From Phytoseiulus persimilis (taxonomy: Eukaryota; Arthropoda; Arachnida; Mesostigmata; Phytoseiidae): DNA of 64,000 nt. Location of the stretch: the NCBI GenBank assembly GCA_037576195.1, contig CM075101.1:21700001-21764000 (forward strand). Direction: 5' to 3'. Under the pieces are notes generated by a model. It was not told the DNA's origin, made no database searches, and worked only from the letters and a program-made list of their open reading frames with translations. Of this stretch, positions 1 to 64,000 are shown piece by piece. A program made the position numbers and the translations under genes. How positions within the stretch are numbered: position 1 is the first letter of the stretch; every line of letters begins with the position of its first letter.

Positions 1-2487
1 GTTCATGAGCCCCGCAATCATGACTGATCAGCGACTCGTGCTGGCGGAGCCTGCAACGTTCGAGATCACTACGTTTCAACTTCTCACCTGGTCGCCTCTG
101 AAGGTAAGTCGCATAGTTCTCCTTTCGTGATCCGACGATATCGTTTTGGAGGCTATCGCAAGCACAGTCCTTGGAAAGCTGCAGCTTCCTTCGTATTTTT
201 TCTCTCTCATGGACAGCGCTCATGGGGATTTACGCGGTGAGATATGGGTTATCTCGTCGCTTGAGGGATTCGCAAGACAACCATTTGAGGAACCAGACTG
301 GTGTTCGTGATTAAGAAGCCCAGGGCGTGCTTTGTGAAGAAATATCTGAGTCGCTCACCGAGGGATGAGCACAGTCTCGAGCGACGAGGAGAAGTTGAGA
401 GCGTTCAGCTTTGTAGGTACCCTGCCGGCTAGACAAGTTAATGCCGGATGTCCAATGTCGATTTCTTGATTTCGAAATTCTCACAACTCAGCGACGGATG
501 AACATACGGCGAAAACGGGAAATTCTTTTGGAGCTCATCTCTTGGCCTCCCAATGAAAATCGAACGGTTCGCTAGATCGGATTTGAGAGGGTTCAATTTT
601 ATCGCGAGCACAAATCGTGGAAAATGAGAGAATCGTATGAGTAATGGGACCTCAATGAAACAAAGCAAGAAAAAATGTTTGAAGATACATCCTGATGAAT
701 ACAAGATCTCGAATCAATTCAAACTACTTGGCTACGCAGTTGCTGCGTCAATGACAACTGCTTTCCCCACCCGGAAACCACGCCAGTCCAGGAGGAAGTC
801 TTGGATATTTGGCTGCAGAAAGAGGAGCCGCTCAATGTAGGTAATGCAATTCTCTGGCGATCGTCGCGAATCAAAAAGGACCGGAAAAACACACGATCTT
901 CCCAGCTATCGATTGCGGAAAAGAGATCCTGAATCCGGTCCTTTCGACAAAGTGATGAGCAGGAGATAAGAGAGAGAAAAAACTACCGACTCGAACTCAC
1001 CCCGAGGTCGATAACTCCCGCAACCAGCCATTGATTCTCCCTCCGAAGTCTCCCTTGGATACTAAGATTATGTGCTGCACCATCATCACAGGAAGTCTGC
1101 TATATTTTGCTGCCTCTTCAGGTTGTGGACCCTTTCAACTTCGCGTTCGCATTCAAGCTGGAGGTCTGGTTGGGAGTTTTCTCGAGTTTCGTTTTACTGT
1201 CTTTAATCTGCTGGATCATTGACCGGTGAGTTGTGCTCGTGCGACGTGGTGCTAAGAGAGCTCTCCTCGTCCGAACGTTTGATGCTTCGATAACTGAGCA
1301 TTCCCTCCAAAGATACTTGACTCCCTGGGACGAAACGAAACCGGTGGCCCTCACCGAATATCTCTGGGATCTGTTCTCCCGGTTTTTTCCGCAAGGTGGG
1401 GCTCACAGCATGTGGCGCTGTGGTTTTCCAATGATTTAGATGTTTAGCGTAGGGAAAGCGTAGATGGAGTCTTTATTCTGAATCAGATATTGCTCAATTT
1501 TCTTTACGAAAATCTCATCCGTCCGCAGATACTCCGCTCCAGCAGCAGCATTGGTTTCGGATAAATTTGATCGGCTTTCTTCTTGCGTTCTCATTTATCT
1601 TCATGACTTTTTTGAGTACCGCTCTGACCTCGTCGATGACCATCAAGAGCGACGAAGATTTTGTCAACAGCTACGCTGACGTACTACGCTTCCCGAGAGT
1701 TAGGATCTACAGCGAGAAAGGGACATTGTTTGTACAAGCCTTCACGGTAATGTAGAGCTTCTCACTCCGGAGTTCTGACCCGAATTCGACTCATTCGAGG
1801 GGAACTAATCGTAAGCTCAAGTTAAAAAAATCGCTCTAATAGTCAACCATCGCTTGCCTCCATTTTCGGGAATACAGGATCCCCATAATGAGCTTTTCCG
1901 AAAGCTCGCTGCCAGGCTGATACCTGTCCGAGGCATATTCAAGCTGAGCCCACAGGCTATGGAAATGGTAACTGAAATCGAGGGCAGGACACGGGTGATG
2001 ATCGGCAGTCCGGATATCTGTAAGGCGGTTGTCATCCAGAAGAAAAGAACCTCTGGGAGATGTCCGAATGTCATGCTGTCGACAGAGAGCGCTGGCCTGA
2101 TGACCGCATCCCTCTTCATATCCCAGAATCTTCCCGCGCCCACTCGCGAAGTTATACAGCGCGCGTGAGTTCAATCATGGAATCGGAGTTTCCCGTAGCT
2201 GTGCATCATCTCTTGGCGGTCGAGCTCATACTGAGCCATTACACTTCTGCAGGATCCTCATTGCTCTTGAGTCGTACCTTTATCGAAAACCTCTGCTGTG
2301 GTTGATGGAAGAATATGAGAAATGCCAATTGCGAACTCGCCCAGGTGCCGCCTCCACCACGAAAGCTCTTTCCCTTCAAGACGTTCAAGGATGCTTCGTG
2401 TTGTTCGCGATCGGGACAAGCGCCGCAACTTTCGCTTTTTTCTCCGAGATCATGTGGAAACGTTTCTGCTACGGCCCTAGGCCATGA
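1..2487 (+). CDS. Ionotropic receptor gene A (5'-truncated by window edge)
   Basis: Last six exons of a divergent ionotropic receptor (iGluR-related ligand-gated cation channel). Exons: 1-103, 1122-1225, 1313-1395, 1529-1746, 1878-2164, 2253-2487; lengths and phases match the complete paralogs downstream. Seen in order: end of the S1 ligand-binding half (ends LTWSPLK), M1 (LEVWLGVFSSFVLLSLICWI), the pore region (YLTPWDETKPVAL to FSRFFPQ), M3 with TALTSSMTIKSDEDF in the place of the iGluR SYTANLAAF motif, the S2 half, and M4 near LQDVQGCFVLFAIG. Stop TGA at 2485-2487. The exon starting at 1313 uses an AAG acceptor. The frame is open throughout, so the gene may be functional, but exons 1-3 lie outside the window. 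Family assignment comes from topology and the paralogs; the ligand is unknown. Confidence 0.85.
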
Positions 2488-2507
2488 TTGTTAAAAATGG
2501 TCGGACT

Positions 2508-2513
2508 AATAAA
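2508..2513 (+). terminator. Polyadenylation signal of IR gene A
   Basis: AATAAA 20 bp after the stop. The surrounding TCGGACTAATAAA is repeated after the stop of IR gene B, which supports conservation of the 3' end. Confidence 0.6.
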
Positions 2514-3254
2514 GCAGTTTCTCGTAGGGCTATTCGAGAGAAAATTGTTTCAGGAGTGGAGTTTCAGGTCTCGAGCCAGTATACGCGATCTTGAAGTTTC
2601 ACTGGTCATATATAGATCTTCGAATTAATTCCAGACGCATTCCACTCCCTCGGAGAATGATCTCACCAGTTTCCGCTGCGGTCTAATATATGATCATCTC
2701 CAGAAGATCCTAGTCCGGCTGTCGACTCGAGGGGAGCAAAATTCTCTCGCAAACCAGCTACTCGTAAGATCGATTGCCTTCGGCCATCCGATGGGTATTT
2801 CTACCCAAAAAAACACCACGAACCTAGCATGAACGTAGTCAGGCCGAATGTTGTTCGCCGAGTCGTCAGATTTTCGAAATGACATCCAGGAATATTTAAC
2901 TATGAGCTAACTTGACTCAAGCTCCGATCCCCATTCCTGGGACCCCTGTATTCGGTGAGTGACGCCTAGAACGGGCTCATCTCATAAGTTGGCGCTTTGA
3001 CCCACATTCGTCACGAACGGGGCTACATGACGGTCGTGCCAACAGAATCAAGACGAGTCTCGATCTCGACGACGAAGCGATTCGCATTTTCTGATCGTGA
3101 TGTCCCACGACTAGTAAAAGTCACTTTGATGGCGCCTGGAATATCACCGAGCATATTCCAGGGTGAACACGCGAATCAGGGTTTGCCCCTCTGCACATTC
3201 ATCAAGAAATGGATGGCGATTCTTCTCCGGCACAGGCTCTCTTCATGGACTCTT

Positions 3255-3503
3255 CTAGAATCGCAGATTCAGTAATCCGCGCATGATCTCTGTGGGGGCC
3301 TGAGCATCTACCTTATCACAGAGTTTGCATCCATTAGCGATCCATACGCCGTCCACGATTAGTGTCCGGGATTTGCACTCGTCATTTTGCGATTCATTGA
3401 GCCGATAACATTCAGCTTTCACGGACACCTCATCGAGGTACGACGCCTTATGTAGTGAAGATGCAAATACGATTCCGGCGGATATTGATGATCCCGTTCT
3501 CAT
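3255..3503 (-). pseudogene. Unrecognised antisense ORF, degenerate copy of the one at 31329-31682
   Basis: An 82-codon frame whose product matches the product of 31329-31682 over most of its length: shared SSISA-IVFA near the start, then CYRL-ESQN-EC and later PTEI. Paired cysteines suggest an extracellular segment, but no family was recognised. It sits beside an IR exon relic, just as its better copy sits beside IR gene C. This copy ends early and is probably dead. It could also be one exon of an unrecognised minus-strand gene. Confidence 0.4.
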
Positions 3504-3954
3504 AGTTTGCGAATCGGATCTCGGTGAGTTCGAGGTCGAACTGTCTATTCTGAACAGAGAATCGAGAATAGACTCCGATGCTAGACAGCACTCGCATGTA
3601 TTGTCGTACTCGCAGTCATGAATTCTCAGGCTATGATGAGCGGATTGCTCGTGCTTTGGCTAGGCCTTTCATCATATAATAATTGATAGAGATATGGTTA
3701 TTTTGAAGGCAAGAACAGCGACGATGACTCGGTATGAGTCTGTGGCTTGAGCCTTTCAATCCAAGGAGAAAGATATGAGGCCATCTCGAAGCACGCGCGC
3801 TCATCCGAACGAGATGGAACGATTCATGCACCAACAAGTCTCGAGTGAGTTGTTCAAGGATTTTGCTCATGTGCGGATCGAATTTATCCAATGGGGGGCT
3901 GAACCCCGAAGCATGCCAGCGCTGTTTATCACCTCATCTTCTGATCATTTTCAT

Positions 3955-4050
3955 AAGTCTGAATAGAGGGCATGCAACATGGATATTGCATAGAGAACAG
4001 AACATTTGTGGGAATCATGGCATAGTTTTAAGGGAGATGAGTGGTCCTGA
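3955..4050 (+). pseudogene. IR exon-3 relic with in-frame stops
   Basis: Nearly the same as exon 3 of IR gene C (32340-32430): a gapless stretch reads IEGMQHGYCIENRTFVGIMA where gene C has IEDMQHGYRMENGTFVGIMG. Stop codons lie on both sides, the acceptor is lost and no later exons follow. It is therefore a dead remnant of a C-like receptor. The flanking DNA also matches the sequence just before gene C exon 3. Confidence 0.7.
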
Positions 4051-4339
4051 TCTGGATTCCGACCTCGAAAATACACAGCCTCATTCTATCCCTCTTTTAA
4101 TGGAACCGAATCGTTTGTTTCGCAGGAAGCTACTTCTGACAACATTATTTGTCCATGAATATCCCGCGCTGCTTACGATACGCGTACGTTTCTCTGTACT
4201 CTTTCTATTACTTCTATTCTGGAAGCAAGCGCAACGGTCGCATGATCCCGCGACGAGAGCTCGAGATACTTGATACACATAGTCCCAAAGAAGCGATCAT
4301 TGGTGTCACCATTGCTGCTGCGACCTTTAGAGGAGGAAC

Positions 4340-4450
4340 GATCTGGTCGTTCCTTGGGCTTCGTCCCTAACAAACGATCGTGAGCGAGCGGTCAAAGTCA
4401 TCGGGGGAATGGGATGATTTCATCACCAACGTACACTCGACGGGCGACAC
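4340..4450. repeat. Diverged copy of the block at 34560-34650
   Basis: Sequence around GATCGTGAGCGAGCGGTCAA aligns with GATCGTGAACGAGGGGTCAA near 34595, and both are followed by a GGATTTCAT-type stretch. With the two preceding entries it keeps the order of the 31.3-34.9 kb unit, so 3.25-4.6 kb looks like a collapsed duplicate of that unit with most of the IR gene deleted. Confidence 0.55.
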
Positions 4451-4689
4451 CAGCAAGGCGGAAGTTTCTGAAACCGCATCGTTAAGACAGGTTCCGGTTC
4501 TGATTCGGCTGGTGTTCGTGGAGAGGGGGAACAAGAGGATCAGATCTTCTCGACATTGGGTATTTGAACTCCTCGTTGTCGAACAACCCGGAGGAGAACC
4601 CCTGTGGAATTACGCTGGATTTCCCACCGGAAAGAATGCGGTGGATGCGAAGACGCTCAATCCGGAAAAGAGTGGTCTAAACCGGTCGG

Positions 4690-4880
4690 GATTTTCATCC
4701 ATTTCTTTTCTGGTTGCTATTCCGACCCATTTGGGCGGATTCCGGATTTTTTTCGGTTCTCAATTTCAGAGGGCCAGATCTCCGTGGGTGGCACAGCTGA
4801 GCTCACTCGGTGTGATGCGGAGAGATGTCCATCTGACAAAAAGTGCCCGGTATCACCAGCATCTCGCTTTCAACTGGCAA
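4690..4880 (+). repeat. Dispersed repeat family, copy 1
   Basis: Contains the family core: a hydrophilic T-rich lead-in, TTCAGAGGG, a GCTGAGCTCACTCGGTG segment, then GTCCATCTGACAAAAAG. Other copies are at about 24860-25140 (+), 26300-26590 (-), 41840-42180 (+) and 42355-42640 (-). Elsewhere the family occurs as inverted pairs, so this may be one arm of a long-TIR DNA element. No transposase was recognised. Confidence 0.6.
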
Positions 4881-6004
4881 CGATAGAGCCGAAACATGAG
4901 AACCGACGACGGGGGCGGAAACCAAATTCTGACGGAAGAAAAAATCAATTGGATGTCGGACGATCGGAAAGAGGATGTCCAATCGGTTTGATAGGAGAAA
5001 GATTCGCAACTTTTGCATGCGACTTGTGAGCAGAAACCAGTTCTTCGAAAAGTTACAGAGCCCTCTTCGGTCATGTTTCAAGGGTTCCTCGGCACCTGCC
5101 CTGATAGCGGAATTTTCATGTTCCATATTGTTGGTTCTCCTCAGGTGCGCGCGAAATGTTGGCAGCTGACCTTTTTCTGGCAGTTGAAAACCATTGACAT
5201 TGGTCTGAGTGCAAAATCGATTTGAGCGGTAGATTGATTTGAGTGCGGTTGATTTAAGCGTGGTCGATTTTAGCGGAACGAAGGGCCTAGCCGGTTAGGT
5301 GCCCCACCTCGACGGATTCTCCTAAGAACAGCAGGATCGTGTTCGCGATGTGAAAGAACGGATTCATAAATTTTTCAGCCTTTTGAGTTGCCTAGATCCA
5401 AATCTATTAACATTAATCAAAAGTAGTTCATTTGAATCCGCGTGGTCAAGAGCAAACTTGAAATCGTTATATCTCGAGAACCGCTAGGCGTGCAGCGTCG
5501 AACGACAACTTTTTGGAGCGCTCTCTTCGAGGACTATCTTTTCATGAGGCGTGATTTCATGAGGCGTGAGATCGCATGATTTCAAAGGCGTTGAAAATCG
5601 AGAGTTTCTCAATTTAGATGGTTTATACCCTTCCCGTGGCCGGCCAAGAATAGGCTTCAACCAGAATGTAGCCCGTAGTGCCCTCTTCCCACTCAAGGAG
5701 TTTCATCCAAATCGAAGCTTAGCCTTCAGAGTTATGCTTCCGAGTAGGTAACCGACCAGACCCCTCTCTGACTCTATTCCAGTACTTGAGACTCATCAAT
5801 CACTAAACTACGAGACTAAATGACTATGCCTGTTGTGTCCATGGACGGAGAAATCCATCGCCCGATGTACGTTCTCATCTCCGAGCCAACCGCGAGTTAT
5901 GGCGTCCTGAATACAACGCAACATGACTCCGATCGAATTATAGCTATGATTTATGGTTTATGGTTTCATTGATCCAGATTATCATTAACACATTTGTTTA
6001 TATC
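4881..6004. other. No gene recognised
   Basis: Short frames only, none matching a known domain. A low-complexity set of GTTGATTTRAGCG-like repeats lies at 5225-5275. Confidence 0.5.
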
Positions 6005-6029
6005 TATATATATATATATATATGAGCAA

Positions 6030-6826
6030 TCAGCCTTTCGTATCAGGCGCGAGTGATTCAGCAGATCGAGTTTGGTTTTTGTCCCAGTCCTCCAGGATCT
6101 TTTTCGTCCTTCTTACTTCGGTAGCGTCATTCGCTTCCTCGTGGAGTCCGAGACGGTACAGGAGTTCATCTTCGGTAAAATAGATGTCGTTGCATTCGAA
6201 GATAACGTGTTCTGTCATTTCCTCGTATACCCCACATCTGGGACGGGTTTTGTCTACTCAGAGCTCATCTTGTGGGCTCTAGTTGGCAGCATGTTCGCTC
6301 GTGCCAGAGCCAGTAGGGCGCCACCCTTGCTAATGTCCAGTACAGGTAGCTATTCACAACACGCGTAGTTTTTCCCCTGCTGTATGCTTGTAGACTAGAC
6401 TTAAAGAGCATGTTCTCTTTCCAAAGTCTTGGGTTTCTCGGATTCTCTCCTTGATGAGTTTACCGAAAAGCCCGAGAAGCGGTCGACCTTGGTCATCGGA
6501 GTCCACCCTGATATCTTTGCAATGGTATTTTGCTTTGAGGCGCTCCGTTTCCTGGTACATTTTGGTCTTCTTGTTTGTGAGCTCCATCATTCACAGCTCT
6601 CCGGCTTGCTGGTATTTGGCATTGCCCTGACGGCCCTGACCCTCTCTATGTATCTCAGCCTGCTTTGGGCGCTTCTTGCTCCGGAGGACGACCATCCATG
6701 CTCTCCTTGGATAAAATCGCTGGGAACTCTGGAGCCTGGGATTCCTAGCGCCCACTTTCCCGCTTTTCGTTGCGATTTTTCGAGTTTTTCCGTCAGCGAT
6801 GCGCTCGTGACTGGTACTGCGTTTGC
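6030..6826 (-). pseudogene. LINE ORF2 C-terminal region
   Basis: Minus-strand frames in the usual post-RT LINE style: a segment with KSQRKAGKWALGIPGSRV and HGWSSSGARSAQSRLRY (about 6600-6826), then a stretch containing MTEHVIFECNDIYF at 6030-6218, which resembles the Cys/His end domain. An internal TGA and frame changes break it. It joins in frame with sequence right of the foldback element at 8690. Confidence 0.65.
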
Positions 6827-8689
6827 TTAAGGGGGTTCCCTACTTTTGTTCATGTTCCTCGTTTTAAGCCCCTGTATGACCGAGAGGGCTGAAACTTCGC
6901 TTGGCCCTCCCTCGGCCCTCGAAACGAAGACTGAAGTTGGGGCATGGCGGGCAAAAAAAAGGGAGAGGGCTCTAGCCCGATCTAACGAAAAACCTTCGAA
7001 TTCGAGCGGCCAACGATATTCGCATCGAGAACGGATGGAGACGCTTTCGTTATGACTCCATATTCGGATTCCTCGTCGAAAATGCTATTGATTGCAAAAA
7101 AAATTACTCGATTCGGCCAAGCTCTCATGTAGTTATGGCGGACACAAACCACTGAGTTAGTCCAGAATGACGTTTCTGGTTGATGGATCGTAGATATCTT
7201 CGCTCCTGGTTGAGATAATTTCATGAAATTGGGTTGTTTTATAGCCATACGTATCCCATACATGCACATCGAGTTTGATTCGATTAGGCCTAAGGGCAGC
7301 GGAGATGAGAGCGACTGCATTACTTCACACTCACTGCGCTAAACGTAAAGGACATTTTTGAACCGAGAACGGACAGAGAAGCTTTCGGTTTGATTGCATG
7401 TTCGGATTCCTCATTCGAAATGCTTTAATTTCAAAAAAAGAAAGGCTCGATTCGACCAATATTTCGCGAAGATTGAAATCCGAGCTCCGAATTGCTCAGA
7501 TCACATCGAGCAGCTGATGGGGCACGCCTAATCTTTGCCGCCTTTCGACCTAGCTCGATGAAATTTTCTGTGTGTGTAAAGTCCATGGATGGCTATCGCA
7601 GGTCAAAACTTCATGAATTTATCTCAACCTGGAGCGAAGATATTCAAGCTCAACCAGCCAGGATCATCTTTCTGGACTATCTCGAAGGGTTGAACGATTC
7701 TTACTTCGCGGAATCTTGGTCGAATCAAGCTCTTCGTTTGACTGAAATCGTAGCATTTTCAATGAGGAATCCGAATATGCAATCAGACCGAAAGCGTTTT
7801 TTCCGTTCTCGATCTGAAATCCGAGCTCCGAACCGCTCAGATCACATCGAGCAGCTGATGGGCCACGCCTAATCTTTGCCGCCTTTCGACCTAACTCAAT
7901 GAAGTTTTCTGTGTGCGTCAAGTACATGGGTGGCTATCGCAGGTCAAAATTTCATGAGTTTATCTGAACCTGGAGCGAAGATATTCAAGCTCAACCAGCC
8001 AGAATCATCTTTCTGGACTATCTCGAAGGGTTGAGCAATTCTTACGCCGTGAAATCTTGGTCGAATCGAGCCCTTCTTTTTTCGAAATCGGAGCATTTTC
8101 AATGAGGAAGCCGAATATGCAATCAAACCGAAAGCGTCTCTGTCCGTTCTAGGCTTCAAAAATGTTGTTTACGTTCAGCACAGTGAATTCGAAGTAATGC
8201 GGTCGCTCTCATCTCCGCTGCCCTTAGGCCTAGTTGAATCAAACTTGGTGTGCGTGTATAGGATACGTATGGCTATCAAATTACCTAATTTCATGAAATT
8301 ATCCCAACCAGGAGCGAAGATATCTGCGATCCAACAACCAGAAACGTCATTCTATATTAACTCAGTGGTTCATGTCCGCCATAACTACATGAAAGCTTGA
8401 CCGAATCGGGTCATTTTTTTTTAAATCGATAGCATTTTTGACCAGGAATCCGAATATGAATTCATAACCAAAGCGTCTCCATCCGTTCTCGATGCGAATA
8501 TCGTTGGCCGCTCGAATTCGGAGGTTTTTCGTTAGATCGGGCTAGAGCCCTCTCCCTTTTTTTGCCCGCCATGCCCCAACTTCAGTCTTCGTTTCGAGGG
8601 CCGAGGGACAGCCAAGCGAAGTTTCAGCCCTCTCGGTCATACAGGGACTTAAAACGAGGAACATGAACAAAAGTAGGGAACCCCCTTAA
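6827..8689. mobile_element. TTAA-flanked foldback DNA element
   Basis: Begins TTAAGGGGGTTCCCTACTTT and ends with its reverse complement. Perfect or near-perfect inverted arms run at least 6827-7060 and 8470-8689, and related inverted sequence continues inward. TTAA at both ends is the piggyBac-type target duplication. The interior has two direct copies of a ~330-bp unit (about 7470-7790 and 7810-8130) that resemble the inner arm units. No transposase is present, so it is non-autonomous. Removing it with one TTAA rejoins LINE coding sequence in frame. Confidence 0.8.
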
Positions 8690-8721
8690 CTTAGCTTCGG
8701 CAACGCAGTAGATTTCCATTG

Positions 8722-8912
8722 CAGTCGTCCCTCGTTACTCGCGGTCAATTGGTTTCGGGACATTCCGCGAATAACGAGTTTCCGCGAAAAGTGAATTGCT
8801 TTTTTGGTTCACCGTTTCGCGAGTGTCCTTCTGGAAAACGCCCCATTTTGAGCTTCCGGAGAAGAGGGGTCTGATGTTTCCCCAATTGACCGCGAATAAC
8901 GAGGGACGACTG
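8722..8912. mobile_element. pogo/Tigger-like MITE
   Basis: 191 bp with terminal inverted repeats CAGTCGTCCCTCGTTA...GAGGGACGACTG, the CAGT-CCCTCGTTATTCGCGG style of pogo/Tigger elements. The flanking dinucleotide is TG on both sides rather than the expected TA, possibly a mutated target duplication. It interrupts the LINE frame after the residues NRLEISRV. Confidence 0.7.
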
Positions 8913-9064
8913 TGCACTCTTGAGATTTCGAGTCTATTGAACCCCCATAGTGATGATGCGTACATCTGGTGTAGGGCGGTGGTCGCTGCTTTCTCCCAGA
9001 CTTCTTCCTGGTTGTTCAGGTAGTTTCTGGAGTCCGAAAGCGTGATGCCCAAGTATTTGTAGTT

Positions 9065-9567
9065 TCAAGCTCTCGGTACCTCCTCGCCTTGTATCCTCAG
9101 CTCACTCTCGGGCCCCAGGTCAAGGGCCGAGTATACCACGACCGCGCTTTTCGAGGGGTTGAATGTCAGCTCATTCTCGTCTCCAGTCGTGGCTTCCAGG
9201 AGTTTTCCCATTTTTTGGTAGTTCCTGGCCATGAGTACAATATCATCCACGAACAGACGACCGGGTATACAGGAATAGGTTTTTACCCTCGTATCCCACG
9301 TCCATTTGTCCAACTTGACTCTGAAACCCACTCCTTGTTTTTGTAATTTGGTCTCGAGGTCCCAGATATACAGCATGAAAAGGAGACATGACAAAAAGGG
9401 ACACCCTTGGCGGAGCCCCTGGTTGGTCTCTATCCACCTTGAGCTAACATTGTTGTAGTTCATGCTAGCTCTGTTGTGCGTGTATAGTTTCTGGACTGTT
9501 TCAATCATACCTCTGGTCCATGCCAATCGGTCATAGGCGGCTGTACAATCAAGATAAACACATATTA
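9065..9567 (-). pseudogene. LINE reverse transcriptase, second half
   Basis: Carries RT motif A (YLDCTAAYDRLAW, just left of the hAT insertion), the QGCPFLSCLLF block (motif B-like QGxPLSP) and FVDDIVLMA (motif C, a YADD variant), then NPSKSAVV. Its upstream half lies at 14346-14680. Removing the hAT plus one 8-bp target duplication joins DKTGL to ICVYLDC without a frame change. Confidence 0.85.
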
Positions 9568-9575
9568 GTCCTGTT
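9568..9575. repeat. Target site duplication, left (GTCCTGTT)
   Basis: Identical to 14338-14345; 8 bp as expected for hAT. Confidence 0.9.
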
Positions 9576-9586
9576 TAGGGGTCGCA

Positions 9587-9680
9587 AATACCCGGGTATC
9601 AGGAACCGGTTCCGGACCCGGGTATCGGACCCGGGTACCCGGTTCCAGACTCGGGTGAACCCGGGTATATGAGGCGGGTT
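9587..9680. promoter_or_regulatory. Left subterminal ACCCGGGTA cluster
   Basis: Four CCCGGGTA motifs separated by CCGGTTCC-type spacers. The mirror cluster lies at about 14232-14326. hAT transposases bind short subterminal repeats, so these are candidate binding sites (inference). Confidence 0.55.
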
Positions 9681-9693
9681 CTACGATGGCCAG

Positions 9694-11600
9694 GACCAAT
9701 CTGAGCATTACTGTCCAACTCTGGAGGGGTGATCCCGGGACCAATCTGAGCATTACTGTCCAACTCTGGAGGGGTGATTCCGAGACCAATCTGAGCATTA
9801 CTTCCCAACTCTGGAGGGGTGATTCCGAGTCCAATCTGAGTATTACTTCCCAACTCTGGAGGGGTGATTCCGAGACCAATCTGAGCATTACTTCCCAACT
9901 CTGGAGGAGTGATTCCGAGTCCAATCTGAGCATTACTTTCCAACCCTGGAGGGGTGATTCCGGGGTCAATCTGAGCATTACTTTCCAATCCTGGAGGGGT
10001 GATTCCGGGGTCAATCTGAGCATTACTTCCCAACTCTGGAGGGGTGATTCCGGGGTCAATCTGAGCATTACTTCCCATCTCTGGAGGGGTGATTCCAGGA
10101 CCAATCTGACCATTACATTTCAACTCTGGAGGAGTGATTCCGAGACCAATCTGACCATTACTTTTCAACCCTGGAGGAATGATTCCGAGACCAATCTGAG
10201 CATTACTTCCCAACTCTGGAGGGGTGATTCCGGGGTCAATCTGAGCATTACTTCCCAACTCTGGAGGGGTGATTCCGGGGTCAATCTGAGCATTACTTCC
10301 CAACTCTGGAGGAGTGATTCCGAGTCCAATCTGAGCATTACTTCCCAACTCTGGAGGAGAGATTCCGAGACAAATCTGAGCATTACTTCCCAACTCTGGA
10401 GGGGTGATTCCGGGACCAATCTGAGCATTACTTCCCAACTCTGGAGGGGTGATTCCGGGGTCAATCTGAGCATTACTTCCCAACTCTGGAGGGGTGATTC
10501 CGGGGTCAATCTGAGCATTACTTTCCAACTCTGGAGGGGTGATTCCGGGGTCAATCTGAGCATTACTTTCCAACTCTGGAGGGGTGATTCCGGGGTCAAT
10601 CTGAGTATTACTTCCCAACTCTGGAGGGGTGATTCCGAGACCAATCTGAGCATTACTTCCCAACTCTGGAGGAGTGATTCCGAGTCCAATCTGAGCATTA
10701 CTTTCCAACCCTGGAGGGGTGATTCCGGGGTCAATCTGAGCATTACTTTCCAATCCTGGAGGGGTGATTCCGGGGTCAATCTGAGCATTACTTCCCAACT
10801 CTGGAGGGGTGATTCCGGGGTCAATCTGAGCATTACTTCCCAACTCTGGAGGGGTGATTCCAGGACCAATCTGACCATTACATTTCAACTCTGGAGGAGT
10901 GATTCCGAGACCAATCTGACCATTACTTTTCAACCCTGGAGGAATGATTCCGAGACCAATCTGAGCATTACTTCCCAACTCTGGAGGGGTGATTCCGGGG
11001 TCAATCTGAGCATTACTTCCCAACTCTGGAGGGGTGATTCCGGGGTCAATCTGAGCATTACTTCCCAACTCTGGAGGAGTGATTCCGAGTCCAATCTGAG
11101 CATTACTTCCCAACTCTGGAGGAGTGATTCCGAGACCAATCTGAGCATTACTTCCCAACTCTGGAGGGGTGATTCCGGGACCAATCTGAGCATTACTTCC
11201 CAACTCTGGAGGGGTGATTCCGAGACCAATCTGACCATTACTTCCCAACTCTGGAGGGGTGATTCCGGGACCAATCTGACCATTACTTCCCAACTCTGGG
11301 GGGTGATTCCGGGACCAATCTGACCATTACTTCCCAACTCTGGAGGGGTGATTCCGAGACCAATCTGGCCATTACTTTCCAACTCTGGAGGGGTGATTCC
11401 GAGACCAATCTGAGCATTACTTCCCAACTCTGGAGGGCTGATTCCGGGACCAATCTGACCATTACTTCCCAACTCTGGAGGGGTGATTCCGAGACCAATC
11501 TGAGCATTACTTCCCAACTCTGGAGGGGTGATTCCGAGTCCAATCCGACCATTACTTCTCAACACTGGAGGGGTGATTCCGCGACCAATCTGAGCATTAC
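9694..11600 (+). repeat. 45-bp minisatellite array, left arm (about 42 units)
   Basis: The unit reads roughly ACCAATCTGAGCATTACTTC followed by CCAACTCTGGAGGGGTGATTCCGAG. Variant units recur 765 bp apart (17 units), for example at 9916/10681 and 10096/10861, which shows a higher-order duplication. Because 45 is a multiple of 3, several frames stay open for up to about 560 codons; these are not taken as genes. Confidence 0.95.
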
Positions 11601-11887
11601 ATCAGAAACTGGAAGGCGAGCCTCTTTCGGAACTGAATGAGCGATGGAGACTTTCTAAGCATCGCTCGATCGACTGCTTGGCTTTATTCGGAGTATATGA
11701 ATACATAAGTGGCATTCGTCTGCTTCCGAATCGGTTGACTGGAAATCTGTTGTGGGCGACATGTATAGAAGACGAATCGGGAAGCCCAACACCCGTACAA
11801 CCTGGCGAAAGGAAAAAAGAAGGTTACTTTACGGGCACTCCTCCGAGGAAGTGGGCGATTTCACATTCAGAGAAAAAATACTAACGT

Positions 11888-12673
11888 TCACTGTTCCTCC
11901 TCTCGAGAAACTCCATGGTACCATGCATGAAGCAGCACCAAACTGTCCAGGGTCTTTGGTGCAAGAGAGTTTCTGGTCTTCGAGCATACGAAGTTCATCA
12001 CGCTGAAGTCTCTCTCTGGTTTCACCGATGTTGGCGGAATTGTCAGCAGTCGGCGAGTGCATTTCTTCAGGAACCTCCCAAGGCCCTGACCCGCCTCGTG
12101 CAGTTTCATCTCTCTCACAATCTTCTCGTTCGTTGCTTCCGATTGAGATGGAGCTCGTCGTGGGCGGAGAGGGATTCGAAAAACATCCTCGAAACCGAAT
12201 ACAGAAGACGATGAGGTTCCGGGTTGAGGCTCCTCTTCAGCCTCTGCATCGATCGAGTCGGCGAGTTCAGCTTCTTCGGAGTCCTGACTCAGGATGTCGC
12301 TGATCGAATGCTGCAGATCGGCGTCCGATACGGCGCTCATTCCGAGAGCGCGCTCAACTCTCGAGTCGTATGATGGATCCAGGAGATACTGCAGTAGAGA
12401 TGAGAACCTTGTTCGTCTTTTGCGGACTTCCTCAATCACAGCAGTCTGTAGGGCGACTGAAAGGGTGGAATTGTTGGCTCGCAAACAATCCAAGAGAGCC
12501 AAAATTGTGCGGTCGCCATGGGCAAGAGTTGCCTTCGACGAGCACAGGAGCTTCATGGCAGTTTTAAACGGCATCAGCACCTTCTGAATGTTCACTATTG
12601 ATCTCCACCACGTGCCTGCGCCCTCGGACGCAATGCCGGTTTCACCGCCAGCACATGTTACACATGTGGCCAC
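11888..12673 (-). pseudogene. hAT transposase C-terminal fragment (dimerisation domain)
   Basis: A 261-codon frame. The last third has RRLLTIPPTSVKPERDFSVM followed by a KTRNSLAPKTLDSLVLLHAWY-type end, the hallmark of the hAT C-terminal dimerisation domain. Before it lies an acidic, Ser-rich linker (SQDSEEAELADSIDAEAEEE). The N-terminal BED finger and the DDE catalytic core are absent: upstream is the minisatellite. The frame is open, so the fragment could still be translated. It could be a domesticated remnant or simply the undeleted end of an autonomous ancestor; I favour the latter. Confidence 0.8.
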
Positions 12674-12760
12674 TATGATCGTTATCCGCGAAGGACACTA
12701 CGTGCGAGGTGCATACTGTTGGCTCGAAGAATGAACGCATCACACTAGCGACAGGAGCTC

Positions 12761-14212
12761 CCAGATTGGTCTCGGAATCACCCCTCCAGAGTTGGGAAGT
12801 AATGCTTAGATTGGTCTCGGAATCACCCCTCCAGAGTTGGGAAGTAATGCTCCCAGATTGGTCTCGGAATCACCCCTCCAGAGTTGGGAAGTAATGCTCA
12901 GATTGGTCTCGGAATGTCCCCTCCAGAGTTGGGAAGTAATGCTCAGATTGGTCTCGGAATCACCCCTCCAGAGTTGGGAAGTAATGCTCAGATTGGTCTC
13001 GGAATCTCCCCTCCAGAGTTGGGAAGTAATGCTCAGATTGGTCTCGGAATCACCCCTCCAGAGTTGGGAAGTAATGCTCAGATTGGTCTCGGAATCACTC
13101 CTCCAGAGTTGGGGAGTAATGCTCAGATTGGTCTCGGATTCACCCCTCCAGAGTTGGGAAGTAATGCTCAGATTGGTCTCGGAATCACCCCTCCAGAGTT
13201 GGGAAGTAATGCTCAGATTGGTCTCGGAATCACTCCTCCAGAGTTGGGGAGTAATGCTCAGATTGGTCTCGGAATCACCCCTCCAGAGTTGGGAAGTAAT
13301 GCTCAGATTGGTCTCGGAATCTCCCCTCCAGAGTTGGGAAGTAATGCTCAGATTGGTCTCGGAATCACTCCTCCAGAGTTGGGGAGTAATGCTCAGATTG
13401 GTCTCGGAATCACTCCTCCAGAGTTGGGAAGTAATGCTCAGATTGGTCTCGGAATCACTCCTCCAGAGTTGGGGAGTAATGCTCAGATTGGTCTCGGAAT
13501 CACTCCTCCAGAGTTGGGAAGTAATGCTCAGATTGGTCTCGGAATCACTCCTCCAGAGTTGGGGAGTAATGCTCAGATTGGTCTCGGAATCACTCCTCCA
13601 GAGTTGGGAAGTAATGCTCAGATTGGTCTCGGAATCACTCCTCCAGAGTTGGGGAGTAATGCTCAGATTGGTCTCGGAATCACTCCTCCAGAGTTGGGGA
13701 GTAATGCTCAGATTGGTCTCGGAATCACCCCTCCAGAGTTGGGAAGTAATGCTCAGATTGGTCTCGGAATCTCCCCTCCAGAGTTGGGAAGTAATGCTCA
13801 GATTGGTCCCAGAATCACCCCTCCAGAGTTGGAAAGTTATGGCCAGATTGGTCTCGGAATCACCCCTCCAGAGTTGGGAAGTAATGCTCAGATTGGTCTC
13901 GGAATCACCCCTCCAGAGTTGGGAAGTAATGCTCAGATTGGTCTCGGAATCACCCCTCCACAGTTGGGAAGTGATGGCCAGATTGGTCCCAGAATCACCC
14001 CTCCAGAGTTGGAAAGTTATGGCCAGATTGGTCTCGGAATCACCCCTCCAGAGTTGGGAAGTAATGCTCAGATTGGTCTCGGAATCACCCCTCCAGAGTT
14101 GGGAAGTGATGCTCAGATTGGTCTCGGAATCACCCCTCCAGAGTTGGGAAGTAATGCTCAGATTGGTCCCGGAATCACCCCTCCAGAGTTGGACAGTAAT
14201 GCTCAGATTGGT
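12761..14212 (-). repeat. 45-bp minisatellite array, right arm (about 32 units, inverted)
   Basis: Same unit as the left arm in reverse orientation (CAGATTGGTCTCGGAATCAC and so on). Unit variants differ: an alternation of GAGTTGGGGAG and GAGTTGGGAAG units around 13360-13700 suggests local expansion of a two-unit block. One irregular unit with two extra bases lies near 12850. Confidence 0.95.
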
Positions 14213-14231
14213 ACCGGCCATCGTAGAACCC

Positions 14232-14326
14232 GCCTCATATACCCGGGTTCACCCGAGTCTGGAACCGGGTAGCCGAAGTCGGGTAATCGGGTACCCGGGT
14301 CCGGAACCGGGTATCATACCCGGTTC
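14232..14326. promoter_or_regulatory. Right subterminal ACCCGGGTA cluster
   Basis: Inverted counterpart of the left cluster, with ACCCGGGT and ACCGGGTA variants. It shares the segment CATCGTAGAACCCGCCTCAT, in inverted orientation, with 9669-9688. Confidence 0.55.
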
Positions 14327-14337
14327 TGCGACCCCTA

Positions 14338-14345
14338 GTCCTGTT
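14338..14345. repeat. Target site duplication, right (GTCCTGTT)
   Basis: Identical to 9568-9575. Confidence 0.9.
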
Positions 14346-14680
14346 TTATCGATTCTGGACATTTCGATCGCTGAGGTGAGGATGAGGATATTGTCGTCAT
14401 CTCTTCTGCCTGTTCGAAATCCGTTTTGCATTTCTCCCAGTATCCCTTCCTCTTCTATCCAGGTCTGCATCTTTTTCCCATTTATTTTGGTGAAGACGCG
14501 GTACAGCATGGCTGAAATGGTAATTCGCCGATATGTGGAGAGGTCGCCCGGTTCTGGGTTTGTCTTTTCTAACATCACGACCTTACCGCTTCTCCAGACC
14601 GCTGGTATTTCCTCTTCTCCCCTCAGTATGCGGTTGAAGAGATCTGCGATGTATCCTATTCCAACATCAGTGAGCTGCTT
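14346..14680 (-). pseudogene. LINE reverse transcriptase, first half
   Basis: Carries the RT start blocks: KTNPEPGDLSTYRRITIS, then LYRVFTKINGKKMQTWIEEE and MQNGFRTGRRDDDNILIL. This is the standard LINE order before motif A. It continues at 9567 after the hAT insertion. Confidence 0.85.
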
Positions 14681-15399
14681 CTAGATATTCGCTGGGATTC
14701 GATCTAAGCCGATCTTGGCGTGCATCTGGTTCAGAATCCGGGTGATTTCATCAGTGTTCATCCCCAAGCCGTTGGGTTTGGTTATTTTAACCGATTCCTT
14801 CACCTCTTGGTTTTCCTGCCTACCGTACAGTTCTTGTTCTCCTAAGGTGGTCAGGAAGTCTTCTAGGTCCCCTGTCGGGATTTTTCCCCTTCCGAGTTCC
14901 TTACGTCTGCTATACGGCGATGTCTGTTTTGGGATCGCCGGATGTACTGCCAGAATTTCTCGGCGCGCATATTACGTGGGGCTGAGAGGGTCTCTGACTG
15001 GGCCCGTCTGTTACGCTCCGCCAGCTCTATCTGGACCTCCTCTCTTGCGTCTTGTTGTGCTTCTCTGACTTCCAGCTCTATCTCGGCCGTCCGTAGATAC
15101 TGCCGTCGCCGTCGTCTCCATTCTCGATTCTTTCGTTTACGAATCAACTGTGGTGTTGATATTACGGGAGAGCGGGCCATAGTACAATGGGAGATTTGTG
15201 TCTCACGGCTGTATTGGTCCATCTTCTCCGTTAGGGTTCTTCGAAGTGTTCCGTAGTTAGCTTTGTTTTTAGCTACCTCTCTTTCTAGGATGGTTTCGGA
15301 CTCGGATACGATTCTCTTTGTGTCCACCGTCCGTACTGTTTTCCTCGTTACTTTTCTGTCAGCTGCCGTCTTGCTTTCTACCGTGAGAAGGTTGTGATC

Positions 15400-16050
15400 G
15401 CCTATGTCAGTGATCTCCCTTGCTTCGTCCATCCTCAGAGAATCCACAGCCTCCTATGCCTTCGCATTGACCACTATCAGGTCGATCGCTGAGTCTCCCC
15501 TCGTGAATCGCCCAATACATTTCTCTGTCCGATTCAGGATTGCTAAACCGTGGTGAACTGCAAACGACTCGAGCAGTATTCCCCGAGTGTTTGTCTTGCA
15601 ATCCAGCTCAACGAGGTGCGAGTTTGCATCCCCACCCATTATGAGGTGGAGGCTAGACTCGCACTTACTTCTAATGAACTCGCTCACCGATTCGAAGAAT
15701 CTCTTGTCTCACTTGATGAGCCCGTGTGCTATGTAGAAGGATACGACCACCCATTTTCGGTTACCCAACATCATAGCTTGTGCCAGCTAGTCTGTGCCCT
15801 TCACTGTCCAGAGTATCTCTAGATCTGATCTGACCAGAATGCCTACACCACCATTGGACCGTCTGTGACTGAGTCCTTTTCTATTGCTAAAGTTGAAGTT
15901 GTATCCTCGTTTTGGGGGACAGCTTTCCTCGTTCATTAATGGAGTTCCGACACGAGCACGATGCTCGCGTTCAATTTCAGCAGGACGTCGCGTTCCAGAA
16001 GAGCCTATTTGCCAGCATTAGATTTAGTACCATTCATATTGATTGCACGA
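15400..16050 (-). pseudogene. LINE apurinic-type endonuclease domain
   Basis: Minus-strand pieces show an N-terminal INMNG block, GGDANSH (the GDFNAH motif), SAIDLIVV (the S-x-IDL motif) and GDHNLL (the SDH motif) in the right order. At least three in-frame stops and a frame change show decay. A 194-codon linker (14863-15447) rich in Arg/Glu links it to the RT. Confidence 0.75.
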
Positions 16051-16099
16051 AAAGTAATTTTATTGAGGGTTTTGGCGTTTTTGCTTCGCTTCCCCCTAC

Positions 16100-17564
16100 T
16101 CTTCCGTTTCCGACGTCCCGAGACATGTCACTCCGCGGTGTTTCGCGGAGTTGGCCGGGTTACTCGAAGGGTTATCCCTTCTTTCGCCACCTCGGTTTCG
16201 GTTTTCGCGGCCGCGAGTTTGTCCCTTGGCCGAGCTCCTCCCGGGTGATGGGAGCCTCCCGCTGGGTTTCTTCCCTGCGGTTGGCCCGCGTGGTGCGGCC
16301 CACGTTGACGGAATTCTTGGGAGCCCCGTCTCCGTTCCGGGTCGGGGTGTTCCCTCAGGCTGTTGAGGTGCCTCTTCCTGTCCCTCGTTTCCGTTCCACT
16401 GCTGAGGGGTTGTTCCCCAGATCCCGTTGCCGCGGCTCTTGGGCACTTGCAACGGGCGCAGGTCTCGGTGTTTGATTTGTCGAGCTCCTTAAGTGTGTTT
16501 TCGAGGACTTCTTTTTTTGCGTCGATGAGCTGTTGGACTTCTTTCTTTTTTTCTGTCCCTCTCAGCCGAGTCAGCCACGAACTCATCTCGTTTTTTTGAG
16601 ATCTCGTCCATGTCTTGGTCAGTAAGTCGGAGCATAGATATGATTTGGCTCCGGAACCAATTGTACGATGTGTTTAGTACTGGTTCCCCATACTGTTCCT
16701 CTAGGAGGTCGCCCTCCATGTTGGTCAGGTTTCGCTCGTCTCCTCATAGGATTCTGAGATCGAATACCTGAATCTGTGCATTCTTGACTTCTGGCGAGAA
16801 GAGTATCGCCGTGTTCACAGCCGTGGTGCTGGAAACCTTTGTTGGTTCCACTAGGGTGCACCACGTCTCTGAGAGTACCCCTGGCTTTGCTTTCAGCTCA
16901 ACCAGAGGCTTGATGATCCTGGCCGCGATGTCTTCGACCGTGCAGGGTGTATCACCCGTCATCGCCGCGACCACCTCGGCTCTCCCCGCATGACGAATGA
17001 TGTGTGTCTTCATCTGCGGGTTGTTCTCTAAGAATGTGGCGACGCCTGCAAGAGTCTCCAGGATCGTTAGCCCTTTTCGGCGTGTAGATTCACCAAAGTT
17101 ACTTGCCCGGCGAAATTCGTGTAGAGATCGATCTCAGGCTTTCCTCTCCTCAGCTTGCGAATCCCTTTGACCGCGTAAAGTACTATACACGGGTTCCGGG
17201 TAAGCTCTGCTGATACAAGCATCTCGAGGTTGATGCTCCTAATCGCCTGTGCGGTTTCGGCCGCGTCGATCTCTACCCATTTTCCGTTGGGGAGCTTGTT
17301 TGTTTCCTCTAGTTCTTCCTGAATAGCCAGGTAGAAGAGTCTGAGCTCTTCGGGTTGTGTGTTTAACTCGGTTATTTGAGCTTGAGCGGACCTAATGTCT
17401 CCCTTCAATCTGTCCGCTTCCATCGAATATGTCATGGCGTTCTCATCGGCCACTAGCTTGGACCTAACCAGTTCTTCGGTTCTGGCCCTCATTTCGCTGA
17501 ACACACAGCACCTATTTGTGGTCGCGCGAGTTTTTTCGGCTTCCACGGCGCACGTGCTACACAC
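16100..17564 (-). pseudogene. LINE ORF1 (nucleic-acid-binding protein), frameshifted
   Basis: Starts with a cysteine motif (CSTCAVEAEKTRATTNRCC), followed by a likely coiled coil (about 17250-17480), a middle part (MKTHIIRHAGRAEVVAAMTG, 16744-17013) in another frame, and a basic Pro/Arg-rich end (16128-16586) containing CARCKCPR. Order and position upstream of the endonuclease fit a LINE ORF1. Two or more frameshifts separate the parts. Confidence 0.6.
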
Positions 17565-17994
17565 CGGAATTCCAGGGTGCGTCCACTTTTTTTTTCAGTC
17601 CTCTTGACGACGACAAACACTTCGGAGGACACGAACAAGCCGGGAAAAATCGTGAATTTTCCCCACCATCACTGCATGCGCTGTATCTTCCACGCTAGCA
17701 GACGACGCTCAGTTTTCTCGAATATCGCTCTGAAAACACCAAATTCCAACGTCAGCCGGAACCGTAACTTTTTTTCATGTTTGGGTGAACAAGCCGGATA
17801 GAATCGGTCCGGACCGGTTCCGCGACATACCGATATCGTAAGGTTTACTTGTCAGACGAGTGTACGGATGTGAGAATATAGAGGCTCCAAGTTCGGCAGG
17901 GGTTGGTCGAAGCTAGAGCACGCTCATTGCCAGTGCAAGAGCGGGCTTTCTAAACACCACCTCTTTGAGAGCAAGATTCGAGGAAGGTGATGGT

Positions 17995-18620
17995 GAAGGC
18001 AGTGGCGTATCTAGAAGGGGGGCAGAGGGGGCTCGTGCCCCGGGCGCGAAGCTGATGGGGCGCGCAGTCAGGGGCGCAAAGCTGATGGGGCGCTCAGTTA
18101 AAGGGCGCAAAGCTGATGAGGAACGCAGTTATGGGGCGTAAAACCGTATTTGATTTTTTTTCGTAGCCCTGAGCGCAAAATGAACTCAATTCGCCTCCCG
18201 AACGCACAATCTAGGGCGCGCCAAATCCGAGTTGAGGTTTGTCCATATCCATATGGAGATTTGACTTATCTCGGCAACGGAATCTCGCCTCGGAGAAGTC
18301 AGGGGCGCAGAGCTGAGGGGCGCGGAGATGAAGTACATACATAAATGACTGTGGAACGTTGGTCCGTGTCAGGGATCATTATGGTTCGGAAGAAGCTGGG
18401 CGCATTAGCATTTTTGAGCGTTGAGAGACGAAACGAAAAAAATGTTCTTGGAGCTGTTGGATGATAGAGAGTTTCGCCGCAACCAAGGCTCATCGTACGC
18501 AATTCAGGTCATCAAACTATCGTGGTAACATTGAGTGGACATGACCTTGTTTCCCACGAGAAGAATCTCTTGCGATGGCTCACCAAATTTCTCGCAGGCT
18601 CGGAGAGGGGGGGCGCATTT
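17995..18620. repeat. GGGGCGCAAAGCTGATG short tandem repeats in a degenerate element
   Basis: Three to four imperfect ~30-bp units around GGGGCGCAAAGCTGATG at 18045-18135, preceded by CAGTGGCGTATCTAGAAGGG, a start typical of invertebrate DNA transposons. Further GGGGCGC tracts lie at 18300 and 18608. No matching inverted end was found, so limits and class are uncertain. Confidence 0.4.
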
Positions 18621-18659
18621 TTGCCTGTTTGAGATCCTTCATGTCGTTGGTCAGAAGCT

Positions 18660-19313
18660 TATGTTATGCGCAATCACTTTCAGGTAATCAGGGCTGGCGC
18701 TCGTCTCGTATGTCGAAACAATATCGCATATGAAACATTGAGGGTAGCGATTGACGCGTCCCGGCGTCGTTCAACAGAAGCTCTGTCCGGCATTGTTCGA
18801 CTCTCAGGTCTTCCAACATTTGGGAGAAGGTCGATTGGGCCGATGCGATCCTCTGCGCGAACGCGGAGTGCCATCCTCCCTAGGGGGGCCCATAGCGATG
18901 TCGGTATCGCCGGAGTGCGATCATCCATCCAACCTGATGAGTCGCAACGACTTTCGCGAATGGAAATTCGCATTCGCATAGAGCGCTGTGGTTTCGGAGT
19001 TACGCTGAGATGTTCACACGTCTCAGATCAAGAAGCTCTACATGCTCACGCGAATCGGGAAAATATCAGTCCCTCACATTAGACTCTGGAGAGCGGAGGC
19101 CCCAGAACAGGACCTTCCCCATAGGCCCCATTGCTTGCCATAGGCCCCGACTTACACGGGTCACTACAAGTTGCCCCGCCCCCACACTGAAACCTGAGAT
19201 AATGATTTCTGCACTCGACACGAGGAAATTGCAGGAGTTGCAATCTGAACTGTTCCCAGACGAGATCGACGATGTTTCGTCCCACCGAACCTCAAGCTTG
19301 ATGGGGAGAAGAC
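18660..19313 (+). pseudogene. R1-like LINE fragment, upstream part
   Basis: A short stretch encodes LRVAIDASRR preceded in another frame by SYVETIS, resembling the ...YLGVTID... post-RT block of R1-clade LINEs. The rest is too decayed to read. It is placed with the better 3' fragment at 21059-21850. Tentative. Confidence 0.35.
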
Positions 19314-19321
19314 GTTGCGGC

Positions 19322-21050
19322 TAGGCTTTGCAAATAGCCGCATTTGTGTATAACCGCGGTGACGGTCGACCGATAAGCGCAAATCCATAACCGCAATAGC
19401 GGTTATCCGCAAAATTAGGACCGAAAACAGCGGTTATATGGGAGAGTGCCCGGAGACGTGATTCCGAACAGATCCTACCCTGATACCATCGTTTTCACGC
19501 CTTATCATATTGAAACGAGTCAAATCCGAAGACGAAGGAAAGATACTACAACTCCTCGATATCCTTCCCAAAGAAAAGTTTCCACCTGAGAGAAAACTTC
19601 GTATGATTTCCGGGAAGCTTCTTCTTTTTCATCAGAAATATGATTATTTTATTAACGGATACATTGCTGGGAACATTGGTTGAACGTTCCAAGTTACGAA
19701 ATCTTCAACAAATTATCCTGATGCAGAAGAGATCATCTTGTCTCTTGGAGCCTCCCGTCCGATCAATGTAGTCAGCGATCCCGGGTTCAACTCCTCACAA
19801 TCCGCTGAGGTTGTGTTGCAAACTCTGAAATCTGGATTTGTCGCCGATTTCGGCACGGTTTCACGAGCAGAGAGTGCCCAAAGGCATGCTTCTATGTTGA
19901 GTTGGGATGACTCACCTAAATTCATCGTCCTGATTCTCTATTTTTTTCTTTGGGGATCCTCGAGGTCGTCTTCTGAGGTGCTTCCAATTTTTGTCTGGCT
20001 CAAATTTACTGCTCCTGGCTTCGATATCACCGTTATCGTATTTGAAAAGGGCGTATGTCCTCCGTTCCGACCAGTGCACGAGAGATAGCCGTTTTCTGGT
20101 AGGACTTCATCACAATTCTTTCATCGATGCCTTCCAAAGGGGCACACAATAGCCCCACACAATAGCTTGAACCCACGCAATAGCTACTTCCGCTGTGCTC
20201 TATTCCCTGATCCTACCAAATGCGCAAAGCTCTGGAAGATTGAGCCATCCGCCTCCGATGCTGGCTCATCGATTCCTTGAACGGCTTGCTCATGGGGACA
20301 CGGGGAGGCTGTTCCTGTTAGGTGATATGTCCAGGTATAATTGCTAGCCAGGTCCGGCTTCCGGAAGCGTGTACGAACTTCATTCACCGGGAGTCATCAC
20401 ACAAGACGTCACAGTTCTAGAAGCAATTCATTTCTGTTCAATCGCTCAGCACCTAATTCCAGATTCCCAGCCAGAGTGCGCTCATCAGACGCGACGCTTT
20501 CTCGAAAAATCATACGTTCCGGAGAATCGCAGGGAAATGCGGTTATAACCGCAATTCGCTCGCGGTTATTGCGGTTTACAGCCGCAAAATATTTTGCGGT
20601 TATTGACCGCGGTTAAATAACCGTTGCAAAGCCTAGCGCTTAGGTCTGGAAGATTGAGCCTTCCGTCTCCAATGCTGGCTCATCGAGTCCTTGAACGGCT
20701 CGCTCATGGGGACATGGGGAGGCTGCACCTGACGAGTGACATGTCCAGGTATAATTGCTAGCCGGCTTTCGGAAGCGTGTGCGGACTCCGTTTCACGGGA
20801 GTCATCACAAATGATGTCACAGCTCCAAGAGCGTTTCATTTCTCTTCAATTCTAGGCGCCCAACTCCAGACTCACAGCCAGAATACGCTCACCAGACACG
20901 ACGCCTTCTCCGAAAATCATACGTTCCGGGAAATCGCGGTTAGCTGCGGTTATAACCGCCATTCGCTCGCGCTTATTGCAGTTAAAAACCGCAAAATATC
21001 TGCGGTTATTGCGGTTATTAACCGCGGTAAAATAACCGCTGCAAAGCCTG
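19322..21050. mobile_element. Non-autonomous hAT element with internal duplication
   Basis: Ends TAGGCTTTGCA (19322) and TGCAAAGCCTG (21050), with an exact 8-bp target duplication GTTGCGGC (19314-19321 and 21051-21058). The inner ends carry many short GCGGTTAT/ATAACCGC motifs. The right part is duplicated: about 20190-20637 and 20640-21050 share TCTGGAAGATTGAGCC through the ATAACCGYTGCAAAGCCT end, so an internal copy of the right terminus lies at 20637. No transposase domain was recognised. The non-coding core may come from host or element sequence. Confidence 0.85.
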
Positions 21051-21058
21051 GTTGCGGC

Positions 21059-21850
21059 ACCTGAAACCATGATAAGGTGCAGCAAACCCAGGGAGCTCCG
21101 GAATCGCAGAGAAGAATGCTGGTTGCGTAGGCTGAATCTATTATCCTGTATGCTGCCCCCTTCTGGGAAGTAATTAAGCTTCAGGAAAACAGGGGAGCCT
21201 TGGGAAGCACGCAAAGGATCATGGCCATCAGGATCACTCGAAGCTACCGCGCGGTATCCACCCCTGCGGTACTGGTCCTACCAAGAACACCGCCATGAAC
21301 AACTTCTCATAGAAGAGAGAATCGCGCTCCGGGAGGCTGAAAAAAGCCCGACGCCCCACACGACTCCGAAGGAGAGAAACCGATCCTAAAGGAAGACGAC
21401 ATCAAGAAAAACACCATTGCCAGATGGCAAACAGCGTGGGACTCCTCCCAAAAAGGACGATGGACACACAAATGCATCTCAAGAATAGATACATGGATCG
21501 AGAGGGAACGCAAATCCTGACAGGACACGGGAATTCTCAGAAATTCCTGTGCTACCTGTGAAAAGCCCCTTCGCCAACGTGCATCATGTGCTCCTCAGGG
21601 GAAAAGGACGACCATGAACATACTGTCATCTGCTGCCAAGCTTTCAACCAGGAGAGGAGAGGGCTCCCTATCCTATCGACCCACGAGGCTGTTCAGAGAA
21701 TGCAACAAAAACATGTACAAAAACACCCCCGATGGATGCACCGGAAAAGATCCCAGGGAGAGGAAGGCGGGGGATCCGCTGAAGCGAGCTCGCCCAAACA
21801 ACCACCCATCTCACCAAGAGCACTTCATCAAGTGAAGACCTGAGAACAAT
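21059..21850 (+). pseudogene. R1-like LINE 3' fragment
   Basis: Broken frames encode a block resembling RIMAIRITRSYRAVSTPAVL, then PTCIMCSSGEKDDHEHTVIC, a CCHC-like end domain as in R1-clade LINE ORF2. Frameshifts and stops are frequent. It is separated from 18660-19313 by the hAT element. Confidence 0.6.
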
Positions 21851-22239
21851 GGAGGACACCCAAACGAAGTAAGCCGCACGCGTGCTTGGGAGTGGTACAA
21901 ACAGGAGCTACCCCGAGTTCCCATCACCGTGCCCGCACCTCGAGAAGAGTATCAGTCCGAGCTCAGTCCCAGGGGGGTTTAGTGAGTATTCCCCGCTGCG
22001 GCGGTGCGAGCCTCACACTACCTGGGTCCCCTGCCCAGGTGTCCGTAAACGGATTCCCCGGCCGCGGCAAGCGACCCTGATGCCTCTGAATTGAAAAAAG
22101 AAAGGGGGCAGCATCAACGACAGATCTCGCGGAACTCTTCTCATTGTTCCGTGCGGGCCTTCCATACACGTGTTCGGAACCCTCGGCTGACTCAAGCGAA
22201 CAAATAATCCGGACGAAAAGGCTCATACAGGTCAAGATT

Positions 22240-22516
22240 CGATCGTTAAGGTTCGGTGATGCACGAAATTGACCTTCTCCTTGATTTAATCAGGAACCAG
22301 GAACGATCAAGGCATCGTGCTGCCTCGACGCAGCTCAATTTCATCGACGAGCCACATCTGAACTTCAACTTGATGTATCTTAGACTCCTTGGAGAAGCCG
22401 ATCATTCGAGGATCAAACTTGCCCTCAAGTCAACAAAGTGACGATAGATATGTGCATTCGTCCACAGAGGTCGCATCCATAAGTAGTCGAACGGTCGTCC
22501 TGACTTCTCATCAGTC
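22240..22516 (+). promoter_or_regulatory. 5' flank of IR gene B, conserved with gene D
   Basis: About 270 bp immediately upstream of the gene B start align with 35520-35781 upstream of gene D (shared GGTTCRGTGATGCACGAAA, ATCGACGAGCC, GAAGCCGATCATTC). In B an ATG-initiated 61-codon frame fits here; in D the same ATG reaches a stop after 15 codons. This favours duplicated promoter/5' UTR over a coding exon. Confidence 0.45.
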
Positions 22517-25500
22517 ATGAAGTCCGCTCTTTTCCCATTTGGGGCCGTTTTCAACTCGTCCGTGCCTCATCTCCGCGTTGCGACAATTCAAGTGAGTCCG
22601 TTCTGGAGCCATCCCGCATCGAATGAGCTCAACAAACACTTCAACAGTCAAGCAACCTCGAGACGACGAGTTTGATAAATGGAGCGCGAATGCTCATGCG
22701 TTTGAGAAAGCCATATGCAGTAGGATCACGGAAGATCCGCAGCAAAATGAGGGAGATATGCATTCCTCGTCTTTACACGCGAAACCGTCTCCAAATAACA
22801 TATATTGTTCGGGAATCTTCTTAGAGAGTTCCCTACGTTATCTGAGATATCGGAGGTTTCATTTGTTGCAGTATATGACGAGAATCATCCTAACATTCTC
22901 GGAAGTAAAGCTCTGTCGGCGGTCGTCTAACGTGTGCTTCAACATAGAGAACGTTCTTTACACGTCCACAGAGGTGACGGCGCGAAATTGGAAGCCGAAA
23001 GCTCTATCGGTGAAAGTCCAACGACAGTCCCAGAAAAATATCCAGATCGTAGGACGTCCGCGATAGTCTTCACAGTCCCATAATCGGGATTTTGGGAAAG
23101 AATCGATGCACACTTCTGACGGAGTCATATTCCCGCTTCGCCCGAACTCGTCGTGATATCTCGGAGAGCATTTTCGAAAGCGTAAACAGCTTCGCTGAGC
23201 GGAGCATTAGCTTTCTCGATTGCACGCAGAACGCATTCGAAGCAGCAACTGTTGCACGATCGCGGTGCTCGCGGCGTCGGCGTCGCTGGGACCTGGAGTT
23301 TTCACAGCTCTCGAAAATTCATTGTAGTGCTTCGCATAGTATAGAGCGGCGTTGATCCAAGTTCCTCAGCGGGCAAGCACCGGTTGACGTGGCGATGGCG
23401 TGCCAGGGTCTCGAGGCTGATTCAAAGAACATCTTCTTTCCGCCCGAAACCAACTTGTCAACTTCCGGGAACATGACTCGTACGTCTTCTGCCAGGCGGT
23501 GGAGCCCATGGGCGACGCATGTCACTTGGAGCGTCCTGGGAAACAGTACTTTCAGGGCAGAGCCCGCTGAGGGCGCTCCGTCAGACAGGAATAAGAGGAC
23601 TCTGCTTTGTTCAACTCCGTTGGGCCACAATGGCGACAGCGAACTCATGAAGGCCCGCGAGATTATTGGACTGTTGGTTCTATCGAGTCATTCAGCGTGC
23701 AGGAGGAAGCTTTTGCCCTTCGCTGCCTCCAGTGCTCCGGCAACGACATGGGCCACCGGTGACCTCTGTCGGCTCATCTATCGAGATCCAGGTTGCCTCA
23801 TCCGCGAGATATCGCCTGATGAGTTCAATCTTGTCAACATAGACGCTCTCAATGTAGTTCAGGCGCAGTGTTGTTGAAGAGGCAACTTGCTGTTTGAAGT
23901 ACTTCTCGAAGAAGCTCCTCAGTTTGACATCGTCCAATTTCCGAAGTGGTATACCTACGGATACGAAAGCATCGCAGAGCTCAACATTGAACTGGGACCG
24001 CTTCGCTGGCCCCTCAAGAAAGGAGGAATCTGTACGACGCTTGCAACCGCGAACAGCGCAAGCGAAGGCACAAAGTACGCTCCTTCTGTGATCCCCAGAT
24101 CGCTAGGTTCCGTTTCGACTGATTTTTGAAGAAAGCTCGTTCTGGAGGATCACAGCGGAGGAAACGCACTCGGTGCCCTTCGAAGCCAACCTATCCCGCG
24201 GTCACTTTGCTTCAATCAGATGATTGAGCGAGCAACCAACCGTTCTTTTGAGGCTCAGTGTCACCACCTTTCGAAAATTGTTCTCTCCTTAGCTCCTCGG
24301 CGGTTTCCCAGTTGGAAGGAGGAACAGTTTTCACGGTTATTCGCTCCAACGCCCAATATATGAATACCAAACTCAGGAGCCCCAAATTATGCATTCACAT
24401 GGATTTTATGCATCTTGCATGAACATTCGCTTTGTACTCATAAGGAGTAGCGGCGTTTTATTTGAAGTCCACGTTAGAGTTTTGCATTCCCAGGTCGAAC
24501 CCTACGTCAACAAGAGGAGAGTGGGTGATCAAGTCGAAGTATTGGGTCCCTTGTCCCAGATTGCCGAGGCGATACAAACCATCGCGGGCCATAAGTAAGA
24601 ATTTCGAATTTGAGAATGAATTGAAGGGCGTTTGGTAGTTGTAAAACACCACTGGAACGGTCACCTTCAGAACCACCCAGTTCCGGAAGATCCAACGGTT
24701 GGGCTACACACATTTCCATCCATCTCGAGTTAATTCGAATAGAGACTTGTTCCAGCAAAAACCTTCGGTCGGTTGGGAGGTGTTCCTGGCGTTTCCGCTA
24801 GCCCAGTGAGGAAATCTCAGGGTGGTCGAATTAGGGCGGAAAACTTTATTGCATTTCTTCTCTAAGCTGTTCCTACGACTCCGAAGTCGGGATTTGCATG
24901 TTTCTAACTTTTGAAAATGTAGCTCATCGGTACGACTACAACTTGCCGTCGACCTCCATCGTTTTCATCGCTCCGGTTCGAGAGCAGATTTACGGAGGGT
25001 GACGATTTTTCTCCAATTATTCAGGCAACTCGCGAATTCTCCACAGGCGACGAAGCTGAGCTCGCTCGGTGCTATGTGGAAGGGTGTCCATCTGACAAAG
25101 TGTGCTCTGGGTTCCCAGCATCCCGCTCTCAACTCGGAAGATACAAGGAGCCGACACATAAACATTTTGTCAAGAGGGCACGTGTCGCGTGAGAGCTTTG
25201 CGAGGAGCTCTCAAAATTGATGGAGTCATATCTTAGCTCCAATTTGAGCCGATTCCGACTCTCAAACCTGGCGGTCCTGTCGATCGAGCATGATCGGGTC
25301 CACCTGGCTTTCATCTTTGAAGTGTTCCCGGGCAGATAGAATCTGAGCGTAGTTATCTCTCCTCATTTCGATTATTCCGGCATCATGGAAATTTCTCTAG
25401 GTATTCAGAGATGGGTGTTGCGCTGCTTACCACCTTTCATGCCTGAGGGGGGGGGGGTTGATGCACCAGCCGGTATCGATTTTTTCGGTCGAGGGTCACT

Positions 25501-28500
25501 TCGAATTTCTTCTCCCACTTGCCATGCTGAAAGGCTTTGCGAGGGTTCGCGCTCGAGGGCCCCCGCTTCAACTTAATAGTCGCTCTGTTTGAAGTTCTCC
25601 ACGACCATGATTGGCGCTCTCTCCTCCGAACCTTGATGCCTCGCACTTGAAAGACCTGAAGCAGAATTTTCCGTCTCTCGGAATAGCTGAGTACTTGAGA
25701 GAGGTAGCTCTCTTCTGCGGGACGCCATCTTGGCAGTTGATCAATTGCCCTGCAGCTAGTTCAGGCTTGACCGCGATCAGATCCACGGTGCGGAAAAGCG
25801 TTGACGGTAGGGCCGGAGAAGTGACTGTCGCGGGTAAACCTTCCAGTGCGTGGAGGGAGGCGATCTGAGTATCTCCACTCCCTGTATCGGGCGGGCAGCC
25901 GTCCGACTTTCCTCGCACCGTGTCGTCACGGGCTCTACGGCGTCGAGCAACGGCACGATGAATGAACAAACGCAGTCGAATCGCTGTGAACCGCGCTTTT
26001 TAGAACAGCAAAATCGGTATCAGATCGCGCCGCAGACCATAAGCTTTTGGCGTGCTCTTTCGAACAGCGAATTTCTTCAGCATGCGACGACAACGTTTCC
26101 GAGTTTTCTCGGTTTGTTACCGCGGAAAACACAGCCACAGTCGAGCCCCGTCGCTTATCCGGATCACAGGTTAGACCGGCTGGCGTCTTTCATTCATAAA
26201 GATTCCTTCCCAGTGATTATAGCTGATGTTTTCTAACCCGGTGAGAGGGTGGAAGGGGATGCCATTTTCGATGACCGCCCCGGGCACTGGAGACCCTCGC
26301 TACGCCACTAAGTATGCTGGTATCCCGGGCACATTTTTTCAGGCAGACACCCTTCCCATCACACCGAGCGAGCTCTGCTGCGCCGCTCGTGGGAAATTTT
26401 CGAGTCCTCCGAATAGAGGAAGAATAAGAAGTCGCCTTTTTTCGTGAATCTGCTCTAGACTCAAAACGAAAAACGAGAGAGCCGATAGGGTGACGCCAAG
26501 TTGTAGTCAAATAATGAGCTACGTTTTGAGGAAAAGTTCATCGAAATGATCCCACTGGTCTCAGAACAGCAGTTGAAAGAAAAAAGCGGAACGAACTCTC
26601 GACCTGATAAGACCACCCTGTAGTGTGTACCGTAGCCTCGTTTGGGCGAAGCTTACGCGTTTACTCTTCCCTAGGCTCACCTATGTTTCGATCGAAGATA
26701 TGCCGCATGGGTTTCGTTTGGAGAATGGATCATTCTTCGGAATCATGGGGATGTTCGAAAGAGGTGTAAGATTCCCCGAGCCAGGTCTAAGCAATCTGAA
26801 TCAAACGTTCTCTCATCCTACCCAGTTATATGGAACGTGAAATCTTATACCCTGTAGGAGATCGATCTGTTCCTGAGTCCTTCAGTCATGACTGCTGAGC
26901 GGCTACTAGTAGCGGAGCCTGCTACGTTCGACGTCCCCCCGTTTCAACTCCTCACCTGGTCTCCAATGAAGGTGAGCCGCATATTTCTTCTCTCACGATG
27001 AGGTGATCGGCGCTGTCGCAAGTAGTCGTTGGCTCTTCTACCGAAGCTCTCCTGGAACAATGAGATGATTTGCCCGGCCTGTCAGCCATAAGACCTTGCG
27101 TCATGAAGTTGTCGCGCGGTTCTTCGTGGCGGCCGCCTATTTTTACAAACATCCGGGACCTCTTTGTCACTCAGAGAGCGCTCATCTATCGGGGACTCTA
27201 TTGTCATCAGAAGAGTTACGCCATATTCGGTTGGCTTTTCAGGTTGTGGACCCCTTGAACTTCGTGTACGCATTCAGCCCAGAAGTCTGGTTGGGAGTTG
27301 TCTTGAGTTTCGCATTGCTGTCCCTGATCTGCTGGATCATGGATCGGTGAGCTGTGCTCATCGACGTTGATATACTAGAGCAGTGGTTCTCAAACTCCAC
27401 TGACCCATCGAAACCCTAGGCGACTTCGTTGAAGTTTATGAACTGCCGTCCCCCAAGGGGTCGACCGTCGACCCTTGATCCACCTACGTGGACGCCAAGA
27501 AGTATGGTCAAATCCACCCCGGAATCACCTCTGTAAACCGGAGGTCGGTCATCGACCACTTTGAGAACCACTGTACTAGAGTTTTGTTGTCCGAACGTTT
27601 GATGCTTCGATGTTTTCCCGATATACGTCGATGACAGATAGTTTCCTTCGAAGGTACTTGACTCCGTGGGACGAAACGGAACCGTTGGCCTTGACCGAAT
27701 ACCTCTGGGATATATTCTCACGTTTTTTTCCCCAAGGTGGAGGGCAAAGCATAATTTGGTCTTTCAAATGATTCCTAGCTGTAATGGGAGAACGTGGATG
27801 TCTTCGATCTCAATCACATATTGCACAGTTTTCCTCACAAAAATGAGCCATCCTCAGATGCTCCGCCCCGGCAACAGCATTGGCTCCGATTGTGTTTAAT
27901 CAGCTTCCTCTTTGCCTTCTCCTTGATCTTCATGACTTTCTTGAGCAGTGCTCTGACGTCGTCAATGACCATCAAAAGCGACGAAGATTTTGTCAACAGT
28001 TACGCTGACGTACTACGCTTCCCGAAAGTTCGAATCTACAGCGAGAAAGGGACACTGCTTGTCCAGGCTTTCACGGTAATGTGGAGCTTCCCATTGCAAA
28101 GTTTCAATCCGAATCCAACTCGTTCAATCGGAACTAATCGTTCCCCCAGCGCAAACCTCTGCGTGAACAGTCGGCTATATATTTCAACTCCCATTCTCGG
28201 CAACGCAGAATCCACATAACGAGCTTTTCCGAAAACTCGGGAGCAGGCTTATACCCGTCCGGGGAATATTCAAAGTTAGCCCACAAGTTATGGAAATGGT
28301 AAGTGAAGTTGAGGGCAGGACACGGGTGATGATCGGCAGTCCGGAAATCTGCAAGGCAATAATCATGAAGAAGAAAGAAACCTCGGGGAGATGTCCGAAT
28401 GTCAAGCTATCGACGGAGGGTGCTGGCCAGATGACCGCATCCGTCCTCATGTCCAGGAATCTTCCCGCGGCCACTCGACAGCTCATACAGCGAGCGTGAG

Positions 28501-28814
28501 TTCAATGGTGAAGTTATAATTTTCGCTGCTCCACATCTTCTCTCGGCTGTCCAGCCCAAACTAACCCATTACCTTAACGAAGGGTCCTCATTGCTGTTGA
28601 GTCGTTCATTTATCGGAAAACTTTGATCTGGTCAATGGAAGAATACGAGAAATGCAAGCTGCGAACCCACTTAGATGTCGCCTCCACCACGGAAGCTCTT
28701 TCACGTGAAGACCTTCAAGGATGCTTCATGTTGTTCGGGATCGGGACCAGCGTTGCGAGTTTGGCATTTCTGTCCGAGATCACAAGGAAACGCTGCTGCG
28801 GCGACGCTAGCTGA
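22517..28814 (+). CDS. Ionotropic receptor gene B, complete, nine exons
   Basis: Exons 22517-22591, 24494-24594, 26675-26765, 26858-26971, 27243-27346, 27654-27736, 27858-28075, 28209-28495, 28583-28814 join to 1305 nt, 434 aa, with no internal stop. Order: S1 half (HLRVATIQ through LENGSFFGIMGMFERG and EIDLFLSPSVMTAERL), M1 (LSFALLSLICWIM), pore (PWDETEPLAL to FSRFFPQ), M3 (LSSALTSSMTIKSDEDF), S2 half, M4, short tail. There is no separate amino-terminal domain, as in many IRs. The start is set by the conserved first exon; no signal peptide is evident, so an upstream exon may be missing. Exons 6 and 9 have AAG acceptors. Introns 1, 2 and 5 carry transposons. Probable plasma-membrane cation channel; ligand unknown. 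Confidence 0.85.
22950..24030 (-). pseudogene. hAT-like transposase relic in intron 1 of gene B
   Basis: Minus-strand frames show LRKLDDVKLRSFFEKYFKQQ and IRRYLADEATWISIDEPTEV, then RVLLFLSDGAPSAGSALKVL with VTCVAHGLHRLAEDVR, and finally an AVTSVDV block near 22960. This is the order seen in the large arthropod hAT-like family related to CGBP1/DUF659 proteins. Frameshifts make it inactive. It is antisense to the host gene. Ends were not located. Confidence 0.7.
24850..26590. mobile_element. Long-TIR element of the dispersed repeat family (intron 2 of gene B)
   Basis: Copy at about 24860-25140 (+) is matched in inverted orientation by about 26300-26590: shared ATGTAGCTCAT/ACGTAGCTCAT, GACTACAACTTG, GAAGGGTGTC(C/T). 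The arms are roughly 280 bp and diverged. The 1.1 kb interior has a 133-codon minus-strand frame (25568-25969) without a recognised domain and a run of 10 G at 25447. It fills most of intron 2. Confidence 0.55.
27381..27573. mobile_element. hAT MITE in intron 5 of gene B
   Basis: 193 bp with ends CAGTGGTTCTCAAA...TTTGAGAACCACTG, a classic hAT terminus, flanked by exact 8-bp duplications TACTAGAG (27373-27380, 27574-27581). Other IR copies lack it, so it inserted after the duplications. Confidence 0.9.
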
Positions 28815-28837
28815 TAATGTTGGAAAATAGTCGGACT

Positions 28838-28843
28838 AATAAA
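28838..28843 (+). terminator. Polyadenylation signal of IR gene B
   Basis: AATAAA 24 bp after the stop, in the same TCGGACTAATAAA context as gene A. Confidence 0.6.
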
Positions 28844-28942
28844 AGACTTTCGCGCAAGCGTTAAGTAGGGTCGATAAGGAGCTCGCATTTCCGTATCGAA
28901 TCTCGAGAGCTATGCAGTCAGGATAAGGAAGTCGTACGCTTT

Positions 28943-30345
28943 GCGACAATAGTATAACCCACCCTCATTATTCCATGATTCCCATTATGAACCTACTCCG
29001 ATTTCTCCGAGCTCGTGATGGAATTTCGTCTAGCTCAAGACATGAATTTCAGGCGATGGATCAGGCAATCAGCGTAATGTTTACCATCCTAAAATCCGGA
29101 GAAGTAATTTCCAGGTGCCTCAGACTCAGAAGTGTAGCCCAGTTGATTTCTCCGTCGTCGATCATGAGCACAAGTGTATCCAAGTGGATGGAATGGTATT
29201 TTTATTCTCATTTCTCGTCGACTTGAATCATTGTGAGGTGAAAACAGCCATGCCGTGTCGTCGTGACCTCAAACGTGATGGCAAGTCGAAGTCGGAAATT
29301 TCACAGAACATGGCACCGAGAAAGCACGTTTCCAAACAGCGGCGATGTATTTGCGCGAAAAGAGGGCAATTTCGAGATTTGCCTCAAACAGTCTCCTCAC
29401 ATGTCGTGAAATGGAAGGTCCAAACTTGCGGAATCGAAGGTCCAAACAGAGGTTCGTAACGTTCAAAGATACCTCGCCTCATGCGAGACCCTCATTGAGA
29501 ATAGATCAAAGGCACCGAGTCCTGTTCTCTGATGGGAAACGATCCAATCTCGTCGGTCCGGATGGCAATCCGTACCGTTTCCATGATCTCAGGAAAGAAG
29601 AAATCATTCTCAGTCGACGTCAGGAGGGTGGTGGTGGCGTATTGATGTGTGTGCGGATATCGGATATCATGGATAGACTGATTCGGTCTTCATAGAAAAT
29701 CGATTGAATAGTTGAGGTTGTATCGAACTCTTGACGGATCAACTGGGAAAGCACGCCGAACGGATCTGCGACCCGATTTCCATCTTCCAACAAGATAATG
29801 CGGCAGTTCATACAGCCAAGATTGTGAAAGAACACTTTGAAGACGATTTAATTGGGATGGCCTGCGTGCTCGCCTGATCTGAATATCATCGAAAACTTGT
29901 AGAGCAGCCTTTCACGTGCTGTCTTCCGTGACGGGAGACAGTTCCAGACGGTCGCGGGGCTCTAGGAAGCTCTGACCGCCGAACGGGATGCTGTACCCCA
30001 AAAATCGGTTCAGGATTTGTATAAATCATTGCCGAATCGAATGATCTCGGTCTAAGCAATGCGAGGAGGTTAAACGAAGTACTGAGAGCTCAGTTCGACA
30101 CGGTTCGCGCTGCTAGAAAAATAATCAAGTTTTCTAGGGAAAAAAATGACTGGGTCATACTATTGACGTACCTCAAAATCGCACATTTGGGGTTGAAATC
30201 GGCAGCCTTCGCGCTGATCGCCGGATTCATTGCCTAAGGTTCATGCTTGGAGCTGCTCGAAATACCACCGCAAGCTCACAAAAATCAGAGCGCACTTTGA
30301 ACGGAAATCGCGAGGAAATCGGGGTGCGTCATACTATTGTCGCGA
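28943..30345 (+). mobile_element. Tc1-like DNA transposon, inactive
   Basis: Ends share TGCGACAATAGTAT (28942) with ATACTATTGTCGCG (30331-30344) in inverted orientation, followed inward by ACCCACCC versus GGGTGCG. The coding relic at 29250-30100 is described separately. Exact borders and a TA duplication could not be fixed. Confidence 0.65.
29250..30100 (+). pseudogene. Tc1-like transposase pseudogene
   Basis: Translated pieces in order: an N-terminal DLKRDGKSKSEIS helix-turn-helix-like start, VLFSDGKRSNLVGPDGNPYR (the FSDE block with the catalytic Glu position changed), EEIILSRRQEGGGGVLM, a QQDNA-like DKIMRQFIQPRL region, WDGLRARLI with SPDLNIIEN-like ISSKT, and a C-terminal LYKSLPNRMISV. 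Several stops and frameshifts are visible, so it cannot make active enzyme. Confidence 0.75.
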
Positions 30346-30349
30346 AGTG

Positions 30350-31328
30350 TGTGAGTCAAGTTTCTTATCTTTAGCTGAAAAACGAGATCACGAAGCTTGT
30401 CTGATCCGATTGGTTTCTTTCCGAATCATGTATAGGTATTCGTACATCCGTCAGGTGTATGTCACTCTCCTTGGTGTACTTACAGACCCATGGGGTTTGG
30501 TAACTCAACCCGAAGAAACGTCAAGAATCGCCGCTCTGAAACTGACCTTATTGACTTTCCCCAAGATCCCACCAGTTACCATTTCCCGAGAATCCTGCAT
30601 CAGTCGAGAGTAGCGAAATGCTCACGTAATGCTCTTGAGATGGACTGCGTTCAATAGTTTCAAGATTATCTCGATTCGAATCATTACGAAAACGTTAGCT
30701 CCGAGGTCGTGTCGTGAACTTTTGTGGCCACACGCAATCGTACTTTATTCGGAGCCCATGAAGAGCTCCTAACGAGCTCTGAAAAGACGCTGCTCTGGGA
30801 TGGCGAAACCGATTGGGAGCTCGCTCGCTTGTCCACTTACCTCGTGCCAAGGGCTTAATACGACTCGAATTCGGTTGTTGCATTGTATAATGTGAGAGAA
30901 TTCTAGGATCGAGTAACTCGCCGATGAAGAAAAATTCGTATCAGATCTCGCTTTTGCCATGGTTCTTGGTGACGCGTGAGGCACTTGCCCTACGTGCATG
31001 ACTCTCTGGTATGCTGCAGTGCGTACTTACTCGAGTGAAGCTTCAATCTATATCCTTAGGACCTTGAGTTTGGTTTGTGCTGCTGTGTACACATCTGAGA
31101 ACTCCACACATTGACCTCCAATGCCAGCTGCATCCGAACAACGTTTCGATCTTAGAAACGAGCCGATTCGCATTCTTCAATCGCGGTATCACACGATCAA
31201 TCGAACTCAGTGTGAAGGCTGCCACCGGGGAGACCAAAGCTGACCTGGATCGCTGCGCCCGCAATACTATCGGGCGAATTCCAGGGTTGGCGAGCGAGCC
31301 GGGGTTTCCCTTCTTCTCCATCGAAAAA
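30350..31328. other. No gene recognised
   Basis: Short frames only; none has a recognisable domain or a convincing splice structure. Confidence 0.5.
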
Positions 31329-31682
31329 TTAGATCGATGATTTATTCCATCGAGATTTCCCCACGGCAAAATTCTCTGCCCATGCATATTCCTCGAACCA
31401 CATAGTCGGAAATTCGAGCGTGATCTCGGTGGGAGTCTGAGAATTTACTTCATTACGAAGTGTGCGTTCATTTACCATCCATGGCTGCACGATTAGTCTC
31501 CGGAATCCGCACTCGCCATTTTGTGATTCATCGAGCCGATAACAATCAGCTCTCACTGACACCCCATCGAGGTACGACACTATAGGACGTAAGAATGCAA
31601 ACACGATGCTCGCGGAAATTGATGACTCCGGTCCAATATTTTGCACATGGACACTTGGTGAGTGCGAAATTGAACTGACCAT
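31329..31682 (-). CDS. Unrecognised antisense ORF upstream of IR gene C
   Basis: A 117-codon frame with an imperfect copy at 3255-3503. Conserved pieces include SSISASIVFAF, YLDGVSVRADCYRLDESQNG with a second Cys after it, and QTPTEIT. Two conserved cysteines and a hydrophobic start would fit an extracellular segment, but no family is recognised. It ends about 95 bp before the gene C start, on the other strand, so the two could share a bidirectional promoter. It may be an exon of a larger gene or a non-coding conserved region. Confidence 0.35.
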   Translation of the reverse strand: MVSSISHSPSVHVQNIGPESSISASIVFAFLRPIVSYLDGVSVRADCYRLDESQNGECGFRRLIVQPWMVNERTLRNEVNSQTPTEITLEFPTMWFEEYAWAENFAVGKSRWNKSSI

Positions 31683-31777
31683 TGCGAACCGTACGCCGCA
31701 ATCGAGTTCGGACCGATAGAGCAGGGTTCCGATTCCTTTTGCATCACTGTTTTTTCCAGTCCAACTGAGAATTGACG

Positions 31778-34116
31778 ATGAAGACGGAATATTTTCCTTT
31801 CCGAGCTGAGTTCAATTGTTCTGTGCCGCACCTTCGCGTCGGAATGGTTCAAGTACGTTCTTAGGATGTAATGAACAGAGCGCTTGCTCGTCGGGGAGGC
31901 CCTGAGAGATGGAATATTGCCTCGTCTGGTCATGGCTAGGGATGTGGAAACCTCGCAGGCAAGGAGGAGGACGATAGCTCAATCAGAAGTCGAGACGAAT
32001 AGATGTTCTTACCGAGGACTTCTTCCATATTTTCATTCTGAAAGTGACTGAAGAAAATGCCAGGGTCTATACTCATCCCGAGGCGTGGCGAATACCGTGC
32101 TTGACAACAGTGTCTGCATGAATTTGCAGCTTGAGCCTTTCATCTACAAGAGGAAGATAGGGGATCACATCGAAGTTCGCGGTCCGGTATCCCAGCTAGG
32201 TGCGGCCATCCAAGCAATAACGGGTCACAAGTAAGTTGTCTACGTATCTTGCTTGAGTTGGGAGCGAATTTATTCAACGGAAGTCAACTTCAAAAGCCAG
32301 CCAGTACTGCTGATCATCTATCCTTCGGATCATATCCAGGTTCTCAGTAGTTTCAATAGAGGATATGCAACATGGTTATCGCATGGAAAACGGAACGTTC
32401 GTGGGAATCATGGGATTGTTTCAAAGGGGGGTGAGCGATCTTGAACTGAGTTCCCATTTGAAAATTCACAACTTTGTTTCATTCCTCGTTGATTAGAAGG
32501 GGAGCGTTCGCTTCCACAGGAAATCGATCTCCTAGTGAGCCCTTCAATCTTGAACGAAGAGCGTAGCATCCTAGTAGAGGGAGCCACCTATGACATCACC
32601 ACGTATCGACTCCTGACCTGGTCGCCGTCGAAGGTCAAGCGCCCATTTTTACTGGTTCTAGTTCGGGATGTGTTTACATCCCATCGATAAGAGAGAACCG
32701 GAAATACGAGAGGTGATTTTCAGTTCACCTAGAATCAAGTTCGCACTTTCACTTCCATAGGTCGTGGATCCCTTCAACTTTGCGTCCAGCTTCACTCTCG
32801 AGGTCTGGTTGACGGTCCTCCTGAGTTTTTTATTGTTTTCTCTGATTTGTTGGGCCATGGGCAGGTACGTCCAGGTCACGTGAGTCAGGTGAAGGTCTAT
32901 CGCCGTGATGAAATGAATCGATGAGCGATCTGACGAAAATTGATACACAGACTTCCTGTCCGAAGGTACTGCACGCCGTGGGACGAGGAAGAACCACTTC
33001 CGTTGACCGAATACATTTGGGACCTATTTTCACGATTCTTCCCACAAGGTGACATGCCGCCGTCTCCGCTAGGGTCATCTTCTGCAATATTGTTCGATGA
33101 ATCAATGATGGAGTGGTCCTTCAATGACCGACAGCGACTTTCTCGCTTACAGAACCTCCCACACAGCAACTTGGATGGTTTAGGATGTGTCTCATTGGAT
33201 ATCTTTTCGCCTTCTCGGTGTTATTCATGACTTTTCTGAGCAGCGCCCTGACGTCATCGATGACCATCAAGAGCAACGAGGACTTCGTTGATAGCTACGC
33301 GGATATACTCCGTTTCCCGAAAGTTCGGCTCTACAGCGAGAAAGGGACTATCCTGACGCAAATTTTCACTGTACTGAGCCCCTTCCTGATTACGACTTGG
33401 CATTACCTCGATCGACTCCTGCGACGTGAGCTGCTAACCGAAAGCCTATTCTCAGGATCCCCACAACGAACTTTTCCGAAAACTGAACAGTAGACTCATA
33501 CCTGTCCGAGGGCTGTTCACACTAAGCCCGCAAGTGATGGGGATGGTCTCGGAGGTAGAGGCAAAAACACGGGTCATCCTCGGCAGCCCAGAAATGTGTT
33601 TCAGCATGGCGCTGAAGAAGAAAGAAGTCTCAGGGAGATGTCCGAAGGTGACCCTGTCGACCGAGAGCGCTGGGCTGATGATAGTTTCCATCTTCATATC
33701 AAAGGCTCTCCCGAAAACCACACGCGAACTCATCCACAAAGCGTGAGTAGGAGGAATGAATGGACCGCTTCCATCGAATACTTTTTCGACGAATTCGTTT
33801 GGAATCCGGTTCTAAGAGCATCGAACTTCACAGCATATTAATATCGTTCGGGGCCAACTTTTATCACACGAATCTGAGGTGGGCAGTGAAGGACTACGAT
33901 AAGTGCCGGTGGGAAGCGCTACAATCCATATCCGACACCACTAAACCTCTATCGATATTGGATGTTCAAGGATGTTTTGTGCTGCTTTCGATAGGCTTAG
34001 GCTGCGCGAGCATCTCCCTCTTGTTCGAAATCTTCAGGACTCGTCATCGCCGTTCAACCGACGAAGTTTCTCGAGGAGTTGCGGCTGCAGGTTCTCGTTC
34101 GGTGTGCTCATCCTAG
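31778..34116 (+). CDS. Ionotropic receptor gene C, complete, nine exons
   Basis: Exons 31778-31852, 32130-32230, 32340-32430, 32520-32633, 32761-32864, 32966-33048, 33153-33370, 33456-33742, 33834-34116 total 1356 nt, 451 aa, no internal stop. Same phases as B, D and E. S1 reads LEPFIYKRKIGDHIEV, then EDMQHGYRMENGTFVGIMGL; M1 FLLFSLICWAM; pore PWDEEEPLPL to FSRFFPQ; M3 LSSALTSSMTIKSNEDF. M4 is followed by a longer, Arg/Ser-rich tail than in B or D. Donors after exon 4 (GTCAAG) and exon 7 (GTACTG) are weak, and exon 6 has an AAG acceptor. It is the most compact copy: all introns are about 85-280 bp and free of transposons. Confidence 0.87.
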
Positions 34117-34390
34117 CCTCTTGGGAGATGACGCGGGGGTAATCTCCCCCTCGTGATAATGAGTTGATTCCACTCAAAGCTATCAAACGACTTCCCATGG
34201 TGCACACGATTGAAAGTCTGTGCCATGTCAGACCCTACTTTTGACCGCGATTCGGCGCCACGTGGGTGTAAACCGCAGTCTGAACGAACGATTTCTTAGA
34301 AGGGCTTTCCGTTGAATATTATTCGAATTCATTTGATCACAATCAGCGAACAGCTTCCATGAACGTGTGATGACTTACGGATCAGGGATG

Positions 34391-34396
34391 AATAAA
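34391..34396 (+). terminator. Possible polyadenylation signal of IR gene C
   Basis: AATAAA 275 bp after the stop; the only clear one nearby. Confidence 0.35.
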
Positions 34397-34438
34397 GGAC
34401 GGTGAGCAGAAGACACAACATCGTTTTGTTATCCTCTA

Positions 34439-34885
34439 TTATTCACTATCCGGCAACTTCACACGATTCTTCTCGGACATTGGAAGCGGCATCGTGTCCT
34501 CGAAGTGCTTCGCCGGCTCGAGTTTGCCTTTCCCAACTGGAAAATGGATGACTAAGAGCTCACAGTCCTTTGGGCTCCATTGCCCAAAGGCGATCGTGAA
34601 CGAGGGGTCAAATCCAGTGAAGGAACGGCAGGATTTCATTATCGACTTAAACTCGGGAAGCCTTAACAGCAGAGCACGAACCCTCGGAGGCGCATGCTGG
34701 AGAGAGTTCGACTTACAAACCACCCAGGACTCCGGTTTTGAACCGGTCGATGTTGCTGGGTATTTGTCCGAGCCGATATCCCGCAGAATTTCTTGAATCT
34801 TCGTCACGGAAGAAATAATCGTGTTTGAAACTTGGGTAAGGAACGTTTCCTCGGAACCGCGCCTTGTCGATCTATGATTCTTCAT
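34439..34885 (-). CDS. Unrecognised 148-aa ORF convergent with IR gene C
   Basis: Continuous frame with segments such as TIAFGQWSPKDCELLVIHFP and SVTKIQEILRDIGSDKYPAT; no domain recognised. A diverged copy of part of it lies at 4340-4450. The composition looks protein-like (even residue spread, no low complexity). It may be a single-exon gene, a 3' exon, or transposon-derived. Coding status is unproven. Confidence 0.4.
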   Translation of the reverse strand: MKNHRSTRRGSEETFLTQVSNTIISSVTKIQEILRDIGSDKYPATSTGSKPESWVVCKSNSLQHAPPRVRALLLRLPEFKSIMKSCRSFTGFDPSFTIAFGQWSPKDCELLVIHFPVGKGKLEPAKHFEDTMPLPMSEKNRVKLPDSE

Positions 34886-35520
34886 TCACCGGAACTCATC
34901 TGACGAAGACGCTTCGGCTGCTCGCTTTCTCCCGACTCCCACTTTTTTCCATAGAGAGCCCGAAAATGGAATATCGGGCTGACAAGGACCAATACTTCTG
35001 TGCATCATTCGAAGTCGCACAGACCTGAATCATCCGAGAGGCAAAACAGTCTCCAGGGAGGCAGGGTGGACCGCCTCAGGAGCTGTCTTGCGACAGACGC
35101 GCTCCACAGACGAGAAGGATATCCGAAAACAACGGTTCAGCGGTCAATCTGCTTCAGAGCCCATTACAGAGAAAATACAGCAGGCACGGAAAACGACACT
35201 CTCTTCAACGAATGCCTCAACAACCAAACTATGCGAGTCCGATTGTGGGAACTTTCCCTAATTTGCAGGCGTACAGTTCCAAGAAGGTGGTTGTTTGTTG
35301 TGACGATATGGACACGAGCTGGGATTTGTGTCTGAAATTTGAGGGGAGCTAGAGGAAGTGGTCCATGTTTCCCCGTTTGCCGTCAACCTTGCCGTGGGAA
35401 CCATCAGCTACAGATGGCGTTGAACTCCTCCTATGGTTCCTTGCACCCAAAGCACAGAGCTATTTGGATCCTCCAATTTACTCTCAAAAAACAGAGAACC
35501 CAGACAATATGGCTCATCCA
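34886..35520. other. No gene recognised
   Basis: A 111-codon + frame at 35000-35335 has no recognisable domain and no paralog in the window. Confidence 0.4.
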
Positions 35521-35781
35521 AGCCTAGATCGATCGTTCAGGTTCAGTGATGCACGAAAGTGACCTTACCCATGATTCCATCAAGAACCAAGAACAATTAT
35601 GACCTCGTCCGGCTCCGGCGACGTTCAATCTTATCGACGAGCCGCATCTGAACCCCAACGTGTGTTTTGGATTCGTTGAGGAAGCCGATCATTCTAGCAT
35701 TAACATTGCCCTCGAGTCAACGACGTCAAAAAGTCTCACACTCATAAGAAGTCGAAAGGTCGACCTGACTTCTCATAGGTC
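35520..35781 (+). promoter_or_regulatory. 5' flank of IR gene D, conserved with gene B
   Basis: Aligns with 22240-22516. Several indels change reading frame while short blocks stay alike, as expected of duplicated regulatory or UTR DNA. Confidence 0.45.
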
Positions 35782-38700
35782 ATGAAGCCCGTTCGTTTCC
35801 CATACGGGGCCATTTTCAATTTCTCTGTGCCCCATCTCCGTGTTGCGATGATCCAAGTGAGTCCATTCCGGAGCGGTTGCATACAAAATGTTCGCGACAG
35901 TGATGAACATGACCGCCCAGCAAGTCAAATAGTCCGATGACAGACGGTCATTTTTCATTTAGAACCCATGATGTTGCTTTTCCAGCTCGAACCCTATGTC
36001 AACAAGAGAAGAGTGGGCGCTCAAGTCGAAGTGTGGGGTCCATTATCCCAAGTCGCTGAGGTCGTTCAAACCATCTCGGGTCACAAGTGAGGATTTCTAA
36101 ATAGAGACTCCCCGTCAAACGGTACCGCGCTGGTGTCATACCACCACTAGGAGTCGGTATCCCGGGATTGCTCGGTAGGCTTAAAATATAATCGGGAGAG
36201 CCAGCTCCCATGAGGGCTTCAACGCGTGAGTCGCTTCTCAATCGTGACTTCGAAGTATGCATGTGACAAAAACTCAGCTTGGTCATGGCTGTCCAACGGC
36301 GTCAGAGTTCAGTCAAAGTGCGCTCCGAAGAGATGGCAGATTCAGTCCGCGCGGAATCTCGGGGTACTTCTTGTGCCTTTGTTGACGCTCATGGCCAGGG
36401 ACTCAGTTTATCCAACTCTGATTATTTTCTAGCTCTAATTCTTGGAGCCCAAAGCGGCATATCATGGTACGGTTCCGGAGATCGTAGTCTGGCAGTAACG
36501 TCTGATCGAGGCACTCAAACCTGTTAGGACGGTGGCCCTCAGAACCTCCTCGTATCGGAGAATCAAGCGGTCATGCTGATAGGCTTCCATTGGTCTTGCG
36601 TTCATCTGAGCAGAAAGCATCTGGAGAACAAAACTTCGGGAGAATGTCGGACCTCTGAGGAGGCTTGCCGATGGGTGTCGGTGTATTCCGTGGGGCCTCA
36701 TGTGCCAAGCTCATGCGTCCCATTTTTCCCAGGTTCACAGTAGTTTCGATAGAGGATATGCCACATGGATATCGGTTGGAGAACGGATCCTTCTTTGGGA
36801 TCATGGCGATGTTCGAAAGAGCTGTAAGATTCCCGGGGCCACATGCCGACTATATTACGAAATCTTCTTCCATCCTGATGAGAGAAATGGAATATGGATC
36901 CTCACTGCCTGCAGGAAATCGATATGTTCGTTAGTCCTGCAATCATGACTGAGGAGCGCTTGTTACTGGCGCAACCAGCTACTTTCTATGTGACCTCGTT
37001 TCAACTCCTTACCTGGTCGCCTTTGAAGGTGAGTAGCCGGATCACCCTGTACCGAGGTGATCTTGCGATGCTGGGATGGGTGGCGTTACCGTCTTGGAAT
37101 CGACCGGTTTCAGCGCACTTGGTTCTCTTTCTCGCCTCGTTCGTCCGCACGATGTGAAGGTCTGGGTCACGGATAGGCTGCTGAATGCACGAATCTGAAT
37201 CTTCATGATCTGGAAGAAGTGTTGCAGCGTTCGCCGCACAAAAATTAGACTCATGAGAGCTCTACAGACATTCTCGAGATGAACATGTCCAGGAAACGAG
37301 ATCGACCTGTCGTGTTGATCCAGGAACGGTTCTAAAACTTGCTCCCTTGAAAGCGTTCCCCGGCGAAAGGGCTACTCCGACTGCCAGCTTCGGATGTACC
37401 CTGATCACTGCTCTCCTGTTGCGGGGAAGTTGAAGGGCAGACTCTGGTGTCATTCCGTAGCTCTAGTTCCCGGCTGATCAGGATGACCTCACGCTCACGG
37501 ATGGCACTGTTTCGAGGACTAGAATGGCCGGAAGTGCCCTCGTAGGCTCGTTCGGGTCTTATGAGGTGAGATATGATAGCATCTGGATGATCTATAGAGG
37601 GGCTCCCCATCTCAATCCACAGCCATTCCCGAAATCGTAGCCCAGTTTTCGCTCGAGGGAGATTTTCACCAGCGACTCCTCTTCCCAGTGGCAGGACCCA
37701 CCGGTCTCAAGCGTCGCTACGGTTTCGAAATCGAATATAGTCATAATTATTAGCCCTGCATAACATGGCACAAATGGCGGTAACTCTGTTGACTTTTCGT
37801 TTCCCTGAAGTAGTTTCTCGCTTCCTCGAGCGAACAGTGCCGTCTCGGGACTTTCCCGAAAAGGCGCGTGATCGGACAGAGTCGATACACACCCCTTGTT
37901 GACCCTCTGAGAACCTCTCACATCGATACCTGATCCATCCCATGCAATATAAGTCTCCGGGCTCATTCTCCTGAAGTCAGATTTTCTACAAACTCGAACC
38001 CGGGACTCATGATTCCAGCCATTTGAGTAAATGGAAAGCGCACGGTGAATTAGAACCAAGGAAAAGAATCATTCCCTTCAAGCACGTCCTTGAGCTGAGG
38101 AACCCCCAGGTGCTACCTGAGAAGGGAAGGAAAGAATCATGCCTGATTTCAAGAGCCACGGAATCCACGAGGTCCTCGCCGAAAGTGTTTTTCCCGTGTC
38201 GAGAGGGTATTTCATATCATTTGTTTCTCAGAGCATTTTCTAAAGCGCAGTAAAAAGATGCGTCAACTCCTTTTCATATGAGAGTCATATCGAAATTCAA
38301 TTGGGAACCGCTCCTCGGTTGACTTCGAGACGGTCAGTTCCGTTCGCCTTTAATGATCTATGAGCAACAACAACCGAGAAATCACTTCTCCATCCTTCCT
38401 TGGAATTTCCCTAAGCACCCATCCATGGTGGCTCTCAACCCTTTCGCCGAAGGTGGACCTCTGTCACCGCGGCTAGCAATTGCGGCTCAGGGACCGAGTC
38501 ACGAATCCTGAATCCCGAAGGGATTAATTTCAACTTTCTGCTACCGAGATCTCCCGCGGTTCTTGTAGCGCTTCGTACAGCGGAGGAAACCATATTTTCT
38601 TAACCTTGGGCTAATCGACACACGCGCGGCCGGCCTGAAACATGATTCTCTCGAGAATCACACACCGCTTGCCGAATCTTTCCCATGCTCCTTCTGGGCT

Positions 38701-40485
38701 GTTTCCCTCATCCGCTGAGGAACAGATCTTCGAGCACGAATCCGTGCCCTTCTCTGATCATTTACAGTTATTTGAACGTATGCCTGAGGAGGTTTTGTGG
38801 TAATTTGAGATCGAATCAGCACCATGGAAGTGTCGGAAACGACAGGCACGTCGAGGCACACGACATTGTTGCCATACATTCTAATCCAGCTAATTTTAGT
38901 AACGTTCAGGTCAGTCTTCCATTGATGATCATGGAGATGAGACGCTGCTCCGGATCTCTATCCTCGAGGGCATCGAGAAGTCGCCTAATAGAACGAATAT
39001 CAGATCAGGTTATCGAGGGATGAGCGCTGCATAAGACTTTGATGATTTGCTCTCCGTTCATCAGCGCGCTATGCTCGATGAATTCGACTCCTCACTCAAA
39101 AAATGCCTTGCTGTTTTTCAAGGTCGTGGATCCCTTCAACTTCGCGTCGGCATTCAAGCTGGAAGTCTGGCTCGGGGTTCTCGTGAGTTTCTTATTGCTG
39201 TCTCTGATCTGCTGGGTTATTGATCGGTGAGTCTCGCAGATCCTAAATGATGTTTCGTCCAGGTCGTATTCTCTAAGAATATGTTGGTAACCAGTCGTTT
39301 TCCACGAAGATACTTGACTCCATGGGACAAATCCAAACCTTGGGCTTTGACTGAATATATTTGGGATCTCTTCTCGCGGTTTTTCCCCCAAGGTGAGGCG
39401 CGAAACACATGGATTCCGGCATCCTCAATCAGTTTGATTTCGATCGGGAGAGCGTCGATGGAGTCTTCAGTCGCAACCGAAAATCGTTCAGTTTTCTCCA
39501 CCATAATTAGTCATCCTTCCCCAGATGCTCCGATACGACAGCAAGATTGGTTCCGGATGTGCTCGATCGGCTTCCTTTTCGCGTTTTCATTGATTTTCAT
39601 GACTTTCTTGAGCAGCGCTCTGACGTCGTCAATGACCATCAAAAGTGACGAAGATTTTGTCAACAGCTACGCTGACATACTACGTTTCCCGAAGGTTCGG
39701 ATCTACAGCGAGAAAGGGACACTTCTCGTGCAAGCTTTTACGGTAAAGTAGCCTTCCATTCCGAATTCCTGGTTCCAATTCAGCTACCAGAGTGGGGCTC
39801 GTCGTTCTCCCGAGCGTGGACATTCGTCTAACTGGGCGACTCTCGTTGAACCCTCATTCTCGGCAATGAAGGATCCCCACAATGAGCTTTTTCGGAAAGT
39901 CGGTGAAAGGCTGATACCGGTTCGGGGGATATTCAAGCAGAGCCCAGAAGTGATGGAAATGATAACTGAAATCGAGGGGAAGACACGCGTGATGGTAGCC
40001 AATCCGGAAATCTGCAAGGCACTCATCATCAAGAAGAAAAGAACTTCAGGAAAATGTCCGAAAGTTATGCTGTCGACCGAGAGCGCCGGCTTGATGACCT
40101 TATCAATGTTCATGTCCCGGAATCTACCCGCTGCCACACGCGAAATTATCAACAGGGCGTGAGTTTCGAAGGTTGCTCGAACATTTCTGGCTGCTTTGCG
40201 TTATATCCTCTCGATTTCACGAGCAGCAAAGACGCATTTCATTTTTGCAGGGTTCTCATCGCTTCTGAGGCGGATCTCTATCGTAAAACTTTGGTGTGGT
40301 CGATGGAAGAATACGAAAAATGCAGATTGCAGACTCGCTCAGCAGCTGCTTCAACCACGAAAGCTCTGACGCTTCAAGACCTTCAAGGGAGTTTTGTGTT
40401 GTTTGCGATTGGGATGAGCGCCGCAGGTTTTGCGTTTTTCCTCGAGACCGGGAGGTTTCGCTACTGCTGCTGCGCCGGCCGATGA
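35782..40485 (+). CDS. Ionotropic receptor gene D, complete, nine exons
   Basis: Exons 35782-35856, 35986-36086, 36733-36823, 36915-37028, 39123-39226, 39310-39392, 39525-39742, 39872-40158, 40251-40485 total 1308 nt, 435 aa, no internal stop. S1 starts HLRVAMIQLEPYVNKRRVGA, then EDMPHGYRLENGSFFGIMAM and EIDMFVSPAIMTEERLLLAQ; M1 LLSLICWVI; pore PWDKSKPWAL to FSRFFPQ; M3 LSSALTSSMTIKSDEDF; M4 in LQGSFVLFAIGMSAAGFAFF. Closest relatives by eye are A and B. Exons 5, 6 and 8 have AAG acceptors where A or B sometimes has CAG. Intron 4 is 2.1 kb and holds no recognised element, though 38200-38250 faintly resembles the hAT relic of gene B. Confidence 0.85.
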
Positions 40486-41835
40486 GGATCGACAGTTATC
40501 TGGTCACATCGATAAATCACCACAGTATACCTTGGAGTATTACCGAGGAGTCATTGAGTTGGTTCATGGCACACTTGATGCACCCTCCCCTCAGACATGA
40601 ATGTAGAACGATAAGTACCCCTAAATCCCTGGGCGCTCGGAACTTTGGTGAGTCGCTTCGAATCGCGAGACAGAGCAAAATAGAAGATCGTGAATCCCGT
40701 ACCGTTTTCTGGGTTAGAGTGTAGTGAAACGTGTCGGACGAAAAAATACGGGAATCTGTGACGGCAGATTGTAACGAGGTGAGATGAGAGGGTCGAATCT
40801 ACAAGGGTAACGCGGTTCCGACTCTAAACCAAGCTTCGGGCTCGTCTCCATATCTGAACGATTCTTGTGGTCAGAAAACGTAGGCCTCCGCGATGTATTC
40901 AATGATACATAGGTCTGCAACTGCTGCATAGGCGGCGTTTGATGCTCATGCGAAAGCACCGAGCCCCTCCCTCCTCAGCGTAGTTTCTGAACTCGTAGCT
41001 CATCGTCGGCTCCATGGAGCTTTGTCAGGTTCCTAAGATACTGATGCGTGAGCATCCAGAGCGTTGCTCGGCGGTCGGAACGTCGACATCGGCGAGATCG
41101 GAGGCTCGATGTTTCAGATGACCTTGCCATGAAAACACGCATTCATCCATATGGTTGTCTCATTTGCTCAGATGAGGAAGCTTGTTCGATAAACTAAGCC
41201 GCTTCGTAACTTCCCTTCTTGACATGTGTACAGATTCCCGAGTGCATTAGTCAACGGATGTGAAATCGACCCATCGACGTCGGCCTCACAGTTCCCAATC
41301 CCCCTGCGGTGCAGTTGAAAGCGATTAGAGATGGAGCTTCACTCTCTCCACGTCGTCGGGTATGACTGATGTTCCGATCCATGAATAGAACAGAAATCAT
41401 CTGTCTTCTTAATTGAAACTCTTATGGGCGTCGTATAGCTAAACTGAATGACGGTAATTCCCGCATGGAAGAAAAGTCTTCCGATCGATTCGGCCTTTTG
41501 ACCATCCGATTTTTATTTTGTCCCGCTTCGGGCGAAATGCAAACAAGGCGAGAATGTGCCATCACACCAGCGCTTTTCAAGGCCGATACCATCGATCCCA
41601 TTTCCCGAGCCCTGGACCGCCTTTTGAGCGACTCTGGTTCGTGGTGGCGGTGTCCTTCCCGCATGGAAGAACATGCGAACGAGATTGATCGGTTGACATT
41701 TGCCGCGGAAAGAGACCGACGAAAAGATAGTGAGTCAACCTCCGGTCGCTCTTTTGGAAGCAATCGTCGACTGATCCGCGGTATACCGGCACCCTGTACC
41801 GATGGTCAAATTAGGTCGGGAATTTCTTTCGCTAT
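40486..41835. other. No gene recognised
   Basis: No convincing gene. Frames overlapping on both strands at 41422-41899 have biased composition and no domain. Confidence 0.5.
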
Positions 41836-41837
41836 TT

Positions 41838-42642
41838 TTCTTTCGAGCGTTATTCAGGATCAATGGGCCGATTCCGGAAATTCTTTCTGCGAAATGTAGC
41901 GCACTCATTCGAACACATTTCTGAGCTGGCCGGCTCGTTTCATCGTTTCTCGTTCCATTTTGATCTATGTTTTTTTGAAAATTGACGATTTTTTTTTCCA
42001 TCAGGTTCAGAGGGATCGCAAATTTCCCACAGGCGGCGCAGTTAGGTTCGCGTGCCGTTTTTTGGAAGGGTGTACATCTGACAAAAAACGCCTGTTGTTA
42101 CCAGGGACGGTGCCGCGCAACCTCCGAAACTTCATCGAGGAGACCTCTGTGACTTATCGAAATTTGGTTCTTGGTCATGAATCCCAAGCTGAAGTTGCGT
42201 ATTCTTTGTCCCATCCAGTCGATTAGACATTGCCCGGTCGTTTCTTTTGATCCATCAAAACTCGACTCCTGCCCCGGTGGTCAGTTTCCGGAAAAAAAAA
42301 AACACAAAAAGCGAACGATTTTTCATGGCGAAGTCCGCATTCTTCGGCTCGGTAGTTCTCCTCAGATAACAGCGAGATGGTGGTAGCACCCGGCACTCTC
42401 TGCCAGATGGACACCCTTCCACATAACACCGCGCGAACTTTGCCATGCCGCCTGTGGAAAATTTGCGAGCCCTCTGAATTTGAGGGAAAGAAAAAATCGA
42501 CAACTTTCGAAAAGTGAATATTGAAATGGGACGAGAAACGATAAAATGAACCGGTCAGCCCAGAAATATGGTCGAATGAGTGAGCTACACTTTGCAGAAA
42601 GAATTCCCGGAATCGGCCCGCTGAGCTCTGAGTAACAGTCAA
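41838..42642. mobile_element. Palindromic (foldback) element of the dispersed repeat family
   Basis: Arms of about 340 and 290 bp meet near 42240. The left arm TTCAGGATCAATGGGCCGATTC... is mirrored by ...GAATCGGCCCGCTGAGCTC at the right. Both contain TTCAGAGGG, the CCACAGGCGGC segment and GGAAGGGTGT(A/C)CATCTG. No coding potential. About 800 bp, so a MITE-like derivative of the longer element at 24850-26590. Confidence 0.75.
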
Positions 42643-44270
42643 AAGAACAGTGGCCGGGGTTGTTTCGGGGAAACGACAAGAGACGAGTGTTAGACGACTC
42701 CTATAGGAGCTCTGTGCTTTGGACGGGAAGCTTGGGCCCCTTGCGCCACCAGGACTCGCAGCCCCGTAGTTCCAAACGATGCCATAGCACCCGCTGTCTG
42801 TGCGATGAGCGTTTCCGATCAGGTCTACGTACTAGAGCAGTTTGCCCCAGACCTTCGGGAATCGTGGCCCTCTTGTGCTCGAGACAGACAGTTAGAACTA
42901 TCTGCAACACGTCACAAGCTCCGGGAAATGATATGGGAATATTCAGTTGTTTGAGGGGAAGAACTCCAGTGTCTCTAGGCTGTCCTTGCCGAACACGCAC
43001 CCCTCTTTATTCCTTCAAGGAACGTGCTGAAAAAAGTCTCTTCTTGTTCGGGAAGGATTTAAGCTCGTGCTACAAATCGCCTCTCGCGGTGGCTAGCGCG
43101 CATCTGTCAAGAGATCTGATGCTCCGCTCGGGCTGTGACTCTTGATACATCCCAGCGACTGTTTCCTCCATTTGGAACTTCGGAGAACCGGGGGCTCGGG
43201 GAACGTGACCGACGACTCCGCACGATTGCGAGGGGAACGCTGTCCTCCCCAGAATAATCAGAGTACCCTTCTCCGTCTCCGACATTTCCCTCGCAGGAAA
43301 TTCCCAAGCCCGACAATTTCGAGTTCAATGAGTGAAGAGAATCCTCGGGCAATGATGAATTCATGGCGAGTATGCTGCAGAGATATTATAGGTATATATC
43401 AGTCATATCTAGTCTCCAGCTTGCGGTTTCCCCCAGTGCTCCAAAACGAGCTTCGGTTGTGCTTAAGCACATGGAGGGAGACTTGGAAAAGCTGGGAACT
43501 CTTCGACCTGAATCCTTGCTCATATTCAGTGGATTCGGCAACATGGTGCAAGCAATCGAGAACAAGGCAAAGAAAGAGAGAGAACTCGAACGAAAACGTG
43601 CAGAGGCGCTCGGCTCCGAATGTCAATTTCGAAAGGCGACATTTCACCGGTGTCGGTTCAATAATTTTCGTTCACCTACGTTCATTCGTCGATTCACCCA
43701 CTCTAGCCCGCAAGAATGTGCCGATTTCTGCCAATGAGCTTCAAATCCGACTGCGTTCGAGACGGAAGTTTTCGGTATGGGTATCGGTTCCATTGTTAAA
43801 CACATCACAGGTCTTTCTCTCTGGTCTTCTGAAAGCAACCCGCTTCAGCGGATATGTGCGAAAGGTCGTCGATCGGTGAATCTACTCCCATTTCGCGATA
43901 TTGTCTCCGGTAACCCTTTTCATCTACAACGAATGCCGCCTTCGCCCGGAGTTCTTTCTCTTGCCCCTCGTACCAGGCATCCTAGCTTGACATGAGGCGA
44001 CAACAGCGGAACCACGACTGTTTTCGTGGATGCGTTGCTTCAAGCTCCACCGCGGTTTCTCCACAAGAAATCGGGCTTTGATTCGCTTCAACTCTCCCTG
44101 GCCTTATGAGTTTGATATGCTCATTCTCGCTCGAATCGCCGATTATTTTCCTCAGTCGTCGGCACTAGAAGGAAGGATCCAACGATTCCACAATTATTGG
44201 CAATCGCATCGCCGGCTTACCCGTAGACAGACGAAATAACAGACGTAACTCGTCTCTCATATATGTAATA
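42643..44270. other. Mostly unassigned; one protein-like frame
   Basis: A + strand frame at 43363-43737 encodes LEKLGTLRPESLLIFSGFGN, then a charged helix KKERELERKRAE. It reads like protein, but no domain, paralog or flanking exon was identified. The rest shows nothing. Confidence 0.35.
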
Positions 44271-44505
44271 TAGATCTGTATACATACCGATAATCGTGAC
44301 CGAGATGTTTTATCTGCGAACTCCTCTTTGTTCTCCGGCTGAACCTCTCAGCCAGCCCTCAGAAGTGTCCTGGGATCACCTTTCGGTATTGCTTCAGTAA
44401 CACTCCCTATAACCTCGCAAATCCCATTACGGGCGGTGGGCTTGGGTCTTAAGATGGTTCAGATTTAATTCGGATACAAATTAAATCCTCTTTTACCACA
44501 TAAGA

Positions 44506-44599
44506 TTTTTTTTTTGTTGTCGGCCGGTGATCGAACCCGCGATTGCTAACTCAGCGTGGCACCCAAGGCGTTGGTTCATGCCACACGGCCAACGAGCCG
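44506..44599 (-). mobile_element. tRNA-derived SINE
   Basis: On the minus strand: a box-A-like TTGGCCGTGTGG (44581-44592), a box-B GGGTTCGATCA (44528-44538) about 45 bp on, then GCCGACAAC and an A-rich tail. A matching acceptor stem is not seen, so this is a SINE or tRNA relic rather than a working tRNA gene. Confidence 0.65.
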
Positions 44600-45239
44600 A
44601 GCTCCTCTGGGCGGTGAGAGATGGCGATTTTCCAGTTGAAGGACTGACCTTATACGATGGCATCCGCATCGACGTCAAGATTCCGTTCCGACCCGCGTCC
44701 ATACATCAGATCCATGAGTTTTAACCACGGCACCACTTGTGAGTTTAACTTCCTCCGGAAAAGCAGCTCTAGAGTTGCTGAACAAACACCGTTCCCATCT
44801 GGCCATGGAGGTCACTTCATTCTGTGAGGATATGGGCATCATATTGGCGCCTCGAGTGCAGAATGCGACGCGCATATTGCAGCCGCTCGAGTACTTCAGT
44901 TATAATTCGACAATTGAGTGGTGATTGAGAAATGGAGGACGATCCTAGAAGCCGAGGAGCTGATACCTCTCCTCCAAGAAGCTTCCAGCGACCTCAATCC
45001 AGTCCGGCCACGAAGCACCTGGACGTGGTCGAATACCGCAAGGTCTACTCGGGAGGAGAACCTTCAACGCCAGTCAACACTTCGGAAGAACCATCAGAGC
45101 AACTCAAAGGCAGAGCAGTTCATCATGGCGTTTCTGTGTGGCATCGCGTGCCGGTTCCAGACAATATCCGACGTTCAGAAAGTCCATCCGTTGTCGTTCA
45201 AGTTCATGATTGGCTTCCGGATCAATGGAAGGAAGCCGA

Positions 45240-45800
45240 GAGGCGCTGCTGCCCTCTCTCGAGTTTCCGATTTTTTAAATATGATTTTTATCGAGCAGCC
45301 GCGAAACGAGGTCCTTGAACGCCCCGCTGGTGTTTGCTATACTTGGATGGTTCAACTCGATATCTGAAATCATGATGATTCTCATGAAGTTTAACCGGGT
45401 TTCTGAAATCTCGTAGTTCGCAAAATGGACGGCTCATCAAGGTATTCATCCTTACTCCGAGAGCCCACCAATCGACGGTTTCGTAGTACGAACTGTTGGA
45501 GTTGGCTTCAAGTGACCTTTCATTCAAACTACAGAACACCACACGAGCCTCTGAGGAGACATTACAAGATTGTCCAAGACGGTTTCAGGTTTTTCTCGGC
45601 TCTGTACGCGGCTCCAAAATTGCCGAGAGCCAAGCCGGTTAGAACCTTGAGCTCGTAGACAGGCCGCACTGGATACTGATTCTGCTCCTTACTGCGGACA
45701 AAACTTTCTCGTGGCGTATGGAGCGATTCATAATATATCTGAACGTGAGCCCTCCGTTCCGACGGGCTGAGTGCGGGATCATATTTATGCGACATCCCTA
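45240..45800 (-). pseudogene. AGC-family protein kinase pseudogene
   Basis: Minus-strand segments: ELKVLTGLALGNFGAAYRAE (like the glycine-rich loop), SYYETVDWWALGVRMNTLM (subdomain IX: the VDWWALGV of PKA-like kinases) and GAFKDLVSRLLDKNHI followed after a stop by KIGNSREG (the KDLI-x-LL...R-G-N block). The catalytic loop HRDLKPEN and the DFG motif between them are missing, and stops and frameshifts are present. It is a partial, intronless, inactive copy, probably retrotransposed or deleted. Confidence 0.6.
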
Positions 45801-47510
45801 TTTTTTATCACTGACTTCAATCTGTCAATTGGATGGACAGTTCATGTTTGGCGATTTCGAGCTCCATGATACGACTCCGTAGCGCGGACTATAATTCCCA
45901 GTGTGCTTGACATTGCCGAGCAGCGTTGATTCTGGACTCCCCGTGGAAGTAGATGGAAGCTTGGGCGACGGCATCCTCATGCTCGAAATGAAGAGGAAGT
46001 GCAGAGTGTCTCACAACTGGCTCACACAACGATAATTTGCGAATGAAAAAAATATCACGGGGCAATGTTTCGGAAATGTTACTATCATGAAATCAGTTCG
46101 AGGAGCCGTTCTCCCAGCTTCCAACATAACTTTTTTGCAATCGCTTTTCGCAGCGGTGTTTCCCTCGAGAAGCCTCAACACTGTCGCTTTCCAAGAGCCT
46201 CCATCAAGAACATGGGCCGGTTTTGCTGTTTCTAGCTACTCCTGGATTTCAAGGTGAGAATGCGGTCGCTGATCTGGGACGAGTGTCACAGGGTGCAAGA
46301 GGGCATCGATTTGAATGGCTCTGTTTCTTGTCGAAAAGTACCAAAATATCGTTTAATTACACAGGAAAGTCCCTTCTACATTCTCCTCCGCGTCTTTTAT
46401 GAGGGTTGATTTCGCGGTGGCCGCAGGATAATTCCCAGATCATTCGACTCAAGAATACGGGAAGGGGGGGGGGGCTGTCTGAGATCTCTTGACTGTCGCG
46501 TCTTTCATTCCTTGCGAGTCTTCACTGTTGAGCTCACACCCCTTCTTCAGCGGTGACTGGTAAGTCCTACTCAACTGACGTCCCGTACTTCGCCACCTCC
46601 CTGACTGAGATGTAACGCCCTGAACATGAAACCCGCAACCCTCTTCCAACGTGAATCTTCAACCTCATTCTCGACCTCGGCATGGTGTGGCCCAGCCCAT
46701 CAAGATTTCTGTAACTAATTCCAAGAGCTCAACTTTCCAGTTCTGGATATCCCCGATTGGGCACTTCTTGTCGCCACAGTGGGGTCCTGGTTCTCCTTTT
46801 TTCCGAGTTCGCCGTCGGGTCATGTCTGCGAACGGGATTGTTCTTCATGCGCTAGGCTACTTTCTAAGACGACCGTTCATGCTGCGGGCAGAAAAATAAA
46901 TCCGACCGGGGTCTTTCCACGTTAAGAAACCGCGCATGCGAATCATAATAAGGGAGAGCTGAGGAACGATGATCGGCTCCGAATCCCCTTTCCGGATTCT
47001 GCGTGTCATTTATTCCGCAACAGAGCCTGCGCGAGGTCTAGTGTGAAACTTCAAGTGAGCTATTCAGCCCAATCATCTTCTCCAGCCCAATCCAACAGAG
47101 TTCGGTCTATTTTAAAATATTCTACAGGCTGGAAACATATTTTAGAGTAGAGCTGAATTCGATGCCGAGGATCACTGACATAGAGCGCCATGGACCGGAC
47201 GGACATCTCGAGACGTACGCCGCTGTGCACCCACCGGGAGAGCCTTCGGTGGTGCTTGGAGGGCGGATAATCATAGCTATGCTCGAAGTCTGTGATGAGA
47301 TGCACACAAGTTACAACGACGATTTATTACCCACGCGGAGATCCCCGTCGGACTTGACCGATGGATGCACTAGACTCAGCTTGGTAATGATCCTGAATGT
47401 TATGCGCGCCTAGTTCCAAGAGCTGCCTTAACTGACTACCGATGTGCTGTCGGTTTCTCATGGTATGAAGTCTATCCTTGTGGAACACTCGTCAGCGAGG
47501 ATCTCAAAGC
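45801..47510. other. No gene recognised
   Basis: Short frames only. A run of 10 G is at 46466. Upstream flank of IR gene E; no similarity to the B/D 5' flank was seen. Confidence 0.45.
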
Positions 47511-49680
47511 ATGGGGTTCCTTACTCCCTTCAGTGTTCCATTTGAACCTAATGTGAACGCGTCGGATGAAGTTTTACGTTTCGCATTCGTCACGGTAAGA
47601 AGCCACTCGATCCCGCACGAGTCGCTTGTTTCAGTGCTTTTTCAGTTGGGAAATATTGACTGGAAATTGAACTAAAATTCAGTTCGCTCCGTTCGTGTAC
47701 CAATCGAGACAAGGCGACCGCGTCATCCTGCGGGGGCCCTTGCGAGTCTTCATGGAAACCATGAGCGCACTTGTTGGCCGCAGGTGAGAGTTAAACATGA
47801 GTCTTCCCAAGATCAATCGGCTCGGCGCAATCGAAGAGTGACGTATTCTCTTCGAGCTCCGGAGAAAGAATCAATTTTTTCGATCACCTGCGAACGTTCC
47901 AGGATGGTCGCGGTATTCGCGGAGGAAATTCAATACGGGGTACGACTGGACAATGGTACATTTACTGGGCTGATGGGATTGATCGAACGAGAGGTATGCC
48001 GGGTTTTCTTGGTCAGGAATACGAGTTTGCACTTCAGAATCCAACCGGAACCGGAATTACGATTCGCTCATTCGCTCGGCTTAGACTTTAGCGGTGGGTC
48101 GTACACCCATCCACAGGAAATAGACGTACTGTTGGGACCGAGCCTTGTGACCGATGAAAGACTCTCTCTGGCGGAAGCCCTGATGCTCGATTTGACGTCC
48201 TACCGCCTGCTGACTTGGTCTCCCTCGAAGGTGATTCGTAATCTGACTCATTAGACCGGAATTTTTACACTGGTCTGGGTTCACAACAAGCCTCATCGTA
48301 AGTTATCAACCGCAGGTGGTCGACCCTTTCAACTTCATCTCTGTTTTCACGTTGGACGTGTGGGCTTTGATACTCTCGAGCATGCTCCTCCTCGGAACAA
48401 TATTCTGGGTCATGGGAAGGTACATTAGGTCCTTTCCAGTCAATCCAGACGTTCATAATTCCACTGATAAATGATCCCAACGAATAGGAAGAGTTGTTGC
48501 TCTTTGCCAGATACTGCACACCCTGGAGCGAAGCTCCGACTACTACGTTGTCCCATTCGCTATGGACTGTCTTCACTCGTCTCTTCCCTCAGAGTATGAA
48601 TCGTTCCGAGGAAGTGAAACTCCCAATCCCAAAGGGAGACCAGCTCCGAGCCATTCGGGGAATCATGACATTTTGGATCAAATCCTAGAGAGAATGCCAA
48701 CTCGGAACAATGCGTTGCTTCCGTTGCTTACAGATCCGACGCGAAACCAGGAGGATTGGTACCGAATCGGCATCATGACATTTTTGTTGACTTACTCTGT
48801 GGTTCTCATGAACTTCCTTAACAGTCAACTGACGTCAGCGATGACGATCAAGAACAACGAAGACTTCATCAACTCTTACCAGGACATCCTACGATTCCCG
48901 AAAGTTCGAATTTATGGCGCAGCGGGGTCCAGCCTCGCCCGAATATTCACTGTAAGACATCGAATTCAGCAGTCGAATCGTGGCTTCCATTCGCCCTTGC
49001 TTTCCGCATGTGTCACTCCAGGAACTGAGATTGCCTCTCGTTTCTTGCTCAATCAGAACCCGAGCAACGAGCTCTTCCGTAAATTGCAACCCAGGCTACT
49101 CGAAGTCCGAGGCATCATCAAGCACGGCCCTTCTCTGCTGGAAATGATCTCTGAGGTGGAGGCCAGGAAAAGGGTCATAGTTGGGAACCCTCAGATATGT
49201 CAGGCAGTGATTATGTCTGGGCTGCGTCTCACAGGGAAGTGTCCCAGAGTGCAGACAAGCACTGAGAGTTCTGGGGTACTCATGGGCTGCTTGCTCTCGT
49301 CCTATAGATTGTCCTCCGCCATACGGGGCAAGATAAGGGCTGCGTAAGTTTTCTTGGCTCCCTGGAAAATCGTCGCCCATTGAATTTCCTCCAGCTCAGA
49401 CTGCTTCCTTTACAGAACTTTCATTACTCGTGAAGCCTATTTGTATCAAAAATTGATCGGCTTCACGGTGAGGACCGCAGAAAAATGCGAGGCCCAAACG
49501 AAGACATCAGCCGCTGAAGACATAAAGCCACTGATGCTGCAAGATCTTCAAGGTTCTTTCATTCTGCTGGCTATCGGAGTTGCAGCTTCCCTCGTCGGAC
49601 TCTCGATCGAGATGAGTCTGGAAGCGCTACGTCGCAGAGCTGCTCGAGAAGAGCGCGGAACGACTTTTCATCGTAGTTGA
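47511..49680 (+). CDS. Ionotropic receptor gene E, complete, nine exons, most divergent
   Basis: Exons 47511-47594, 47683-47783, 47903-47993, 48117-48230, 48316-48419, 48511-48593, 48734-48951, 49057-49343, 49416-49680 total 1347 nt, 448 aa, no internal stop. Intron positions and phases equal those of A-D although protein identity is much lower. S1 includes EIQYGVRLDNGTFTGLMGLI and EIDVLLGPSLVTDERLSLAE; M1 LSSMLLLGTIFWVM; pore PWSEAPTTTL to FTRLFPQ; M3 LNSQLTSAMTIKNNEDFINS; M4 LQDLQGSFILLAIGVAASLV. All splice sites are canonical, including CAG at exon 6. Introns are 90-150 bp. It may represent the older state of the cluster. Ligand unknown. Confidence 0.87.
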
Positions 49681-49772
49681 ATAGAAGCGGTGCTTCCACT
49701 CCGCGAGCAGTAGATAAGTTTGCGCCCATTGCGGAGATTTTCAGAGTTTCGACTCCATTCGAATCAGAAAAC

Positions 49773-49778
49773 AATAAA
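49773..49778 (+). terminator. Polyadenylation signal of IR gene E
   Basis: AATAAA 93 bp after the stop and about 60 bp before the convergent gene's stop. Confidence 0.55.
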
Positions 49779-49838
49779 GTAGACTCTCCTCATGTTCAAA
49801 CAGATGGTTTTATCGTACAACGAAAGGACCGTTGTTTG

Positions 49839-52800
49839 TCATGGATTCTCGATCAGTTGCGATTTCATCGAAACATCAATGCACGGCGTCACAGTTTGGG
49901 GTGGTTCTACACTAACATTGTCCATGCTCGAGTCAAAACCCACGATGTCTAGGAAGCGTTTCGTTCTCTTGAGCCTCCTGAAGGCGATCATTATCACAGC
50001 GACTGTCGAAACAGCAGGAATCAAGACGAGGAGACCTTTCCAGCCATTCAAGGGGAAGAAATCCCTCAAGGAAGCAGTGAGATTGCCACAGGGTGAATCG
50101 CCGCACCTGCAGCGTTCCGCGGTCGACGCCGAGTTCAGACATATGTCTCCGCAGTATTGGCACAAGTGCGTGGAGTTCACTTTCCGGTAAGTTTGGACGA
50201 CTTCGAACAACGCATTCTCACTATACTTCATTCGAAACAGGAATTCGCTGCGAGTGTTCTCAGACACAACCTCGAGCAGATTCTTCTCGTTTATGAGGAG
50301 AACAAAATTCATGTAAACGCCCAAGACTCGTTTGTTGCTCGCGGAAATATTCAGCGTCGAGCAAATCTCCATGGGGGCGCCCATCGTCGGACAGGCTATC
50401 AGCGTGTCGTTGGCCAAATATATCGGACTGCCATCAGCGTCTAGGAAAATCCGGCTCACGTTCGAGTTCTCGTAGTAAGTATCCACATGAGTACCATCCA
50501 GATCCACCCTGTACACGCGTTCCTCTCCCACCAAGCTGACGTGACCCTCAGCAGGATCCACCATCATCGATCGGAAGGTCTCATTGAATTCTTTCAGTAG
50601 CCGTTCTTGTCCTGTCAGAACGCTCTTGACGTATAGGTTGCTGCCTTCGATCCAATACATGTTCTCGAACTCGTAATCGATGGCGATGTGGGTGATGTTG
50701 GTCCGACCACTCACCAAAATGTTGCAAGAAAGTTGCTCATTGTCGTGGAAGATCGTTGAACGATCTGACGATAAATAAAATATTTTGCGATGGCTTTGAT
50801 CGTATGCCAATGCCTTCGGTTGGCTGGTTGTACAAGAGTGATCGTGAGTCTTCACGTCTATCGATAAATCGTTGAACTCCAAAGTCCCGAACCGGAGAAC
50901 GTTCTCATCAAGTTGGATTATCTGCCTTGGCATGCGGGAAGGGTAGCAGTAGCGATCAATCCTGACGTTCTCGGATGGACAATTGCACGTGTACGAGCCA
51001 TTCGTGTTCTCGCAAGCATGCTGGCACTCGGCAACACCTTCCGCGCACTCGTCGATGTCGACACATCTAGTTTCGGGTTCTTTTCTCGTGGCGTTGGCCG
51101 TGACAGAGCTGTTCGCTGGTGTCGTTCCTTTCAAGGATTCCAGCCGGAATCCCGGAGGACAAGCGCAAGCATACCCAGGCGATTCATTGATGCAAACCGT
51201 CCCTCGGGGGCACTCATGGGCTTCGTAAGCGCATTCGTCAAGATCAACGCATCGCCTGTTATTCCATTGATAGCCGACTTCGCAAATGCAGATCCCGTGC
51301 TCACAACTGCTGTGCTTGGGGCATTTCCGAGGCCCACACATCGCTTCGGAGAGTTTGCACACATCGATGAAAACGTAGTTGTCGACCACGATGGCTTTCG
51401 TGCTGAGGGGGCAGCGACACGCGTAATTTCCGTCCATGTTGTGACACCGTAGTCGAAATTCCGAAGTTCGCACGACCCTGCGGGAGGATCTCGCTTAATC
51501 AGAACGATCCGAACCTCGGCACTTCGACAAACGCGAGTTACCTCCTAGACTCGGTGGTGCATCCAAGGTTTGAAACCTGAATGCTCGACTGGTACTCACC
51601 TGTCGCACATGTTGCCCACCGTGAGGCATTCGTTTACATCGATGCATGTTCCGTTCTGTTCGAGGTATCCTACAGGGCACACACACTCGTACTTTTCTTT
51701 CATTCCGAGATTGATTTTGCAGATTCGAGGTGCCTCGCAGCTTGAATTCCGGCAATAATTCGTTTGAGAGCATCCAAGCTGAGTTTTTGGAAGGAAAGAG
51801 CAACAATGTATCGGCGTATTCCGACACGGAGCCAGAACACCGAACGAGCACAGGTGGAGACCAGGTCCGAGCTCGCGGGAGGAATAGTGAGATGTGCTAT
51901 CTCGGAGAGAGAGCATCAGAGTAATTGACGGCTCCCGATGAAAATGCACTCACGGTTATCGCACCGATTTTCGGATCGAAAGATCGCAAAACCTCGGTAT
52001 CCGCCGGGCAGGGACATTTGAAGCTTCCTTCAGTGTTCTCGCAGAGAGGGCTTGTGCATTCTGCTTCGGGTCCGGCGCATTCGTCGATATCATCGCAAAC
52101 ATTGGAAGTGCTGTTCCTGGCATATCCAGGCCGACAGTCGCATCTGTAACTCCCTGGAAACGATCAACGTGTCAGGGGGCAAGTCTATCCCCGGTGGGTT
52201 CTCAGGAAGGCTCTCTTTCATTCAACCTCGTCGATATTCGGTCAGCCTCACCCAATGTGTTGATGCACCGCTCTGAAGCTGGACATGTATGGTTCCCCGA
52301 TGAGCACTCGTCCTCATCCACACAGCGGCCAAGATAGTTTTTCAAGCCGCGGGGACAATCTCTTCGACAAGCCCTGCCCCTGGCCTCCATAGTGACGCAG
52401 GTCGCTTCCTCAGGACAGTCAGCGTCTGAGTTCGTTGAAACCAAATTAAATCAGCTCGTTCAAACAGCTCAAGAGGCTTTCGTCAATGGGACTTTCAATT
52501 GGCGATGAGTGCCAGTCACACTTCGTGATCCGATGTAACCTGACTAATTGTGAATGATCGACCAGGCGAGAAGCCGAGATTTTAGAGAAATATGGGAATG
52601 TGTGCAACGGCGGGCTCTGATGTATGAAGAAAAGCTTCATGTATGAGATCGCGATTGAGCACAGCGACGTTATTACCTGACATATATTCATCACGAATCG
52701 AAGGATTCGAGCAGAGGTTTTCTACTGCACGAATGAAGAATGAACACCGCGCGGGGATACTGAGGACGACTCAAATAATCCGCAAATCTAACGCCAGGGA

Positions 52801-53273
52801 CCTCGACGCGGTTCCGCCGCTTGTCCCCCGTCGTCCGGCGCGCTCATCAAGAACGAGTTCGACAGAGCGCGCATCCTTAACAGCGCGGGCTCGCAACAGT
52901 TGAGCTCGCGTTTCCTTCTCAATAATTTGAGGACACAGTAAGACGTGAGGCGGGCGCTCTGGCATGGGAATCCACTAAACGGCGATGAGAGCCAGTGATG
53001 AGAGCCCAGCCAATGTGGGAGATCTCTGAGGTTTATGCTGTCATTGAGAGCACAGTCCTACTAACCTGAGGTGCACGAGCATTCGATTTCATCGTCGCCA
53101 AATGGACAGTCTAAAACGCCATCGCAGATTTTCTCATAGTTCACACATTGGAATCCGCCTTGACAGACCCATCGCCCGGCACACGAAGGTTGCCTCGAAA
53201 GCATGGTGGACTCGACTCGGAACGTCATCAGAATAAATTGGAGCGCGGAGAACACGTATGTGCCCGTCGCCAT
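49839..53273 (-). CDS. LDL-receptor-like type I membrane protein, five exons
   Basis: Exons (minus) 53273-53066, 52425-52252, 52153-51954, 51778-51600, 51477-49839 join to 2400 nt, 799 aa. Order: signal peptide (about 1-25); one LDLR class A repeat (about 31-67, CVNYEKICDGVLDCPFGDDE); several EGF-like repeats of the calcium-binding type (DEDECSSGNHTC, DDIDECAGPEAEC, DVNECLTVGNMC, DLDECAYEAHEC, DIDECAEGVAEC); a degenerate YWTD-type propeller (about 450-690, MYWIEGSNLYV); a cysteine cluster; a membrane segment 735-753; a 46-residue tail. All splice sites are GT-AG in frame. The tail has no NPxY endocytosis motif. Probably a cell-surface lipoprotein-type or adhesion receptor. Converges on IR gene E with about 160 bp between stops. 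Confidence 0.85.
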
Positions 53274-54230
53274 GGTTGACGATGCCTTCCGTCTAGTTCC
53301 TCCAGTCTCGTTGAGGTACTGAGTTTTGCTATCGTAGCCCGAATACGTCTTCGGAGAAAACCCAATATCTGCTTCCTCACGTCCTAGGCGCGAGTTTGAA
53401 TGGTGTTTGCCGGGTGGGCGGAGCACGGGGCTTCAGAAACGGGAGATACTCGCTGAGCGAGATTGCAGGCCTCCGACTGATCGACTGACTGACTTGCCGC
53501 AGAATCTCGTCACCACTGTTCAGGAGGCTCGTATTGAGTGAGGAGAAACGGAGAGGCCCTATCGAATGAGTTGATACGATTGGCTTCGATTCTCTGTCCA
53601 TACGGGACTAACTACGCAAAACAGCTATTCACACAGTTAAAACTCGCACGACCAGACTGACAGAGGCGCACATTCTTCAAGAATCTCTGATATTGATGTT
53701 TCGAGCGCAGAGTTTCGTTCAGAATGATGTCTACAGTCGACTTGCGGAGCACCACATGCGACAAGAACGATTCAGCGGGTCAGTGGCCATGGAATGAACT
53801 GAGGAGAAAATGTCTCGTTCCTGATAATTTTTGGGTCATTTCCGTGTCGGGTTTCGGCGCTTGAGTTCGCGAAAGTTGTGTATATTCCAACTGAAGGACA
53901 ACCTCTATCCGACCTGCAACCTGCGGAGTGTTGAAAACGCAAACAAGCCAAAGGAGAAGCCGATGCTGAAATGAGACTCCCCGCTTGGCGCGCAGTCTCC
54001 AACGGACGGGTGCCCGTTCGGATATCGGGGATTGAAGATTGGAGGCTTACGGCTCCATGAGAACTTGAAAGAGGATCCCGTCAGGAGGAGAACTTGACTC
54101 TGATGCTTGCTCTGTCTTTCACAAATAATGATCATGACGATATTCATTCGCAATGCCTCGAGATCGGAAAATTTCTCCCACGGGATGTGGAGTCAGCAGG
54201 TTGTCGAGGTTCATAGAGCCAAATAGTATT
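53274..54230. other. Upstream region of the LDLR-like gene
   Basis: No gene recognised; it should contain the promoter and 5' UTR, but no clear core-promoter motif was identified. Confidence 0.35.
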
Positions 54231-54239
54231 CACATCTCT

Positions 54240-56060
54240 CCGGACAAGGATGCGGAGAATCCACTCTTCTCCCATATGCTCAGGATCTTGCCTCTTCTGA
54301 GAGAGCCTTCTTTAGTCTTCCCATTCCCGGAACCTTCTCTCAAGCCCCTGAACATTCCAACACCTCTGCTTCACCGCAAACACGCTGACTTCGAAAACTT
54401 CGCCATATCTGAGAATCTTGTTCGAGCTCGGGACAAGCTACGCAAGAAGTATCGGGAGAGAGCAATGGGTTCGCATCAGGGAACTGAGATCTGTTGAGAA
54501 GAAGCTCGCTTCGCCAACTCATCATACCCTCGTTGTGAGGGTTGATCACGAACACGCTCCTTTCGTCCACGAATCCTGATATAGAAACCAGTTTTCCACG
54601 AAAATCCTCTTCCTAGCTAATGGATCTTCCATACCCGTCGGGCGTTAAGTGCACCCGTCGGAAGATTCTCGTTGCGTCCACAATTCGGTATATATGACCC
54701 CAATAACAGGATGGAGTAACCTAGGAATCGTCTTTTGACGTACGCTGTTCAAAGTGACGTTTCTCATTCTGTCACGGCTTAGAATATTGCTGGACCGAAC
54801 TGCCGAACAGATTTGGATTCGAGCGGTGGCGTAGGATCCGAAGCAATGCCTCATTTATCTTTACTTCAAACTAGAAGGTTCATCTGTGAAATCGCATCCG
54901 GGCCAAGTTTCGGAGGGCATTACTCTCTGAGACAGGACATAATGAAGCAGGCAAATGTACACCATATTTCGTGTTCTTCGACTCGAACGGGAGGAAGCAA
55001 GGATGTGATGGGGCGAGAGGAGGTTAAGGTAATGCTCTTGAGGGAGGCATGGATCAATTCTAAAGTCAAAGAATCCTCCAGTATCTTTCAACGCAATTGG
55101 TTGACACAGTTATCATTATGCACCCGCGCGACGAAGGCGCTCCGCCGTACCAATAACATTTGCTTGCGAGTCGTCTCTTATCCAAGATGCTCGAATTTCA
55201 TTCAGGGCATTCAGCGTTTGTGCCACCAAGAAGTCTTCCGGGGGATTGGATTTCCACCGGAGATAATTCCCCATGAAACGGCGAGGGAGCAGTCGGCGAG
55301 TGGGCGGAGCTCGTGGCATCGACTGAGATCCTAATTTTCGCGGGTTAGGATGACAAAGGCTGCCACTTTACTCCAATATTCAGCCCTTACATGAGAATCT
55401 TGAGCCCATTCCCGGATTTCCCTCTTCTTTCCTTCGTGATTTCTCCGAAACAGAGCCCTATGATGTATATCGGAAACAACAGGAGCCACCGCTGGAAGTC
55501 CGACTTCTGCACTGCTTCATCCGCTCGAAGCGGAATCCGGTTGTCGCTCTTCCTTCCATACACGCGCTGCTGTCAACGTGGAGCTCGGAACTTATTGAGC
55601 CGAACACTGGGCTCGGATGTGAAATCGAAATTGGTGAGCTCCACCGGGAACCTTCACGATTCGGCTTCGCTGTATTTGACACTGACCGAGAACTCTGCTG
55701 GAACTCGGGACAAGCCAAGCAGAAGAGCATCGGGGGAAAGCAAGGAGCTTACACTGATTAATTGAGATTTATTGAGAACAAGCTCGCTTGTCAAATAATC
55801 GTACTCCGGTCGAGAGGACTGACCATCAACGCGCCCGTTTAAATGTCCTGACATGAGAACCACTTTGCCACAAAACCCCTTTTGGAAATTTACCGATCTC
55901 CCAAAACTCTCTGGGTTATGATTGTAGCCGGTTCTCGTTCCGTCTTCCTGTTCCGTGATTGCAGTGAGTAAAATCTCCATGAAAAGATGAAGTTATCCAG
56001 GAATGGTCGCTCGAATCATGCAAAGTTGCGTTTGGATCCCCATCACGACCAACAATAAGG
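54240..56060. repeat. Two diverged direct copies of a ~0.8 kb segment
   Basis: About 54420-54760 and 55700-56040 align: GACAAGC..AGCA.AAG, CTGAGAT/TTGAGAT, GAGAA(G/C)AAGCTCGCTT and later CCAGGAATGG/CCTAGGAATCG. Minus-strand frames in both (54340-54570, 55654-55980) give related peptides with SELxLNxSQ and LLSPD. A decayed duplicated gene is likely, family unknown. Confidence 0.45.
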
Positions 56061-56109
56061 TCGCAGTCAACTCGCGGAGCAGGATCGAGAGCGATTCCTC
56101 ATAATCAGA

Positions 56110-56630
56110 CATAATTTTCCGAAGTTAGGAGTCAGAAAATAAATTCTCGAACCACGAAGTTCGCAGTTTTGAAAATTCGTGCCCGGAATTGTTCCAATAT
56201 CGATTTCCGAACACCCGAACTTCGAAGTTAAGAAAATCAGAACGGTCAATTTTTACAACCGAGCCTATTTTTCCGAATTCCGACCGACCAGATTTTCGGG
56301 CCCGGAGAAAGGCGGGCGCATTTCATCGAGAGGACGCGCAAACTTAAGACGGCCATCGATCACTACGTCGGAGGCTGAACGAAATGACGTAGTAATCGAA
56401 GGATGTCGTTAGTCTTCTCATAATCTGCATGGCTCCCCTGGTTCCCCGAACCCGAAAGTTTCGCAATCCGAAATTCAGGAAAATAGTCCGGTTGCTCAAA
56501 ATGAGCCTCCCGGTTTTCCGAACCGATGTTCCGGAATGCGGAAATGGGTATTGGCACAATCTCTGGGATTGATTCACGAACTTCGAAAAATCTTGCCTGC
56601 TTATAATTGACAACCTGTTGTTGCATTGGG
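56110..56630. mobile_element. Foldback MITE-like element
   Basis: About 56140-56320 is mirrored by about 56440-56600: GAAGTTCG, GATTTCCGAAC versus GTTCGGAAAACC, CGGGCCCGGAG versus CCCCGAACCCG. Arms about 170 bp and diverged; spacer about 110 bp. No target duplication was fixed. Confidence 0.5.
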
Positions 56631-56646
56631 ATAAGAGGCTTATCTA

Positions 56647-57065
56647 TTAAATCACAGTCGGGTAAAGTCTTTGATGGTAGTCGATGCAGTGCTCTCGGAG
56701 GCTTGGCACGTTCAAGCAGATGAACGGGCACCATCTGCACTTGAATTCTTTGGCTTGAGCTGGAATCGACGGAAAACGGAGATTAAACGACGATGAACGG
56801 AACGTCCGTGCGGGGGTCAATCTCAGTATCTGAGTCAAGGGATCTCCGGGTACACCAAGCCCGACTCCGTAGACATGATCGTCGTTACGTACCGGCATAG
56901 AAGTCACGCGTGACCGGATCCATCTCATCGGCCGTACCCTCGGTATCGACCCTCTTTAAAACAATCACCGGCTTTCTCAGACTACAAGAAGCTGGCGAAA
57001 TGCCGTATGGAGTCCACACACCTTCTGTCTCATGTTTGGAAATGCTCTGAAACCACGAATCGTCT
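56647..57065 (-). CDS. C2H2 zinc-finger protein, C-terminal two exons
   Basis: Exons 57065-56893 and 56759-56647 join in phase 1 across a GT-AG intron. The last exon holds one C2H2 finger, C-x2-C-x12-H-x4-H (KCRWCPFICLNVPSLREHC, then IDYH), and ends LYPTVI-stop. The upstream exon reads DDSWFQSISKHETEGVWTPY and enters in phase 2, so more exons lie further right. It may be the end of the nuclear protein at 59-61 kb or a separate gene; the linking exons are not resolved. Probable DNA- or RNA-binding nuclear protein. Confidence 0.55.
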
Positions 57066-59048
57066 CTGATCAATGATGCGTGCGAATTTTGTCAGAGAAA
57101 TAATATCTGGGACACAAGCTATTCGGCCAAATGTGGAGTCCGTGGTGAAGCGATGTCAGTTCTGACTCACTTGTTTGAGTTTTGCCGTGAGGAAATGCTT
57201 CTTCGAGGATTCTGCACGGAAAGAAAGACCGGAAGTTGGAAAACGATGTTAAGTAGTTATCGATCCGTTTCTTGACATCTAACGTCTAAATTAATTCTAG
57301 TTGTATAGCTGGAATAACTCAGATGCTCGTCTAGCCCTTAAAGGCCCGTGAGTTGATTTTGAAAAGCTCCTCCTGCTCCTTTCTCGGAATCAGGGACGGC
57401 CATTTTCTCCACCCTTCCTCCCAGCTCCGTGCTTGATGTCAGGGTACAACCTCGAGTTGAGTCAATGAACGTCATCGATCGACTTCCCACGTCAGAGAAT
57501 GGAAACGCTCGAAAAGACTTACGGTTCAGGTTCGCAATGCGCACGGCTCGTTTTCGTATTGAGCGTCGGATCCCCAAGCCCTGGAAGTGCGTAACGACAG
57601 GTTTTGATATTTGAGAACCATCAACCCAACAAACGCAGAATAAAAAACAGAGTAGACGTAATTCCCGCGTAACAGGATGGTAACGGTATAGGACAGGAGC
57701 AAGCGCTGAGACGAACCGGAGCCACACGGGGATAAGCTCTAGGAGCTGCTCGCTTCGGTCTTGGAGTGTCGGCTGCCGCTTTCTTCCGCCCACGGGGGGC
57801 TTCTCTCCGAGCTCGGAACTGCTCCGAGCTCAAGAAGCCTTTGTTCGTCACGTATTTGTATATACAGTTGGCTTTTATGAGGCTAACGTGTGGATTCGCG
57901 ATGTATCTGGAAAACAAGGTATTGAGACGTTCTGCGGGAATAGAGAAATCGCCCATGCCTGACTTTTCTGGAAGATCGGCTTATTCTGGAGTCTTATCCC
58001 TTTTCTCACTGGAGGAATTCGAGTAACTCGGCGATCATGTGACCAGGGTGAAGCTCTAACTTTTGCTCCGACACTTACACTCACGCAGCGCGCTTGCGAT
58101 TTAGCACATCAGAACCAGCTCACCCGAGATTGCATGTCTTTCGCTGCTAGACCTGTTTCACCTTTCAACGGGAAACGGGAATCCATAATCTTGGACGCAT
58201 TCATGATGGGCGATGAAGTCCCAGAGCGACTTTGTACCGTCGTAATAAACTTTCGGAGATCGTTTCGTTGTTCTCACTTCTTTCTCATTGAACCTTACGA
58301 TGCTATATCAGAGAAAATGATGAAGACAACTTCTGTTCAGCTCACTGAGCTTCTCGATTTGGTCATGATCAATTTTTCGTCTATGACTCATTGTCCCGGA
58401 CCAAACTTGGAAAACGTTCAAGTCCGATTTTCGAACGTGGAATTCAAAGCTCAGATCTGTACTTGAAGTTTTGTGGGGATGAGTCTCGCGACCAAACTTG
58501 TTCATCACACTCATTGGGGCAAAAGTGATTGTCATCGTTTCCTCATAGCTAGCACCATGACGGAGAAAACGATGACAGGAAAAAAGTGAGAACAACGAAG
58601 CTTTACTTTCGATGCGGTGGATATTTTCACTCATGGGACACAGTAGTCTTACCTCTATGGTTCCAAGACTATTATTTCCCATTTCCCGTCAAACGGGAAC
58701 GCAGGTCTGCTGGCTTCTCCCAAGTGGAGAGAACAATCAGAGATGGCCGTGCAATTTTAGTTGGTCGTTCAGAATCTTCTCACGCCATCCTGAATCCAGG
58801 TGAATATTCTCCGACTTTGTGAGCGTCGAAACATCTCCGCCACCGCCTGCTTTGTTCCGTTCTTATGCTGACATCGGAATTGTGATTCCAAGGCCAATCT
58901 GGCCATTTGAGTAGCAAGTCGTATTGAGAGCAGCGGATATGGTTTCAGCAGAGACCACATAAGCTCCCGACCGTTCCCGACTTCCGAGATGGCATTGAAA
59001 ACAGGGACTGATTGCTTGGAACACTTGTTGCCATATGGGGAATCACTC
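57066..59048. other. Unresolved: candidate minus-strand exons, no complete model
   Basis: A minus frame ending near 57345 reads WRKWPSLIPRKEQEELFKIN and looks like a real C-terminus, but its acceptor is non-canonical. A minus stretch at about 58860-59010 could extend the gene to its right. No family recognised. Confidence 0.3.
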
Positions 59049-60893
59049 ACGCTTTAATGATGGGGCGCGTTCTCAGAACATTATAGATGTCTTTCTTGAA
59101 AGGTCTCTTCCTTTTGAAATCATGAACAAGCTGTAAATTGGCCAAGAAGTTCTCCTTCGCTTTGAAATCATCTTCCGGCGTCTGTGAAAGAATCGCGATT
59201 CGTTAGGATCTGGCAGGTCGGCTCGATCAGATTCTGCGATCAACTCGATTCTCGGCTCGGTCACAGGGACTCTGAGGATCTCACTCACATGGGACCTGTG
59301 CTCTGGAGGAGAACCGGAGGTTACATCTAGGGATGCACTATCTGCTACCCGTTCGTCATCGGATATCACCTGTGAGCGGAAGGGGGTTGGAATTTTCGCA
59401 ATGCGATGTGTGAATCAGGTGGCTCGTCGGACGGGGACATGAGAAGGCATCTCTAAAATGAGGCCCTCGAGGACGAAATCATGAGAACTCGCTGTGATGA
59501 AGCAATGCACCTACAATGATTTCGTCGTCTGCCGAAATGGGCATTTTGTACTGTGGTTTTTTGTGGAGTTGAGGTGTGACCTTCAGATTCTTCGGCGGCT
59601 TCATTTCACTGATTCCTTTTTCCACGATGTCCTTCACGGTGACCTTCTGGATCAAGTGTGACCCATGCCTGCAGAGCATTTCTTTCACTTCCACTGATTG
59701 AGGGGGATTCAGAGAGAGTCCGCGATTTCACAAAATCGATGACGACGAACAGCGACGAGATGGTCTTGTCAGATGAAAAAATGAGGAGCTCTGACTGCGA
59801 CGAAAGATCGGCAGCGTGTCGGTGTCTCACAGTCCTCCCAAGGTCCCGGATATTTCCCGATATTCCATTTTGGTAAAGGAACGTTGTTCAATCTGACGGG
59901 AAACCCAGTGGAACCCTTGTGGGGGGGGGGGGGGGCCTTTTCGGGGAGGCGAGACCTCAAAAAACAGGTCGCCCCGGCACGAAACTGAGAACGTGCCACG
60001 AGGAGGTCAGCGACTACATTCTCCCACTGGTGGGATGGTCGACCCTAGATACTCTGCTTTGCTCTAGAACCTTTTGAGCCTCGTTCGGATTCGGTGAAAT
60101 CCAGACTCTCGAATAGAACGAAACGCATCGGAAATGATAGATGATTTCTTACTCACTTTGATATCAAATCGTTCACGTCGTCCAACGTCATTTTCTGGAA
60201 ATCTTTCTTTGACAACGCGACTTTCGGGACCGGCGGCTTCAGAAACTGTTTCTGATTCCGTACATTCTCATCAACCGGTGACGGATCAACAATAGGAGAT
60301 TCATTGGGTTCCTCTTTGCCTTCCAGAATTTCAAGCTCCAACGCAGCCGGTGATGCGGCAGCGTTCCATTCCCCGGAGCCCGCAGGAGACTCTCCTTCGC
60401 CCTTCGGCTCGAGTTCGGTTCCATGGTTCCCGGATTCGATTACATCGGCGGACTCTGAGAGCTGGGATGGCGTGATGACCGTGGTTGACGAAGCCGGCCG
60501 CCGAGACAAGAGAGCGGTCGGCGTGCCCGCGCCATTCGGACAACTTCGAAATACTCTCTGGTTTGAATAGTCATTATTCTGACTGGCGATCCCGCTGACA
60601 ACACCGTGAGCTTCATCAGAATGTGTGCTGTTCACCGCGTGAAGACCATGGCTGTCCAGCCTCGAAATACTGAGCGATGCTCTCCGACGCTTAGCATCAT
60701 CACCGTTCGAGATCTTTGCACCCGAAGCCACCTTCACGTGTCTCCTCTGCTGAGCCGGTAGCCTTCCACAGTGTATTTCTGAAAGCGCCGTGCAAGGTTC
60801 TTCGTGCTCATCATCGCTGTCTGAGATTTCGATGACGTCTTCATGTGAAATCGATCTCTTCGAGCCCAGGGAACGAACTGAGTGAATGGTCAT
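59049..60893 (-). CDS. Nuclear-type protein with SUMO-interacting motif, partial model
   Basis: Supported minus-strand exons: 60893 (ATG, or entering at about 60912) to 60157, about 59696 to 59515, 59371 to about 59284, and 59180 to about 59051. Exons 2-4 join in phase 0 with GT-AG sites. Exon 1 ends in phase 2 while the second needs phase 1, so a small exon is missing. The first exon has HEDVIEISDSDDE, a hydrophobic core followed by acids as in SUMO-interacting motifs, then Ser/Pro-rich disordered sequence. Later exons are Lys-rich (KEMLCRHGSHLIQKVTVKDI; KENFLANLQLVHDFKRKRPF). Likely a nuclear regulatory protein. Function unknown. Confidence 0.5.
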
Positions 60894-60959
60894 TGAGTGT
60901 CCTTGAGACTGCAAGATGAATAAACAGATCTTAGTTTCAGCTTCGGTCGAGCTCACGTG

Positions 60960-63900
60960 AGATCCCTTTTCGCACTGACACTTTCGAATAGCTCGATTGC
61001 CGCTGTGAATATACTCACCATAGGGGGTGGGAACGACTGTGGAGTAAACTGTGCGATGGTATATGTTATCCTAGTCTGTCTTCAAGTCTCTCGTGAGCAA
61101 ACCTGAGAAGTGGAGATTGAGTTTTCTTCCGGTGAGCGAGGACAATCGAAACACCTCTCATCGCACAGCGATGGGGAGCTTGCAAATCTCTTGCGAAATG
61201 GAGCATCCGATTTCGTGAGCGATTTTCTACAGTGGGGTCGTTCCAGGAATGTATTCGGAATCTTCAATGAAACTTCACTCGTTCGATGGAAAATTGCGAC
61301 GCAAATGAATAGCACATGGAGATGTGACCAACGGTTAACGCACTCTGTTAACAGTTATACGGGGGTTTGGCGGCTTCCCGGTAGCGAGGGATAAAGAATC
61401 TCCTCAGCGAGAAACACTCGCATAAACCGGTCTGAACACACCCGAGTTCAACGTTCGAATATTTCCCATAGAAAAAGAGCTTACAGAAGATTAATGTGAC
61501 TCACCGCTGAGCTGAGCACAATGATCATCGCCAGCTATTCCAGGAGTCCGAATTCCACCGATCCCTCCTGAAGGAGGCTTAAGTGAACTTTCGAAGCTTC
61601 TGAGCCACTTTGGATCCAGCTGAAGTTGACAGTAGAACTATTTGAGTTTTCGTTATCGAATGGAGCGCAATTGAGAAGATCAGTCCAAGACATCTGAGCG
61701 AATCCACCGATGTGCCTTTTCGTAAGGAATAGAGATCCTAGGGAAATCATCACTCACCACCAACGAGATTCTCGGCTGACACTGACACAGCTCATTCGGA
61801 TCCGATAGACATATTATTCGATCACCACTGGTCATACAACGGTTCCTGATTTGATTGCTCTAACGTATCGTGAACATCAACAACATTCAAACGTACTGGC
61901 GTTTGTTTTGATTGTGCTCTGAAAAAGCTAACCACGCAGAGCTAATAACGGGATACTGCGATCCCACCTCGTATGGTGCCCCGAGGTCCAACTGCTGCAC
62001 CAATAGATCAGCTGACATATCTTGCCACTCGAAAAGTCAGTCTCCCGCTAACTACGGGATTTCATGAGATTAGTCGATTTCGGATGAATCCTCAGCGCTC
62101 CGCCATTTTGAACACTAGATGCAGCATGTGCGTCCCGTTGGAGACCTCCGCGCTCACCTGATGATTTAAACAGGCGAGAGAATATCGGCTCGTGTTTCGT
62201 TTCGACTGTAGATTCGTTCCAAAGTCGTCCCTCGTGCAAAGCTTTCATGGGAAGTCCGCCATACTCAATCGTCGCACGAGAATGCTTTCTAGTCTACTGC
62301 TGTGCATAACCGATTCAGCGGTCGATTCCGTCAGATAGTGTCCGCGATGCCCGCTCGGAGTAGAATCGCCGGAAAAAAGCCCTGGAGATTCAAACTCTGT
62401 TCGCTCCTGTAAACTCATCATTCTCGTGGTGCTTTTGCATTCAGCGCCCGGCGGGTTGAGCAGGCGCAGAAACCAAGCTATTCTGAGTTTCTGCGCGCGA
62501 TCACAGCCGATAAGTGGAGTGGAAATGCGAAGAATGAAGACATGGCATTGGGGAGCTGAGTCATCGGCGACGATTAATGCGGAAGATTGAACTGGAAGGG
62601 AGTTTTGAATGAATTGAAATCAGCTGGAATGTAAACTGCACGGAGTCAGAGCGGCCTTCTGCTCCACGAGAGGCGCCGCAAAGCCTCAAGAAAAAACAGT
62701 GCTAGAAAGCCGCAGTGCTCCAGAAGCTGCGCGCATCTCCATCGATTCCAGGTGCATAGCCAGGCAAAGTACCTCATCCATCTGGCGAGAGTACGCTGCT
62801 CTTTCGCGGGTAGCAACGGCTCATCGTTCACAAGCACTGACACTCCTCGAAGGAGTTCCATCGCTTCCGAATAAACGATCACAAAAGGCTGGTGCTTGGA
62901 GAGTCCGGGGCCGATATGTTTGGGGCCGAAAGTCTTGCGGCCGAAAAGTCTTGGAGCCGAAACGTGTGCCAGTTGGAATGTACCGGGGCAGGAAAGCCCG
63001 CGATCGGAATGTCTTCTCAATTCGTCCTACTTAATTCCGACTCATTTCCCTTCCGAATCCCATGCATTGACTTCCGCGATGAAGCTCGCGGTTGTGACTC
63101 GACAATGGCCGGTTCGATCGCTCAAGGACTTATGTGGAGTCGTAGTCACCATCTCCTTTACTGGAGCAGCTGACCAAAGTGTCGTTAATCTTGCCGAGGG
63201 AACCGAGGAGCATCTCGTAATTGCCAACAAGTAGCTCCCGGTATGTCGGGAGCTCCGAATTTTTCGGACCACGCGAGCTTCTCAATCCGATGTTGATGCA
63301 GGGAACCACAATGCTCGAACATCCGGTTCGACCGTTTCAGACTCCCGAAGGAATGGTATTGCTGTTTAGAGCACATGAGCTGAGGTCAGCCTCTTTATGC
63401 TGTAAGTGATCCCTGCAGACCCTCAGCGTTCATTCCGGAACATGAATCATGTTTTACCGCGAAACCTCGGAGAGAATGGCTTGCAACGAACACGCTCATC
63501 GGGCTCAAAGGACTGTCGGGAGACAGTAACCACGCAAGACCAGCTTTCCCAGGACAAGTCAAGGGTGTGATGATGACGATGACGATCATCGCCGCGAGCT
63601 TTTCATGACGCAATCAGAATGGCTTTCAAACCTGTGAAGATTTCTCTGATATCACTTAATCTCTGCGGAACAGTTTCGTCCATCAAAGTAGAATTCAATC
63701 CACCCTTAAGAGTATTTTCGGAGAGTTCTGACCCCCTTGCCATGAAATATGCACCTATCGTTACGAGCGCTATGAAACCAACTCTCTCATTATATTGAAC
63801 TATTCTTGGAGACAGTCACCAATCGCTCCTCTTCGAAGATTCTGAAGCCCATGTCATGTTGCCTTGTCACCAGAACGTACGGAAGTGGTGGCCTCGATTC

Positions 63901-64000
63901 CGGCACCGTGCCGCTAGTGCTCCTGGCTAGAGAGGGTCTTCTAGATTTCTCATTTTCTTGACGTGAATGCAGGTCTCTCATACCACGGCCGATCACCTTC
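60960..64000. other. Weakly coding region with possible small exons
   Basis: Candidates only: minus 62248-62159 (MKALHEGRLWNESTVETKHE, then a GTGAGC donor), a possible first exon; minus 61720-61535 (MSWTDLLNCAPFDNENSN to a stop), a possible last exon; plus 63241-63389 ending at a GTAAGT donor (TTMLEHPVRPFQTPEGMVLL); and a minus frame at 63630-63790 with VGFIALVTIGAYFMARGS. None could be joined into a gene. Confidence 0.3.

Follow-up and report, generated by a model that had tools for sequence, protein, structure and literature searches.

A probable foldback-type hAT element with unequal minisatellite arms in Phytoseiulus persimilis

Introduction

In the 64,000-nt stretch of Phytoseiulus persimilis DNA analysed here (the window), two long arrays of one 45-bp unit face each other in opposite orientation, which raises the question of whether they belong to a transposon and, if so, how both of its arms came to consist of the same repeat. 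A sequence-only reading of the window had proposed a hAT transposon, in which the arrays surround a transposase fragment and had arisen either by capture of a repeat or by expansion of a motif already included in the inverted structure. Members of the hAT superfamily, such as Hermes and Ac/Ds, generate 8-bp target duplications, have a short TIR with a tip of the (C/T)AGGG type and encode a transposase with a C-terminal dimerisation region. The members that we know of have short subterminal repeats, and we know of none in which arrays constitute 70% of the element.

Results

The segment at 9576–14337 is a single insertion of 4,762 bp (Table 1). The sequence TAGGGGTCGCA occurs once on each strand of the window, at 9576–9586 (+) and 14327–14337 (−), i.e., inverted at both extremities, and a search allowing up to one mismatch returned only these two terminal sites. 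Shuffled sequences gave 0.61 matches on average, and since 12 of 100 shuffles reached at least two, the tip match alone is weak evidence and it is the position that counts. The 8-mers immediately outside the tips are both GTCCTGTT, an exact duplication for which simple arithmetic gives a chance of about 1 in 65,536 at fixed positions. The hAT-type ends and the exact 8-bp target duplications claimed in the sequence-only reading are thus both present, the short inverted tip being of the (C/T)AGGG type. Further inwards, 56 bp at 9636–9691 are identical, in inverted orientation, to 14216–14271; the outer ends of the element differ from each other by indels.

Table 1. Features of the insertion and its flanks (positions in the window).
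Feature	Position	Strand	Basis
Left flank, with the downstream portion of the reverse-transcriptase frame broken by the element	9065..9567	-	
Left target-site duplication, GTCCTGTT	9568..9575	+	
Left end: 11-bp tip TAGGGGTCGCA and subterminal stretch with repeated ACCCGG-type motifs	9576..9695	+	
Left array: 42 full units, all of 45 bp except one of 44 bp, and a 16-bp partial unit	9696..11600	+	
Core between the arrays, 1,156 bp	11601..12756	.	
Open frame of 269 aa for the C-terminal portion of a hAT transposase	11891..12697	-	Pfam, structure matches
Dimer_Tnp_hAT match (residues 211-260 of the 269-aa frame)	11918..12067	-	Pfam
Right array: 32 full units, all of 45 bp except one of 47 bp, and a 13-bp partial unit, inverted relative to the left array	12757..14211	-	
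Right end: subterminal stretch and 11-bp tip TAGGGGTCGCA	14212..14337	-	
Right target-site duplication, GTCCTGTT	14338..14345	+	
Right flank, with the upstream portion of the reverse-transcriptase frame broken by the element	14346..14680	-	

The hAT element was inserted into an older reverse-transcriptase gene, with an 8-bp duplication. Deletion in silico of the element and one copy of the duplication yields an unbroken reverse-transcriptase frame of 281 aa, which matches RVT_1 with E = 1.3e-14, whereas the left flank piece by itself gives 2e-8. Since the frame is restored once the element and one duplication are removed, the arrays lie, as the sequence-only reading had stated, inside the transposon and not outside it.

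The core carries the transposase fragment that had been claimed between the arms: it matches the hAT C-terminal dimerisation region (PF05699) with E = 5e-8 and 33.1 bits against a Pfam cut-off of 21.4. Amongst solved structures, the best four matches of the 269-aa frame are Hermes or “transposase” chains (E = 0.0017–0.0022, with Hermes at 0.0017), all over the same C-terminal region, and the frame includes a glutamate that aligns with the Hermes residue we take to be E572. Mutator membership was rejected: the frame matches hAT, and no Mutator family is among its Pfam matches to E 0.1. A BED finger and a full DDE catalytic domain are absent, the sole long core frame matching the C-terminal region only, and Pfam searches of 12 of the 22 core-overlapping open stretches of at least 40 aa, and of one shorter piece, gave no other transposase domain. 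A stretch adjoining the right array (12645–12758, −), considered as a zinc-finger remnant from the N-terminal part of a transposase, returned nothing from Pfam, even with E values up to 10 admitted, and the longer stretch 12645–12869 had just a weak unrelated one (E = 0.21). Because a complete transposase is missing, this copy is a non-autonomous derivative and not an autonomous hAT element. An EGF_CA match (Pfam), which would by itself suggest an animal host, is also present in the window, and no Rfam family was found there at the cut-off.

Cut unit by unit, the two arrays contain 42 and 32 full units in opposite orientation, in accordance with the earlier count of about 42 and 32, and they occupy 3,360 of the 4,762 bp of the element (70.6%, previously put at about 70%). 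Tandem Repeats Finder returned 42.4 copies of 45 bp with 92% matches on the left (9693–11600) and 32.2 copies of 45 bp with 95% matches on the right (12762–14212). The element, therefore, has the long inverted, tandemly repeated arms within target duplications that characterise foldback elements. The longest ungapped inverted pair spans 1,422 nt with 91% complementarity, and the hairpin envisaged in the sequence-only reading for a transcript across the element is predicted, and is predicted to be large.

When the unit was aligned with the ends, core and flanks (five targets, both unit versions), all scores fell inside the shuffle range, the lowest shuffle tail being 56 of 300, for the right end. 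Derivation of the unit from any of these sequences is therefore not shown, nor, for want of similarity to ends and core, is its origin in the subterminal stretches. The 6-mer AGGGGT is common to the unit and the tip; it was given no weight.

Neither arm mirrors the other: beyond a common outermost unit, each carries variants of its own. There are 27 distinct unit types on the left and 11 on the right, and 2 of the 36 occur in both arms. The outermost unit, common to both ends in inverted orientation, differs at 1 of its 45 positions and adjoins the identical 56-bp stretch; a G in unit column 18 is confined to 3 of the 74 units, namely the outermost L1, L2 and R1. Two variants are specific to the left arm (T in column 1, 14 of 42 units; G or T in column 45, 20 of 42; both 0 of 32 on the right), and one is specific to the right arm (C in column 18, 7 of 32 against 0 of 42). 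Only the left arm includes a 17-unit duplication (a shift of 765 bp), in which units 4–16 differ from units 21–33 by 0–1 positions per unit, while a longer-period pattern in the right arm is weak (0.960 at a four-unit shift against 0.955 for neighbours). Similarity within arms exceeds that between arms by 0.0081, a difference matched by 5 of 5,000 label shuffles, which overstates its significance because the units within an array are not independent. Mean unit identity is 0.907 for left–left pairs, lower than the 0.914 for left–right pairs, and 0.947 for right–right pairs; the within-arm excess stems from the right arm.

Pattern searches for relatives of the transposase fragment gave 24 matches in viral_contigs and 133 in genome_contigs, none of which was confirmed, and exact searches of viral_contigs with the unit pattern and the end pattern gave no match for either. 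Such absence says little, since neither is a collection of eukaryote genomes.

Discussion

We consider the element to be probably a non-autonomous, internally deleted foldback-type hAT copy, comparable in this respect to Ds, whose inverted ends already held the unit before it expanded separately in each arm. Of the two origins offered in the sequence-only reading, expansion after inclusion in the inverted structure fits best, because the outermost unit and the adjoining 56 bp are common to both ends and the remaining arrays are arm-specific. Extension of the inverted repeat from one end to its counterpart would have brought one or a few units into both, and unequal exchange or replication slippage may then have multiplied the unit independently in each arm, the 17-unit step presumably being late in the expansion of the left one. 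The copy could have been moved in trans by the transposase of an intact relative. As we deal with a single copy, mobility, mobilisation in trans and the order of events are inferred.

The other origin, by which the unit was captured from the host or from another repeat prior to its presence in both arms, would make the transposon a carrier of the minisatellite rather than its source. It appears unlikely, albeit that an origin of the first unit elsewhere would agree with the lack of similarity above shuffles to ends, core and flanks. A 26-bp stretch outside the element, some 44.5 kb away (58882–58907), matches a stretch of the left arm at 24 of 26 positions with a raw score of 42, above the top scores of 34 in shuffled windows (186 of 200 gave a match) and of 38 in 500 column-permuted arrays, a control that does not preserve dinucleotide content. 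However, this match, noticed post hoc, amounts to one partial unit without a 45-bp tandem array around it and is equally explicable as the relic of a sibling element, and no hAT tip occurs elsewhere in the window with one mismatch allowed.

Long inverted tandem arrays are difficult to assemble, and the copy numbers given here are those of the assembly, but we regard a foldback chimera or an inflated array, whether from assembly or library, as very improbable: a chimera should have near-identical arms, whereas these differ in length and in unit types, the outer ends differ by indels, and the target duplication and restored empty-site frame are as expected of a real insertion. Even less credible is that the 15-codon repeat is protein-coding and under selection, with the arms expressing, for instance, a repetitive protein. 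Long open frames do cross the arrays (e.g., 575 aa at 9599–11326, −); however, a stop-free frame in one unit persists through the array because 45 is divisible by 3. A coding array was rejected on two grounds: synonymous changes amongst the 32 distinct variants are near the neutral expectation in all six frames (observed/expected: 10/9.7, 9/8.4, 10/8.5, 7/8.5, 9/9.2 and 5/7.9), and the two units of aberrant length (44 bp on the left, 47 bp on the right) cause frameshifts.

If other copies share the build of this one, it would be a clean case for how transposon ends yield minisatellites, since the arms resemble separate array growth from one common starting unit. That hAT ends actively breed minisatellites is a speculation to which we give little credence: the unit would be bound by the transposase or a host factor and would have been multiplied through the better mobility of copies rich in such sites, transcribed kilobase hairpins would give rise to small RNAs against the family, and the arms might seed free satellite arrays at other genomic sites.

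Inverted arms of short tandem repeats are a feature of the FB elements of Drosophila melanogaster and the TU elements of sea urchin, the latter with 8-bp duplications. Their units differ from the 45-bp unit, and we know of no hAT transposase fragment in either.

The sequence-only reading had called arms of this size unusual. This holds for hAT as far as open papers reach: no hAT foldback case with tandem-repeat arms came up in searches of open PMC papers, and none of the 19 papers with variants of the tip sequence has a title on transposons. The architecture itself is known from foldback elements of other superfamilies, a build with tandem-repeat arms being already published for Tetris and for one Galileo copy.

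Tetris, a foldback element of Drosophila virilis, is likewise non-autonomous, with TIRs made up of an outermost flanking domain followed by internal tandem repeats, the number of which varies between allelic copies, and its target duplications are 8–10 bp (PMC4079207). Its unit is about 220 bp, with 3 and 4 units in the allelic copies described (some internal arrays are longer by fiber-FISH), as compared to 45 bp and 42 and 32 units here, and it has 37 bp in common with the outer TIR domain, a link not found in our element; no transposase was found, Mutator was suggested, and the units also occur as separate long arrays (PMC4079207). Galileo copy 112 of D. willistoni resembles our element in its direct tandem repeats within the TIRs (4,246 and 4,680 bp), unequal in number between the arms, and in its identical target duplications; unlike ours, it belongs to the P superfamily, has units of about 140 bp, at most 9 per region, and lacks transposase sequence, and no other Galileo copy of that genome carries repeats of this kind (PMC4168063). 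Muta1 of Aedes aegypti, a “type 2 foldback element”, also has subterminal tandem repeats within inverted ends, with 8–9 bp duplications and non-autonomous copies that vary in repeat number, but is described as an active element of the Mutator superfamily with a TIR of 145 bp and 9 copies of a 12-bp unit (PMC5225508). Should other copies be built in the same way, the element reported here would add hAT to the superfamilies in which foldback elements with arms of tandem repeats occur.

Structure and insertion site

The element, a foldback-type hAT transposon with minisatellite arms, is delimited by an 11-bp tip, TAGGGGTCGCA, which occurs once per strand in the window, precisely at the two element ends. 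GTCCTGTT flanks it on either side as the target duplication. The hAT-type ends and flanking duplications proposed by the sequence-only reading are thereby confirmed, and its estimates of about 42 and 32 copies of a 45-bp unit agree with our counts of full units (see table); the two arrays sum to 3,360 bp, or 70.6% of the element, where about 70% had been claimed. Inside the tips, the outer portions of the two end stretches differ by substitutions and indels, and 56 bp of their inner portions are identical.

An empty site was reconstructed by cutting out the element together with one duplication copy and fusing the two flanks. It carries a 281-aa frame, open through the joint, which matches RVT_1 with E=1.3e-14 versus 2e-8 for the left piece alone. 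Since the joined flanks restore the frame and improve the match, the arrays lie within the element, as first read: the entire structure is one insertion inside a reverse-transcriptase gene. The interrupted gene probably comes from a non-LTR retrotransposon.

Features of the element and of the surrounding window (window positions)
Feature	Position	Strand	Size	Remarks
Element	9576-14337		4,762 bp	
Left end stretch			120 bp	inside tip; repeated ACCCGG-type motifs
Right end stretch			126 bp	inside tip; repeated ACCCGG-type motifs
Identical inner portions of end stretches	9636-9691; 14216-14271		56 bp	
Left array	9696-11600			42 full 45-bp units, 16-bp partial
Core between arrays			1,156 bp	269-aa open frame, minus strand
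Right array	12757-14211			32 full units, 13-bp partial
Insertion of the 47-bp unit	12757-12861	-	2 bp	near inner edge of right array; again in terminal partial unit
Matches to left-arm units	58882-58907; 27499-27532			outside element
Tandem duplication	7474-8150		341 bp	just left of element
Inverted pair	6827-7468; 8048-8689			region 6827-8689, just left of element; 91% identity
Diverged repeat, four copies	1083-2524; 27204-28854; 32759-33748; 39108-40483		~1 kb or more	one orientation; pairwise identity about 67-79%; open stretches at 39251, 39970 and 27785 without Pfam match
Weak FAM167 match	16131-16673	-		E=0.0013, under curated cut-off
Weak SPT6 YqgF domain match	17070-17594	-		E=0.0012, under curated cut-off
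Short minisatellite	18042-18142			31-bp unit, 3.3 copies
Open frame, calcium-binding EGF domains	49842-51494	-	551 aa	E=7.6e-15; points to an animal genome

Transposase fragment and coding potential

The transposase fragment noticed between the arrays is borne out by the 269-aa frame: it matches PF05699, the C-terminal dimerisation region of hAT transposases, at E=5e-8, with a score above the cut-off. Four chains labelled Hermes transposase or just transposase head a search of solved structures with this frame (E=0.0017 to 0.0022), and they cover the same C-terminal region; five weaker matches to cytochrome c1 (E 0.088 to 0.85) were regarded as chance. The residue opposite the Hermes catalytic glutamate (E572) is conserved in the structure-search alignment. 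Among the 12 core-overlapping open stretches searched in Pfam (out of 22 of at least 40 aa), none besides the 269-aa frame matched a transposase. Because only this frame did, the copy is taken to lack the region that would encode both catalytic aspartates along with the N-terminal domain, and to be non-autonomous.

A protein-coding array was considered and rejected: synonymous changes are close to the neutral expectation in all six frames, and one 44-bp and one 47-bp unit break the reading frame. The array is probably non-coding.

Growth of the arms and origin of the unit

The two arms are not mirror images of each other. Their units comprise 36 distinct types (27 left, 11 right), only two being common to both; for this count the missing base of the 44-bp unit was represented by a gap symbol and the extra bases of the 47-bp unit were dropped. 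Variants private to one arm include T in column 1 of the aligned unit (14/42 left, 0/32 right), G or T in column 45 (20/42 versus 0/32) and C in column 18 (0/42 versus 7/32). Similarity within arms exceeds that between arms by 0.0081, which 5 of 5,000 label shuffles of the non-independent units reach. This excess derives from the right arm (mean identity 0.947), left-left identity (0.907) being lower than left-right (0.914). The left arm carries a 17-unit duplication (units 4-16 versus 21-33, 0-1 differences each), with a mean identity of 0.948 at that shift and 0.889-0.931 at the others tested. The same comparison gave no comparable peak in the right arm, where there is a weak four-unit tendency (0.960 versus 0.955 for neighbouring units) and a visible alternation in units 12-19. 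The repeated 2-bp insertion at the right array's inner edge is a sign of local unit duplication there.

In contrast to the divergence of the remaining array, the outermost units are alike across arms: G in column 18 occurs in three of the 74 units, namely the two outermost on the left and the outermost on the right, and the outermost left and right units differ at a single position. The simplest reading is that an inverted end common to both sides would already have contained at least one unit, and that the arrays would subsequently have grown independently, one per arm. The sequence-only reading had offered either capture of a repeat or expansion of a subterminal motif within the inverted structure. 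Expansion after the unit joined that structure fits the near-identical outermost units and the arm-private variants; the unit has no similarity beyond shuffles to the ends, core or flanks. Two matches outside the element, both picked post hoc and treated as leads, could represent a relic or source of the unit. The first (58882-58907) agrees with part of the left arm at 24 of its 26 positions and scores 42, a value attained neither by shuffled windows (186/200 gave a match, best 34) nor by 500 column-permuted arrays (best 38). The second (27499-27532) is weaker, at about 83% across 35 columns and with a score of 36; it exceeds the shuffled windows, yet 4/500 permuted arrays attain its score.

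Predicted hairpin

The very long hairpin envisaged for a transcript across the element is reproduced by folding prediction. A plus-strand transcript would fold at a predicted -3,590 kcal/mol, with 1,510 of 2,025 pairs joining the two arms (minus strand: -3,445 kcal/mol; 1,470/1,968). With the right arm flipped to direct orientation (one control sequence, plus strand), the predicted fold drops to -1,650, and this loss of stability indicates that the modelled hairpin is due to arm inversion.

Comparison with known elements

No relatives of the element were found in viral_contigs or genome_contigs, neither being a collection of eukaryote genomes; statements on family, mobility and timing are based on a single copy. 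Searches of open PMC papers listed none whose title or abstract deals with a hAT element having ends of foldback type or ends built from minisatellite or tandem repeats, and within that scope the hAT example appears new. Arms this large, which had been called unusual, are so for hAT as far as those searches reach, but the build itself is already published. Tetris has an outer TIR domain and inner tandem repeats of varying number in inverted arms (PMC4079207), and it is included in a review table of transposons that produced satellite DNA (PMC9659126); one Galileo copy has the same build with TIRs >4 kb (PMC4168063), and Muta1, a Mutator-like element termed a type 2 foldback element, shows it at small scale (PMC5225508). 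All three resemble our element in combining an outer domain with inner tandem repeats in inverted arms and in differing repeat numbers, and none is hAT: Mutator is suggested for Tetris, Galileo belongs to P and Muta1 to Mutator, versus hAT here.
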